The notes under the pieces are model-generated. The model ran no database searches. It was not told the DNA's origin and was given only the letters and a program-made list of their open reading frames with translations. A DNA stretch of 53,043 nucleotides. It comes from Smithella sp. PtaU1.Bin162 (GTDB lineage: Bacteria > Desulfobacterota > Syntrophia > Syntrophales > Smithellaceae). Location of the stretch: positions 1 through 53,043 of the forward strand of contig MVRV01000137.1 of the NCBI GenBank assembly GCA_002068015.1. The letters are read 5' to 3'. Below, one piece after another: positions 1 to 53,043 of this stretch. Positions within the stretch are counted from its first letter, which is position 1. Each line of letters opens with the position of its first letter. A program made the position numbers and the translations under genes.

Positions 1-186
1 AAAAGAAAAAAATGTCAAATTAAAGAGCCGTTTAAAAAATATTCCGTAAGAAGCACATAATCTGTTCATTTCCGCCGCAGATAAACAATTTTGTAAACTC
101 TATTGCCGGCGGGCAGCTTTGTGATCCGGCGATAGTCGTCAATCATAATCAAAGCTTACACTTTATTTGCCGGCGCATTTCAAAGA

Positions 187-202
187 TGGCACGTCTTTTG
201 TC
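187..202 (+). promoter_or_regulatory. Possible sigma-54 (-24/-12) promoter of the porin gene
   Basis: The sequence TGGCACG-N4-TTGT fits the RpoN consensus TGGCACG-N4-TTGC except for the last base of the -12 element (T instead of C). It lies about 63 nt before the porin start, giving a leader of roughly 50 nt. The 186 nt upstream hold two copies of TTGCCGGCG (near 103 and 167) that might be activator sites; otherwise nothing is recognisable in bases 1-264. The assignment rests on one motif match. Confidence 0.45.
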
Positions 203-264
203 CTTATCTCCTTTCCAAGAGACATTAGCGAAAAACAAATATTTCAGAAAAAGGAGATAAGATT

Positions 265-1110
265 ATGAAAGTAGAATTTAAAAATTTATGGAGTCTGTTT
301 GTTGTTTTGTTCATTTTAGGAGGGGTTCTACCCTCCGCGCAGGCGGCGGAAGAAGACAAGGTAACCGGAGAAATTGCCGCTGGTGTTTTGAGTGCCTATA
401 TCTGGCGAGGCCAGGAATTAAGCCGCCACAGCATTGTTGTGCAACCGTCGGTGACGGTAGGTTACAAAGGCTTCAGCTTTAATGCCTGGGGTAACCTGGA
501 TACAAAACCTTATTCGGCCGCCCTCGCCAATTATTCCAGCAACTATACGGAAACCGATTTGACTCTTTCCTACACGAAGAAGCTGGGCATTGTACAGGCA
601 GGTGGCGGTTATATTTATTACGCCTTAGGAGCGCCGTATTCCGGAGCGGCAGATCCTCTTGATGCTCAGGAAGTGTTTCTGATGGTCGGGCTGGATACTA
701 TTCTGGCTCCGACATTAACCGTCTACAAGGAAATTGATCACTATCATCAATGGTATGCGCAGCTCGGCATTTCTCATACATTTGCGCTGCACGAAAAAAT
801 CGGTCTGAAACTGGCCGCAACGGCAAGCTATCTGAAAAGTGACGATGAGGGAACATATGCCCGATACGACAGCAGCGCAGCGGCAACGGCGGACAAGTAC
901 AGCAACTTCCATGATGGAACGGTTTCGGTTTCTTTACCCGTGGCGCTGACCAAATCTCTGACCGTAACACCTTCAGTCACTTATGTCTTTCCGCTTTGCG
1001 ATGACGCCAAGTATGAAATGAAGGGACGTGGTTTGCAGGGTGTGGTGAACGCTGCCGACAGAGACAGTTCTTTCCTTTACGGCGGTGTTACTTTAAGTTT
1101 TGCTTTTTAA
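265..1110 (+). CDS. TorF-family putative outer-membrane porin
   Basis: The 281-aa product starts with a signal peptide (hydrophobic stretch about 10-23, likely cut after Ala-Gln-Ala near residue 27). The rest is alternating, aromatic-rich beta-strand sequence ending in a terminal Phe, as expected of an outer-membrane beta-barrel read by the BAM machinery. The early segment with SAYIWRGQELS resembles the TorF/CHP02001 family ('GVxSxYxxRGxxxS'). Family members are thought to be small porins; the substrate is not known here. The start is fixed by an AAGGAGAT ribosome site 5 nt upstream. The gene stands alone, 117 nt before the antiporter gene, with a candidate sigma-54 promoter in front. Family assignment is good; function is inferred from fold. 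Confidence 0.8.
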   Translation: MKVEFKNLWSLFVVLFILGGVLPSAQAAEEDKVTGEIAAGVLSAYIWRGQELSRHSIVVQPSVTVGYKGFSFNAWGNLDTKPYSAALANYSSNYTETDLTLSYTKKLGIVQAGGGYIYYALGAPYSGAADPLDAQEVFLMVGLDTILAPTLTVYKEIDHYHQWYAQLGISHTFALHEKIGLKLAATASYLKSDDEGTYARYDSSAAATADKYSNFHDGTVSVSLPVALTKSLTVTPSVTYVFPLCDDAKYEMKGRGLQGVVNAADRDSSFLYGGVTLSFAF

Positions 1111-1227
1111 AAAACAGAAGTTTGCTTGGAAATTTTTTCCATCAATGGTAAAGATATAAAAGGATAGCATGTAATTCCTGAAAGACGGTTGATCGGATTG
1201 TCGCCGTCTTTCCGGAAAAACCTTTTA

Positions 1228-3228
1228 ATGTCGGGAATGCCGATGGACGGATTAAAATTTTTTCATCAACTGATCATCATTCTTGGCTTTTCCATTCCCG
1301 TTATTTACGTCTTTAATAAAATCAAGCTGCCTTCCATTATTGGTTTTCTTATTACCGGCATTATCATCGGGCCTTTCGGTTTGCGGCTGATCGATGATAC
1401 GGCCGGGATTCAGCTTTTAGCGGAAATCGGCGTCGCCTTCCTGCTTTTTACCATCGGCATCGAAATGCGGTTTACCCGCTTTTTGAAAAATCTGTCGGAA
1501 CTTCTGCTGACGGGCGGTCTCCAGATACTGTGCACATTTATTGCTGGTATGTTGATCGGGCTGGCGATGCAGTTGAACATCAATCAGGCGGTTTTCATCG
1601 GTTTTATCCTTGCCCATAGTTCTTCCGCCCTTGTTTTGAAGATACTTAAGGACCGGGGGGACGAAGATTCGCCGCAGGGCAGAACATCGGTCGGCATAAT
1701 ATTGCTTCAGGATGTGATGGTCGTGCCGATGATGCTGCTTATTCCGTTTCTGGCCGGCGGCAGCGGACCCGGTGCACCGATTATTATCTGGAAGCTTGTC
1801 AAATCCGCTTTGATTATTGCCGTTATTCTGGCGGCGGCCCGCTATATCGTTCCTTTTGTGCTGGAGAGACTGGTCAGCATGAACATGCGCGATATATCGC
1901 TGATTGCTTCTCTGGTCATCACAATGGGTATTGCCTGGATTACGGAATCGCTGGGATTGTCGCTGGCCATCGGTGCATTTCTCGCCGGGCTTGCTCTGTC
2001 CGATACTGATTTTACACACCAGATCATCAGCGACATCAATCCTTTTCGCGATGTGTTTCTGTCGGTATTTTTCGTCTCTTTCGGCATGATTCTTAATATT
2101 GATTTCCTGCGGGAAAACACCCTCTATATTCTTTTAGCATCGCTCGTCATTATTGCAGTCAAGGCCGCCATTGTTTTGGGAATTATAAAATTCCTGAAGC
2201 AGCCCCTGCGCGCGGCGCTGATTTCCGGCGTTCTACTGTCACAAATCGGTGAATTTTCCTTTGTTCTGGCCTCACAGGGATTCAAAAACAACATTATTGA
2301 CGTTAATATTTATCAGACATTTATCGGTGCCGCCGTTTTGACTTTTATTGTTACGCCTTTGCTTGTTTCCCTGGTTTATTACATTCTCGCGCGAAAAATT
2401 AATTCCGCTTCGATTCCGGAAGTTAAACCGGATTCCTGCGTGGATATGTGCAATCACGTGATTATCTGCGGCATGGGGCTAAACGGCCGCAATCTCGTCA
2501 AGGTTCTGAAAAAAACCGCCATTAATTATGTGATCGTTGATCTGAATTATCAAAAAATTAAAAAATCAAAAAGTAAAGGCGATAAAAATACGATCTGGGG
2601 CGATGCCTCGAATGTGGAAATACTGCGGCGGGCCAACGTTGCGGCTGCGCGCGTAATAGTGATCGCCATTTCCGACCGGTTTCTGACGAAAAGCTGTCTG
2701 TCCCAAGCCAAGGCGTTGAATCCCCGACTGCACGTAATTGTCCGGACAAAGTATGTTGCCGATATTGAAGATCTGCTGGCTTTGGGAGCAGACGATGTTA
2801 TTCCCGAGGAATTCGAAACATCCATCCAGATATTCAGCAGGGTCTTAAGAATGTTTCATGTTCCCAACAGCATCATTCTCACCGAAGGGAACATTATCCG
2901 CAATAAGTCTTATGGTGTTTTCCGGGAGGTGCGTTATACTCAGGAAGCATTTGACCAGATCAACCAGATTCTGGCGCAGGGAACCATTGAAACATATTTT
3001 GTCGGCGATAATAATGAAATTATCGGTAAAAGCATCCGTGATATAAATCTCAAAGCCCAGTCGGGAGCGATGATCATTAACATTATCCGCAGCAACCAAA
3101 CGATTACCAATCCGCCCAGTGATTTCATCTTCCGGGCGGGCGATCAAATAATTCTTTTCGGCAGTCATCAGGCAATTGATACGGCGCTTGTTATACTGGG
3201 AGGTAAAGAAGGAAACGGTATGGAATAG
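1228..3228 (+). CDS. KefB/CPA2-type cation:proton antiporter with TrkA-N and TrkA-C domains
   Basis: An inner-membrane protein with about 12 hydrophobic segments over the first 400 residues (Na+/H+ exchanger fold, with the typical LPSIIGFLITGIIIGP segment). It is followed by a cytoplasmic Rossmann RCK/TrkA-N domain starting near IICGMGLNGRNLV (GxGxxG nucleotide site) and a TrkA-C domain in the last 80 residues. The build matches KefB/KefC-like monovalent cation (K+ or Na+)/H+ antiporters, gated by nucleotide or small-molecule binding to RCK. The start is uncertain: a TTG at 1189 and ATGs at 1228, 1237 and 1243 are all in frame with only weak ribosome sites; family N-termini favour 1228-1243. 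Stand-alone gene, converging on otsB. Confidence 0.85.
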   Translation: MSGMPMDGLKFFHQLIIILGFSIPVIYVFNKIKLPSIIGFLITGIIIGPFGLRLIDDTAGIQLLAEIGVAFLLFTIGIEMRFTRFLKNLSELLLTGGLQILCTFIAGMLIGLAMQLNINQAVFIGFILAHSSSALVLKILKDRGDEDSPQGRTSVGIILLQDVMVVPMMLLIPFLAGGSGPGAPIIIWKLVKSALIIAVILAAARYIVPFVLERLVSMNMRDISLIASLVITMGIAWITESLGLSLAIGAFLAGLALSDTDFTHQIISDINPFRDVFLSVFFVSFGMILNIDFLRENTLYILLASLVIIAVKAAIVLGIIKFLKQPLRAALISGVLLSQIGEFSFVLASQGFKNNIIDVNIYQTFIGAAVLTFIVTPLLVSLVYYILARKINSASIPEVKPDSCVDMCNHVIICGMGLNGRNLVKVLKKTAINYVIVDLNYQKIKKSKSKGDKNTIWGDASNVEILRRANVAAARVIVIAISDRFLTKSCLSQAKALNPRLHVIVRTKYVADIEDLLALGADDVIPEEFETSIQIFSRVLRMFHVPNSIILTEGNIIRNKSYGVFREVRYTQEAFDQINQILAQGTIETYFVGDNNEIIGKSIRDINLKAQSGAMIINIIRSNQTITNPPSDFIFRAGDQIILFGSHQAIDTALVILGGKEGNGME

Positions 3229-3298
3229 CTGCCTTCCAACTCGTACTGAAAACTTCCGCTGCCGGTGATGATTTTAACCGCATTCCGGATAAGTTCCG

Positions 3299-4066
3299 CT
3301 ATCTTTTAATCCTTTTGGCTATTTTGTTTATTTCGCGCAAGAGCCGCGTGATTTCATGCTGGTCTTTCAAATAGAATTTAGCCCTGCTGCCGGATTTTCC
3401 TCCTATCTGGACGGTAAAAATATTTTCATCGTCCAGCCGAAACACGTCCTCATCCGTTTCATCATCACCGGCAAAAAAACCCTTTGGACAAGCCGCCTGC
3501 CGCATCAGAATTTTCAGGGCGATTCCCTTGTCCGGTGCGTTTTCCGGAATAAGGTTTTCGATACATTTGCCGCTGACCCGCCGGGGTCTGGGAACCAGCT
3601 TGTGTATGGCGCGAAGGATCGAGGCATGGGCAACTTCAATATTATCTGCATAGCGATAGTGAATAGACAGCGTCGTACCCTTGTTTTCGATGGAAATCCC
3701 ATGCCTGTCGTTAAACGGCAGCAGCAAGGTCAATTGATCCTGCCAGCTGTCAGCCGTGCGGCTGAATTCTTTTTCCCGCATCCTCCATTCCGCAAGTCCC
3801 TCCGCCCCGTGGTTGCCGATAAGGTAGCGGGGACTAATGCCAAGATGAGACCGGGCATCATCACAAGACCGGCCGGTTATAACGGCAACATTCATCGACT
3901 TGTTCAGAATGGCGAGCTCTTTCCGAACCGCCTCCGGAATGCCGATGTTGCCGGGATCGGGTACTATGGGTGCCAGTGTTCCGTCCAGATCAAAAGCAAA
4001 AAGTGTTGCGCGGTCAACAAAACATTCCATGGAGGCAAGGGCACTGTCTTTAAAGAGATAAATCAT
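3299..4066 (-). CDS. otsB: Trehalose-6-phosphate phosphatase (OtsB)
   Basis: This HAD-superfamily enzyme removes phosphate from trehalose 6-phosphate to give trehalose. The 255 residues show HAD motif I (DLDGT, nucleophile Asp26 and Asp28), motif II (VITGRS near 62), the OtsB-typical GNHGAEG at 84-90, and motif IV GDDETDEDVF near 200. Length is normal for OtsB. It starts 13 nt after the otsA stop, so the two pathway steps are co-transcribed; the ribosome site is weak, which suggests translational coupling to otsA. It is the last gene of the glucokinase-GH15-otsA-otsB run. No intrinsic terminator is visible in the 70 nt between it and the convergent antiporter gene. Confidence 0.92.
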   Translation of the reverse strand: MIYLFKDSALASMECFVDRATLFAFDLDGTLAPIVPDPGNIGIPEAVRKELAILNKSMNVAVITGRSCDDARSHLGISPRYLIGNHGAEGLAEWRMREKEFSRTADSWQDQLTLLLPFNDRHGISIENKGTTLSIHYRYADNIEVAHASILRAIHKLVPRPRRVSGKCIENLIPENAPDKGIALKILMRQAACPKGFFAGDDETDEDVFRLDDENIFTVQIGGKSGSRAKFYLKDQHEITRLLREINKIAKRIKR

Positions 4067-4079
4067 GTTTTACCAACGA

Positions 4080-6332
4080 TCATGGCGAAATGCCGATTTT
4101 GGCGGCCAGTTTTTCGCGCTGTCGGATCCGGGCGGCATCGAGCAGCATCCGGGCGGCCCATCTGTAAACGTTAAAGTCGCGAACCAGTGAGCGCATACTG
4201 CGCATTCGTGCCTGCTGCTCGAATTCAGGCATGGTAATGGCCTGATAGAGCGCTTCGGCCGTCTGTTCAATATGGTAAGGGTTGACGATCAATGCTTCGT
4301 ACAACTCGTGGGCGGCGCCGGTAAACCGGCTGAGCAGCAGAACGCCTTTTTCGTCGTCGCGGGCCGCCACAAATTCTTTGGCCACCAGGTTCATGCCGTC
4401 ATGCAGACTGGTGACCATGCAGATATCGGCGGCGCGATAGTAGCGGTTGACGTCTTCCGGTTCATGGTGCTCGATTTTAAGATGTACGGGCAGATAAGAT
4501 TCGTGGGAAAACCTTTTATTGATCCTTGCGGCCAAGTCCCGGACACGAGTGTCGAATGTTTGGTATTCTTCCAGGGCGGAGCGTGAAGGGGCGGCAATCT
4601 GGACAAAACAAAACCGTCCGATCATATGGGGGTAGTTCTCCAGAAGGTATTCGACGGCCCGCAGACGTTCCAGAATTCCTTTTGTATAATCCATTCTATC
4701 CACACCCAATCCGATCAGACAATCCTCTCCGATTTTCAGTAATTGCCGAATTTCCTTGCGGCATTCGGCAATCGCAGGCTGACTTTCCTGCCACGGCGTC
4801 GGCCATTGAATGGAAATGGGATAAGCCTCCACCAGAGTCAGATTGCCGCTGTGGAAGATTGTCGATGAGGCATGGTCGATCCGCGTCTCCATATGTCGAT
4901 CTACGGTTTCTATGAAATTTTTGCAATGAAAAGGCGTGTGAAAGCCGAGAATGGTGCTTCCCAGCATTCCTTGCAGCAGCTCTTCCCGCCAGGGGCAGAT
5001 GCCGAAAGATTCAGGATTGGGCCAGGGGATATGCCAGAAGGTGATGATGGTTGCCTTGGGTAATAATTTGCGGAGCATACCCGGCAGGAGCGCAAAGTGA
5101 TAGTCCTGAACAAGCACGACGGGATCTTCCCTGTCCGTTTCTCTTACGACGGCCTCGGCGAAGCGCTGATTGATCGCCATATATTGATTCCAGTCACCGC
5201 TGCGGAAGATGGGGCGCACGTGCGCAATATGACAAAGCGGCCATAATCCTTCGTTGGCAAAACCATAATAATAACCTTTTTCTTCCTCCTGTGTAAGCCA
5301 GATGCGCCTGAGCGTATAATCCGGATGTTCCGGCGGAACGCGAACACGGTCCTTTTTATCCACGACTGCGCGATCTGCCGTACCACTGCCGTGAGCGATC
5401 CATATTCCCGAACAGGCTCTCAGAACCGGTTCCACGGCGGTTACAAGGCCGCTGGCCGGACGGTGAATTTCGATTCCTTCCTTTACGGCTACGTGAATAT
5501 ACGGTTCGCGATTGGATACGACAAGAATCTGTTCTCCCGTAAATTGCGTATAAAGCAGGTTGCGCAATGACTCGGGATTCCAGGAAAGAGTAACATCATC
5601 GGCAATTCTTTTTTCCGCATCGATTGTGCGCAGCAGGGCGCGCAGATCTCCCACCAGCGGCTGCAGCTCGGAGTTGGAATTTTTGGTAAAAGTCCTGATC
5701 ATGCCTTCTCCGCGCAAGAGCGCACGGACGCCCGTCATCCAGCCGCGCCAGCTCAGATGAGCAACCAGCACTGTAATAAAAGAAGTAACGAGGCAGAGAA
5801 CGGCAAAAAGCAGCAGGATATATTTGCGTGTATCCGCACTGCGGCGTTCCACATAGCTCATGTCGTGAACTAAAACAAGCGATCCGGAGGGAACGCCGTC
5901 TATGGAAACGGGATTGACGGCGACATGCACCAGGCCTCGGGGTAATTGCAGCAGCGACGGCGATTCATGGGCGGACGCATTCGGCAGGGAGCAGCCCAGC
6001 TTATCGGGGAACGTCGGGGTATGGTATAATATTTTACCCTGTTCCGTGCAGTAACCAATTGCAAAAAGGCGTTCGTCCTGAGTCGCCCGCGCAAGCAATG
6101 TGCGGATTTTAGTTTTGTTTCCCTGCTCCAGAAGTCCGGTAAGCGGTTCCTGCAGGGTGCGTGTGATAAGTTTTGAACGGATATCCAGATCGCGGACGGA
6201 CCAGCGCAGCGTCAGCTTGTCCATGAGCGGCACAACCGCATAAGCCAGCAGTGTCATGACCGCAACCAGAGGAATGACAAAGCGCAGCGCCAGCCGCAGG
6301 GAGCGGGAAGACCGTATTTTTTGAAGACTCAT
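4080..6332 (-). CDS. otsA: Trehalose-6-phosphate synthase with N-terminal membrane sensor-like region
   Basis: A GT20 synthase joining UDP-glucose and glucose 6-phosphate into trehalose 6-phosphate. At 750 aa it is about 280 residues longer than E. coli OtsA. Residues 1-267 hold TM1 (about 16-37), an extracytoplasmic segment of about 130 residues, TM2 (about 170-192) and a HAMP-like linker, the layout of a chemoreceptor or kinase input. The GT20 domain starts near 268 with VSNREP (272-277), HGSGTAD (314-320), QDYH (409-412), WHIPWP (433-438), Arg546/Lys551 in [10 protein letters not shown] and DGMNLVAKE (645-653), so the catalytic set looks complete. A GAGGAAG ribosome site precedes the start. 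It sits 19 nt after the GH15 gene. The sensor role of the N-terminus is inferred from topology only; a simple membrane anchor is the alternative. Confidence 0.92.
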
Positions 6333-6351
6333 AACTTCCTCTTTCTTTTTC

Positions 6352-8142
6352 CTAAAATGCGCTGTCCCAGCGTTTGCTGAGGCGGATGGCGGAATTGATC
6401 AGACCGACCATACTGTAGGTCTGAACAAAGTTTCCCCAGAGATCACCGGTTCGCGGATCAACATGTTCGGACAAAAGACCATGAATGTTTCGCCGGGTCA
6501 GCAGGTTTTCGAACAGGCTGCGGGCCTCTTCCGTGCGGTTCAGCGCAACCAGGGCATATATGTACCAGAAAGTACAAACCACAAAAGCGTTTTCCGGGAT
6601 GCCGAAGTCATCGGTTTCGATATAACGGTAAATGTAATCGCCGCGTTTCAGTTCACGCTCGATAGCTTCAACCGTTTGGGCGAAACGCGGATCGGAAGAC
6701 GAAAGAAACCCCAGATCATGCAGAAGGAGAAGGCTGGCATCCAGCGAATCTCCAGCGAAATGGGCGGTGAAAGCCCGTTTCTTTTTATTCCAGGCCTCCC
6801 GGCAGATGGTGGCATGAATTTCATCCGCCCGGCTTCGCCAGTACAGAGATCGATCCGGAAGCTTCAGATGAACGGCAATCCGGGCAAGGCGGTCGCAGGC
6901 CGCCCAGCACATGATGCTTGAAAAAGTATGAATGCGTGTAGATGTTCGATTTTCCCACGGTCCGGCATCCGGCTGATCATGGCAGGCGATGGCCGCTTCG
7001 CCCAGAGGTTCCAGGCGCCGGAAAAGGGATTCGTCGCCACGATGCGCGAAGCGCCGGTCAAAGAAAATATGGGTGACGGCCAGAATGGCCGATCCGTAGA
7101 CATCGTGCTGATGCTGATCGCAGGCCTGGTTGCCGATTCGCACAGGTCCCATTCCCCGGTAGCCGGGAAGACTTTTCAGCTCACATTCGTCAAGGCGTGC
7201 CCTGCCGTCTATTCCATAGACCGGCTGTATGCGGCCGTCCGGCCGTCCGGCCGCCACATTGATCAGATAACTTAAATATCGTTCCATGGAATTTGTCGTG
7301 CTGAGGCGGTTTAAGGCATTGACGACAAAATAAGAATCCCTGATCCAGCAGTAGCGGTAATCCCAATTACGTCCCGATCCCGGTGATTCGGGAAGAGAAG
7401 TGGTCATGGCGGCGATTATGGCGCCCGTATCTTCAAAAGTGTTAAGCTTCAGGGTTATTGCGGCCCTTATCACTTCATCCTGCCATTCGAAGGGAATGGA
7501 GAGGTTGCGGACCCAGTCATGCCAGCCGGCGATGGTTTCCTCGAGAAACCGGCGGGAAAGATCACCGATGGCGGCCGGAATCGTTTCATCCGGTCCCAGG
7601 ATCAGGGTCACGGTATCTTCTAGAAAAAACGACGTTTCTTCCAGCAGCGCGGTTACCGATGCATCCGTTGTCAAACGCAAAATCCAGGCTGGTGCCACAT
7701 AACGGATGTGATGGCTGCCGTGGGTGATGATGCAACCCTGGCTGCCGTATTCGCAAAGAGGACGAATGCGCACGCAGATGCGGGGTGTCCCGGAAATACG
7801 CCGGATCCGCCGGATTATCATCATCGGCATAAACATCCGGCCGTATTGATGAAAACGCGGAGCGAAATCAGTTACTTCCACAACACCGCCGTGCCTGTCC
7901 GTAAGACGGGTGACAAGGACGGCAGTATTGGCCAGATAAAATTGCTCCGCCGCCACCTGATCCGATAATTCGACGATGCAATAACCGGAGCCTTCACCAT
8001 CGGGGTGTTCGCGCAGCAGTGAGCAGAAAGTCGGGTCGCCGTCGAAGCGCGGCAGGCAACACCAGACAATTTCGCCTTGGTCGTCAATCAGGGCGCCGAT
8101 ACGGCAGTTGCCGATCAAACCAAGATCCAGAGAATTTTTCAT
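6352..8142 (-). CDS. Glycoside hydrolase family 15 (trehalase/glucoamylase-like)
   Basis: The 596-aa product has the GH15 layout: an N-terminal beta-rich domain, then the (alpha/alpha)6 barrel with RNWDYRYCWIRD in the middle and, near the C-terminus, EHVDPRTGDLWGN with the expected catalytic Glu. No signal peptide is present, so it acts in the cytoplasm. GH15 enzymes release glucose from alpha-glucosides; beside otsA/otsB and a glucokinase, trehalase activity is the most likely (as for actinobacterial GH15 trehalases), but maltooligosaccharides cannot be excluded. The start at 8142 is chosen over an upstream TTG at 8172 because GGAG lies 7 nt before it. Confidence 0.88.
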   Translation of the reverse strand: MKNSLDLGLIGNCRIGALIDDQGEIVWCCLPRFDGDPTFCSLLREHPDGEGSGYCIVELSDQVAAEQFYLANTAVLVTRLTDRHGGVVEVTDFAPRFHQYGRMFMPMMIIRRIRRISGTPRICVRIRPLCEYGSQGCIITHGSHHIRYVAPAWILRLTTDASVTALLEETSFFLEDTVTLILGPDETIPAAIGDLSRRFLEETIAGWHDWVRNLSIPFEWQDEVIRAAITLKLNTFEDTGAIIAAMTTSLPESPGSGRNWDYRYCWIRDSYFVVNALNRLSTTNSMERYLSYLINVAAGRPDGRIQPVYGIDGRARLDECELKSLPGYRGMGPVRIGNQACDQHQHDVYGSAILAVTHIFFDRRFAHRGDESLFRRLEPLGEAAIACHDQPDAGPWENRTSTRIHTFSSIMCWAACDRLARIAVHLKLPDRSLYWRSRADEIHATICREAWNKKKRAFTAHFAGDSLDASLLLLHDLGFLSSSDPRFAQTVEAIERELKRGDYIYRYIETDDFGIPENAFVVCTFWYIYALVALNRTEEARSLFENLLTRRNIHGLLSEHVDPRTGDLWGNFVQTYSMVGLINSAIRLSKRWDSAF

Positions 8143-8175
8143 GATATGTCTCCAGTCCGAATAATTGTGCAATCA

Positions 8176-8195
8176 CCGGCCGGTTAGCTGGCCGG
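8176..8195. other. GC-rich hairpin between glucokinase and GH15 genes
   Basis: CCGGCC and GGCCGG are separated by 8 nt inside the 117-nt gap between the two genes. There is no T-run on either side, so it is not a classical terminator. It could stabilise or partly separate the two halves of the operon transcript. Confidence 0.4.
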
Positions 8196-8259
8196 GCGCG
8201 GCAAAGGAAAAGAAGCATTAACTGAGGAATGATGCACCAAAACAGCCGCGGAGCATCAA

Positions 8260-9243
8260 TTAAGTCATTGCATTTTCTCCGCACGAGGCAAGCTCACTCC
8301 AGATGAGCGCTGCCGCCCCCATAACGGCGCCGTTTCCGGTTTTTATTTCGGAAAGCAGAAGCTTTACGGTACCGCGGTATGTCCGAAACAGAAAAGTGTC
8401 CAGATAGCGCCGGGTAGGTTCCAGTAATAAATCTCCGGCTTGGGACAATCCTCCCGCCAGGAATATGGCTTCGGGGCTGGTATGCGCCACGGCATCGGCC
8501 AGTTTTGATCCCAAAATGCGCGCAGTCCGGTCGAATGTTTCGAGGGCAATGGCATCACCGGCCAGGGCCATTTCGTAAATGCGTTTCGACGTCATCTGGC
8601 TGTATTTCAATGACCGCAGACCGCTTACAATATTCTGCCGGGCAAGCAATATCATTGCCGTCCTTCTTATGCCGTTTGCCGACACATAAGTTTCCAGGCA
8701 GCCGCGTTTTCCACAGCCGCATTGGCGGCCTTCGGGATCAACAACGACATGTCCCAGTTCTCCGGCAAAACCGCTGGCTCCGTGAAGCAGACTGCCGTTG
8801 GCTACTATACCGCTTCCCAGGCCGGTGCCCAGAGTTATTACAATAAAGTGTTTCATCCCGCGGGCACCTCCGAAAATCATTTCACCGATCGCAGCGGCGC
8901 CCGCATCATTGGTGATGGAGACCGGGAGATTATAATGCCTCCGGAAAAGAGCGACGAGGTCAACGCTTTCTCCCCAGTTTAAATTTACGGCTTTCTCGAT
9001 GGTTCCCCGGTAGTAGTTGGCATTAGGAGCGCCGATGCCGATGCCGATCAGACGATGACCGGGAGACAGTTTTTTTCTGGTGTTTTCGATGTGCTGGTGC
9101 AGCCGGATTACAAATGCTTCGGCAGGATTGTCGGCTTCCGTAGATATAACCGTGCCGCCTTGCACGACTCCCTTACGATTTACAAATCCGAAGGATGTTT
9201 TTGTGCCGCCGATATCGATACCAAGAACAAGATCATTCTGCAT
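8260..9243 (-). CDS. ROK-family glucokinase
   Basis: The 327-aa cytoplasmic kinase carries the ATP phosphate-loop LGIDIGGTKT at the N-terminus, NDAGAAAIGE (catalytic Asp), TLGTGLGSGI, the ROK signature around GELGHVVVDPEG, and the zinc-binding CGCGKRGCLE. These mark an active ROK sugar kinase; glucose is the likely substrate given the GH15 enzyme downstream. Its product glucose 6-phosphate is one of the two OtsA substrates, so the four genes can form a cycle. The start at 9243 has GGAG 6 nt upstream; an in-frame start at 9339 would add 32 residues not typical of the family. Confidence 0.9.
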   Translation of the reverse strand: MQNDLVLGIDIGGTKTSFGFVNRKGVVQGGTVISTEADNPAEAFVIRLHQHIENTRKKLSPGHRLIGIGIGAPNANYYRGTIEKAVNLNWGESVDLVALFRRHYNLPVSITNDAGAAAIGEMIFGGARGMKHFIVITLGTGLGSGIVANGSLLHGASGFAGELGHVVVDPEGRQCGCGKRGCLETYVSANGIRRTAMILLARQNIVSGLRSLKYSQMTSKRIYEMALAGDAIALETFDRTARILGSKLADAVAHTSPEAIFLAGGLSQAGDLLLEPTRRYLDTFLFRTYRGTVKLLLSEIKTGNGAVMGAAALIWSELASCGENAMT

Positions 9244-9764
9244 CGCAAACTCCGATTTTTTTTCATCAATAACACGGTGCGCGCTTATCCGGAGACAACT
9301 GTGTCGCCGACCACGCCGTTTAAGATTAATCTTCCGCACACGGCCGGAATTGAAAATAATAGTTTTTATCGCACTGTGAACTTTGGAATTGGACTGGTTG
9401 ACGCATTAAGCAGACACATCCGGATGTGTCTTTCCCCAAACGACAAAACGGCTCGCGCCGTCTCTGCTTTTCGCAAGACCAGTACGGTATTACCGCATTA
9501 CTGGAATAAGGAAAAGCAGAATTACTTAATCGGTTTTTGAATGTTCCTGCGTTTTATAGAATCCGGTCTGGAGGTACCCCTTGATCGGATTATGATGAAG
9601 TATAAGAAAAGCCGTCCGATATGTCAATACGGAAATTGTTTTGTCCGGCCGGATTAGAAATGTTCTGTATGTGTGATAACCGGATGATCCTTTTGCTGTG
9701 CTCGGTGCGATCAGGAGCGATGGCATTTGATGTTCGGCGACAGGGCGAATTGCGAAGCAGCCGT
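9244..9764. other. 521-nt intergenic region with two palindromes
   Basis: This stretch lies between the glucokinase start and the MgtE stop. ORFs on both strands here read through the flanking genes in the wrong frame and have no recognisable content. The only clear structures are a perfect 20-bp palindrome at 9412-9431 (AGACACATCC and its complement, no loop) and a small hairpin ACGGC-TCGC-GCCGT at 9448-9461. Both lie 170-220 nt upstream of the glucokinase start. No convincing sigma-70 promoter was found. Confidence 0.55.
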
Positions 9765-10760
9765 TTATTTGCCCAGGATTAAAGCAGCGAGGGAAAAATA
9801 GGTAAGGATGGTGCATATATCGGCCAGCGCCAGAGTCAAAGGTCCCGAAGCAACCCGCAGGTCAAGGCGGAGTTTATGCAGCAGAGATGGAACACTCACG
9901 CCGATAAGACAGGCAAGGAGTAACGAAATCAGGATGCCCGATCCGATGACTGTTCCCGCCGGAACATCGCTTCTCCAGATTACGGCAATACTGCCGACAA
10001 TCAGGCCGCAGGCACAGGCCAGAAGTAATGTGCGCAGAAGTTCGCGTCTTAAAGATTTGATGTACCAGCCCTGCCGGCTGCTTTGGTGATGAATTGCATG
10101 AACAGTAATGGCCATGGTTTGCATGGATACGCTTTCCCCCAGCCCCAGCACCAGTGTCAGAAAGAAAGCGAGGATCAGACTTTCCGCCAAGGTAACCTGA
10201 AACAGGCCGACCAGCAGCGCGCAGATGGTTCCGCTCATAATGGTCGCCAGAAGCCAGGGAAAGCGATAGCGAAACGCCTGCCAGACGGATTTGGTCTTAA
10301 GTTCAGAAATTTGAACGCCCAGGGTGTCAAAAATACTATGGATTTGTTCTCTTTCTTCCATGTCGAACATCTCCTGGGTAAAGACACCGACGTCGATGAC
10401 TCCCAGTATATGACCTTCGGTATTCACGACGGGGAAAGCCAGATATTTATGCAAAACAAAAAACTCCAGGGCATCCATCAGTGTGGCTGATTCGGGTATG
10501 ACGACGAGGTTGGTTGCCATGATGGATTCCACGCGCGTATCCAGGGGAGACGTAAGTAATTTGCGTGTCTGGATACTGCCGACCAGCCGGTTGTTATCAT
10601 CGAGGACGTAAAAATAAAGAATAGTTGATTCGGGTTGTCTTTGACGGATGTTTTCGAGAGCTTCCTGAATGGTATCATAAGTGTAAACTGTTACATAATC
10701 TGTGCTGGCGTGGCTCATCACGGGTTTATCAAGGTCAGAAGATGAAATAGTCTCTATCAT
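9765..10760 (-). CDS. Short MgtE-type divalent cation transporter (CBS pair + MgtE membrane domain)
   Basis: The 331-aa product has two CBS domains (about residues 15-130) followed by five hydrophobic segments (about 165-330). The membrane part contains the MgtE-like GLGESVSMQTMAI segment. Classical MgtE is about 450 aa and begins with a superhelical N domain that senses Mg2+ together with the CBS pair; that domain is absent. The protein starts directly at the CBS region, so this is a reduced MgtE-like Mg2+/cation channel rather than an obvious truncation. The ribosome site at the ATG is weak. The gene follows the hybrid kinase by 84 nt on the same strand and could be co-transcribed with it. 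Confidence 0.82.
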   Translation of the reverse strand: MIETISSSDLDKPVMSHASTDYVTVYTYDTIQEALENIRQRQPESTILYFYVLDDNNRLVGSIQTRKLLTSPLDTRVESIMATNLVVIPESATLMDALEFFVLHKYLAFPVVNTEGHILGVIDVGVFTQEMFDMEEREQIHSIFDTLGVQISELKTKSVWQAFRYRFPWLLATIMSGTICALLVGLFQVTLAESLILAFFLTLVLGLGESVSMQTMAITVHAIHHQSSRQGWYIKSLRRELLRTLLLACACGLIVGSIAVIWRSDVPAGTVIGSGILISLLLACLIGVSVPSLLHKLRLDLRVASGPLTLALADICTILTYFSLAALILGK

Positions 10761-10844
10761 TTTTATGCTAAGTCCCGTTTATTTGTTGATGGTTTAAATT
10801 TAATTAAGTAAGCCGCAAATTTTCAGCGGCAGCATGTAAGGTAA

Positions 10845-13061
10845 TTATTTTCTCAGTTCTTCTTTTATCGCCAAACCAAGTTCTTCCAGAATTAACGGTT
10901 TCTTGATGTATCTTCCCGCTCCCAGCCTCTGGGTTTCTTTTACCTGTTCCGTTTCCGCAAAGCCGCTGAAGATGATGGCTTTTTGCTGCGGATGGATTTT
11001 TTTTATCCGCGCATAGGTTTCCCGTCCGTTTATTCCCGGATCCATGATCATGTCCAAAAGCAGCAAATCGACCGTATGCTCTTTCAAATATTCGACCGCT
11101 TCTTCTCCTCCGGAAACAGACAGGGCTTTGTAGTGCAGTGTTTCCAGCATTCCGCAGGAAATTTCCCTCTGACTCTGGACGTCATCTATGACCAGAACCG
11201 TCTCTCCGTTTCCGTATAATTTCCCAAGCGGAACGGATACTTTATCGGCGGCCTTTTCCCTTGTAATGGGGAAGTAAAGCTCAAATCTGGTACCTTCCTT
11301 GCCGCTTGTCACATTGATGCAGCCGTCATGATCCTGCATGATATTCCAGACGACGGTAAGTCCCAGACCGGTGCCGCTGCGGCCCATTATTTTCTTTGTG
11401 TAAAATGGTTCAAAAATGCGATTGATGTCATCAGGTGATATTCCCCGCCCGGAATCCTCTATTACTAAAACGGCATATTCGCCAATGCTTATATCATTAC
11501 AGCCCGAAAGCGGTTTGTCGATATAACGGTTCATAGTTGCAACAACGACAGTTCCTTTGCCTTCGATAGCCTCCGCGGCATTGGATATAAGGTTCATTAG
11601 AACTTTGCGAACATGATCCGTAGAACCTTTGATGTTTAATAATTCCGGATCCAATTCTTCTTTAACCGTAACCTGCGGGTGGTACTGCAGAAGTTTTTTA
11701 TATTCGGGAGATTTTAAATATTCACTGATCAAGTCATTGAGCTTGAATGGTTCCTTGTTGATGGCTACGCCTCTGGCCACGGTTAATAAATCCTGAACTA
11801 TGGCGGCTGCTTTCAATCCCGATTGCTGCATGGTTTCGATCGGCTTTCTGAGTTTGCTGTCCTCGGGCATGGTCATTAAAAGTATATCCGGATAGCTGAC
11901 AATACCCGCAAGAACGTTGTTTAAATCATGAGCAACGCCGCCGGCGAGCAGTCCCAGAGATTCCATCTTTTTGAGGCGAATAAGTTTTTCTTCAGTTTCC
12001 CGATAGGTATTTTCATTGCGGATTCTTTCAGTAATGTCACGTATCACCGCCATGGCCGCCGGTTTGTTCCTGTAGCTGATGGAGCTCAGACGGATTTCAA
12101 CGTTTTTTTCTTCACTGTCATCTCTTTTTATGCGCACCTGCAGGGAATCGGAAAAATTAACGGACAGCAAATTGTCCTTATGCTTCAGTATTTTTTTTCT
12201 GTCTTCCGGCACGATGATTTTTATAAGTTCTTCCACTGCCGTATCCGTTACCGGATGACCGATCAATCTGCTGCAGGCGGGATTTCCGAAAATAGTTTTC
12301 CCATCCTGAATTACCATGATGGCGTCGTTGGCAAACTCGGTAATAACCCGATATTTATCTTCCGCCGATATATCTATGTAGTTATGAAAAACGCCCCAAT
12401 CGACAATAATGGCAAAAACCAAAAATCCGTATTCCATAAGATACTGAACCGTCGGGACGCCTAGTGATGCCAACCCGTCATGAATTCCCAGCGCATACCA
12501 GAAGATAATGCCGGAGAGGTATAAAACTCGTTGCCTGGTTGTCAGACTTTTGGCTTTGAGCCACAAGATAATGACACCAATGGCGGCGAGCATTATATAT
12601 GCTTCAAAAGCCGGTCCCAGCGCTCCCACCTCCGGTTCGATAAAAGGCCTGGCGAGCCAGAGAAAATTGCGGACGGCAAAACTGTCGGAAACTATTAAGT
12701 TTGTGGACCACAGAATAATCAGGACAAAGACATGAAAACAACCCGCCCAGAGATGATAACGCCGTTGCGGCATCCCAAGATAGGTTAATGTGAATCCGTA
12801 AAAACAATGGACAAGCAGAAGAAGTGCCGTAAATTCCAGAAGACCGGCAAACCGATTGAGACTGCCGGCGGTTGTATTGTATTCGAGAAAAATGCCGATT
12901 GCGTAAATCATGCTGGCAAAAGAGGTTGCTGCACCCCAGATATACCAGCCGCTGCGGGGTTTTCGGAAAAAGAAAGTGATCTGCACGATCAGCATCAGAA
13001 ATGCTAAAACAGCCACCGACAATGATCCGGCCGATTGCGGCACAATACTTTCTATTATCAT
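10845..13061 (-). CDS. Membrane hybrid histidine kinase (7TM-PAS-HisKA-HATPase-REC)
   Basis: 738 aa. Residues 1-222 form about seven transmembrane helices with short loops, like the 7TM N-terminal domains of some kinases. A PAS domain (about 236-345) follows, then HisKA with AHDLNN (phospho-His378), and a HATPase with N-box (Asn494), DSGRGI (536-541), FEPFYTKK and GTGLGL. The C-terminal receiver (about 622-738) has the phospho-acceptor Asp670, an acidic pair (VIDD) and Lys720. All catalytic positions appear intact. No output domain or cognate regulator is adjacent, so the signal must leave through another protein. A GAGGGGGAA ribosome site precedes the start, and a good sigma-70 promoter lies about 140 nt upstream. 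Confidence 0.9.
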   Translation of the reverse strand: MIIESIVPQSAGSLSVAVLAFLMLIVQITFFFRKPRSGWYIWGAATSFASMIYAIGIFLEYNTTAGSLNRFAGLLEFTALLLLVHCFYGFTLTYLGMPQRRYHLWAGCFHVFVLIILWSTNLIVSDSFAVRNFLWLARPFIEPEVGALGPAFEAYIMLAAIGVIILWLKAKSLTTRQRVLYLSGIIFWYALGIHDGLASLGVPTVQYLMEYGFLVFAIIVDWGVFHNYIDISAEDKYRVITEFANDAIMVIQDGKTIFGNPACSRLIGHPVTDTAVEELIKIIVPEDRKKILKHKDNLLSVNFSDSLQVRIKRDDSEEKNVEIRLSSISYRNKPAAMAVIRDITERIRNENTYRETEEKLIRLKKMESLGLLAGGVAHDLNNVLAGIVSYPDILLMTMPEDSKLRKPIETMQQSGLKAAAIVQDLLTVARGVAINKEPFKLNDLISEYLKSPEYKKLLQYHPQVTVKEELDPELLNIKGSTDHVRKVLMNLISNAAEAIEGKGTVVVATMNRYIDKPLSGCNDISIGEYAVLVIEDSGRGISPDDINRIFEPFYTKKIMGRSGTGLGLTVVWNIMQDHDGCINVTSGKEGTRFELYFPITREKAADKVSVPLGKLYGNGETVLVIDDVQSQREISCGMLETLHYKALSVSGGEEAVEYLKEHTVDLLLLDMIMDPGINGRETYARIKKIHPQQKAIIFSGFAETEQVKETQRLGAGRYIKKPLILEELGLAIKEELRK

Positions 13062-13197
13062 TTCCCCCTCAACTTTCCTGATTTACCGCTGCTGAAATAA
13101 TCAACACTGTTTACACTGAATTCTTTATACTGTTTTTGTCTGCCGGTTATATCTGCTGATTTTTCTATTGTATTTATCGGTTCCCTCTATGAATTCT

Positions 13198-13226
13198 ATA
13201 ATATATTGTTGCCGATAAATTGTAAA
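13198..13226 (-). promoter_or_regulatory. Sigma-70 promoter for the hybrid kinase gene
   Basis: On the minus strand, TTTACA (13221-13226) and TATTAT (13198-13203) are separated by exactly 17 nt. Initiation near 13190 gives a leader of about 130 nt. It sits in the 326-nt gap 13062-13387, in which I see no other feature. Confidence 0.65.
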
Positions 13227-13387
13227 GTTTTGTAAAACAATCTCATCCCGGCCTTCAGGATTCATCAGAATAAAGCCATCTGCATAGCTCCAATCTCGTG
13301 CTCGGCGCTTAAGCCTTCCGGTATTACGGATCAGGCCGGCCCATAGGACGAATAGTGATCTCGTTTTGACCTGGGCCGGGGGTTCAG

Positions 13388-13789
13388 TTACTTTTTTATT
13401 GTAACCAAGCTCTTGGTGACTCTGGCCGTGGCGATTATGTCTCCGGAAACCGTTGCGGTAGCATCGGCGAAACAGAGAGTTTTGCCGAGCTTTACTATGT
13501 GCGATTTTATTTTTACAACATCATCCAATTTTGCCGCCCGGATGATGGAAATGGAAATATCATGGGTAAAAGCTTCTTTTTCCGGGGGCAGAATGCTCAG
13601 AAGGCCGGCATAAGAGCACACATCACACAATACATAGATTATGCCGCCGTGAAGAACGCCCGCCGGATTAATAAACTTTTTGCCGGCGATAAATGTCATG
13701 GAGCCGTTCCCGTCTTCCGAGCCAACTTCCGATATTCCCAGATATTTATGAAATGGATGTTCAACGACGGCTTGAAGTCTTTTTATCAT
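13388..13789 (-). CDS. PaaI-family hotdog thioesterase
   Basis: The 133-aa protein is a single hotdog domain with the typical NPAGVLHGGIIYVLCD segment, where the HGG turn and the following Asp contribute to the active site. Family members hydrolyse acyl-CoA thioesters, often phenylacetyl- or other aryl/acyl-CoAs, as tetramers in the cytoplasm. Substrate cannot be told from sequence, and no CoA-pathway gene is adjacent. Length is standard. It stands alone and is transcribed divergently from the amidotransferase gene. Confidence 0.82.
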   Translation of the reverse strand: MIKRLQAVVEHPFHKYLGISEVGSEDGNGSMTFIAGKKFINPAGVLHGGIIYVLCDVCSYAGLLSILPPEKEAFTHDISISIIRAAKLDDVVKIKSHIVKLGKTLCFADATATVSGDIIATARVTKSLVTIKK

Positions 13790-13859
13790 TATTTTTTCCG
13801 GTCATTCCTTTCAAGATTTAAATTACCGTCAATCGTCTGAAATTAATATTTCATTATTG

Positions 13860-13887
13860 TTGAAACGTGTTTTATGTTGCATAATAT
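13860..13887 (+). promoter_or_regulatory. Sigma-70 promoter for the amidotransferase gene
   Basis: TTGAAA (13860-13865) and TAATAT (13882-13887) with a 16-nt spacer, about 77 nt before the chosen start at 13965. Confidence 0.5.
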
Positions 13888-13964
13888 ATCTGCCTTATAT
13901 GGAGTCAACTGTCAAGAGGGTAGCAGCGGAAAAACGAGCCGGAAACAGGCGGAGGTTCAATAAA

Positions 13965-14663
13965 ATGAAGATTCATTACTTTCAGCATGTCCCCTGGGAG
14001 GGATTGGGCAATATTGAAGATTGGATTAAGTCGCACAAATATGTGCTGTCCGGTACGCGGTTTTATGCCGGGGATACCTTGCCTGAGCTTCGGGAAATTG
14101 ATGTGCTGATTGTCATGGGCGGACCGATGGGTGCGTATGACGATAAAAAGTACTCCTGGCTCGCTGCAGAAAAACAATTTATCCGCAAGTCAATTGATGC
14201 CGGAAAGAAAGTGCTGGGGATTTGCCTGGGCTCTCAATTGATAGCTCAGGTGCTGGGTTCAATTGTCTATCCTCATATCCATAAAGAGATCGGCTGGTTT
14301 CCTCTCAAGTTAACCGATGAAGGCAGGAACTCAAAAATACTGGCCGGTTTCCCCGCAGAATTTTCCGTTTTTCACTGGCATGGCGATACTTTCAGCTTTC
14401 CCCGCGGTGCAGCGCGTCTGGCTGAAACCGCAGCTTGCCGCAATCAGGCCTTCTCATACGGGAATAACGTCCTCGGACTCCAGTTCCATCTGGATGTCGG
14501 GCGGGAGAATCTTGCCGCCTGGATAGAAAAGGGCGCCGCCGAACTGGTGGAATCGCGTTATGTTCAAACTTCCGAACAAATTCTCGGGCGGCCGGAGGAT
14601 GAATTTGCCGGGATTAAAGAATACATGCATAAAATACTTAACCGCTTTTTAATTGGGGAGTGA
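13965..14663 (+). CDS. Class I glutamine amidotransferase (GMP synthase-like)
   Basis: The 232-aa product is a stand-alone GATase1 domain of the COG0518 type. The nucleophile Cys sits in LGICLGSQLIAQVLG, and the His of the triad in GLQFHLD. The third triad position, normally Glu two residues after the His (QFHxE), is Asp here. Such free-standing proteins may supply ammonia to an unknown partner or hydrolyse gamma-glutamyl compounds; the acceptor substrate is unknown. The start at 13965 is chosen because GGAGG lies 9 nt upstream; an upstream frame opening at 13857 would add 36 residues unlike the family. Confidence 0.82.
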   Translation: MKIHYFQHVPWEGLGNIEDWIKSHKYVLSGTRFYAGDTLPELREIDVLIVMGGPMGAYDDKKYSWLAAEKQFIRKSIDAGKKVLGICLGSQLIAQVLGSIVYPHIHKEIGWFPLKLTDEGRNSKILAGFPAEFSVFHWHGDTFSFPRGAARLAETAACRNQAFSYGNNVLGLQFHLDVGRENLAAWIEKGAAELVESRYVQTSEQILGRPEDEFAGIKEYMHKILNRFLIGE

Positions 14664-14704
14664 TTATTTTTTGAGGGGGATAATATTTGTTGGGAAGAAT
14701 GGTT

Positions 14705-15691
14705 TTACCGTGTCGGCGATTCCTTTTTCCCGGAAGTGTTTTGTTTCTTGCGGGGACTTTTCGTTTTGGTTTCCTGCTCCATTCGTTTGTCTGATCGGAA
14801 ACAACTGCCCTTGAATTGTTTGGCGTATTTTTTCATTTCCGAGGCGATCTCGATGATTTCACCAAAATGGGAAAAAGAATGGGTGCGTGTTTCGGTAAGG
14901 CCGATGGAAATGCCCATGATGGGGAACGTTGAGGCCTTGCCTTTCCGGTCAAAAGATTTAATAAATCCCTGTGCCGAATCTTCCGGATCGTAAAAAGTGG
15001 GAATTATGCTGTCGAATGCTTCGATTACTTCAGTTGCGGCTTCCTCCGCCAGTGAGGAATCGATGATAAAAACAAAATCGTCACCACCGACATGGCCGAT
15101 AAAGCTGCCATGGGGCTGTTTGCTTTTGACGATATTCAGGATCAGCCGGCCGGTAATCTTGATCACTTCATCCCCCCGGCTGAAGCCGTAACGGTCGTTG
15201 AATGGTTTGAAAAAATCAAGATCGGCATATCCAAAGGAAAAATTCTGCTTTTTGGCTATCCTTTCCTGCAGCGCCCTGTTAATGGAGATATTTCCGGGCA
15301 GGCGGGTCAGAGGATTGATTTCCACTATCCGCATCGAGCGCATAATGCAAAGGTTGACACGCAGGATGAAATCTTTTTCAAAGTCATTTCTCCAGATGAA
15401 ATCTTCGATCAATAAGTTGTCCCAGTTGGAAAGATTAAAATGATCGGGCAGAATTGCCAGAACCGGCAGCTGGCGGAACATGGGATCGGCTTTTAAATCG
15501 TTTAAAATATTGATGGTAAACGGGTCGTCTTTGAGAACATTGATAACGATCAGATCAGGGATGGAATTATAAATATAGTCGAGAGCGGACGGCATATTGC
15601 TGAAAGCAACGCTCTGGAAAGAACCTTTCAGGCTCTTATCTATGGCGTTGGTAGTGACTATATCTTTGCAGACTACGACAACCGTTTTCAT
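14705..15691 (-). CDS. Degenerate receiver-GGDEF protein (diguanylate cyclase)
   Basis: 328 aa. Residues 1-115 look like a response-regulator receiver, but the phospho-acceptor position is Asn51 (LIVINVL) and the usual acidic pair is mostly lost, so phosphorylation is unlikely. The GGDEF domain (about 125-300) has NPLTRLPG at its start, the metal-binding DLDFFKPFND and the loop GGDDF (202-206), an accepted active variant. No RxxD inhibitory site precedes the loop. A Lys/Arg-rich tail of about 25 residues ends the protein. The likely role is cyclic di-GMP synthesis governed by protein contact rather than phosphorylation. Its ribosome site (GTAGGAGA) lies in the 3' end of the HDOD gene, 2 nt away. 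Confidence 0.85.
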   Translation of the reverse strand: MKTVVVVCKDIVTTNAIDKSLKGSFQSVAFSNMPSALDYIYNSIPDLIVINVLKDDPFTINILNDLKADPMFRQLPVLAILPDHFNLSNWDNLLIEDFIWRNDFEKDFILRVNLCIMRSMRIVEINPLTRLPGNISINRALQERIAKKQNFSFGYADLDFFKPFNDRYGFSRGDEVIKITGRLILNIVKSKQPHGSFIGHVGGDDFVFIIDSSLAEEAATEVIEAFDSIIPTFYDPEDSAQGFIKSFDRKGKASTFPIMGISIGLTETRTHSFSHFGEIIEIASEMKKYAKQFKGSCFRSDKRMEQETKTKSPRKKQNTSGKKESPTR

Positions 15692-15693
15692 GG

Positions 15694-16524
15694 TTATGTG
15701 TCTCCTACGGCTTCCATGCTGCTTTCCATTTCGTTTAAAACATCCCTGATGTCCGCCTCCGTCAGGGCGAGAAGCTCAAAGGTGGCGGGGTTGACCTCCG
15801 GGACAAGGTTTTCTCCGGCAAAACCAAAACCGCGGGCGCGAACCAGAAGATCAGACATATGGACAATTGCCGTTTCCAGCGAGGCGTTCTTGGAAAGCGC
15901 CGGACGATGATGGTATTCGATAACTTCAACCAGGTTACGCGGGAAACGCCATTTTTCGGCAAGCCAGCCTCCCACATTGGCATGGGTGGCATTAAATATT
16001 TCCTTTTCCGCATCATATATGGAAATGCCTTTGTTTTTGGCTTCACTCATGGCCGTTTCGTATTCCGCCTGAAATTCCAGCGTGAGAATTACTTTGCCGA
16101 TATCGTGGAGAAGACCGGCAACGGACACCTCTTCCGGCTCCTTCAGGCCCTTTTTTTGGGCGATGACCCGGGAAGCAATAGCACAAGCCAGGGAATGTTC
16201 ATAAAGGCCGTTCATTGTCTTTTGCATCAAATCAAATACCGATACTCCGAGCAGAAGCCCTTTGATGACGTTCAGCCCCAGAAGCATGGTGGCATGGGAG
16301 ACGGAAGCGATTCTGCCGGGGAAACCGTAAATGGCGGAATTGACCATTTTCAATACTTTAGTAGTTAAGGCCGGATCATTGGAAATGAAACTGCTGATTT
16401 CGACAAGAGTGATCCGTGGTTTTTCAATGATGGTGGTTAACCTTTTGAGTGTTCCGGGGACTGTGGGCAGAGTATTGATATTTTCCACTTTATGGCGCAG
16501 GATTTTCGGATCGATCTTACTCAT
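15694..16524 (-). CDS. HDOD domain protein
   Basis: 276 aa, almost all one HDOD domain. It begins with the standard LPTVPGTLKRLTTIIEKP-type segment, then ISNDPALTTKVLKMVNSAIYG and GLNVIKGLLLG, and retains a local HDIGK motif in the centre, unlike many HDODs that lost it. HDOD proteins act in signal transduction, chemotaxis and cyclic di-GMP-linked control, usually without proven enzyme activity. The start overlaps the end of the 98-aa gene by 8 nt and has GAGGG just upstream, so translation is coupled. It lies between the PilZ/98-aa genes and the GGDEF gene in one operon. Confidence 0.88.
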   Translation of the reverse strand: MSKIDPKILRHKVENINTLPTVPGTLKRLTTIIEKPRITLVEISSFISNDPALTTKVLKMVNSAIYGFPGRIASVSHATMLLGLNVIKGLLLGVSVFDLMQKTMNGLYEHSLACAIASRVIAQKKGLKEPEEVSVAGLLHDIGKVILTLEFQAEYETAMSEAKNKGISIYDAEKEIFNATHANVGGWLAEKWRFPRNLVEVIEYHHRPALSKNASLETAIVHMSDLLVRARGFGFAGENLVPEVNPATFELLALTEADIRDVLNEMESSMEAVGDT

Positions 16525-16813
16525 AAAGGCCCTCGATGTGTTTCTCGACCACTTTTTTGATTAAATTCATGTAAGGTTTATCTTCCACTTTAGCAAATCT
16601 TTCTTGGAGAGCCGCCAGTGCCTCTTCTTTGGGAACGGCTTGAATCGTCGGCCCTTCTATAAAGACGGAGGTTATTTCCATGTCTTGAATTCTTTCGATC
16701 CAGGCTGCGGAAAGTTCCGTACCTTCACCAAGCATGATCATACCGCTTTTGGCCAGAACCGGTTTGGCCAGTTTCATCCCCGGTTCCAGTTTATCCACCG
16801 AAATTTTCGGCAT
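16517..16813 (-). CDS. 98-aa protein resembling the N-terminal domain of HD-GYP proteins
   Basis: No firm family assignment. The first 55 residues (KISVDKLEPGMKLAKPV, then GMIMLGEGTELS, then IQDMEITSVFIEG) follow the pattern of the small domain found in front of many HD-GYP phosphodiesterases (DUF3391-like: 'L.pGM.La.pv....G.lLl..G..lt...i..L'). The remainder is a charged helix. Here the domain is a separate small protein co-encoded with an HDOD protein; HDOD and HD-GYP are related folds, so it may pair with the HDOD protein as a split version. Ribosome site GGAAGGA. Function is inference only. Confidence 0.75.
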   Translation of the reverse strand: MPKISVDKLEPGMKLAKPVLAKSGMIMLGEGTELSAAWIERIQDMEITSVFIEGPTIQAVPKEEALAALQERFAKVEDKPYMNLIKKVVEKHIEGLYE

Positions 16814-16871
16814 CGCTCATATCCTTCCCATAGCAGACTCTGTTTCCCCGGTATAAGTCAGGGAAGATTAA

Positions 16872-17231
16872 TTACTCCCTGATGAAAGCGGGTGTTTTGA
16901 TCTCTTTTTCAATTTCTTCCGCATTTCCCGCATTATACTCTATTATCCTTTTTAAATGGTAGAAGGTATCTTCGTCCATGGAAAGAAAAGCGATAATCGC
17001 TTCTTTTTCGTCTGTCCGGAGAATTTTACCATCAATGGTCAGACTGGTATCCGGGTTCAAGGTCAGAATTATTTCGCAAAGCTCATTGGCACGAAACCGC
17101 TTGTCGCCTGTGCAGCTTATACCGGTCAAACTGATATTGAATGTTTTAACTTTGGTTTTTTTCCGTTGAAAGAGAATATCGACATCAAAGGCAACAGGGA
17201 CTCTCGTTCTTTTTCTTCTCTCCTTCACCAT
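16872..17231 (-). CDS. PilZ domain protein
   Basis: This 119-aa protein has the two PilZ cyclic di-GMP binding motifs: an Arg-rich RRKRTR near the N-terminus (RxxxR) and NISLTGISC (the usual D/NxSxxG, with Asn). A short charged C-terminal extension follows. It is expected to bind cyclic di-GMP and act as an effector through protein contact. It is the first gene of the operon that ends with the GGDEF enzyme, so effector and synthase are made together. Start ATG has AAGGATG upstream. Confidence 0.85.
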   Translation of the reverse strand: MVKERRKRTRVPVAFDVDILFQRKKTKVKTFNISLTGISCTGDKRFRANELCEIILTLNPDTSLTIDGKILRTDEKEAIIAFLSMDEDTFYHLKRIIEYNAGNAEEIEKEIKTPAFIRE

Positions 17232-17285
17232 GGCCGGACATCCTTTTTACTTTTGTCAATTAAGCAGGTTATATTATTTTCACAA

Positions 17286-18287
17286 CTATGGATTTTGGTC
17301 AAGCCTGATTTTCCCCGGATCGGGGAAAATGATTTTTTCGGCCTCGAGACGAAAACTAAGGACGGTGATACCTATTTTTTGCAGCAGGGGAGCATAGGTA
17401 CCGGTCTTTTCTTCCGGCAGGATTAAAACCGGAAGAGGATTTCCTTCCGCTTCCGCCGTCTGCAAAAGCAGCTTTGTGGTGGCGGCCAGAATGTTTTTTT
17501 CCCTGCTGTCAGCGGGAATTGCAAAAATATGGGACATCTTGTTTTTAGATATATCTACGAGAAAGAGTTCATGTTTATCGTCATTACCCGTTTTGAATTT
17601 CCGCCGTTGAAGGACTGCGGCCAGATTACTGATGATGAGATCGCGATCGCAAGGAGCGTCGCTAACCAGGTCCTCTGAGGCGGGGAGATTGCCTACCCGA
17701 TCTTCGCGGAAAGTTACTTCCGGGAAGTCAATTTCCATTTGTGCGGAAAAAACGGCAGTTGATTTCAAAAGTTCGATTTTCTTTACAAAATTGGCGATTT
17801 GCAATGCAAAGCGGGGTGAATTAAGCATGCCGATTACCGCCACCTGCTTGACTGCATCGCCGTCTTCCGCAAAAGTCCAGTTGCCGCGGTAATTATGCTC
17901 AAAAAGCGATTTGCCGATTCCTTTTTTGCCTCCGCCGATTTTGCCGCGGTGAATGACAAAGATGTTACCCGATAAATCCCGGGCGAAGGCGCCTCCGGTT
18001 TTACGGTCGATTCCCGACCAGGGAAAATTGATTTCGCAGGTAATGGGCAGCATTGCTCCAGCCTGAGGTTTTCCGATACCAAAGGCGTTCCAGTAGCGCG
18101 CATCTTTTGTTGCCCTGGAAAAAAACCAGATATTAAGCCTTTTGACCCAGAAAACCTTTGCCGGAAAGCTCGCGCCCTGATGTCCCAGCTTAACCTTTAT
18201 CTGCTCGTCAACGAAGGGTTTGAACGACCTGATGAATTGCCGGGCGTATTTTTTTATGGCCGTTTGATCTGTGATAACTTTGAGCAT
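17286..18287 (-). CDS. Conserved-looking protein of unknown family (333 aa)
   Basis: I do not recognise this protein. No signal peptide or membrane segment is visible. The N-terminal half (to about residue 175) is dense in aromatic and glycine motifs that look conserved: FWVKRLNIWFFSR, CEINFPWSGIDRKTGGAF, ARDLSGNIFVIHRGKIGGG, KKGIGKSLFEHNY, then LNSPRFALQIANFVKKIELL. A charged linker leads to a C-terminal part with an ILAATTKLLLQTAE helix and alternating strands, possibly an alpha/beta domain. The start at 18287 is preferred to an upstream one at 18437 that would overlap the permease gene. It lies between the exporter operon and the PilZ operon without clear linkage to either. Confidence 0.7.
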   Translation of the reverse strand: MLKVITDQTAIKKYARQFIRSFKPFVDEQIKVKLGHQGASFPAKVFWVKRLNIWFFSRATKDARYWNAFGIGKPQAGAMLPITCEINFPWSGIDRKTGGAFARDLSGNIFVIHRGKIGGGKKGIGKSLFEHNYRGNWTFAEDGDAVKQVAVIGMLNSPRFALQIANFVKKIELLKSTAVFSAQMEIDFPEVTFREDRVGNLPASEDLVSDAPCDRDLIISNLAAVLQRRKFKTGNDDKHELFLVDISKNKMSHIFAIPADSREKNILAATTKLLLQTAEAEGNPLPVLILPEEKTGTYAPLLQKIGITVLSFRLEAEKIIFPDPGKIRLDQNP

Positions 18288-18342
18288 CAATAATAAAATC
18301 CCTGAAAGATAGTTATTATTAATAATATATGAGAATTGTTTA

Positions 18343-19464
18343 CTAATCCAGACGTTTTTTAAACCGGCTGATGGCTCCGGTAAAAACGGCAATTCCCAGG
18401 ATGAGCAGTGCGAGATACTGAGGCCAGAGAATATCAAGGGCTATTCCCTTGAGAAATATGCCGCGGACAATGACGAGAAAATAGCGCAGGGGATTGAGAT
18501 AGGTAAGCCACTGGACAAGTAAAGGCATATTGGCGATGGGGAAAATAAAACCGCTCAGCATCAAAAAAGGCAGAAGGAAAAAGAAGGTCGTCATCATCGC
18601 CTGCTGCTGGGTGGTGGAGATGGTCGAGATAAAAAGTCCGATTCCCAGAGTGCTCATGAGAAACAGGCAGGTGGCGAAAAATAAAAGAAAGATGCTGCCC
18701 ATCAAAGGTATTTCAAACCAGAAAATGGCGACGGCGATAATCGCCGCCATTTGGGCAAGCGCGATGATTATATAAGGAATAGTTTTGCCGGTGATGAATT
18801 CTGCCGCCGAAAGCGGGGTGACGATCAGCTGTTCCATGGTACCCGCTTCTTTTTCCCGGATGATGGCAATGGAAGTCAGAAGCAGGGAAATCAGCATGAC
18901 CAGAAAAGCGACGATGCCCGGTACAAAAAAGTACTGGCTGTCGAGATTGGGATTATACCATGTGCGGATACGGGCATCGATTTTGCCGTAGCTCATGTGT
19001 TGCGGGTAGAGTTCGCGGATCATGCTGCGGTTGAACCGGTCGAGCACCGTGGAAGTATAGGCCATCCGGAGCGATGCCATATTGCTCATGGTGCCGTCGG
19101 CGAGAATCTGAATTGCCGCGGTCTCACCTTTCCTGATGACTGCTGCAAAATTCTGAGGGATTTTGATTCCCATATCAATGTCGCCTTTGAGCAGAAGGTC
19201 TTCGAGCTCACGGTCGGATCTTACGTTATGGGTAATATGAAAAATGTTGCTCCCCACGAAAGTATCCGCCAGTTTGCGGCTTTCGTAGGTTTGCGAATAA
19301 TCCAAGAGCGCGACGCGGATATTACTGATGTCGTAGTTGACTACATAGCCGAAAACAAGCATCTGGATAAAGGGCGCAATAAACAGCACTACGCGGTTGC
19401 GTTTGTCGCGCAGCAGCTGAATGAATTCCTTGCGCACCAGTTCCCGTATCCTGAGCCAGTTCAT
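18343..19464 (-). CDS. ABC-2 type exporter permease (YbhR/YhhJ-like)
   Basis: The 373-aa inner-membrane subunit shows one TM near the N-terminus (about 25-45), a large extracytoplasmic region, and about five TM helices over the last 200 residues, the ABC-2 permease layout shared with YbhR and YbhS. The REKEAGTMEQLIVTPLS segment is a family hallmark. It is the last gene of the exporter operon; its ATG overlaps the stop of the preceding permease by 4 nt (ATGA). The two permeases are related in sequence and presumably form a heterodimer. Confidence 0.88.
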   Translation of the reverse strand: MNWLRIRELVRKEFIQLLRDKRNRVVLFIAPFIQMLVFGYVVNYDISNIRVALLDYSQTYESRKLADTFVGSNIFHITHNVRSDRELEDLLLKGDIDMGIKIPQNFAAVIRKGETAAIQILADGTMSNMASLRMAYTSTVLDRFNRSMIRELYPQHMSYGKIDARIRTWYNPNLDSQYFFVPGIVAFLVMLISLLLTSIAIIREKEAGTMEQLIVTPLSAAEFITGKTIPYIIIALAQMAAIIAVAIFWFEIPLMGSIFLLFFATCLFLMSTLGIGLFISTISTTQQQAMMTTFFFLLPFLMLSGFIFPIANMPLLVQWLTYLNPLRYFLVIVRGIFLKGIALDILWPQYLALLILGIAVFTGAISRFKKRLD

Positions 19465-20594
19465 AGGCCTTCCTTTTTGAGCAGAATATAATTAATGGTC
19501 GTGATGACCAGAGAGATCAGAGCCAGTATCAGCATGCTCGGCCAGAGATAATCAAAACCCAGATTTTTCAGATAAATACCTTTCAGAATTTCGATAAAAT
19601 ATGTCGCCGGAACAAGATATGTTATCGCCTGCAGGAACACGGGCATGTTGATTACCGGAAAAACGAAATTGGATAGAAGAAGCGAGGGCAGATAAGTGGC
19701 TAAAATGGCCGTCTGGTTGGCGATAAGCTGTGATTTGGATGCCGTGGAGATCAAGAGCCCCAGAGAAAGGGCAACGCCCAGATAGAGCAGGGAGGAGATA
19801 ATCATAAGCCAGAAATTGCCTTTCATAACGATGCCAAACAGCAACTGTCCCAGAAGGACGGCGATTAAAACATCGGCAAGCCCGATGACAAAATAGGGGA
19901 GCGATTTGCCGAGCAGAAATTCACCGGCTCTGACCGGGAGCGACTTGATGGTTTCCATAGTGCCGTTTTCATATTCACGGGCGATGATTAATGATGTCAA
20001 AAGAGCGCCGACAATCATGATGATGATGGCGATTATTCCGGGAATGATGAAGTTACGGCTTTCCAGCTCTTCGTTAAACCAGATACGGATGCGCCCGTCC
20101 ACCGGCGGCTTTATCTGCTTTTGGCCCTGGCGGTTCAAGAAATTAAACAGCAGTTTCGAATTATATTGCTCGGTAAAAGCCGTAAGATAACCGCGAATGA
20201 TGCCGGCAAAGTTGGGATCACTGCCGTCGATGATAATCTGCAGGGCGGCTTCCCTGTCGGCGCGGATGGTTTTTGAGAAATCAGGGGGAATGATGAGGGC
20301 GACTTTTGCCTCGTCGCGGTCGATATAGGCGGACACTTCTTTTGTGCCGGACGCCTGGAGGGTGACGTTGAAGTAAGGCGAGGCTGCAAGTTTCCGGATA
20401 AAATCGCGGCTTACATCCGAGCGGTCGTAATCCACAACCACCGTGTCCACGTTATCGACATCGAGGCTCAACGCATAACCGAAAAGAACAATGAGCATCA
20501 GAGGAATGGCAAAAGCAAGGTAAAGGCTGCGGTAATCCCGGATGAGATGATAAAATTCCTTGCGGGCAAGGGCTCTGATTCTTAAGGGATTCAT
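19461..20594 (-). CDS. ABC-2 type exporter permease (YbhS-like)
   Basis: This 377-aa permease has the same topology as its downstream paralogue: one N-terminal TM, a long periplasmic loop and a C-terminal bundle of about five TMs. The REYENGTMETIKSLPV coupling segment corresponds to REKEAGTMEQ in the partner. It overlaps the upstream ATPase gene by 4 nt and the downstream permease by 4 nt, so all are translated as a unit. Partner of two ATPases, an HlyD adaptor and TolC in export of an unknown (drug-like or lipid) substrate. Confidence 0.88.
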   Translation of the reverse strand: MNPLRIRALARKEFYHLIRDYRSLYLAFAIPLMLIVLFGYALSLDVDNVDTVVVDYDRSDVSRDFIRKLAASPYFNVTLQASGTKEVSAYIDRDEAKVALIIPPDFSKTIRADREAALQIIIDGSDPNFAGIIRGYLTAFTEQYNSKLLFNFLNRQGQKQIKPPVDGRIRIWFNEELESRNFIIPGIIAIIIMIVGALLTSLIIAREYENGTMETIKSLPVRAGEFLLGKSLPYFVIGLADVLIAVLLGQLLFGIVMKGNFWLMIISSLLYLGVALSLGLLISTASKSQLIANQTAILATYLPSLLLSNFVFPVINMPVFLQAITYLVPATYFIEILKGIYLKNLGFDYLWPSMLILALISLVITTINYILLKKEGL

Positions 20595-21346
20595 GAGTTA
20601 CTCCTCGCCATCAGCTTGATAAAAGCGTCGTTCAAATCGGCATCGGGAATTCCGGGGCAGGCCGCCGCAACTATTTCCGCGGGGCTTCCCGAGGCCACGA
20701 TAGCGCCCTGATTGAGCATGACGATTCTTTCGCAAAACTTCGCTTCATCCATATAATGTGTTGTCACGAATATTGTTATCTGCTCCCGGGCCAGCTCACG
20801 GATAAATGTCCAGAAATGCCGGCGCGTGACGGGATCAACGCCGGAGGTAGGTTCATCAAGAAATAAAATATCCGGCTTGTGCAGAAGCGAGCAGCCGAGA
20901 GCCAGCCGCTGCCGCCAGCCGGGCGGCAGTTCCCTGGTCAGGCGTCTTTTAGCCTCAGTAAGCCTTGTCATATTTAAAACCCAGTCGATACGCTTTGGCC
21001 ATTTCTTCTGCGGTACGTTATAGATTCCCAGATAAAAGCGCAGGTTCTCGTAAGTGGTGAGATCCTCATAGAGTGAAAACTTCTGTGACATGTAACCGAT
21101 GGATTGTTTTATTTCTTCCGGCTCCGTCATAATATCGTGGCCAGCAACCTGCCCTGCACCGGAAGTAGGCGTGATAATTCCGCACAGCATGCGGATGGTT
21201 GTTGATTTCCCGGAACCGTTTGCCCCGAGGAAACCGAAAATTTCGCCTTTTTTGACGGAAAAAGTAATTTTGTTCACGGCGATAAAAGCGCCGAATCTCT
21301 TTTCCAGATTGGTAACCGCAATGGACTCAGAATTGGAAAGAATCAT
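20591..21346 (-). CDS. ABC transporter ATP-binding protein with variant signature motif
   Basis: The 251-aa ATPase has Walker A GANGSGKST, the Q-loop region YMSQKFSLYEDLT, Walker B ILFLDEPTSGVDP and an H-loop His in VTTHYMDEA. The ABC signature is LPPGWRQRLAL instead of LSGGxxQ, a variant I associate with the C-terminal half of YbhF-like proteins. Together with the upstream ATPase it would give one standard and one non-standard ATP site, i.e. a split equivalent of the fused E. coli YbhF. AAGGAG precedes the start, and the gene overlaps the preceding one by 20 nt. Confidence 0.88.
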   Translation of the reverse strand: MILSNSESIAVTNLEKRFGAFIAVNKITFSVKKGEIFGFLGANGSGKSTTIRMLCGIITPTSGAGQVAGHDIMTEPEEIKQSIGYMSQKFSLYEDLTTYENLRFYLGIYNVPQKKWPKRIDWVLNMTRLTEAKRRLTRELPPGWRQRLALGCSLLHKPDILFLDEPTSGVDPVTRRHFWTFIRELAREQITIFVTTHYMDEAKFCERIVMLNQGAIVASGSPAEIVAAACPGIPDADLNDAFIKLMARSNS

Positions 21347-22100
21347 TTATTAACTCCTTGTCCACTTCTTGAATGCGTTTGATGATGGCATCTTCGAGCG
21401 AAGAAGATTGGCCGCGGATGGCATCCGGTGTATCCGTGTCGAGCAGAAGCGAATTGTGCATCAACCCCAGCTCGTTGCATCTTTCGCCTTCGTCCAGATA
21501 GGCGGTGGAAATAAGAATTGTCATACCTTCTTTTTGCATATTGCTTAAGATATTCCAGAATTCATGCCGGGAGACCGGATCGACGCCGTTGGTCGGTTCA
21601 TCGAGAATTAATAATTGCGGTTCATGCACCAGAACACAGGCGAGCCCCAGCTTCTGCTTCATGCCGCCGGAGAGCTGACCGGCCGGCCTCTCCACAAACT
21701 GCAACAGATTCGAAAAGCCCAGATATTTTTCTTTTCTTTTTTTCCTTTCCGTTCCGGGTATGCCGAAAATATCCATGAAAAAATTAATGTTTTCATCGAC
21801 CGTGAGATCCTGATACAGACCGAAGCGTTGCGGCATATAACCGATAATGTTCTTTATCTTTTGTCTTTTCGCGGCGAGATCGAAACCGCTTATGCTGATA
21901 CTGCCGGAAGAGGGTCTGAGCATCGTGGCGATCATGCGCAGGAGCGTCGATTTTCCGGCGCCGTCGGACCCGACAAGACCGAAAATACTGCCGGTATCGA
22001 CGCGGAAGGAAACATTCCGGACTGCTTCCACGGCCTGGAAGCGCAGAGAAACATTTTTGACTTCCACCATGGGCTGCGGATATTGTGGTGCTGCATCCAT
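21327..22100 (-). CDS. ABC transporter ATP-binding protein with canonical signature
   Basis: The 257-aa ATPase shows Walker A GSDGAGKST, signature LSGGMKQKLGLA, Walker B LLILDEPTNGVDP and a YLDEGERC switch region. It corresponds to the N-terminal half of E. coli YbhF. The start at 22100 is chosen over an ATG at 22133 because AAGGGGG lies 8 nt upstream and because it then begins 16 nt after the adaptor gene instead of inside it. The intact signature suggests this subunit contributes the hydrolysing site with the partner's Walker motifs. Confidence 0.88.
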   Translation of the reverse strand: MDAAPQYPQPMVEVKNVSLRFQAVEAVRNVSFRVDTGSIFGLVGSDGAGKSTLLRMIATMLRPSSGSISISGFDLAAKRQKIKNIIGYMPQRFGLYQDLTVDENINFFMDIFGIPGTERKKRKEKYLGFSNLLQFVERPAGQLSGGMKQKLGLACVLVHEPQLLILDEPTNGVDPVSRHEFWNILSNMQKEGMTILISTAYLDEGERCNELGLMHNSLLLDTDTPDAIRGQSSSLEDAIIKRIQEVDKELINDSFQF

Positions 22101-22116
22101 TGCGCCGACCCCCTTC

Positions 22117-23127
22117 TCACCGCAGCCAGGCATCGGCGGGCATACCTGTTTTGAGTTCGTGGCCGGGATTAGCGATGGATACTTTGACGAGATAAACCAG
22201 TTTGACCCTTTCCTTTTTGGTTTGAATGATTTTCGGTGTGAATTCTCCTTCCTGGGAAATAAAGGAAACGGAGCCCTTGTAAATTTTACCCGGGAAGGTA
22301 TCCACTTTTACATCCACCGGCTGGTTCGGTTTGACCAGGCCGATTTCCGTTTCATCGACGAAAATTTTCAGATCGACCCGGGAAAGATCGGAGATGGTAA
22401 TTACTTCGCGTCCTGCGGTGACGGTTTCGCCGGGCTCAATATTGCGGCTCGTGACAATACCGTTTTGCGGTGATTTTAGTTGTGTATAGCCGAGTTGGAT
22501 GGCTGCCTGATTTGCCGCAGCCCTGGCCGCATCTATCTGGGAGGCGGCCGTATCGATCTCCTGGCGGGCGGCATCAATTTTGGTGAGATTGCCGCGGGCC
22601 AGTTTCAGAACCGCTTCGCTTTCCGCAAGCCTGGATTTGGCGACATCGTAGGCGAGTTTCAGGGCGTCACGTTCCTTTTCCGTGACCACGCCTTTTCGGA
22701 ACAGTTCCTCATAGCGCCGGTAATTTTTTTCCGTATCGATGAGTGTATCTTTTGCGCTCCCGGCATTGGCTTCCGCCCGTGATACCTCTGCGGGCAGGGT
22801 GCTTTTGTAAATGTTCAGAGCGGTTTCCATCTGCAGCTTTGCTTTTTGAGACCTTGCGAAATTGGCTTCGGCCTGAGTGAGGCGCGATTCGGATTCCACA
22901 CGGTCCAGTTCGGCAATTATCTGATCCTTGGTTACCGCCTGGCCTTCCTGTACATGAACTTTCGCAATGCGGCCGGGAACCTGAAACGACAGATTGGCCT
23001 GCGTGGCCTCGATCGTGCCGGAATAGAAGAGTTCCTTTTGTTTGTTATTTTGCTGGCCGAAATAGACCAGAAGGCCTACACCCACAAAAAAAATTATAAA
23101 AACAATCACTATGATACGCTTTTTCAA
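22117..23127 (-). CDS. HlyD-family membrane fusion protein (YbhG-like)
   Basis: The 336-aa periplasmic adaptor has an N-terminal TM anchor (about 4-22), a split lipoyl/biotinyl half-motif (FQVPGRIAKVHVQEGQAV), a long coiled-coil hairpin (about 75-200) and a beta-barrel region ending near GMPADAWLR. It bridges the ABC permeases and the TolC channel. The start is a TTG whose TGA overlap with the repressor stop (TTGA) and GGAGG 7 nt upstream make it convincing. It sits directly after the repressor gene, as in E. coli cecR-ybhG. Confidence 0.9.
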   Translation of the reverse strand: MKKRIIVIVFIIFFVGVGLLVYFGQQNNKQKELFYSGTIEATQANLSFQVPGRIAKVHVQEGQAVTKDQIIAELDRVESESRLTQAEANFARSQKAKLQMETALNIYKSTLPAEVSRAEANAGSAKDTLIDTEKNYRRYEELFRKGVVTEKERDALKLAYDVAKSRLAESEAVLKLARGNLTKIDAARQEIDTAASQIDAARAAANQAAIQLGYTQLKSPQNGIVTSRNIEPGETVTAGREVITISDLSRVDLKIFVDETEIGLVKPNQPVDVKVDTFPGKIYKGSVSFISQEGEFTPKIIQTKKERVKLVYLVKVSIANPGHELKTGMPADAWLR

Positions 23128-23789
23128 CTTGCATCCTCCGTGTTGGACTTTTTAACAGCTCTTAATATCAGCCGGGCTACTTCCCGGGCGATATTTCCTT
23201 TTATTTTTTTATCCTGTTCTTTAACTTCTGCCGGTATCCAGGTTTGCTTTTCCCTGAGCGGAATGCTTCCTTTGTAAAAAAGTATGGACCCTAAGATCAT
23301 CATATGCAGAAGAAATGGTACTGTTTTAATGAAAACGCCTTTTTTTGTCCCTTCTTCCATAATGCCCATCAGAATTTTTATTACTGAAGCAAAATCTTCG
23401 ACGACCAGGCGGGGCAAATTCGTGCCGCCGGAAGCAATTTCCCGCATCATGATCGATGGTAATTCCGGATTTTTGTCCACAGCCTGCGCTATGCAGGTGA
23501 TGTATGACCGAAGCTTATCTTCGGGAGTCTGGGCAAGCCCGACCGCCCGGGCAATATCCTGGGAGACGCTGCCGATAACCTGATGAATGACATTGGCATA
23601 GAGAGTGGCTTTATCGCCGATCTGGTAATAGATAGTGGCTTTATTGACTGCCGCCCGGCGGGCGATTTCATCCATCCGCGTGCCGCTGTAACCGAGTTCG
23701 GCAAATACCTTTCGTGCGGCGAGTAATATTTTTTCCGCCGTTTTGCCCGGTTCTTCCATGCTTGCTTCTTTTTCAATCAACTGCTTCAT
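23124..23789 (-). CDS. TetR/AcrR-family repressor (CecR-like)
   Basis: 221 aa with an N-terminal helix-turn-helix domain (about 17-65; ILLAARKVFAELGYSGTRM, then NKATIYYQIGDKATLY) and a helical C-terminal ligand domain. Family members repress the exporter operon they belong to and release DNA on ligand binding; the E. coli cecR/ybiH locus has the same gene order downstream. Here the gene lies between tolC and the adaptor gene, so it would autoregulate through the operator upstream of tolC (25225-25249). The ligand is unknown. An internal ATG ten codons in is a possible alternative start. Confidence 0.88.
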   Translation of the reverse strand: MKQLIEKEASMEEPGKTAEKILLAARKVFAELGYSGTRMDEIARRAAVNKATIYYQIGDKATLYANVIHQVIGSVSQDIARAVGLAQTPEDKLRSYITCIAQAVDKNPELPSIMMREIASGGTNLPRLVVEDFASVIKILMGIMEEGTKKGVFIKTVPFLLHMMILGSILFYKGSIPLREKQTWIPAEVKEQDKKIKGNIAREVARLILRAVKKSNTEDAS

Positions 23790-23850
23790 TGATGTTTTTT
23801 ATTACCCTCGAAACTTATTTTCTTTATCTGATCATGATTATTAAATAAAA

Positions 23851-25191
23851 TTATCGGCTGATAATACCCATCGCTCTTTGTAACCGGGCATAACTGATAT
23901 TGTAATTCCCCAGGGCATTGGCATATTCAGATTTTGCTTTGGTCAGAAGCGTTTGTGCATCCAATACTTCCGTTGATGTGGCTACTCTCTCCTTAAATCG
24001 CTCCTCGGCAATACGGAAATTTTCCTCGGCCTGCTCGATCACTTTTTGTGATACGGTAATCTGATTTTCCGCTTCCTGCAAAATCAGGTAGGCATATTTA
24101 ATTTCCAGAGTAATTTGATCATTCATTTCTTTTAAAGAATCCGCTGCCTGATTTTCTTTTGCTCTGCTTGCATCCACCCGGTATTTTGTCCGACCCCATT
24201 CCCAAAAATTCCAGCTGGCCACTCCCATAACATACCAGTTTTCCGCATCTTTAAAATTACTTCCGGTAACAGAGGGGTTATCGCCAAAACGCCCATAATT
24301 GGCAATGAGACTTACGGTCGGGAAATATTCGCTGCGGGCGGCCTTAACCAGTTTTCCCGCCTGCGCGGTTTTCAGGGTGGCTATTTTCAGCTCCGGCCTG
24401 TTTTTTACTGCAACGTCCCAGCAATTCTCCAATGATTTTTCATAAGGCTGGTATTTTAAAATATCCTCGATATTCACAGGAGTGAATATTTTGCGTTTCA
24501 GTACCGTATTGAAACGGGCTTTTGCCATCTCCACAGCATTTTGTGCTTTGATCAGAGACTGCTGCCCGTTGGCCAACTCCACTTCCGCGTGCAGTAAATC
24601 ATTTTTAGGAATCATTCCCACCTGGAAGTAATTTTGGGCGACAATCCGGTGAGCAGAAAGCATCTCCACGGATTGCCGGGCTGCTTCCTGAATTCTCTGC
24701 GTGCGTAAAATATCGTAATAGGCGATTTTGACCTCCTGCACGACATCCTGCTTCTTTGCCTCTTCTTCGATCTGTGCGGCCTCCTCCCCGATCTTGCTCG
24801 CCTGATAACCGGCGATCAATCCTCCTCCGGTAAAAAGCGGCTGGCGGGCTTCTATCGTCCAATTGTAATTATCCTGTGTGCCTGCGGGAATTTCCATTCC
24901 GTTCATACCGTAAAGAGGTCCCGGAGGAAGCCCCTGAAATCTGGAAAACGGTGCTTCGTTAAGGCGGGTATAGCTATAGGAGGTATTAAATTTGGGCAGA
25001 AATCCGGTGAAGGCCTCTTTTCTCTGCGCTTCAGCGCTTTTAGTTCCCTCCCTGGCGATATTGATGGTCAGACTGTTTTTTAACGCAATATCAATGCTTT
25101 CTTCCAGAGTTAACAGCTCTGCTGCATTGCCGGTAAAAGGCATAAGCACAGTTGCAGTCAGTGCCAGTATCCAGCGTATTTTAATATTCAT
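23851..25191 (-). CDS. TolC-family outer-membrane efflux protein
   Basis: The 446-aa product begins with a signal peptide (about 1-24, ending GNAA) followed by LLTLEESIDIALKNS, the usual opening of TolC-like proteins. Two repeats of long alpha-helical hairpins with strand-forming segments follow. It would form the trimeric outer-membrane exit duct for the ABC exporter. The start at 25191 is supported by GGGGTG about 6 nt upstream; an upstream frame to 25272 would run through the promoter. It is the first gene of the seven-gene operon, which differs from E. coli where tolC lies elsewhere. Confidence 0.9.
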   Translation of the reverse strand: MNIKIRWILALTATVLMPFTGNAAELLTLEESIDIALKNSLTINIAREGTKSAEAQRKEAFTGFLPKFNTSYSYTRLNEAPFSRFQGLPPGPLYGMNGMEIPAGTQDNYNWTIEARQPLFTGGGLIAGYQASKIGEEAAQIEEEAKKQDVVQEVKIAYYDILRTQRIQEAARQSVEMLSAHRIVAQNYFQVGMIPKNDLLHAEVELANGQQSLIKAQNAVEMAKARFNTVLKRKIFTPVNIEDILKYQPYEKSLENCWDVAVKNRPELKIATLKTAQAGKLVKAARSEYFPTVSLIANYGRFGDNPSVTGSNFKDAENWYVMGVASWNFWEWGRTKYRVDASRAKENQAADSLKEMNDQITLEIKYAYLILQEAENQITVSQKVIEQAEENFRIAEERFKERVATSTEVLDAQTLLTKAKSEYANALGNYNISYARLQRAMGIISR

Positions 25192-25224
25192 TTCTTCACC
25201 CCATCTTGCGGCGCAGTTTTTTTT

Positions 25225-25272
25225 AACCGTATGGTTTAACCGGATGGTTAAATATTTAAGAAAAAATGTCAA
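25225..25272 (-). promoter_or_regulatory. Promoter and tandem TetR-type operator of the exporter operon
   Basis: On the minus strand a perfect -35 TTGACA (25267-25272) is followed, 16 nt on, by a weak -10 TAACCA. Two copies of AACC-N4-GGTT (25225-25236 and 25238-25249) sit one bp apart and share the middle GGTT-T-AACC; the second overlaps the -10. The period of 13 bp and dyad symmetry suit cooperative binding of two TetR dimers. The repressor encoded one gene downstream is the obvious binder; this is inferred, not shown. Confidence 0.7.
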
Positions 25273-25283
25273 GAAGATTTTTA

Positions 25284-25480
25284 AGAACTAGAGAACTAGA
25301 GGAACTAGGGGGACGCCCTTAAAATTGTAAATTACTAAAAGGTGGAGAATCCGCTGCAAGGCAGCACCTAATTCCGGAGGAAGAAAGCACCCTATTCCGG
25401 AGCATGCCGGCAAGTGAATCCGGGGCAAGAAAGCAGGTTTCAGGAATTCCGGGGACAGTATACTTAATTAAAAATAGAAT
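25284..25480. repeat. Cluster of short direct and inverted repeats
   Basis: Three tandem copies of about 8 bp (AGAACTAG, AGAACTAG, AGGAACTAG; 25284-25308) are followed by a hairpin GCTGC-AAG-GCAGC (25353-25365) flanked by GGTG/CACC. Four ATTCCGG(A/G)G-like units follow, two of which extend to 19-bp near-repeats (25371-25389 and 25417-25435, 16 of 19 identical, both ending AAGAAAGCA). The block fills the gap between the exporter promoter and the VOC gene. It resembles eroded REP or insertion debris; no transposase is present. Confidence 0.6.
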
Positions 25481-25518
25481 AATCAGCGGCAGTGCCCTAT
25501 ATTAAAAATGTGGAAAAT

Positions 25519-25968
25519 ATGAAGAGCAAATTTACCCATACAAACATAGTAGCTAGGGATTGGAGAAGATTGGCTGAGTTTTATAAAGCAGTCTTCAATT
25601 GTAAAGAAATACTTCCGGAAAGAGATTTATCAGGCAAATGGCTTGATGACCTGACATCCATAGAATCAGTGCATATCGAAGGGATTTATTTGGTTTTGCC
25701 CGGATATGATAAGAATGGTCCGACCCTGGAGATATTTCAATATGGAGAAAACCTGAAGAATGATGGGAAAAGAATATACACTGAAGGATTCGGGCATATA
25801 GCCTTTTCAGTAGATGATGTGGAGAAGTGTTTGGAAGAGGTTAAAAAGAATGGGGGCAGTAGTGTCGGAAAAGTAGTAGAAGGAGATATCCGGGGAACAG
25901 GCAGGATTCATGTAGTTTATGCAAAAGATCCGGAGGGCAATATAATCGAACTCCAGAAATGGGAATGA
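25519..25968 (+). CDS. VOC-family (glyoxalase/dioxygenase fold) protein
   Basis: The 149-aa protein reads as one vicinal-oxygen-chelate module pair: FTHTNIVARDWRRLAEFYKAVF opens the first beta-alpha-beta unit, GFGHIAFSVDDVEKCLEEVKKNGG the second, and YAKDPEGNIIELQKW closes it. The metal-ligand pattern (His in THTNI, Glu in EIF, His in GHIAF, Glu in NIIEL) appears kept, so it may bind a divalent metal. Substrate unknown. The coding sequence is AT-richer than its neighbours and uses AGA/AGG arginine codons heavily, pointing to recent transfer. The start at 25519 is a guess between it and a GTG at 25492; neither has a strong ribosome site. Confidence 0.78.
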   Translation: MKSKFTHTNIVARDWRRLAEFYKAVFNCKEILPERDLSGKWLDDLTSIESVHIEGIYLVLPGYDKNGPTLEIFQYGENLKNDGKRIYTEGFGHIAFSVDDVEKCLEEVKKNGGSSVGKVVEGDIRGTGRIHVVYAKDPEGNIIELQKWE

Positions 25969-26031
25969 AAAGCTTTAATCAGTAACAGCGCCCTTTTTAT
26001 TGAGGTGGGGCGACAGACATCTTTATCTCTG

Positions 26032-26817
26032 CTAACGGGGAAACGAGATAACATCCTTGTCGGCATCCTGCCACGCCGCGAAGGTTTCCCGGTATTCCCT
26101 TATCCTGTCATAATCTAGAGTTGCCGTGTGAATACAGGGGATGTCCGCCTGCGTAAACAGAACATTTCCCAGCGGATCGACGATGGACGAATCGCCGCTG
26201 TAAGTCAGTCCGTTTCCGTCCTTGCCCACCCGGTTTACGCCGATGACATAGCTCTGATTTTCCACGGCCCTTGCCGGAAGCAACGTCTTCCAGTGGAGCG
26301 CGCGCCTGGCGGGCCAGTCGGCAACAAAGATCGCCGCATCATACCGGTTTTCGATATTCCGGCACCAGACGGGAAAGCGCAAATCATAGCAGATGAAGGT
26401 ACGCAGCTTCCATCCATTGATGGTAACTGTGAGGTGACGGTTTCCCGCGGAAAATACATTGTGTTCTCCGGCCATCCGGAAAAGATGCTTCTTGTCATAC
26501 GTTAGAATTTCACCGTCCGGTTTGGCCAAGAGAAGCCGGTTAAAATATTTTTTATCCTCCTCGATAATAGCGCTTCCCAGGATGTGGGCATTCTTTTGCC
26601 TTGCCTTTGCCGTGATCCAGGAAACAGCGGCTCCGTTCATGGATTCGGCCAGTTTTCCGGCATTCATGGTAAAGCCCGTCGTAAACATCTCCGGCAGGAT
26701 GATGACATCCGTTTTTTCGGAGATCGTATCAATTTTGGCATCCAGCATTGCCAGGTTGGCTTTTATATCTTCCCAGAATAGTTCCGTTTGGATCAGACTG
26801 ACTGTTATATTTTGCAT
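26032..26817 (-). CDS. Nitrilase-superfamily omega-amidase (YafV/MtnU-like)
   Basis: The 261-aa enzyme shows the nitrilase triad: Glu in LPEMFTTGF, Lys in YDKKHLF, Cys in FICYDLRFPVW. The FICYDLRFP pattern and length match omega-amidases that hydrolyse alpha-ketoglutaramate and alpha-ketosuccinamate. Its gene overlaps the preceding aminotransferase gene by 13 nt. Such pairs are known: glutamine-using aminotransferases give alpha-ketoglutaramate, and omega-amidase converts it to 2-oxoglutarate and ammonia, making the transamination irreversible. Cytoplasmic. Confidence 0.87.
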   Translation of the reverse strand: MQNITVSLIQTELFWEDIKANLAMLDAKIDTISEKTDVIILPEMFTTGFTMNAGKLAESMNGAAVSWITAKARQKNAHILGSAIIEEDKKYFNRLLLAKPDGEILTYDKKHLFRMAGEHNVFSAGNRHLTVTINGWKLRTFICYDLRFPVWCRNIENRYDAAIFVADWPARRALHWKTLLPARAVENQSYVIGVNRVGKDGNGLTYSGDSSIVDPLGNVLFTQADIPCIHTATLDYDRIREYRETFAAWQDADKDVISFPR

Positions 26818-27950
26818 AATCTCTCCGCAGCTTTAATGAGCGTTTCGTCTTTCTTGGCAAAACAAAAACGTAGCACCTTATGGTCATCGCCTCCCGCATA
26901 AAAAACCGATGGAGGAATGGCCGCCACTTTATACTCGGTCGTCATCCTTCTTGCAAAATCAATGTCCTTTTCATCCGTGATGGCTTCGTAGGAAAGCATC
27001 TGAAAATAAGTTCCCCGGCAGGGCAGCGGTCTGAAACGGGAATCTTTAATCAGGGAAAGGAACAGGTCTCTTTTTTTCTGATAAAAATCCGCCAGATTAA
27101 GATACTTTTCTTTTTTCTTTAGAAATTCGGCGTAGGCAAACTGGGTTGGTGTATGGGAAGCAAATGTCACGAACTGATGGACTCTTTGAAATTCTACGGA
27201 TAAATACTTTGGGGCCAGGCAATAGCCCAGTTTCCAACCCGTGGTGTGGTACGTCTTGCCGAAAGAGCTGATGACAAAACTCCGCCTGGCTAGTTCCGGA
27301 TAGCCGGTCAGACTTTCATGGCAGTTCCCGTCAAATACGATATGCTCGTAAACTTCATCGGAAACGATGAAAATATTCGTACCGGCAACAATATCCTGGA
27401 GCGCCTGCAGGTCCTTTCGTTCCAGTATTGCGCCGGCAGGATTGTGGGGTGAGTTTAATATCATAAGTCTTGTCTTTTCGGTTATCGCATCTTTTACCTC
27501 GTTCCAGTCGATATGGTAATCCGGATATTTTAATTTCATATACACCGGGGTGCCGCCCGCAAGCAAAACGGCAGGCGCATAGGAATCATAGGCCGGTTCG
27601 AACAGGATTACCTCATCGCCCTGGTGCACAACACAGGCAACGGCGCAAAAGATGGCCTCCGTGGCGCCGGAGGTTACGGTTATTTCCGTGTCCGGATCGT
27701 AGGATGCGCCGTAAAGCTCCTTTGTCTTTTCCGAGATGTGCTGTCTTAAAGACAAAACCCCCTGCATCGGGGCATATTGGTTGTTTCCTGAAGCCATGTA
27801 TTTTGCAACCAGAGCAGGGAGCTCCGGTGATACATCAAAATCAGGAAAACCCTGGGAGAGGTTGATGGCCCCGACGTCGTTGGCCAGTTTGGACATCACG
27901 GTAAAAATCGTAACTCCGACATTTGGTAGTTTGGAAGATAACGGAATCAT
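26805..27950 (-). CDS. PLP-dependent aminotransferase class I (methionine/glutamine-type, YbdL-like)
   Basis: 381 aa, fold-type I. Visible features are AINLSQGFPDFDVSP at the N-terminus, ATEAIFCAV, NSPHNPAGA, the Asp/Tyr pair in SDEVYEHIVFDG, and the PLP lysine in SSFGKTYHTTGWKLGY. The GFPDF opening and SFGKTYHTTGWK match YbdL and mammalian glutamine transaminase K/kynurenine aminotransferases, which act on methionine and aromatic amino acids with a keto acid. The start at 27950 (AGGA ten nt upstream) replaces a TTG at 27986. Overlap with the omega-amidase gene indicates joint function, probably methionine-type salvage. Confidence 0.88.
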   Translation of the reverse strand: MIPLSSKLPNVGVTIFTVMSKLANDVGAINLSQGFPDFDVSPELPALVAKYMASGNNQYAPMQGVLSLRQHISEKTKELYGASYDPDTEITVTSGATEAIFCAVACVVHQGDEVILFEPAYDSYAPAVLLAGGTPVYMKLKYPDYHIDWNEVKDAITEKTRLMILNSPHNPAGAILERKDLQALQDIVAGTNIFIVSDEVYEHIVFDGNCHESLTGYPELARRSFVISSFGKTYHTTGWKLGYCLAPKYLSVEFQRVHQFVTFASHTPTQFAYAEFLKKKEKYLNLADFYQKKRDLFLSLIKDSRFRPLPCRGTYFQMLSYEAITDEKDIDFARRMTTEYKVAAIPPSVFYAGGDDHKVLRFCFAKKDETLIKAAERLCKI

Positions 27951-28072
27951 TTTATTTCTATCCTTTTTGCCGATCCTTAGCAACAATCAGCGTTTGTTTA
28001 TTAGCATATGTCGATTTTCAGTTCAATTTTAATAACACTCGGATCATTGCCGTCAGCGAAAAACGCATTCTT

Positions 28073-29041
28073 TTATTTATATTGAGAGGGCTTGCCGGAT
28101 ATGCCGAGCATCTGCCTTGCCACTGCGGGTGTGGCGACTTCTCTGCCGACTTCTTTGGCCAGTCGGACCATTCTTTCCACGAACTGAACATTGCTTTCGG
28201 CCAGCTTCCCCTTTTCGATAAATACGTTGTCCTCCATTCCGACACGCACGTGCCCGCCGAGAATCATCCCCATGATCGTCATCGGCACCTGGTTTTGCCC
28301 CAAGCCGATGCATTCGAAAAACGAACGAGGCGGAAGGTTTTGAATCATCGATAACAAGTTCGCCGGAGTCGGGTACGTTCCTGTCATAAACCCCATAACG
28401 AACTGAATGAAATATGGCGGATCAACCAATTTTTTTCTGATCAGGTTATTTACCAGCCAGAACTGCCCATGATTATAGACTTCAAGTTCGGCCTTGATCC
28501 CCTTTTCCTTCATGGTTTTGGCATACAGCTCCGTTTCCGCATATGTCACAGGTATGCAAATATCCATGGTGGTATCTTCGGATCTGCCGGTCAAGGGCGG
28601 CTTGCGGGCCTTCATATTCATCTGAATAACGAAGGGTCCGCAGTTGAGAGATGCCAGTTCGGGATTGGCATAAAGTGAGGCCATCCGCTGCTCCGACGTC
28701 ATATTAAGACCGCCGCCGGTTGTATTATTGATGATGATAGCGGGACATTTTTCCCGGATTCTGCCGTTGATCTCCAAGTAGTCTTTCGGGTCCGCAGATA
28801 CGGCACTCGGGTTATCTTTTTTGCGGGCGTGAACATGAACAATGCTTGCTCCGGCCTTGTAGCAGTCATAAACCTGTAAAACCTGTTCGTCAAAACTTTC
28901 GGGAAGGTTAGGATTGGCTTCTTTGCCGTGAATGCCTCCTGTGATAGCTACCGAGATAATCACCGGAGGCATCCCTTTTCTTAACTTTTCCATGTAGTCA
29001 TACGGATTCAGATAATCCCAGATATAATCTTTTTCTTCCAT
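28073..29041 (-). CDS. BKACE-family beta-keto acid cleavage enzyme (DUF849)
   Basis: The 322-aa TIM-barrel protein has the BKACE pattern: VIISVAITGGIHGKEANPNLP near the start with GGI as the opening strand, then AGASIVHVHAR (metal-binding His pair), NNTTGGGL and, near the end, RVGMEDN (metal-ligand Glu). BKACE enzymes, including 3-keto-5-aminohexanoate cleavage enzyme of lysine fermentation, condense a beta-keto acid with acetyl-CoA to give acetoacetate and a new CoA ester. The exact substrate cannot be set; no other lysine-fermentation gene is in the window. AAAGGAGG lies 5 nt before the ATG at 29041. It is 122 nt upstream of the aminotransferase gene. Confidence 0.87.
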   Translation of the reverse strand: MEEKDYIWDYLNPYDYMEKLRKGMPPVIISVAITGGIHGKEANPNLPESFDEQVLQVYDCYKAGASIVHVHARKKDNPSAVSADPKDYLEINGRIREKCPAIIINNTTGGGLNMTSEQRMASLYANPELASLNCGPFVIQMNMKARKPPLTGRSEDTTMDICIPVTYAETELYAKTMKEKGIKAELEVYNHGQFWLVNNLIRKKLVDPPYFIQFVMGFMTGTYPTPANLLSMIQNLPPRSFFECIGLGQNQVPMTIMGMILGGHVRVGMEDNVFIEKGKLAESNVQFVERMVRLAKEVGREVATPAVARQMLGISGKPSQYK

Positions 29042-29068
29042 TTTTTCCTCCTTTGAGTAATTAGAATT

Positions 29069-29093
29069 ATCAGGGTCAGAGCCCTGATTTTTT
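29069..29093. repeat. Hairpin with T-run upstream of the BKACE gene
   Basis: ATCAGGG and CCCTGAT flank a 6-nt loop and are followed on the plus strand by six T. Read on plus it looks like an intrinsic terminator, but no plus-strand gene ends here. On minus it would fold in the BKACE leader about 20 nt before the ribosome site. The sequence GGGTCAGAGCCC could also be one of the dispersed palindromes common in such genomes. Confidence 0.5.
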
Positions 29094-29328
29094 CCAAAGT
29101 TCACCGGGCAGGGGAAAATCAATTTAAACTATAATCAGTCGGTCATTTGTAAAATCCAGCCGGCATAAAATAACTGCCGGAAAATGTTATTTTTATCTTC
29201 GGGATCTTCATGCCGGCCGGTAGATCCGGGATGGACATTTTTCTTGGTAATGATCATAGCACAACATGTATCAATAAACAAATGGGACTAAACAGGCGTT
29301 CTGGTTTTAAAGCAGATGCTGAATGTTC

Positions 29329-29357
29329 TTTACTTGGGACAATGGAAGGAATATTAT
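29329..29357 (+). promoter_or_regulatory. Sigma-70 promoter for the acid phosphatase gene
   Basis: TTTACT (29329-29334) and TATTAT (29352-29357) are 17 nt apart, giving a leader near 57 nt. An imperfect dyad GGAA-N7-TTCC overlaps the -10 and could be an operator. The rest of the 379-nt gap 29042-29420 shows only the hairpin at 29069. Confidence 0.55.
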
Positions 29358-29420
29358 GTTCCAATATCATGATGTGAAATTTGTTTCTTTACTCAAACGA
29401 TAAGGGGATATTTCCATAAA

Positions 29421-30254
29421 ATGAAAACGCAGAAAACTTTCCGGCATTGTTTAAAAGTTTTGGTTGCGGCCTGTCTGATGGTAGTTACCGGTTGTAATTG
29501 TATAACACTCGCTCCTCTCCCAACGACTGTTCAGGAAGTCCGCCCGGGAATTCTTCAGGGCTATCTTCCGCCGGACCAGATTCCCAACAGCCTTACCCTG
29601 TTGCCGGCTCCTCCGGATAAGGAATCAGCCGCCTTTGCCGCCGATCAGGAGGCTTTTCGTAAAACGCGATCACTTGCCCATACACCGCGCTGGGCTCAGG
29701 CGGCCCGCGACGCCAATCTCCATTTTCCCGAAGCACCGGAAGCTTTTTCCTGTGCCCTTGGTGTTCCGATTACCGGTGAAGTCATGCCGAATCTTTACAT
29801 GCTGATGCGCCGCACATGGACCGATGCAATTCTGGCGACCTTCGCGGCCAAAAACAGTTATAAACGCATCCGTCCCTTTGTTGTGAATAAAGAGACGAGC
29901 TGCACGCCCAACGATGAAAAAGAACTGGCGAAAGACGGTTCCTATCCTTCCGGACATACAGCCATCGGCTGGACATGGACGCTGATTCTGACGGAAATTG
30001 CGCCGGAACGAGCCGATGCCCTCCTTTCCCGCGGTTATGCTTACGGTCAGAGCCGGGTGATTTGCGGTGTTCACTGGCAAAGCGATGTAACGGCAGGCCG
30101 TGTTGTCGCGTCGGCTGTTGTGGCCAGACTGCATGCCGACCCGGTTTTCCGTGCTCAGCTTGAGGCTGCCAAAAAAGAACTGACCGCCGCGCGGACTCAA
30201 GGTATCCAGGCGGTCGCCGGCTGCCGGGCGGAGGCTGAGGCGTTAAAATACTAA
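29421..30254 (+). CDS. Class A (PhoN-type) acid phosphatase lipoprotein, PAP2 superfamily
   Basis: 277 aa. The signal peptide ends in a lipobox (VVTGC, Cys near 25), so the protein is probably lipid-anchored in the periplasm. The three PAP2 motifs are complete: KNSYKRIRP (Kx6RP), YPSGHTA (PSGH) and SRVICGVHWQSD (SRx5Hx3D), the spacing of bacterial class A non-specific acid phosphatases. It would release phosphate from diverse phosphomonoesters. An Ala/Lys-rich helical tail follows the catalytic domain. Stand-alone gene with its own promoter; a long spacer (about 13 nt) separates the AAGGGG site from the ATG. Confidence 0.9.
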   Translation: MKTQKTFRHCLKVLVAACLMVVTGCNCITLAPLPTTVQEVRPGILQGYLPPDQIPNSLTLLPAPPDKESAAFAADQEAFRKTRSLAHTPRWAQAARDANLHFPEAPEAFSCALGVPITGEVMPNLYMLMRRTWTDAILATFAAKNSYKRIRPFVVNKETSCTPNDEKELAKDGSYPSGHTAIGWTWTLILTEIAPERADALLSRGYAYGQSRVICGVHWQSDVTAGRVVASAVVARLHADPVFRAQLEAAKKELTAARTQGIQAVAGCRAEAEALKY

Positions 30255-30313
30255 GAGTTATTAAATTCTGCTTCTGACGCCAAATATGATACATCACCTT
30301 CAGTCAAACTTCC

Positions 30314-30342
30314 TTGACAGAGAAGAGACTGTTTCTTATATT
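30314..30342 (+). promoter_or_regulatory. Near-consensus sigma-70 promoter for the lysine-rich protein
   Basis: TTGACA (30314-30319), 17-nt spacer, TATATT (30337-30342). With AAAGGAGG before the ATG at 30390, this is among the strongest expression signals in the window. Confidence 0.75.
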
Positions 30343-30389
30343 ACAATGTAAAAAATATTTAACACAGTTTAAATCCAAAGGAGGAAATT

Positions 30390-30815
30390 ATGGCCGGCCT
30401 TTTTGACAAAATCAGTAAAGATGTGAAGATGGGAATAAAAGAAGGAATTGCCGTCGTAAAAGAGGGTGCAAGTGTCGTATCCGGCAAAATGAGCGAACTG
30501 ACGGCGGAAGGTAAAAGACAATATAAGATTTTCGATCTGAAAGCAAAGATACAAAATCAAATGACTGAGTTAGGCGGCAGGGCTTATGACGCTCTTAACA
30601 GCAAGAAAAGTCCGGCTGCAGATGCCAGGGTAAAAGCGATATTTGAAAAGATCAAAAAGCTGGAAGGGCAGTTATGCAAGCTGGAAGGAGACAAAAAGGC
30701 GAAAGCATCCCTGTCAAAAAAATGTGCAAAGAAGGCAGCTCCAAAATCATCCGTACGGAACGGATTAAAAAAAGCGGCAGCGAAAACAGGCTTCCAATCC
30801 GCAGCTAAAAAATAG
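30390..30815 (+). CDS. Small lysine/alanine-rich helical protein of unknown function
   Basis: 141 aa, no recognised family. Residues 1-60 are amphipathic helix (GLFDKISKDVKMGIKEGIAV), about 60-110 form a further charged helix with IKKLEGQLCKLEG, and the last 35 residues are rich in Lys and Ala (KKCAKKAAPK), like bacterial histone H1-type or other nucleic-acid-binding tails. No signal peptide or membrane segment. The protein is very basic. A strong promoter and a perfect AAAGGAGG suggest abundant production. DNA-associated or stress/phasin-like helical roles are possible, neither supported by a motif. Confidence 0.78.
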   Translation: MAGLFDKISKDVKMGIKEGIAVVKEGASVVSGKMSELTAEGKRQYKIFDLKAKIQNQMTELGGRAYDALNSKKSPAADARVKAIFEKIKKLEGQLCKLEGDKKAKASLSKKCAKKAAPKSSVRNGLKKAAAKTGFQSAAKK

Positions 30816-30941
30816 ATAGCAAAGCCGGCCGGAATTTTTGCATCACTGACATTCGCTGAAAGCGAAGGCAATGAAGATTGACGCGAGAGTTAATTGATTT
30901 CGCCAGCCAGCCGGTTTGGGCGATGCTGTTCGGAATTCCAG

Positions 30942-31019
30942 AATGATACTCTCCGTAGCTTGCTGCGATCAGAGAAGAACCGAACGCTGCATGATACCCC
31001 ACAGCTTGCTGCGGGGTAT
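30942..31019. repeat. Two degenerate REP-like palindromes with an AGCTTGCTGC core
   Basis: The second copy (30994-31019) folds as ATACCCC-A-CAGC-TT-GCTG-C-GGGGTAT, an 11-bp stem with one mismatch. The first (about 30945-30974) shares GATACxC and AGCTTGCTGCG and folds with CTCT/AGAG outer arms and GTAGC/GCTGC inner arms. They lie in the 310-nt gap between the lysine-rich protein and the AsmA gene, about 20 nt apart, in the arrangement of a REP doublet. No REP-associated transposase is in the window. Confidence 0.7.
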
Positions 31020-31125
31020 TCCATTTTACCTATGGCTCCTCAAAATCAATACATTAAAACCGGTATTGCAGATGAAAGTTGGTTGGAAAGGAATACGGAA
31101 TTTCATGAATTAAGGTGCAAGTCGA

Positions 31126-34100
31126 GTGACCATAAAAAAACGAACCCTGATCAGAGTCCTTTTAATATCGGCAATCGCACTGATTGTCCTTTTTGCGGCG
31201 GCCTGGTTTTTTGTTGCCTATCAGCTTTCCCATCCGGAGAACTACAAAGATTCAATCACAAAAGCAATGGAAAAGGCATTGAACCGGAGAGTTGCCTTTG
31301 ACAAAATTCACGCCACCCTGACCTTACAGACCGGATTTGCCTTACAATTAACCAATGTCGTCATCAAAGATAAAGACCGGGCAACAGAGTTATTGAGCAT
31401 TCCCAATGCCTTTTTCCGGGTGGATATTCTTCCTCTTTTGCAAAGCCGGTTGGTTTTGCGGGAAGTAATTCTCCGGTATCCGCGTCTTTCGTTGCAACGG
31501 GATCGCGGCGGCACGTTGAATATTGCTGATCTTTTCAAAGGCGGACAGAAGCCGGAAGTGCCCTTTGAATTGCGGAAACTTACTCTGGAAAAAGGGATGG
31601 TGACTTTCCTCGATCAGGCCATAAGCGAAAAAGGTTTGGTAACTTCACTGGCTAATCTGTCCTGCCGTATCGATTCCTCTTTTGGGGATAACTCACTATC
31701 TTTCAATATTAAAGCCACTGTAAATGAAGATCAAAATCAAGGAGAACTTTCATTTTCCGGAACCTTTCGTCCGGTGTCCTTGGCAAAACCATTTGCCGCA
31801 GGCACTTTGGATGCTTCCCTCCGGTTGCGGGGAATGGATGTTCAGCATTACCATCCCTACCTGAAGTCTCGCGTGCCTTTGGAGCAAATGGCCGGACACC
31901 TCGATGCGGAGGCGGCATTTTCCGGATCGCCCGCAAGTTTTACGGCCCAAGGAACCGTCACGGTGAAAAAAGCCTTTATTGAATATCCACAGGTATTTCG
32001 TGGACCTTTGCAGCCGCAAGCTGTACTTGCCGATTGCCGCTTAACACGCAGCGCCGGGCATCTTAAACTGGATGTCAACCGCCTTGTGATTGATCGTCTG
32101 GAAGCCAAAGGTTCCCTTGCCGTTGAGAATCCGGATGAGGCCGATCCTCTCTTTACCGCAACTGCCGCAGCTTCCTTTTCCTTCAAGGAAATGCAATCTT
32201 ATATTCCCTGGGGAATCATTCCGAAAAATGCTGGTAGTTTTATCGAAGCTCATATTCGTGAAGGCGATTTTCGCCTTGTTGAAGGGAAATTAGAAGGCCG
32301 GCAAAGCCAGATAGCCCATCTGGAAAAACCGGAAAATGCCGGGGTCCTTTTCCTCCGGGCGGAAGTGAACAAGGGCGTTTTTGTAATCAATAATACGACG
32401 CCCGTTTTTTCGGACATAAGCGGCGTTCTGGAGTTAAAAAACAGGGAGTTTATACTGAAGGATATGCAGGCCCGTTTCGGCGCTTCACCCTGCACGCTTA
32501 CGGGAGCAATCTCCGATTTTGCACTGCCTGCGCCCGCTGTCTATACCGCTTCTATGACTGTCGAGCCTTCCCGCGATGAAATATTCTGGCTTTTCGGAAA
32601 AGAGAAATTACACAATGTCAGCTTTGATGGAGCTTCAACGTTGACATTGTCCGGAAAGGGCCCGGCGGAAAATTACCGGATCAGTGCCCGCTGGGATCTG
32701 ACAAATATTGCCTATACCTGGCATTCTGTCCTGGAGAAATCCCGGGGCAGGGAAAATCTGTTTGCCGCTGAAATCACCCTGAACAAAGACGCCGTTGTTG
32801 TTTCTTCTTTTAGCTATGATTTGCCGCCTGTGAGTGTCAGCGGGTCGGCCGCTTACCGCTTTGCCGGGAAAAGTCCGCTGTCTCTGAATGTTCAGTCGAA
32901 TTCCTTTGATATTCATGATCTTGTCCCTGTTCTGCCGGTTTTGAAGACTTTTGAACCCGCCGGAACCTGTTTAATCAATGCTGCCTTCCGGGGGAATCCG
33001 AATGATTCCAATTCTTTCCGGTGGAAGGGCAATGTGTCTTTAACCGATGTATCATTAAAGCCGCCGGACGGCATCAAGCCCGTAAATGGTCTGACGGGCA
33101 AGGCAGTGTTTCGGGGTAACCGGCTCGAGACATCGCGTTTCCATGCGCGCATCGGAACAAGCGCCATTTCCGGGAAATGCAGTATTGATGACTTCCGCAA
33201 CCCGCAGGTTGCCTGTCAATTTGATTCCGCCTTATTCCGGGCTGAAGATGCGGGATGGCGAAGTCCGGACGGGGCTGTGAATTTTCGTGATGTAAAAGGG
33301 CAGGTTACTCTCGCCGGCAAAAACATCCGCGTGGATAAACTTGCCCTGCGGCTCGGCAAATCCGGATTCAATTTGTCGGGGAATATCCGGGGGAATGCTG
33401 ATCGGGAAATTACTTTAGACGTACATTCACAGTATATCGACTTTGCCGATATCGCCAGGCTGGCAACTCTGCAATCATCCGCACCGAAAAATCAATCCTC
33501 CACACGGTTTGATCTTAGTGCAGTTCTGCAGGCGGATGCGGGTGCCGCTGCGGGTGTTGATTTCCGGAAGCTCAACACCGAATTTAGATTTACGGGGGAA
33601 ACTCTGAATATAAAATCATTGGAAGCGGGTGTTTTTGATGGTAAGATCAAAGCCGGTGGTAAGATCGATATTCAAGCCGACGGCAGTAATCGCTATGCGG
33701 CTAATTTTATTATCGACAGGGTTTCGCTTGCGAAGATCCAGGAATTTCTGGATGTGAAAGATCGTTTGATTACCGGGAATCTTTCGCTCACGGGCGAGGT
33801 AAATGCCGCAGGCCGTAATGCCGATGACTGGAAGAAAACGGCAACGGGGGTATTTCAAGTGCGGGCGGAAAAGGGGGTCCTGAAAAAATTTTCCATCCTT
33901 GCCAAAATGTTTTCGCTGCTCAATGTTTTGCAACTCGCGAAGCTCCAACTTCCCGATATGGCCGAGGGCGGGATGCCCTATGATGCGATTACCGGCAAAC
34001 TGTCGCTTCAGGATGGTGTTTTATCTTCGGAGGATTTTTTCGTGGACAGCAATGCCATGGAGATTTCGGCCGCAGGAAAAGTCAATTTGCCGAAAGAAGA

Positions 34101-34365
34101 ATTGGATGCCACCGTCGGTGTTCACCCGCTGGGTACCATAGATGAAATCGTGTCCAAAATCCCTGTTGCGGGTTGGCTCGTTACCGATGAAAAAGGCCAT
34201 CTGATCACAGTCCATTTTAAAGTCGATGGGAAATGGGATGATCCCGGGGTAACGGCGATACCGGTGCGGTCGCTGGCCAAAGGGACTTTGAATATCTTCC
34301 GGCGGCTTTTTCAATTGCCGGGGAAACTTATTACGGATACGGGGGAAGTTATTTTGGGACACTGA
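31126..34365 (+). CDS. AsmA-family envelope protein
   Basis: 1079 aa. One TM near the N-terminus (about 9-31) leads into NRRVAFDKIHATLTLQTGFALQ-type AsmA sequence, then a very long chain of beta-strand repeats. The C-terminal part (about 880-1050) has the AsmA_2-like 'tGkl.l.dGvl...df.vds....isa.Gkvnlp...ld' pattern. Such inner-membrane-anchored proteins span the periplasm and are linked to lipid transport and outer-membrane biogenesis (AsmA/TamB/YhdP superfamily). The GTG start at 31126 is supported by AAGGTG 8 nt upstream. No neighbour is evidently linked in function. Confidence 0.87.
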   Translation: MTIKKRTLIRVLLISAIALIVLFAAAWFFVAYQLSHPENYKDSITKAMEKALNRRVAFDKIHATLTLQTGFALQLTNVVIKDKDRATELLSIPNAFFRVDILPLLQSRLVLREVILRYPRLSLQRDRGGTLNIADLFKGGQKPEVPFELRKLTLEKGMVTFLDQAISEKGLVTSLANLSCRIDSSFGDNSLSFNIKATVNEDQNQGELSFSGTFRPVSLAKPFAAGTLDASLRLRGMDVQHYHPYLKSRVPLEQMAGHLDAEAAFSGSPASFTAQGTVTVKKAFIEYPQVFRGPLQPQAVLADCRLTRSAGHLKLDVNRLVIDRLEAKGSLAVENPDEADPLFTATAAASFSFKEMQSYIPWGIIPKNAGSFIEAHIREGDFRLVEGKLEGRQSQIAHLEKPENAGVLFLRAEVNKGVFVINNTTPVFSDISGVLELKNREFILKDMQARFGASPCTLTGAISDFALPAPAVYTASMTVEPSRDEIFWLFGKEKLHNVSFDGASTLTLSGKGPAENYRISARWDLTNIAYTWHSVLEKSRGRENLFAAEITLNKDAVVVSSFSYDLPPVSVSGSAAYRFAGKSPLSLNVQSNSFDIHDLVPVLPVLKTFEPAGTCLINAAFRGNPNDSNSFRWKGNVSLTDVSLKPPDGIKPVNGLTGKAVFRGNRLETSRFHARIGTSAISGKCSIDDFRNPQVACQFDSALFRAEDAGWRSPDGAVNFRDVKGQVTLAGKNIRVDKLALRLGKSGFNLSGNIRGNADREITLDVHSQYIDFADIARLATLQSSAPKNQSSTRFDLSAVLQADAGAAAGVDFRKLNTEFRFTGETLNIKSLEAGVFDGKIKAGGKIDIQADGSNRYAANFIIDRVSLAKIQEFLDVKDRLITGNLSLTGEVNAAGRNADDWKKTATGVFQVRAEKGVLKKFSILAKMFSLLNVLQLAKLQLPDMAEGGMPYDAITGKLSLQDGVLSSEDFFVDSNAMEISAAGKVNLPKEELDATVGVHPLGTIDEIVSKIPVAGWLVTDEKGHLITVHFKVDGKWDDPGVTAIPVRSLAKGTLNIFRRLFQLPGKLITDTGEVILGH

Positions 34366-34416
34366 TTCCATTTCCAAATCAAGCGCTACCTTTGTTGGCG
34401 TCGTCGTCGGCTCATT

Positions 34417-34479
34417 GCCCGGCGCATGCAGGGTCCTCAACGTATCGAAAAAATACGCCGGATGCCTGCCCGGCGCATG
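34417..34479. repeat. Direct repeat GCCCGGCGCATG with small hairpins
   Basis: The 12-mer occurs at 34417-34428 and 34468-34479; each copy is followed by a G-run and CCTC. Between them lie CGTAT-N7-ATACG and GCCGG/CCGGC hairpins. The region separates the AsmA and FMN reductase genes and contains no supported ORF. Confidence 0.5.
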
Positions 34480-34570
34480 TCGGGGAGCCTCCTCCTAGCC
34501 GCCGCGGTATCATCTATGATTTGGAAACGGAATAAAATATTGTACAGGAAATACATTAAAGGAGGTTATT

Positions 34571-35122
34571 ATGAACCAGTACACAATCGCCGTCGTTGTC
34601 GGGAGCCTGCGTAAGGATTCGTTCAACCGCAAACTGGCCGGTGCAGTTTCTAAACTGGCCCCGCCGGAATTCACCTTCCGGCAGTTGCAAATCTCCGATC
34701 TGCCGCTCTACAATCAGGATGATGATGCCGACCAGGCCGTTTCCGTCAAAAGGCTGAAGGGCGAAATCAAGGAAGCCCAGGGCCTTCTTTTTGTCACACC
34801 TGAGCACAACCGTACGATTCCCAGTGTGCTTAAGAATGCTCTGGACCACGCTGCGCGTCCTTACGGACAAAATGTCTGGGCGGGCAAACCGGCCGGTATT
34901 TTAAGCGCTTCCCCCGGTGCCACCGGTGCGGCTATGGCCCAGCAGCATTTACGCAATATTTTAGCTTGTCTGGATGTTCCTACGCTCGGCCAGCCCGAGG
35001 CGTTCATTCATGTAAAAGACGGTCTGTTTGACGAGGCCGGTAACATCGGCGCGGGCAGTCAGAAATTTTTCGTAAGCTGGATGAACCGTTATGTTGCCTG
35101 GGTGAAAAAGTTTGCCGCCTGA
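34571..35122 (+). CDS. NADPH-dependent FMN reductase (ChrR/YieF family)
   Basis: The 183-aa flavodoxin-fold protein opens with VVVGSLRKDSFNRKLA, where GSLRxxSxN binds the FMN phosphate, followed by LPLYNQDDD and the PEHNRTIPSVLKNALD signature of the family. Members reduce quinones, chromate or azo compounds with NAD(P)H and protect against redox stress; the physiological substrate here is unknown. Normal length. AAAGGAGG lies 6 nt before the ATG. Stand-alone gene. Confidence 0.9.
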   Translation: MNQYTIAVVVGSLRKDSFNRKLAGAVSKLAPPEFTFRQLQISDLPLYNQDDDADQAVSVKRLKGEIKEAQGLLFVTPEHNRTIPSVLKNALDHAARPYGQNVWAGKPAGILSASPGATGAAMAQQHLRNILACLDVPTLGQPEAFIHVKDGLFDEAGNIGAGSQKFFVSWMNRYVAWVKKFAA

Positions 35123-35270
35123 TACGGTATATAGATTAATGGCGGTGTTTATCATCTGCGTTGACGGACTTTAGCGGCCGGTGTTTAATCCAAAGAGTGA
35201 AGAGCGAAAATTTATGCTTCGGTATGAATATAAAGTTGTCTGCCGGTAATGAATGAGCAGGTTTATTTGA

Positions 35271-35299
35271 TTGACACCAAAGGCTATTCCACTTATATT
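35271..35299 (+). promoter_or_regulatory. Near-consensus sigma-70 promoter for the UbiA-like gene
   Basis: TTGACA (35271-35276), 17-nt spacer, TATATT (35294-35299). The transcript would carry a GC-rich leader of about 90 nt before the start at 35398. I could not match the leader to a riboswitch class. Confidence 0.7.
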
Positions 35300-35397
35300 C
35301 ACCGCACTAAAATCAATATTTTGCCGGAAGATGGATGCCTTCGGCCCATGCGGATGGAAATCCGGTGCTGACTGCGGCATAACCATCTGGAGATTTG

Positions 35398-36306
35398 ATG
35401 AATATTCAGGGTATAGTTACCGTAATTCGCATTCCGTTTCTGATTTTGTCTTTGATACTGGGCGTGCTGGGAGCCGCTGTTGCCTGGTATGAATCAAGAA
35501 ACTTCGGGTCTCCGTTCAACATGGGATATGCGGTTTTCGCCCTGGTAGGTTTGCTTATTGCTCATGCCGCCGTTAATATTTTTAATGAATATTTTGATGC
35601 CCGGAGCGGTCTGGATTACAGGACCCGCCGGACTCCGTTCAGCGGCGGCAGCGGAGCGACGCCTACCGGGTTGATGACCATTCAACAAGACCTGTGGCTT
35701 GGTATCGTCTGCTTTCTCCTTCTTATCCCGATCAGTGCATTTTTTATAGTGAAAGCAGGCTGGCTGCTTTTGCCGCTGTTGATTCTGGCTACGCTGCTTA
35801 TCATCCTGTACAGCCCTGTTATTCTGAAGACGGGCTATCCGGAATGGTCGCCCGGCCTGGGACTGGGCATCCTGCCTGTTATGGGTGCTTATTTTGTTCA
35901 CACCGGAGAATATACTCTCAGCTCTTTCATTGCCTCGATGCCGTCATATTTTCTGGTGCATAATTTGCTTTTGCTCAACGAATTTCCGGATGTCGAGGCT
36001 GATCTTACGGTGCATCGACGGACGTTGCCGATTATTTTCGGAAAGAAAAGAGCAGCTTATTTTTTTTCTCTGTTCGTAATACTTGTTTATGTCTGGGTTA
36101 TCGGGGCGGTTGTTTATAATCATATGCCCGTATTTACGCTCTTGTCTTTGCTGACGCTGCCGCTTGCCGTTCAGGTGATCAAAGGATCTTTCCGGTATGA
36201 TGATCTGGAACTGTTCATACCGGTAATGAAGAAGAATGTCATGCTGGTACTCTCTACGCAGGCATTAATTGCCGCGGGATATATTCTGGGTGGAATCTGG
36301 GTTTAA
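35398..36306 (+). CDS. UbiA-superfamily prenyltransferase (MenA-like)
   Basis: 302 aa with about eight TM helices. The first prenyl-diphosphate motif is NIFNEYFDARSGLD and the second NEFPDVEADLTVHRRT, which sit in the places of the UbiA NDxxDxxxD and DxxxD motifs; the first carries Glu for Asp (NEYFD). The shape resembles 1,4-dihydroxy-2-naphthoate polyprenyltransferase (menaquinone synthesis), but no other men gene is nearby, so another aromatic acceptor is possible. ATG at 35398 has GGAG 5 nt upstream; a TTG immediately before it is less likely. The alpha/beta hydrolase gene follows 43 nt on. Confidence 0.82.
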   Translation: MNIQGIVTVIRIPFLILSLILGVLGAAVAWYESRNFGSPFNMGYAVFALVGLLIAHAAVNIFNEYFDARSGLDYRTRRTPFSGGSGATPTGLMTIQQDLWLGIVCFLLLIPISAFFIVKAGWLLLPLLILATLLIILYSPVILKTGYPEWSPGLGLGILPVMGAYFVHTGEYTLSSFIASMPSYFLVHNLLLLNEFPDVEADLTVHRRTLPIIFGKKRAAYFFSLFVILVYVWVIGAVVYNHMPVFTLLSLLTLPLAVQVIKGSFRYDDLELFIPVMKKNVMLVLSTQALIAAGYILGGIWV

Positions 36307-36349
36307 TTTGCCGCTTCCGTCTGTAAAATCGGCAGGGAGTGCAAAAAAA

Positions 36350-37048
36350 ATGAAAAATGAGCATTTGGTTTTTCTGCCCGGCCTTGATGGAACGGGATTG
36401 TCCGCAGGACCTTTGCTGAAAATCATTCCCTCCGGAGTTGCGACTACAATCGTTCATTATCCTCCGGATAAGCTTCTTTCCTATGAAGAAACCGTGCGGT
36501 GTGCCGCGGATCAGTTTCCAGCAGGCACGTCTCCTATCGTCATCGCCGAGTCTTTTTCCGGTCCCGTGGCGGTTGATCTTATTGCCTCCGGGCGTGTTGC
36601 CGCCCGAGGGCTTGTCCTGTGTGCGACGTTTGCCCGGTCGCCGCATCCTCTCCTGTTTAAGATTTTACGCCTCTTGGGTATAACCTCTCTGGTGCGTCCG
36701 GACATACCGGAGCCCGTTCTCAGGTTTATTCTGGGCAGGGAATATGCCGAAAAGCTGATTCCTTTGTGGAAAACCGTACATGCGGGCGTTCCGGCGGGCA
36801 TTATGAATCACCGGCTTTCTCTCATGAGCGGAATAGATGTCCGGCCACAGCTTATGAAAATAGCGATTCCGTGCCTTTATCTTCAGGCGGCAAACGACCG
36901 GCTTGTTCCTTCATTCTGCGCTCGCGAATTCCGTAAGCATCTTGCATGTCTGGAAGTTAGGAAAATCAGGGGGCCGCACTTTATCCTGCAGGCCGAGCCC
37001 GAAGCCTGCCTTGCCGCTATCGGCGAGTTTCTGCAAAAACATAACTGA
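36350..37048 (+). CDS. Alpha/beta hydrolase-fold protein
   Basis: 232 aa. HLVFLPGLDGTG forms the oxyanion region, the nucleophile Ser lies in VIAESFSGPVA (elbow AESFSG in place of the usual GxSxG), Asp in QAANDRLVP and His in GPHFILQAEP complete a plausible triad. The early GLDGTG and the AESFSGP elbow resemble small esterases/acyl hydrolases. Substrate unknown. Start at 36350 has AGGGAG ten nt upstream; an upstream ATG at 36269 lies inside the prenyltransferase gene. Likely co-transcribed with it. Confidence 0.8.
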   Translation: MKNEHLVFLPGLDGTGLSAGPLLKIIPSGVATTIVHYPPDKLLSYEETVRCAADQFPAGTSPIVIAESFSGPVAVDLIASGRVAARGLVLCATFARSPHPLLFKILRLLGITSLVRPDIPEPVLRFILGREYAEKLIPLWKTVHAGVPAGIMNHRLSLMSGIDVRPQLMKIAIPCLYLQAANDRLVPSFCAREFRKHLACLEVRKIRGPHFILQAEPEACLAAIGEFLQKHN

Positions 37049-37082
37049 AGGCGTTCCGGTTCGCCGTTGCCGGTTGTGGATG

Positions 37083-37122
37083 CGTTTGCAGAGACGTTGT
37101 CCATGCAACGTCTCTGCAAACG
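37083..37122. repeat. Perfect 17-bp inverted repeat between convergent genes
   Basis: CGTTTGCAGAGACGTTG and its exact complement flank the 6-nt loop TCCATG. It sits between the stops of the alpha/beta hydrolase (+) and lon (-). There is no T-run on either side. The core GAGACGTTGCATG-CAACGTCTC type is known to me as an iterated palindrome in unrelated bacteria, so this is more likely a dispersed element than a terminator, though it would fold strongly in both transcripts. Confidence 0.8.
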
Positions 37123-37145
37123 TGATCGGAGCTATTTACCGGGAG

Positions 37146-39518
37146 TTAATTTTTGCCGCCTGTGCCGTTTTCGAGCGCCAGCTTCAAGACTTCCAGCATA
37201 TCAGAGATAAAGTGGAATTTTATGGCTTTTTTGACATTGGCCGGAATATCTTCCATGTCTTTGCGGTTCCAGTCGGGAAGAAGAATGGTTTTGATGCCGG
37301 CGCGGTAAGCCGCGAGCACCTTTTCCTTGATCCCGCCCACGGGCAGGACCGCTCCCCGCAGCGTAATCTCGCCGGTCATGGCCAGGTCTTTTTTGACTTT
37401 GCGGCCGGTCAGAAGCGAAGTCAGAGCCGTGAGCATTGTTACACCGGCCGACGGTCCGTCTTTGGGAATTGCGCCCGCCGGGACATGAATATGGATGTCG
37501 AGATTCTCATAGAAATCTTCCGCAACACCCAAAGCGGCGGCATTGCTGCGGATAAAACTGAGCGCTGCCGCAGCCGATTCCTTCATTACGTCACCCAGCT
37601 GGCCGGTCAGGGTGAGTCCTTTCTTACCTTTCATGGCCGTCGCTTCAATAAACAGCATATCGCCGCCGGCCGGAGTCCAGGCGAGTCCGATGGCCACGCC
37701 GGGTTTGGCGATACGGGAATCAATATCCTTCATGATGCGGGCCGGCCCCAGATAGCGGACAATATCTTTGACGGTTATCGTTTTGGACTTTAATTCGCCT
37801 TCGGCAATCTGGGAGGCCACTCCGCGGCAAATATTGGCAATTTCCCGCTCGAGATTACGCACGCCTGCTTCACGCGTATAGCCGGAGATTACGCTATCGA
37901 GTGCCTTGGGCGTAATTTTCAGTTCACCGGCGGTAAGCCCGTTTTCCGACAGTTGCCGGGGAATAAGGTAACGCTCGGCTATTTTCATCTTTTCTTCCAG
38001 CGTGTAGCCGGGCAGTTCGATCACTTCCAGCCTGTCCAAAAGCGCCGGCGGTATTGTATCCAGAATATTGGCCGTCGTGATGAACATGACATGGGAAAGA
38101 TCAAACGGCACATCCAGATAATGATCGGCAAAGGAATTGTTCTGCTGCGGATCCAGCACTTCCAGGAGGGCCGAAGAAGGATCGCCGCGGAAATCGCTGC
38201 CGACCTTGTCTATTTCATCCAGCATGAAAACTGGGTTGTTTGATTCCGCCCTTCTCAACCCCTGAATAATCCGGCCGGGCAGAGCTCCAATGTAGGTACG
38301 CCGGTGACCGCGGATCTCCGCCTCGTCGCGCACACCGCCCAGGGAAATACGCATAAATTTACGATCCAGCGCCCGGGCAATGGAATGGCCGAGCGATGTC
38401 TTGCCTGTTCCCGGGGGGCCGACGAAACACAGAATCGGTCCCTTGGAATCCGGTTTCAATTTGCGTACGGCCAGATATTCGATGATGCGTTTCTTGGCTT
38501 TGGTAAGCCCGTAATGATCTTCATCCAGAATCCTGCGGGCCTTTTTGATGTCAAGATTATCGGGAGTGCCTTCATTCCAGGGCAGCGCCGTGATCCAGTC
38601 CAGATAAGTTGAGGCTACTGTATATTCGGCGGACGACGGATGCATACGGCCGAGGCGCTCCAGCTCCCGTTCGGCTTCTTTTTTTGCTTCCGGAGGCAGA
38701 TTTTTTTCGGTGATTTTTTTACGGTACTCTTCTGTTTCGACATTGGATTCTTCCGTCTCGCCGAGTTCCTGTTGAATGGCCTTCAAATGCTGCCGCAGAT
38801 AATAGTCCCGCTGGCTCTTATCGATATCGCTTTTCACTTTGGACTGGATTTTATTGCCCAACTCCAAAACTTCCATCTGGTGGTTGACCAGGCGTGTTAA
38901 TTCCTTCAGACGCTGATTGGCATCGGTAATATCCAGAATTTTCTGTTTTTCTTCCGGGGGAGCATTGATGATCGAGGCAACCATATCGGCCAGAACGCCC
39001 GCTTCCTTGATCGACTTGGCCAGCGGCCCGAATTCCGCAGGCAGAAACGGAGAAAGCTTCAATATCCGGTCAAACAGAACGATCAGATTGGCCATGAGCG
39101 CTTCCGTCTCAATATCGTTGGTTTCCTGATCTTCCAGTATTTTAATGCGTGCCTGGTAGTACGGCTTGCCGGGGATCAGTTCAAGTATTTGATACCGGCT
39201 GATTCCCTGCAGCAGTATCTGCGTACGATTGTCGGATGCTTTGGCCATTCTGACGATGGTGGCGGAAGTGCCCACAGCATGAAGGTCTTCCAGTTTGTAT
39301 TGATAGAGCGGATTTTCCGGTTCTTTCTTTGTCATGATCAAACCGACTATGCGGTCTTTAACCATAGCTTCATCGACGAGCTGGATGGAACTGGTGTCCA
39401 TTATCTCCAGCGGTATCATCATCTTGGGGAATACCAGCACATTATGTAACGGAAGAATGGGAATTACTTCCGGAATGGAAAAATTTTTATTTTCTTCAGA
39501 AATATTTTGCTCAGTCAT
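37146..39518 (-). CDS. lon: ATP-dependent protease La (Lon)
   Basis: 790 aa, full LonA length. An N-terminal substrate-binding domain begins with [19 protein letters not shown], followed by a coiled-coil linker, the AAA+ module with Walker [13 protein letters not shown] (about 360), Walker B (MLDEIDKVG), and the C-terminal protease domain. The catalytic dyad is Ser690 in PKDGPSAG and Lys733 in [10 protein letters not shown]. It degrades misfolded and short-lived regulatory proteins in the cytoplasm. GGAGGG lies just before the ATG. It follows the hsp20 gene by 48 nt, so both are probably transcribed from the promoter upstream of hsp20. Confidence 0.96.
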
Positions 39519-39566
39519 TAAACCCTCCGGTTTATTTGTCGAAATACCATATTGTTCCAGCGATTA

Positions 39567-40004
39567 TCAGGTTGTGATAACGCGAATGCGGTGCGTTTTA
39601 TGATCCTGGATCTTATGAATTCGAATCATGAGGATCCCGTCGGCATAAGAAGCAACTGCCGATTCGGCATCAACCGCCTGCGGCAACACGATGTTTCTTT
39701 CAAAATAGCCGTGTGGAATCTCCGCGAGGCAATAACGCGCGTTTTTTACAACCGAAATCATTTTGCGTACCCCGGCGATTTTAATTTTTTTCCGGGTCAG
39801 TTCAATATGCAACTCTTCCTTGTTTATTCCGGCAAGGTCGGTCAGAATAATAATCTCGTCCGGTGATTCATAAACATCGATGTGAGGCACCCAGCTGCAT
39901 TCATGATGACGGAATACCGGGCTTACCAGATGGAAAACCTCATCGACGGCTTTTTGAAATTCCTCTTCAAAATTATTGTTGAATCGAATCTTAATAAAAT
40001 TCAT
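39567..40004 (-). CDS. Small heat-shock protein (Hsp20/alpha-crystallin)
   Basis: The 145-aa protein has an alpha-crystallin domain: WVPHIDVYESPDEIIILTDLAG opens it, with KEELHIELTRKKIKIAG in the middle and a strand pair ending in ADGILMIRIHK. That last element is the beta8-beta9 region, where A-x-x-x-n-GvL is the family pattern. It would hold unfolding proteins in soluble form. Start at 40004 is chosen since AGGTGA lies 4 nt upstream; ATG 40010 or GTG 40013 are alternatives. Pairing with lon forms a chaperone/protease unit. Confidence 0.86.
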   Translation of the reverse strand: MNFIKIRFNNNFEEEFQKAVDEVFHLVSPVFRHHECSWVPHIDVYESPDEIIILTDLAGINKEELHIELTRKKIKIAGVRKMISVVKNARYCLAEIPHGYFERNIVLPQAVDAESAVASYADGILMIRIHKIQDHKTHRIRVITT

Positions 40005-40056
40005 TTTCATCACCTATTGATTGGGGTTGTAAAAATATTTATAACCATGCTACAAA

Positions 40057-40085
40057 AATATAGTGTTCCCGTGCCGATTTGTAAA
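40057..40085 (-). promoter_or_regulatory. Sigma-70 promoter of the hsp20-lon pair
   Basis: On minus, TTTACA (40080-40085) and TATATT (40057-40062) are 17 nt apart; initiation near 40050 gives a leader of about 45 nt. No CIRCE element or sigma-32 box was found, so heat control, if any, is not visible here. Confidence 0.65.
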
Positions 40086-40126
40086 GGTTTGCTCTGTCAG
40101 ATTAATATTTTTTGGAAAGAAAGCAA

Positions 40127-40552
40127 ATGAAAATAATGAATTGTATTTGCCGGATATTAAAAAACAAGCCGGTGATATGCGGTATAATTGCCTTAATAAT
40201 TTGTTCAATTCCAGGTTCTCCCGCTGCGGCGGGAAAAATAAGTTTAACTGAAGCGGATAACCGGCGGGCAGTGGAGATTAACGCCGGTGATGATCTGGAG
40301 GTTATTCTCACCGGGAATCCAACTACGGGTTATGTCTGGGAGAGTGTGGAAGCTGATCAGGTGATCCTGCCGTCCCGGGGAGGCTATAAATACACTCCGG
40401 CATCCGCCATGGTTGGCTCCGCGGGTCAATTTGTTTTTTCTTTCCGGGCGGCGGCTGCGGGTGAAACTCCTCTGCGGATCGTTTATCGGCGTCCTTTTGA
40501 AAAGAGCGCCGCTCCGCTAAAATTTTTTGAAGTTCTGGTGAGAATTAAATAA
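40127..40552 (+). CDS. Chagasin-type (I42) cysteine protease inhibitor, exported
   Basis: 141 aa with an N-terminal hydrophobic segment (about 14-33) and a probable signal cleavage near SPAAAG, then an Ig-like domain. The three inhibitor loops of the I42 family are recognisable: NPTTGYVW, a Gly-rich middle loop (SRGGYKYTP) and YRRPFE in place of the usual RPW. Such proteins block papain-like proteases; in bacteria their targets are mostly unknown. No cysteine protease gene is in the window. The ATG at 40127 has GGAAAG about 9 nt upstream. Confidence 0.82.
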   Translation: MKIMNCICRILKNKPVICGIIALIICSIPGSPAAAGKISLTEADNRRAVEINAGDDLEVILTGNPTTGYVWESVEADQVILPSRGGYKYTPASAMVGSAGQFVFSFRAAAAGETPLRIVYRRPFEKSAAPLKFFEVLVRIK

Positions 40553-40728
40553 ACTTTTAATTATGTTGTGTTATAGATTGTTCGAAAGTAAAATGCGGGT
40601 TAAAAAATAACTGGCTAAACGCTTGTCTTTTTGCTATGGGTGTTCCCGCTTTTGTGACCATCCTCTGTTCAAAGCCGATATTAATCACGAAAACCAGCAC
40701 AGAAAAGACAATATGAGAGTTTAAAACT

Positions 40729-42552
40729 ATGAAAAAAGAACATTTAAGAAACATTGCTATTATTTCCCATGTTGATCATGGCAAAACGACCCTGCTTAAT
40801 GCCATGCTGAAACAAACGGGAGTGTTCCGGGCCAATCAGGCGGTAGAAGACCGGGTGATGGATTCGATGGACCTGGAAAAAGAACGCGGCATTACCATTA
40901 CGGCGAAAAATACGGCCGTTGATTACAACGGCGTTAAAATAAATATCGTCGATACGCCGGGACATGCCGATTTCGGCGGAGAAGTGGAACGCAGCCTCAA
41001 TATGGTTGACGGTGCGATACTGCTTGTTGATTCCAGCGAAGGGCCGCTGCCCCAGACACGGTTTGTCCTGAAAAAGGCGCTCGCTAAAAAACTGCCGATA
41101 ATTCTCATTATCAATAAAATCGACCGCAGTGATGCCCGCATTGAGGAAGTGATCAGCGAAACATACGACCTGTTCATTGATCTGGATGCGTCAGAGCAGC
41201 AGATTGAGTTTCCGATATTATATACCAATGCCAAAATCGGTGTTTGCCATAAAAAGATGGGAGATTCCTGCACCGATTTGCAGCCGTTGCTTCAGACGAT
41301 AATTGACAGCATCCCGGCGCCGGAAGCGAACGATGAAGGCAATCCGCAGTTTCTCATTACCAATCTGGATTATGATCCGTATGTGGGACAGATCGCCATC
41401 GGCCGCCTGCAAAGCGGCAAGCTGGAAATGAATACCAACTACAGCCTGTGTGCCAAGGATAAAGTAGTTCCCAATGTAAAATTCAGCGCCCTTTATACTT
41501 TTTACGGGCTTACGAAAAAACCGGTAATCAGCGCTGAATCCGGCGATATCATTGCTCTCTCCGGAGTGGAGAACGTTAAAATCGGCGATACGATTTCTTC
41601 CTTGATTGATCCGCAGCCGCTGCCCCGTCTCACGGTGGATGAACCGACTGTTTCCATGATGTTTTACGTCAATAACGGTCCTTTTGCCGGAACGGAAGGT
41701 AAATTTCTTACATCCCGCCATTTGCTCGAACGTCTGGAAAGAGAATCTCTGAGAAATGTCGCCATTAAAATCAAGAAACTGGAAAGAACCGATGCTTTTG
41801 AGGTCTGCGGCCGTGGTGAACTGCAGATGGCGGTTTTGATCGAGACGATGCGCCGCGAGGGCTATGAATTGATGGTTTCGCGTCCGCGGGTCATCACCAA
41901 AGAGGAAAAAGGCAGGACAATGGAGCCGCTGGAGCGGTTGTTTCTGGATATACCGGAAGAGTTTGTCGGCAAAATTACGGAAAAGCTGTCGATAAGGAAA
42001 GGGCGCCTGGAAAGCCTGGTGAATAAAGGCAGCGGCAGAGTCAGCATGGAATTCTTAATCCCTTCCCGGGGGTTAATAGGTTTTCGCAGCCAGTTTTTAA
42101 CCGATACCAAGGGCGGCGGTGTGATGAATTCATTACTGGAAGGTTACGGCCCGTGGTTTGGTCCCATTCCCCAGCGCATGACCGGAGTTTTAGTTGCCGA
42201 TCGTGCCGGCCGGGTTACAACTTATGCCAGTTATGCCATGGAAGACCGCGGAGAAATGATTGTGGAAGTGGGCACGCAGGTATACGCAGGCATGATTGTC
42301 GGCGAGCGCAACCGCGTGGGTGATATGAATGTGAACATTATCAAGGAAAAGAAACTTACCAATATGCGCGCTTCGACCTCGGATACAACGATAATCCTGA
42401 GGCCGTCCCGGGTTTTATCTTTGGATCAGGCCATTGAGTTTATCGCCGAAGATGAACTGGTGGAAGTGACTCCGCAAAATGTCCGGTTACGGAAAATGGA
42501 ACTCGATGCCGTAAGGAGAGCGGCGCAGCAAAAGGGCCAAAGAGATATGTAA
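40729..42552 (+). CDS. typA: Ribosome-associated GTPase TypA/BipA
   Basis: 607 aa, full length. G1 SHVDHGKTTLL, switch I ending ERGITITAKN, G3 DTPGHADFGGEVERS, G4 NKIDR, then domains II, III and the TypA-specific C-terminal domain (SRGLIGFRSQFLTDTKGGG). It binds the ribosome and supports assembly and stress or cold growth. A ribosome site before the ATG is weak. It opens a run with the MBL hydrolase (17 nt on) and prfC. Confidence 0.96.
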   Translation: MKKEHLRNIAIISHVDHGKTTLLNAMLKQTGVFRANQAVEDRVMDSMDLEKERGITITAKNTAVDYNGVKINIVDTPGHADFGGEVERSLNMVDGAILLVDSSEGPLPQTRFVLKKALAKKLPIILIINKIDRSDARIEEVISETYDLFIDLDASEQQIEFPILYTNAKIGVCHKKMGDSCTDLQPLLQTIIDSIPAPEANDEGNPQFLITNLDYDPYVGQIAIGRLQSGKLEMNTNYSLCAKDKVVPNVKFSALYTFYGLTKKPVISAESGDIIALSGVENVKIGDTISSLIDPQPLPRLTVDEPTVSMMFYVNNGPFAGTEGKFLTSRHLLERLERESLRNVAIKIKKLERTDAFEVCGRGELQMAVLIETMRREGYELMVSRPRVITKEEKGRTMEPLERLFLDIPEEFVGKITEKLSIRKGRLESLVNKGSGRVSMEFLIPSRGLIGFRSQFLTDTKGGGVMNSLLEGYGPWFGPIPQRMTGVLVADRAGRVTTYASYAMEDRGEMIVEVGTQVYAGMIVGERNRVGDMNVNIIKEKKLTNMRASTSDTTIILRPSRVLSLDQAIEFIAEDELVEVTPQNVRLRKMELDAVRRAAQQKGQRDM

Positions 42553-42569
42553 TGAAGAGGAACAGATAG

Positions 42570-43577
42570 TTGATTAATAAAGTTTCCGATGATTTTTACC
42601 ACATTACTTTACCCATGCCGTTCAGACTTAGGCATGTTCATGTCTATGTATTGGCGGATGGTGAAAATCTCGCTCTTTTTGATACCGGTTTCAATGTCGG
42701 CGGTTCTTACGAAATCCTGGAAAAAGATCTGGGCAGTATCGGCCGGAGCATCAAATCGATCCGGGATATTTATATTACCCACGTTCATATTGACCATTGC
42801 GGCATGGCCGGTTTGATTAAGGAAAAATCAGGGGCGACGATTCATCTTTCCGCAGCCGCCGATGATTCCAATCAAAATTATTCCCGGACTGATTTACTGA
42901 CGGCGAAAGTAAAAAGCTTTTATCGGACTCACGGCTTTACAGAAAAAGAAGTTGATGATTTAATCGAATTATTCAGCGGCATGCGCAACATCATAGCCGT
43001 CTTTAAAGGTGATGACCGGTTACAGCCAAATGAGATTAAAAAATTCGGCAAGTGGCAATTTGAAGCGATCTTCACGCCCGGCCACTCGAACGGCCATACC
43101 TGTTATTATTTTCCGCGCGAAGGGTTTTTGCTTTCCGGCGATACCATCCTGCCGCATATAACTCCGAACCTGAGTCCGGATTTGTTTGATGAACAATTCC
43201 GGCCGCTTTCGAGCTTTCTTACGTCCATAAAAAAAGTGGAAAAACTGGCAGTGAATAAGATATATCCCGGCCACGGTGATGTTCTCACGGATGTAAAAAC
43301 ACGTGTCCGGGAACTGCAAGATCATCATGCCGGGCGGACACAACTGATCCTGAATTGTCTCGGTACGGAACCGAAAACAACCCGCGAGGTTTCCCGGGAA
43401 ATATTCGGCAACGATCTGCCGGATTTTGATAAGTTTCTGGCCTTAAACGAAACATATGTCCACCTTCTGGAATTGAAACGGCAAAATGAAATTCGGGAGG
43501 AACAAAAAGGGAATAATTTGGTTTATATTATTCGGAGCAGGCGGGATGACGATTGCCTTGTCTCAAAAATAATTTAG
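42570..43577 (+). CDS. MBL-fold metallo-hydrolase with C-terminal helical domain
   Basis: 335 aa. Metal ligands are clear: THVHIDHCG (HxHxDH), the third His in PGHSNGHT, Asp in LLSGDTILP and the last His in YPGHGDV, so a binuclear metal site is likely. Residues about 255-335 form a helical, probably winged-helix tail, like LACTB2-type proteins. Substrate unknown; hydrolytic thioesterase or nuclease roles occur in relatives. The start is a TTG with GAGGA about 8 nt upstream, and the first residues fit the family. It sits 17 nt after typA and 15 nt before prfC. Confidence 0.86.
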   Translation: MINKVSDDFYHITLPMPFRLRHVHVYVLADGENLALFDTGFNVGGSYEILEKDLGSIGRSIKSIRDIYITHVHIDHCGMAGLIKEKSGATIHLSAAADDSNQNYSRTDLLTAKVKSFYRTHGFTEKEVDDLIELFSGMRNIIAVFKGDDRLQPNEIKKFGKWQFEAIFTPGHSNGHTCYYFPREGFLLSGDTILPHITPNLSPDLFDEQFRPLSSFLTSIKKVEKLAVNKIYPGHGDVLTDVKTRVRELQDHHAGRTQLILNCLGTEPKTTREVSREIFGNDLPDFDKFLALNETYVHLLELKRQNEIREEQKGNNLVYIIRSRRDDDCLVSKII

Positions 43578-43592
43578 AAAAAGAGATCACTT

Positions 43593-45179
43593 GTGAGCAA
43601 ACAATTACAAAAAGAAATTGAACGCCGCCGGACTTTCGGCATCATCAGCCATCCGGACGCGGGGAAAACGACGCTCACCGAGAAGCTGCTCCTTTTCGGC
43701 GGGGCGATTCAGATGGCCGGAGCGGTGAAGGCCCGCAAGGCCTCCAAGCATGCGCTTTCCGACTGGATGTCTATTGAGAAGGAAAGAGGCATTTCCGTAA
43801 CCTCTTCCGTGATGAAATTTGAATATGCCGGCTGCGAAATAAATCTGCTGGATACTCCCGGCCACCAGGATTTTTCCGAAGATACCTACCGGGTGCTTAC
43901 CGCCGTGGACAGCGCACTCATGGTCATCGACGGTGCCAAAGGCGTGGAACCGCAAACGCAGAAGCTTATGGATGTCTGCCGCCTGCGCAATACACCGATC
44001 ATAACTTTTATTAATAAGCTGGACCGTGATTGCCTGCCGCCGCTCGACGTTCTGGCGGATATCGAAGATAAGCTGCAAATCGAATGTTCGCCTCTTTCCT
44101 GGCCTATCGGCATGGGTAAACGTTTCAAGGGTGTCTATAACCTCTATAGCAAGACGCTGCATCTGTTCACTTCCGGCAAAAGCAAACGCTCCGATGAAGG
44201 TGTTGTTATCGAGGATTTGACCGATCCTTTGCTTACCGAACTTCTGGAGAGTCAGGCCGGCGAGCTGCGGGAAGAAATCGCACTCCTGGAAGGAGCGGCC
44301 AATCCCTTTGACCACAAGGAATATCTGAAAGCCGGTCAGACGCCCGTTTTTTTCGGCAGCGCCATCAATAATTTCGGTGTCCGGGAATTGCTCGATGCTT
44401 TTGTGGAAATTGCCCCGCCTCCCGTTCCGCGGCCGACTACAACCAGGCAGGTAATGCCGGATGAAGAAGATTTTTCCGGGTTTGTGTTTAAAATTCAGGC
44501 CAATATGGATCCGGCCCACCGCGACCGCATTGCTTTTCTGCGCATCTGCTCGGGGAAATTCGAGCGCGGCATGAAAGTACAGCAGCATCGAATCGGCAAG
44601 GAAGTTATTTTATCGAACGCCACTATTTTTATGGCGCAGGACCGCACCAATATCGAAGAGGCCTATCCGGGAGACATCATCGGGATTCATAATCACGGGA
44701 CCATCAAAATCGGCGATACCTTTTCGCAGAAGGAACCGCTAAAGTTTACCGGTATTCCCCATTTTGCTCCGGAGCACTTCTGCCGCGTCCGCCTGAAAGA
44801 CCCTCTGCGCATCAAGCATCTGCAGAAAGGCCTGACCCAGCTTTCCGAAGAGGGAGCCATCCAGGTTTTCAAGCCGTTATGGGGCTCGGATAATATCCTG
44901 GGTGCCGTAGGCTCCCTGCAATTCGATGTAACAATGTCGCGGCTTAAAGATGAATACAGCGTCTATGCCGATTACGAGAAGACCGATTATGCCGCCGCGC
45001 GCTGGGTAACTTCAACTGATGCCAAAAAGATGGAGGATTTCCAGAAGAAAAACCATGCCAATCTGGCTATGGATACGGAAGGAAACCTGGTTTACCTGGC
45101 TTTGAGTGAATGGCGTCTGTCCCATATCATGGAAGAGTGGCCGGGGATTCAATTCCATAAAACAATGGAAAAAAGCTGA
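43593..45179 (+). CDS. prfC: Peptide chain release factor 3 (RF3)
   Basis: 528 aa, standard length. GTPase motifs: [13 protein letters not shown] (G1), [25 protein letters not shown] (G3) and NKLDR (G4). RF3 uses GTP to recycle RF1/RF2 from the ribosome after peptide release. It starts with GTG and ends the typA-MBL-prfC group. The stop codon lies inside the hairpin 45177-45196. Confidence 0.95.
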
Positions 45180-45196
45180 GGACGGCATTGTCCTCA
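45169..45196 (-). terminator. Intrinsic terminator for the D-aminoacylase transcript
   Basis: TGAGGAC-N6-GTCCTCA (45177-45196) is followed on the minus strand by GC and six T, a classical terminator for the gene ending at 45297. It overlaps the prfC stop codon. On plus it is followed by AAAATATAAG, so it would terminate prfC poorly. Confidence 0.7.
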
Positions 45197-45296
45197 AAAT
45201 ATAAGTTTAGATCTTCTTATTTAAACACTCGTGACTGATTATCGCTTTCACCTACCTATACGTATTTTGAAGAAAGGGGCGAGATAAAAATCACAT

Positions 45297-46934
45297 TTAT
45301 TTTCTTGAAGCCCTGCCTCCCCGTTCATTCGTGTTTGTACCTTTGTCAATGGAAAGAACCCCGTTAACAAAAAGGTACTCCACGCCTGTTGAATACTGAT
45401 GAGGGTCGTTATATGTAGCGTAGTCTCTGAGCTTTGGCAGATTGATGAGTGCAATGTCTGCGAAGTACCCCGTGGCCAGCTTTCCCCTGTCCTGCATCCG
45501 GAACTTTTCGGCAGGCAGGGAAGTCATCATCCTGATGACTGTGGACAGGTCCAATAACTTTTCATCAACGGTGAACTTCTTGATCATTCTTGGATAGGCA
45601 CCATAGCACCGTGGATGCGGTTTCCCGGCGCCCTTGATGGTTGTCCATCCATCCGAACTGACAAAGACAAAATCATCACGCATCAGGAATGCACGCACGT
45701 TCCGCATGTCCTGGTCTTGCATAATGGCCTGAGGCGCATCATTCGAGCAGACCATATCCACATACGCCTCCGACGGTGTTTTTTCCTCCATAGCAGCAAT
45801 TTCCTTTATGGTTTTTGCTTCATAATGCGGCCTTTCCGGATAGATGATGATCATCGTCCTCTCCGGACCAAGATACGAAAATGTTTCTTCAACAGCCTTC
45901 TTTAGCTCAGCTCGGCCTTTTGCCGTTTTGTATTCTTCCTTGATTCCCTTATCTGTTTTATATTTGGCTGGGGTTAACATGGTTATCCAGGTCACGCCGG
46001 CATCGTACGGGTAGGCATCGGCGGTAATGTCAACGCCTTCCGCCCGTGCCTTGGTGATAAGCTCGATTATAGGCATTGACGTCATGTTATGGATCGGCTC
46101 GTTGATCTGGATGTGCGAGATATGAACCGGGATATTTGCCCTTTTGCCGATCATGATCGCCTCTTTCAGCGCTTCGATTATTCCAATCCGCCCGTCATTG
46201 TAACTCCGCCCCGTCAGATCCCTGATATGCGAGACATACACCCCGTTATATTTCTTGACCACTTTGGCCAGTTCAACCAGTTCTTCCGTGTCTGCGAGTG
46301 CACCGGGTGCATATTCAAGACCGTTGGAAAGACCAACAGCACCCTTTTCCATTTCTTCGGCAATTCTTTTCTTCAGGGCCTCAAGCTGCCGTGGGGTCAG
46401 TTTTTTCGGTTGATCATAGCCGAATAACTCCTGCCTTATTGCCCCATGCGGAGTCAGAGAGTACACGTTGCTGCCAAACTTCACCGTATCTAGGACGTCA
46501 TAGAAGGCATTGAGATTTGTATAACCAAATCCACAGTTCCCCGTAACAATAGTCGTTACCCCCTGATAAGCATAGCTGTGATTTCCGACAAGGCTGGGTA
46601 TTTTAGGGGCAATAGCCGCTACATCATTTCCGAGACGCTGGAACGTAAGGTCACCATGATTGTGAACATCGATAAAACCGGGTGTTACGATTAAACCTGT
46701 GGCATCGATAATTCTTGCCGCTTCACCCAGATTGTTGCCAATGGCGGCTATGCAGTTACCACGAATCCCAATGGAAGCAATGCGTGGCTGTGCCGAGGTA
46801 CCATCGTAGACCATCCCGTTTCTGATGACGGTATCGTACCTTCTGCTGCCTGAGCCATATGAAACAATGGGGTCAACTAAACATGCAGTGCCGGTGATTA
46901 TTGCAGCTTTCAAAAAATCGCGTCGTGTAATCAT
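45297..46934 (-). CDS. N-acyl-D-amino-acid deacylase (D-aminoacylase-like amidohydrolase), Tat-exported
   Basis: 545 aa. It opens with a twin-arginine signal (TRRDFLK, hydrophobic core to about 25), so folded export is expected. The amidohydrolase barrel has FIDVHNHGDL (HxHxD), the metal-ligand Cys in TGNCGFG, GLEYAPG, HIRDLTGR, HISHIQ and the catalytic Asp in SSDGW, as in D-aminoacylases that hydrolyse N-acyl-D-amino acids to a fatty acid and a D-amino acid. GGAG precedes the start. It lies 88 nt after the AtoE-type transporter gene on the same strand; that transporter could import the released acid. Confidence 0.88.
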   Translation of the reverse strand: MITRRDFLKAAIITGTACLVDPIVSYGSGSRRYDTVIRNGMVYDGTSAQPRIASIGIRGNCIAAIGNNLGEAARIIDATGLIVTPGFIDVHNHGDLTFQRLGNDVAAIAPKIPSLVGNHSYAYQGVTTIVTGNCGFGYTNLNAFYDVLDTVKFGSNVYSLTPHGAIRQELFGYDQPKKLTPRQLEALKKRIAEEMEKGAVGLSNGLEYAPGALADTEELVELAKVVKKYNGVYVSHIRDLTGRSYNDGRIGIIEALKEAIMIGKRANIPVHISHIQINEPIHNMTSMPIIELITKARAEGVDITADAYPYDAGVTWITMLTPAKYKTDKGIKEEYKTAKGRAELKKAVEETFSYLGPERTMIIIYPERPHYEAKTIKEIAAMEEKTPSEAYVDMVCSNDAPQAIMQDQDMRNVRAFLMRDDFVFVSSDGWTTIKGAGKPHPRCYGAYPRMIKKFTVDEKLLDLSTVIRMMTSLPAEKFRMQDRGKLATGYFADIALINLPKLRDYATYNDPHQYSTGVEYLFVNGVLSIDKGTNTNERGGRASRK

Positions 46935-46961
46935 AGCATCTCCTCATTTTGTACGGAAAAC

Positions 46962-46995
46962 AGGGCGGAAAAGAAACTCCATTCTTTTCCGCCCT
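46962..46995 (-). terminator. Strong hairpin between transporter and deacylase genes
   Basis: AGGGCGGAAAAGAA and its exact complement flank a 6-nt loop, a perfect 14-bp stem. On the minus strand it is followed by GTTTTCC, a short T-run. It is probably a partial terminator, letting the transporter be expressed above the deacylase, or an mRNA-stabilising stem. Confidence 0.65.
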
Positions 46996-47022
46996 CTGGA
47001 CTGGGTTAAGCATCAGAACTTA

Positions 47023-48375
47023 TCAACAGGGGAAGAAGGTAAAGCAGATCACCCCCCAGACGAACCACAAGGCGGCAAAGACCATGCCGTACCCGAAGAA
47101 TTTACGGAAATCCACCCGGGCGATGCCGGCGACGATAACATACCAAAACGGCGACATCAGATTGCCTACCTGGTCGCCGACGCCAAGGGACAAGAGGCCT
47201 CGTTGGAATGAAACACCAACGGTTTCCGCCGCTTTAGAGGTGACGAATCCCTGAATGACCCACTGTCCGCCGCTCGAGGGAACAAAAATGGCAATGATTG
47301 CCCCGGAAATAGCCATGAGCAGCGGAAAAGTATAGGGCGTGGAAATACCGCCCATGAATTTGGCGATGTATTCACCGGCCGGTGTAAACTGGAGAACGCC
47401 TGCCGCCAGGGCGTACAGGTGATAAATCACGACAACCGACCAGGAAGACCGGATGCCTTCTTTCAAGGCCTCTGTAAACCGGAAGACGTTTCTGTGCAGG
47501 AGAAAACACAGCAGCAGGAAGATGGCATTCAGGGAGTTCAGATCCAGCCCCAGATTTTTGGTGAAAAAATGATGGTAAAGCCAGTAGATGATTCCGATGA
47601 TCAGGATGTATCCGATAATATTGCTTCGTTCCAGCTTCTGGGAAAAAGTCAGTGCTTTATTGCTTTCCCGGGCGATTGCCTCGGCTACATGGTCCTCGAC
47701 TAATTTATAAGCATCGGGATATGCGGCGATTGTTTTGGGCGTCCTGGGAAAAAGCAGCCGGGAAACGATCAGAATCAGAATCATAAAACCGATGACGTTG
47801 ATGATGGCTGCCGGAGACCAGATGGTTGTGGACAGGGCCATCTGTCCTGTCGTTTTTTCCAGAAAATGTCCGGGTGTGGCTGAAAGCAGCGGTCCGCTGG
47901 CGGAGAGACCGTATTGCCAGACCGAATGAGCGGCAAAAACAGTTGCCAGCGCGACCATAAGATCCACCTTGATTCCCTTTTTTTCAGCTTCGCCGCAGAA
48001 GTAGACGGCAACCACAGGCCCCAGTGTGATAGCCAATCCCCAGTAAAGATAGCCTAAAAGGCCTGTTACAATAGCGGCGAGGGCAATTACCTGAAAAGGC
48101 GAAGAGGGAATTTTGGACAACGCCAGAATGATTTTTCTGAAAAGCGGTGTCTGTCCGAAAACGGCGCTCAGGGTGATGATGAGGGTCATTTGCATCGTAA
48201 ATGCCAGAAGCATCCAGAAGCCCTTGTAATAAGCGGCGCCGGTCTTTTCTACAGGCACTCCGATGGCCGTGGCGAATAAAAACAAGATAATAACCATGAT
48301 GACTGCTGATGTAATTGCATCGGGTACGTACTTTTCAATAAACAAAGCAAAGCGTTCCAAACGACCTTTTTCCAT
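47023..48375 (-). CDS. AtoE-family short-chain fatty acid transporter
   Basis: 450 aa with about 11-12 TM helices; an N-terminal RLERFALFIEKYVPDAITSAVI and a C-terminal VPSSGGQWVIQG segment followed by SPFWYVIVAGIARVDFRK match the AtoE (TIGR00366) family. Members take up short-chain carboxylates such as butyrate or acetoacetate. AAAGGAGG lies 6 nt before the ATG. First gene of a two-gene unit with the exported deacylase. Confidence 0.88.
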   Translation of the reverse strand: MEKGRLERFALFIEKYVPDAITSAVIMVIILFLFATAIGVPVEKTGAAYYKGFWMLLAFTMQMTLIITLSAVFGQTPLFRKIILALSKIPSSPFQVIALAAIVTGLLGYLYWGLAITLGPVVAVYFCGEAEKKGIKVDLMVALATVFAAHSVWQYGLSASGPLLSATPGHFLEKTTGQMALSTTIWSPAAIINVIGFMILILIVSRLLFPRTPKTIAAYPDAYKLVEDHVAEAIARESNKALTFSQKLERSNIIGYILIIGIIYWLYHHFFTKNLGLDLNSLNAIFLLLCFLLHRNVFRFTEALKEGIRSSWSVVVIYHLYALAAGVLQFTPAGEYIAKFMGGISTPYTFPLLMAISGAIIAIFVPSSGGQWVIQGFVTSKAAETVGVSFQRGLLSLGVGDQVGNLMSPFWYVIVAGIARVDFRKFFGYGMVFAALWFVWGVICFTFFPC

Positions 48376-48971
48376 TTTCTGCCTCCTTTTTTCATTATTT
48401 ACGGCTTATCTTGTGATAAGACGTTTATAACCGGATAGGTTTTGCAGCCGGTAATCGGTACGGGGAAATGTAAAAAAGTGCCGGAATACTTTACATACGG
48501 CGGCGGTCGGGATTATGTCGGGGTATTCCAATCCGGAAGCGGAGAATATAAAAAAATCTTCCCGTACAGGGTGCTTTACAGCAGGCACTGCAAGCTCCTT
48601 TTTTGAAGCCCGGTGTTTCCTTCGGAATTGTCCGCGGACGAGATGCGGAATGCCGCCTCCCGCCTGCGTTTCTTCCTGAAATTATCGATATGGCCGGACC
48701 ATATCACCCCGTAAAATGAAAAATTTTTGAATAACTAATTGGTTTTCATTGCCGCCATTTTCAGTCAGCCCGCTTACTGATGGCCGGCAGGACGCAGGAG
48801 AGTGTTCTTCCTCGTGTAGAGAGTCGAAAAAGCAATCAACTTTGGCTGAGAAAGTCGTAGATTATCTTTTTTCAAGCATTAATTGTACCATTAACCGGAA
48901 AAACGATAAGTGTCTGAATTTAAAGGTCTGTCTTTACTGAAAGCAAGTTGCCGGTAAAGGAGGTGTCTAAA
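48376..48971. other. Non-coding stretch upstream of the transporter gene
   Basis: Nothing recognisable as a gene: short ORFs at 48406-48588 (-) and 48749-48940 (+) lack ribosome sites and family-like content. Small inverted repeats are CTTATC-TTGT-GATAAG at about 48410-48420 and GATATGG-CCGGA-CCATATC at 48687-48705. The first is near the transporter start and might be regulatory. Confidence 0.45.
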
Positions 48972-49064
48972 ATGATACGTCACGAGCCCGGTATTGGATG
49001 TTCCCGTCAGGTTATAGATGGTGAAAAAAGCTATAACATTAAGATGTTATTAATCATTGAATAA
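48972..49064 (+). CDS. Possible 30-aa small protein or leader peptide
   Basis: An ATG is preceded by AAAGGAGGTG with 6 nt spacing, one of the best ribosome sites in the window, and opens a 30-codon frame (MIRHEPGIGC at the start, MLLIIE at the end) closed by TAA. No family is recognised. An ATAACAT/ATGTTAT hairpin (49033-49050) lies in the frame and TGAATAA/TTATTCA (49058-49073) covers the stop. It may be a genuine small protein, a leader, or the remains of a longer gene; nothing on plus follows for 1.1 kb. Confidence 0.4.
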   Translation: MIRHEPGIGCSRQVIDGEKSYNIKMLLIIE

Positions 49065-49172
49065 TTTTATTCAGTTCTGTTTAAAATCGAACACCGGAGT
49101 CCAGAGCTCGATTATACCGGCTGGGTGAAGGCAGATTTGTCATGGCTTGTTGAACCATATATATTAAATGAG

Positions 49173-49205
49173 CTCCTTTGACTGTTTAATCAACAATCAA
49201 AGGAG
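49173..49205 (-). terminator. Terminator hairpin of the lipoprotein gene
   Basis: CTCCTTTGA and TCAAAGGAG (9 bp) enclose a further TGTT/AACA pair, placed 14 nt after the lipoprotein stop. On minus it is followed by an AT-rich CTCATTTAATATAT tail rather than a clean T-run. Confidence 0.7.
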
Positions 49206-49219
49206 TTTGGTGGAAAAGA

Positions 49220-49801
49220 TTAAAAACCGCTTTGTCCCATTTTTTCACAGATGTGAGCGGCGGCGGCAGCTCCCATTTTTTTGGCATCGAGTTCCGTAGA
49301 GGCATCGGAAAAAGCAAAATCGGTCATTGAGCGCCAGCTATCGATACTTTCACCGCTTTTGCCGTCGTAGAGTTTTATATAAACATCCACGTCTTTGCGC
49401 CAGCCAGTGAATTTCAGACTTTTGCGCACGGCGACAATCCCGTGCAAAACATAATCAACACCCAGGGCCGAGGCCAGTGCCTTGTATTCGGCGGTGCTCA
49501 GTCCGAATATTTTGGTCATATCGTAACGGCCTGCCGCTACGGCTTGCTCAACCTTTTCTTTGGGAACAAAATTAAACGCATTCCTGTCCTGCAGGCATTT
49601 TTCCAGATGACCGGTGGCATGAGAGGATACGGCCTGATCATTGGAACTGATGATAGGCAGCATCGCCGCTTTAGGCGCCTCTCCTGTTTTTTTCAGAGGT
49701 GAGGGCGTCGTCGGGGAGCCCACAGTAGCCATGCAACCCCACAATGCCGCCGATAATCCCAACAATAAAATTAAAATCAAATACTTTAAATTCTTTTTCA
49801 T
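49220..49801 (-). CDS. CsgG/LpoB-like lipoprotein
   Basis: 193 aa with a lipoprotein signal (lipobox LWGC, Cys near 23) and a Pro/Ser linker. The domain reads AMLPI, HLEKCLQDRNAFNFVPKEKV, GLSTAEYKALASALGVDYVLHG, then strands with DVDVYIKLYDGKSGES, the alpha/beta pattern of CsgG/TolB-N/LpoB-type periplasmic domains that contact cell-wall or outer-membrane partners. Specific role unknown. It follows the rubredoxin-like gene by 30 nt with AAGGAGAG before the ATG. Confidence 0.78.
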   Translation of the reverse strand: MKKNLKYLILILLLGLSAALWGCMATVGSPTTPSPLKKTGEAPKAAMLPIISSNDQAVSSHATGHLEKCLQDRNAFNFVPKEKVEQAVAAGRYDMTKIFGLSTAEYKALASALGVDYVLHGIVAVRKSLKFTGWRKDVDVYIKLYDGKSGESIDSWRSMTDFAFSDASTELDAKKMGAAAAAHICEKMGQSGF

Positions 49802-49831
49802 TTTCCGCTCTCCTTAAGTTTTATATTTAAA

Positions 49832-50014
49832 TCATTTTAATCTCTTGTCCATGCCTGTAAAACCGCAGTCCGGTTCGTAACAGGTGACATTGAGGAAGGC
49901 GCATTTTTGATTACAGACAGGACATGTCTCCGGCGGTTTTACTGCAACCAGTGTGTTGCCGCAATTACTGCATTTCCAGGTGTTTTCCGGAATATTTATT
50001 TTCTGATCGGCCAT
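49832..50014 (-). CDS. Rubredoxin-like zinc/iron-ribbon protein (60 aa)
   Basis: The protein has WKCSNCGNTLV and TCPVCNQKC, two CxxC knuckles like those of rubredoxin or zinc ribbons. A second cysteine pair, CYEPDCGF, follows near the C-terminus, which normal rubredoxins do not have. It could bind one Fe or Zn through the first four cysteines. A redox role or a simple structural zinc site cannot be separated by eye. AAGGAGGG precedes the ATG. It is the first gene of a unit with the lipoprotein and diverges from queF. Confidence 0.75.
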   Translation of the reverse strand: MADQKINIPENTWKCSNCGNTLVAVKPPETCPVCNQKCAFLNVTCYEPDCGFTGMDKRLK

Positions 50015-50214
50015 GGTTTTAACCCTCCTTGTTTTTGTGGTATTAATTTTATTTAATATAAACGATTACTTAGCTTTAATTTTAACATAAAAATACAGGA
50101 AAAGGTTTAATATTTCAATCCCTCCGAAACAAATATTAACTGTAGCGAGGAATATCCTTGAAATTATCCGTTTCTTTCGGTAAACGGTGGGGGTATTTTT
50201 ATACGGAGACAAAT

Positions 50215-50619
50215 ATGGCTAAGGATGCAAAAAAGAACGATCTGACCGGTTTGACACTGCTTGGTAAAACAGCCGAACCGGTTAAAAAACTTGAAACTTT
50301 TCCTAATCATCATCCCGGTCGTCATTATACGGTTACATTACAGACGGAGGAATTCACCTGTGTGTGCCCGATGACCGGACAACCGGATTTTGCCAAAATA
50401 AAAATTCAATATGTGCCGGACAGGAAGATCGTTGAATCGAAATCGTTAAAGCTGTATTTATGGTCTTTCCGCAACGAAGGAGTCTTTCACGAACATGTCA
50501 CCAATGTTATTCTTGATGATCTTGTTGCGGCGCTTAAGCCGCACTGGTGCAAGGTAAGTGCGGAATTTTCCATCCGCGGCGGGATCGGCATAACAGTGGA
50601 AGCGGAGTACAAGAAATGA
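50215..50619 (+). CDS. queF: 7-cyano-7-deazaguanine (preQ0) reductase QueF
   Basis: 134 aa, the short unimodular (YkvM-type) form. It reduces the preQ0 nitrile to preQ1 with NADPH in queuosine synthesis. The catalytic Cys51 lies in VCPMTGQPDFA with Asp58 seven residues on, and the substrate-binding ESKSLKLYLWSFRNEG is complete. GGAG lies 6 nt before the ATG at 50215; an in-frame TTG at 50158 adds an unlikely N-terminus. The 200-nt divergent gap 50015-50214 is very AT-rich and must hold both promoters; TTGTGG-N16-TATAAA near 50034 is a candidate for queF. No preQ1 riboswitch was recognised. Confidence 0.93.
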   Translation: MAKDAKKNDLTGLTLLGKTAEPVKKLETFPNHHPGRHYTVTLQTEEFTCVCPMTGQPDFAKIKIQYVPDRKIVESKSLKLYLWSFRNEGVFHEHVTNVILDDLVAALKPHWCKVSAEFSIRGGIGITVEAEYKK

Positions 50620-50625
50620 CTGCAC

Positions 50626-50750
50626 AAGACTGGTGGCTGAAGCAGAAAGGCTGAAGAGAAAACAATCAAAGTGTAATATACAAAAGATAAGAGATGCTGA
50701 AAAATGCATTTTATCATCATAACAACCTTCAGCCCTCGGTCTTCAGTCTT
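50626..50750. repeat. Imperfect inverted-repeat element of about 125 bp
   Basis: The left end has AAGACTG (50626-50632) then GGCTGAAG twice (50635-50642, 50649-50656). The right end has CTTCAGCC (50727-50734) then CAGTCTT (50744-50750), the complements in mirror order. The AT-rich middle has no ORF. It fills the gap between queF and carB and has the look of a small non-autonomous element or REP-like unit. Confidence 0.55.
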
Positions 50751-50786
50751 TTAACCTAATAATAAATATGGAAGGATATGCGAATT

Positions 50787-53043
50787 ATGGCAAAACGCAC
50801 AGACATTAAGAAAGTGTTGATTATCGGTTCCGGCCCCATCGTTATCGGGCAGGCCTGTGAATTTGATTATTCCGGAACGCAGGCCTGTAAAGCACTGCGC
50901 AAGCTGGGTTACAAGATCATCCTTGTCAATTCGAACCCGGCTACAATCATGACCGATCCGGGCATGGCCGATGTTACCTATATTGAACCGCTGAATTTCC
51001 AGACGCTCGTGGAAATCATCGAAAATGAAAAACCCGATGCCATACTGCCTAACCTGGGCGGCCAAACCGGCCTCAATCTTACTTCGGAACTGCACCGCAA
51101 AGGGATATTGAAGAAGCACAAGGTTAAAGTAATCGGCGTGCAGGTAGATGCGATTGAACGCGGCGAAGACCGTATCGCCTTCAAGGAAACCATGAATAAA
51201 CTGGGCATTGATATGCCGGCAAGCGAGCCCGCCACCACAGTAGAAGAAGCCGAAAAAATTGCCGCCCGGCTCGGTTATCCGGTGGTTATTCGTCCGGCCT
51301 ATACGATGGGCGGCACAGGCGGCGGCATGGTTTACAATCTGGAAGAGCTGCGTACCATCGCCGGCCGCGGCATAGCGGCAAGTCTGATCGGCCAGATCCT
51401 GGTGGAAGAATCGGTATTGGGATGGGAAGAACTGGAACTCGAAGTGGTGCGCGATGCTAAAAATAAGATGATTACGGTCTGCTTCATCGAAAATGTCGAC
51501 TCCATGGGCGTGCATACCGGCGACTCCTACTGCACGGCGCCGATGCTTACCATTAGCCCCGAGCTGCAAAAGAAGCTGCAGAAATATTCGTATGATATTG
51601 TGGAGGCGATTCAGGTGATCGGCGGCACAAACGTTCAGTTTGCCCATGATCCGAAAACCGACCGGATTGTCGTCATTGAAATCAATCCGCGCACCTCGCG
51701 TTCTTCGGCACTTGCTTCCAAAGCCACGGGTTTTCCCATTGCGCTTATTTCCTCCATGCTGGCCTCCGGTATTACGCTCGATGAAATACCTTACTGGCGT
51801 GAAGGCACGCTGGATAAATACACGCCTTCCGGCGATTATGTTGTTGTGAAATTCGCCCGCTGGGATTTTGAAAAATTCCGCGGCGCCGAAGACAGGCTGG
51901 GTACCCAGATGCGCGCCGTGGGCGAGGTCATGAGTATCGGTAAAAATTACAAGGAAGCATTTCAGAAGGCCATTCGCTCGCTGGAAAAGAGCCGTTACGG
52001 TCTCGGGTTTGTCAAGGATTTCAATAAAAAATCTCTGGAAGAACTAATGGAAAGCTTGAGTGAACCATCCAGCGAACGGCAATTTATTATGTATGAAGCT
52101 CTGCGGAAGGGTGCTTCCGTGGATACTCTTGCCGCCCGCACTTATATTAAAAAATATTTCATTGAACAAATGAAGGAACTGGTTGAACTGGAAGAAAAGA
52201 TTCTCCAGTATAAGGGGAAGGTATTGCCCGATGCCCTGTTGCAACAGGCGAAAAAGGATGGGTTTGCCGATAAATATCTGGCGATAATCCTGGGCAAGAA
52301 AGAAACTGAAATCAGAAAACAGCGTCTGGCAATGGGGATGCAAGAATGCTGGGAAGCTGTTCCGGTGAGTGGTGTGGAAAATGCAGCCTATTATTATTCC
52401 ACCTATAACGCTCCCGATACGGTGAAGGTAAGCCCCAATAAAAAGATAATGGTTTTAGGCGGCGGTCCCAACCGGATCGGGCAGGGAATTGAATTTGACT
52501 ATTGCTGTGTCCACGCGGCTTTTGCTCTGCGTGATGAAGGTATTGAAACCATCATGGTCAACTGCAATCCGGAAACAGTTTCGACGGATTACGATACATC
52601 GGATAAACTTTACTTTGAGCCGCTTACGGTGGAAGATGTTTTGAGTATTTACGAAAAAGAGAAACCGGAAGGTGTAATTGTGCAGTTCGGCGGTCAGACG
52701 CCGCTCAACATTGCAGCCGATCTGGCGAAAGCCGGTGTAAAAATAATCGGCACTTCTCCGGAAACGATTGATCTTGCCGAAGACCGTGACCGTTTCCGCA
52801 AGATGATGGATAAGCTGGGTATTCCCATGCCGGCATCGGGCATGGCGAGCACTCTCGCCCAGGCACTGGAGGTGGCGGGCCGTATCGGGTATCCGCTCAT
52901 GGTGCGTCCTTCTTATGTGCTGGGGGGGCGGGGCATGGAGATTGTTCATGATGAAGAAATGCTCAAACGTTATGTTGCGGCGGCTGTCGGCGTTACTCCG
53001 GAGCGTCCCATTCTGATCGACAAGTTTCTGGAAAATGCCATTG
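50787..53043 (+). CDS. carB: Carbamoyl-phosphate synthase large subunit (partial, 3' end off the window)
   Basis: 752 complete codons of a protein of usually about 1070 aa are present. CarB makes carbamoyl phosphate for arginine and pyrimidines from bicarbonate, ATP and glutamine-derived ammonia. The first ATP-grasp half begins with KVLIIGSGPIVIGQACEFDYSG and contains RPAYTMGGTGGG and EINPRTSRSSALASKATG. The second half repeats this with VLGGGPNRIGQGIEFDY and RPSYVLGGRGMEI, the duplicated CarB plan. The ATG at 50787 gives the family's MAKRTDIKKVLIIGSGPIVIG opening; AAGGA lies about 12 nt upstream. No carA is adjacent upstream. Confidence 0.96.
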   Translation, partial: MAKRTDIKKVLIIGSGPIVIGQACEFDYSGTQACKALRKLGYKIILVNSNPATIMTDPGMADVTYIEPLNFQTLVEIIENEKPDAILPNLGGQTGLNLTSELHRKGILKKHKVKVIGVQVDAIERGEDRIAFKETMNKLGIDMPASEPATTVEEAEKIAARLGYPVVIRPAYTMGGTGGGMVYNLEELRTIAGRGIAASLIGQILVEESVLGWEELELEVVRDAKNKMITVCFIENVDSMGVHTGDSYCTAPMLTISPELQKKLQKYSYDIVEAIQVIGGTNVQFAHDPKTDRIVVIEINPRTSRSSALASKATGFPIALISSMLASGITLDEIPYWREGTLDKYTPSGDYVVVKFARWDFEKFRGAEDRLGTQMRAVGEVMSIGKNYKEAFQKAIRSLEKSRYGLGFVKDFNKKSLEELMESLSEPSSERQFIMYEALRKGASVDTLAARTYIKKYFIEQMKELVELEEKILQYKGKVLPDALLQQAKKDGFADKYLAIILGKKETEIRKQRLAMGMQECWEAVPVSGVENAAYYYSTYNAPDTVKVSPNKKIMVLGGGPNRIGQGIEFDYCCVHAAFALRDEGIETIMVNCNPETVSTDYDTSDKLYFEPLTVEDVLSIYEKEKPEGVIVQFGGQTPLNIAADLAKAGVKIIGTSPETIDLAEDRDRFRKMMDKLGIPMPASGMASTLAQALEVAGRIGYPLMVRPSYVLGGRGMEIVHDEEMLKRYVAAAVGVTPERPILIDKFLENAI

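Follow-up and report, generated by a model that had tools for sequence, protein, structure and literature searches.

A Conserved Membrane Fusion of a Probable Sensor-Type Module and an OtsA-Type Trehalose-6-Phosphate Synthase in Smithella

Introduction

In Smithella sp. PtaU1.Bin162, the putative trehalose-6-phosphate synthase (TPS) is joined to a membrane-spanning N-terminus that is very probably a module of the sensor type. This membrane sensor-GT20 fusion is real, conserved and widespread: the same architecture, which a sequence-only reading of the gene had suggested looking for in other genomes, was recovered from two phyla, in 88 non-identical homologues that fall into three N-terminal sequence groups. 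Here, the window refers to the whole stretch of DNA that was analysed, the 53,043-nucleotide contig MVRV01000137.1 of that organism. Transmembrane Cache/HAMP modules are mainly carried by kinases, chemoreceptors, cyclases and c-di-GMP enzymes; GT20 is not known to serve as the output of a receptor, a point that weighs against the sensor-enzyme reading proposed below.

Gene and Domain Organization

The open reading frame at 4080-6332 starts on the minus strand with an ATG at 6332, directly 5' of which lies the purine-rich AAAGAGGAAG, and reads through 750 codons without a stop. It is the one GT20 gene found in this Smithella genome. From the N- to the C-terminus the protein presents a first transmembrane segment (TM1), a 130-residue extracytoplasmic domain, a second transmembrane segment (TM2), a HAMP-like linker and an intact OtsA-type GT20 domain (Table 1), with the hydrophobic segments at residues ~18-38 and ~169-192 bordering the loop in the hydropathy profile. 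Because the N-terminus is collinear and kept in close relatives, with which the whole protein shares 57-83% identity, it is not an artefact of annotation.

Table 1. Features of the sensor-type synthase gene and of its neighbours, in positions of the window
Feature	Position	Strand	Basis or remark
Kef-type monovalent cation/proton antiporter	1189..3228	+	PF00999 + TrkA_N + TrkA_C; convergent with otsB
Trehalose-6-phosphate phosphatase OtsB	3299..4066	-	TIGR00685, 97.6 vs 68.05 bits; 13 nt 3' of the synthase gene
Putative sensor-type trehalose-6-phosphate synthase	4080..6332	-	750 aa
GT20 catalytic domain, residues 268-735	4128..5531	-	Pfam; OtsA/TPS fold; alignment to 5jij
Conserved W-x-P/A-x-x-L-R helix joining linker to catalytic domain, residues 250-267	5532..5585	-	AF2 helix 253-265; alignments
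Linker, best described as HAMP-derived, residues 193-249	5586..5756	-	AF2 topology; profile match to group-b HAMP segment
TM2, residues 169-192	5757..5828	-	hydropathy; AF2
Predicted single-Cache/PAS-like sensor, extracytoplasmic, residues 39-168	5829..6218	-	AF2; Foldseek and VIA matches, residues 39-169
Cys114, second of the extracytoplasmic Cys pair	5991..5993	-	alignment A1; Cys-pair count
Cys95, first of the extracytoplasmic Cys pair	6048..6050	-	invariant in alignment A1
Short basic N-terminus and TM1 (~18-38), residues 1-38	6219..6332	-	hydropathy; AF2 helix 8-70
GH15/TREH_N protein (trehalase-like)	6352..8172	-	PF00723 + PF19291 over cut-off; directly upstream of the synthase gene
ROK-family glucokinase-like protein, first gene of the cluster	8260..9339	-	PF00480; TIGR00744 just under cut-off

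The catalytic part matches Pfam GT20 (PF00982) over residues 269-732 with an E-value of 1e-116 and 391 bits against a cut-off of 32.5, covering model positions 3-470 of 473, and it superposes on the trehalose-6-phosphate synthase 5jio with a Z of 32.4 and an rmsd of 3.5 over 449 residues. Alignment to 5JIJ gives the active-site positions R275, G295, Y356, W364, D410, H434, R546, K551, R584, D645 and E653, which we take to have the residue roles of E. coli OtsA. In the membrane-type homologues R275, G295, W364, D410, H434, R546, K551 and R584 are identical throughout (93/93), and Y356 is kept in 86 of 93; D645 and E653 are each kept in 92, the remaining sequence having a gap there. The fold match and these conserved residues thus argue that the enzyme part is intact, and together with the Pfam match and the hydropathy profile they confirm the initial description of a complete GT20 domain behind two transmembrane segments and some 130 residues. 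The NCBIfam equivalog model for OtsA (TIGR02400) scores 407 bits, under its cut-off of 564.85, so the protein is an OtsA-type relative and not an OtsA equivalog. The assignment of trehalose-6-phosphate as its product is indirect, being suggested by the adjoining otsB gene.

The Extracytoplasmic Domain

The AF2 model of residues 1-268, built from a shallow alignment of 15 rows, contains helices at 8-70, 73-84, 159-206 (TM2 and beyond) and 224-249, and sensor strands at 89-96, 101-104, 126-130, 133-144 and 147-157; the pLDDT of the sensor is mostly 83-90, except in the loop 111-130. Between the two transmembrane segments, AF2, Foldseek and VIA agree on a long N-terminal helix and a five-stranded antiparallel PAS-like sheet. 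Foldseek ranks a WalK model first (E 2.6e-7, 270 columns), ahead of sensor domains from WalK, KinD, CusS, CitA and chemoreceptors, and the Foldseek and VIA sensor matches over residues 39-169 also include LuxQ and DctB. Against the extracellular domain of WalK, VIA aligns 120 positions within residues 39-169 at a Z of 11.6 and an rmsd of 2.8; the VIA Z values lie under ~13, the level that the tool sets as a caution for models with long helices, but the matches share one fold class and span the domain. In nearly all of the VIA rows given, the partner is the sensor domain of a kinase, a chemoreceptor or a GGDEF protein. The structure prediction that had been called for thus led to a fold of sensor domains (WalK, CitA, CusS, LuxQ and chemoreceptors), and the extracellular region of WalK has been assigned to the Cache superfamily (PMC4822843).

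Sequence profiles are less direct. The window protein itself has no Cache match in Pfam, and its N-terminus, searched against solved structures by phmmer and by profile, returned nothing useful; NCBIfam likewise gave no sensor or HAMP match for it, except a weak one to the heavy-metal-kinase N-terminus model TIGR01386 over residues 1-269 (E 5e-4). A profile of the sister group found weak matches among solved structures (best E 0.02), all of them HAMP or signalling-receptor chains. Group-b proteins (other Desulfobacterota and L021) match sCache_3_2 (1.9e-5) and dCache_3 (8.4e-6), both below the Pfam cut-offs, and the sister group also matches dCache_1, its Cache matches having E-values of 1e-4 to 1e-6, under the cut-offs. 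The search for Cache and HAMP models proposed at the outset was thus answered by the sister group (sCache_3, dCache and HAMP) and not by the window protein.

The loop is well conserved, the poor conservation that would have spoken against a sensor being absent. Between the window protein and the four most divergent sequences aligned (Geobacter, Desulfuromonad and Bdellovibrionales), identity is 40-59% in the loop, 54-75% in the HAMP-like stretch and 66-76% in GT20. W44, R47, D48, C95, C114, H136, D157, W195 and W198 are among the residues invariant in 25 sequences. The predicted Cache/PAS-like fold, the conserved loop with its Cys pair and the Pfam matches of the sister group uphold the first view of the N-terminus as something more than a hydrophobic anchor, and we regard it with high confidence as a sensor-type module.

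The Linker

The linker following TM2 had been called HAMP-like, a claim that stands through homologues (group b, the group-a intermediates and L021) and fails for the window linker itself, since the window protein has no match to Pfam HAMP. Ten HAMP domains from the window's own genome served as the reference. Against these, the group-b linker reached 91% (E 1.3e-7), where column-shuffled versions stayed at or below 2%; L097, L099 and L100, the intermediates of group a, also reached 91% (E 1.1e-6). The window's Desulfobacterota subgroup gave 0.2%, like control segments. L021 passes the gathering cut-off of Pfam HAMP with 25.5 vs 25 bits, and a broad profile of group a finds the HAMP segment of group b at 88%, with no shuffle above 15.5%. 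In the alignment, the first linker helix is ~4-5 residues shorter in the window's group than in group-b HAMPs. With its HAMP identity seen through homologues and intermediates and not by a direct match, the window linker is best described as HAMP-derived and degenerate. The AF2 model beyond TM2 has a helix at 159-206, a connector at 207-223 and a helix at 224-249, with a low pLDDT of 43-69 over 191-230; this low confidence, and the missing significant match to a HAMP profile, make signal transfer through the window linker uncertain.

Homologues and Evolution

Full-length collinear relatives occur in Syntrophaceae, Geobacter, Desulfuromonadaceae and Bdellovibrionales, and two transmembrane segments ~130-180 residues apart are present in 88 of the 93 membrane-type homologues. 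The Cys pair is found in all 60 proteins of group a, to which the window protein belongs, in all 10 of group c (Bdellovibrionota) and in none of the 18 of group b. Comparison of the profiles of groups a and b gives a probability of 99.7% across 261 columns. In a quick maximum-likelihood tree of 95 GT20 domains, whose root is weakly supported and in which several forks are open, the membrane-type proteins cluster (81 rows, SH-aLRT 96), with different sensor groups within the cluster.

Four proteins of the same subfamily, L141, L142 and L149 of Bdellovibrionota and the Aminobacter plasmid protein WP_083948901 (L047; L073 in the tree; 54% identity), are 49-60% identical to the window protein over GT20 and membrane attached; they differ from it in having one transmembrane segment only and no extracytoplasmic domain. 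On the tree these proteins require four independent changes, a pattern consistent with the sensor loop having been lost repeatedly while the anchor stayed, and the single-TM variants were apparently derived about four times. L093, with one transmembrane segment, and L098 and L103, with no N-terminus, have broken frames or are cut short and were left out of this count. Among 359 plasmid records with GT20 matches, none covered 80% of the query, so no plasmid copy of the two-TM form was observed. One Bdellovibrionota genome (G536) encodes three membrane GT20s, namely one of the window type (C10), one with a single transmembrane segment (C9) and a divergent one with two (C29).

Some apparently larger fusions were rejected, as the extra N-termini of L124 and L143 (1113-1279 aa), L147 (1845 aa) and L138 and L140 (900-1005 aa) are no domains but low-complexity stretches of open frame upstream of the start codon that the family normally uses. 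A tandem expansion of near-identical GSSQIGSSEV-type repeats was observed in the sensor loop of L116 (G298:C55), just before the last strand.

The Trehalose Cluster and Its Neighbours

The genes for the ROK protein, the GH15/TREH_N protein, the sensor-type synthase and OtsB follow one another on one strand with gaps of 13-90 nt. The NCBIfam trehalase models match the GH15/TREH_N protein far below cut-off; its position beside the synthase gene points to trehalose synthesis and probable degradation within one cluster. The order GH15-TPS-OtsB is kept in all 10 Syntrophaceae loci examined and also in Geobacter and a Deltaproteobacterium; the ROK gene is present in the five Syntrophaceae loci where the locus is long enough, and one Bdellovibrionales locus has the same genes with GH15 reversed.

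Homologous clusters carry NhaA, ClC, MscS or SSF transporters in place of the Kef-type antiporter. At the Geobacter locus L043, NhaA overlaps the end of otsB; a ClC channel does so in L045, and an MscS channel lies upstream in L044. Of 54 genomes, 14 have NhaA, PF00999 or ClC within 5 kb of the sensor-type synthase, where random placement would give 0.71; for NhaA and PF00999 alone the count is 11/54, as compared with 2/54 for soluble TPS in the same phylum (Fisher p 0.015, the soluble control covering antiporters only, without CLC), and these p-values are optimistic, the transporter families having been picked after a few loci were viewed and the genomes being related. The antiporter/ClC neighbourhood is supportive, not conclusive, for an ionic or osmotic role.

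Farther along the window, a 331-residue CBS-MgtE protein, below the usual MgtE length (9765-10760, minus strand), lies between the trehalose cluster and a hybrid histidine kinase (10845-13061, minus strand), ~1.5 kb beyond the cluster, with a weak HisKA_7TM N-terminus, PAS, HisKA, HATPase and receiver domains. A probable export operon at 18343-25272 (minus strand) encodes an outer-membrane efflux protein and two permeases of the ABC-2 type, interspersed with unannotated open reading frames.

Proposed Mechanism and Alternatives

The N-terminal module, in our judgement, probably regulates the enzyme. More specifically, the protein is reasonably likely to be a one-component transmembrane sensor-enzyme, whose Cache domain would modulate trehalose-6-phosphate synthesis through the HAMP-like linker. 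Sensor and linker would mediate dimerisation. An extracytoplasmic signal would alter the sensor, and the change could travel through TM2 and the linker by analogy with chemoreceptors and kinases, altering the arrangement of the GT20 domains and hence their activity. OtsB from the adjacent gene would then dephosphorylate trehalose-6-phosphate, and recycling of trehalose to glucose-6-phosphate may fall to the GH15 and ROK proteins. Among classes of signal, ionic, osmotic or envelope stress is the likeliest, and we name an ionic or osmotic cue, osmolarity having been the initial suggestion, tentatively.

In line with the null alternative of the first reading, the same N-terminus could serve simply as an anchor or scaffold, placing the synthase at the membrane, for example near OtsB, GH15 or a transporter, with the Cache-like domain as a relic or an interaction surface. 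The single-TM relatives, at no fewer than four separate places in the tree and including the Aminobacter plasmid protein, indicate that the enzyme can do without a sensor while attached to the membrane, and the degenerate HAMP of the window protein points the same way. However, a bare anchor needs neither a loop conserved across families and phyla, nor a Cys pair in 70 of 70 proteins of groups a and c, nor the full predicted sensor fold, nor a recognisable HAMP in other groups, so all of these count against it; three different N-termini on the three membrane GT20s of one genome (G536) do so as well. We consider the anchor unlikely.

Less probable still is a redox or metal sensor, in which a thiol-disulphide or metal switch at C95/C114 would set the activity of the synthase in place of osmotic sensing. 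The pair persists in groups a and c despite their far-diverged sequences, and CusS is among the structural matches; yet its absence from all of the group-b proteins means that the architecture does not require it, and it may simply be a structural disulphide. We think it very improbable that the GT20 domain makes a different product from another sugar-phosphate acceptor, such as glucosylglycerol-phosphate, and that the sensor controls another pathway. This would accord with the shortfall against the OtsA equivalog cut-off (407 vs 565 bits), but the OtsA model scores far over the GgpS model of NCBIfam (407 vs 292 bits), the OtsB and trehalase-like neighbours are conserved, and the donor and acceptor site positions of OtsA are kept.

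Relation to Known Systems and Significance

The window protein shares its fold and active-site positions with the GT20 enzymes OtsA/TPS of E. coli (1GZ5) and Mycolicibacterium thermoresistibile (5JIO), and OtsB adjoins it here. Those enzymes are soluble and ~450-490 residues long, whereas the window protein adds 267 residues of transmembrane segment, sensor, transmembrane segment and linker. The latter arrangement, a PAS/Cache-like domain between two transmembrane segments followed by a HAMP-type linker, is common to Cache-HAMP receptors, such as the kinases WalK/YycG, CitA and CusS and the chemoreceptors Mlp24 and Tlp3. The output differs, a metabolic glycosyltransferase taking the place of a kinase, MCP, GGDEF or cyclase domain, and proteins of the window's group have a shorter HAMP that has diverged. 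The parts belong to known families, and no description of a Cache/HAMP-GT20 fusion was found in the open-access literature searched, where the combination appears to be undescribed. Cache/HAMP-GT20 architectures may already figure in domain databases.

In Geobacter sulfurreducens, GSU2337-GSU2336 encode a trehalose-6-phosphate synthase and phosphatase beside mrpABCDEFG, the Mrp Na+/H+ antiporter GSU2344-GSU2338 (PMC2700814). GSU2337 was described as "containing a domain" like the M. tuberculosis TPS, and the pair was credited with osmotolerance (PMC2700814). Judged by this description, in which the N-terminus is not described, and by gene context, GSU2337 is a probable member of the family, and G. 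sulfurreducens would offer a cultivable model if this is confirmed.

Taken together, the family might constitute a receptor class, found in at least two phyla and with sensors of at least three diverged groups, that has as its output an enzyme making a compatible solute. Its Cache domain would translate ionic or osmotic conditions outside the cytoplasm directly into trehalose synthesis, bypassing kinases, second messengers and transcription; we advance this as a tentative proposal. Here, the type of input otherwise known mainly from signalling proteins is attached to an enzyme of primary stress metabolism. Relatives that carry different sensors, that have one transmembrane segment or that are soluble represent natural controls. 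If the coupling is true, a purified protein would suffice to test an extracytoplasmic sensor that regulates a glycosyltransferase, and osmolyte control would lie within one membrane protein.
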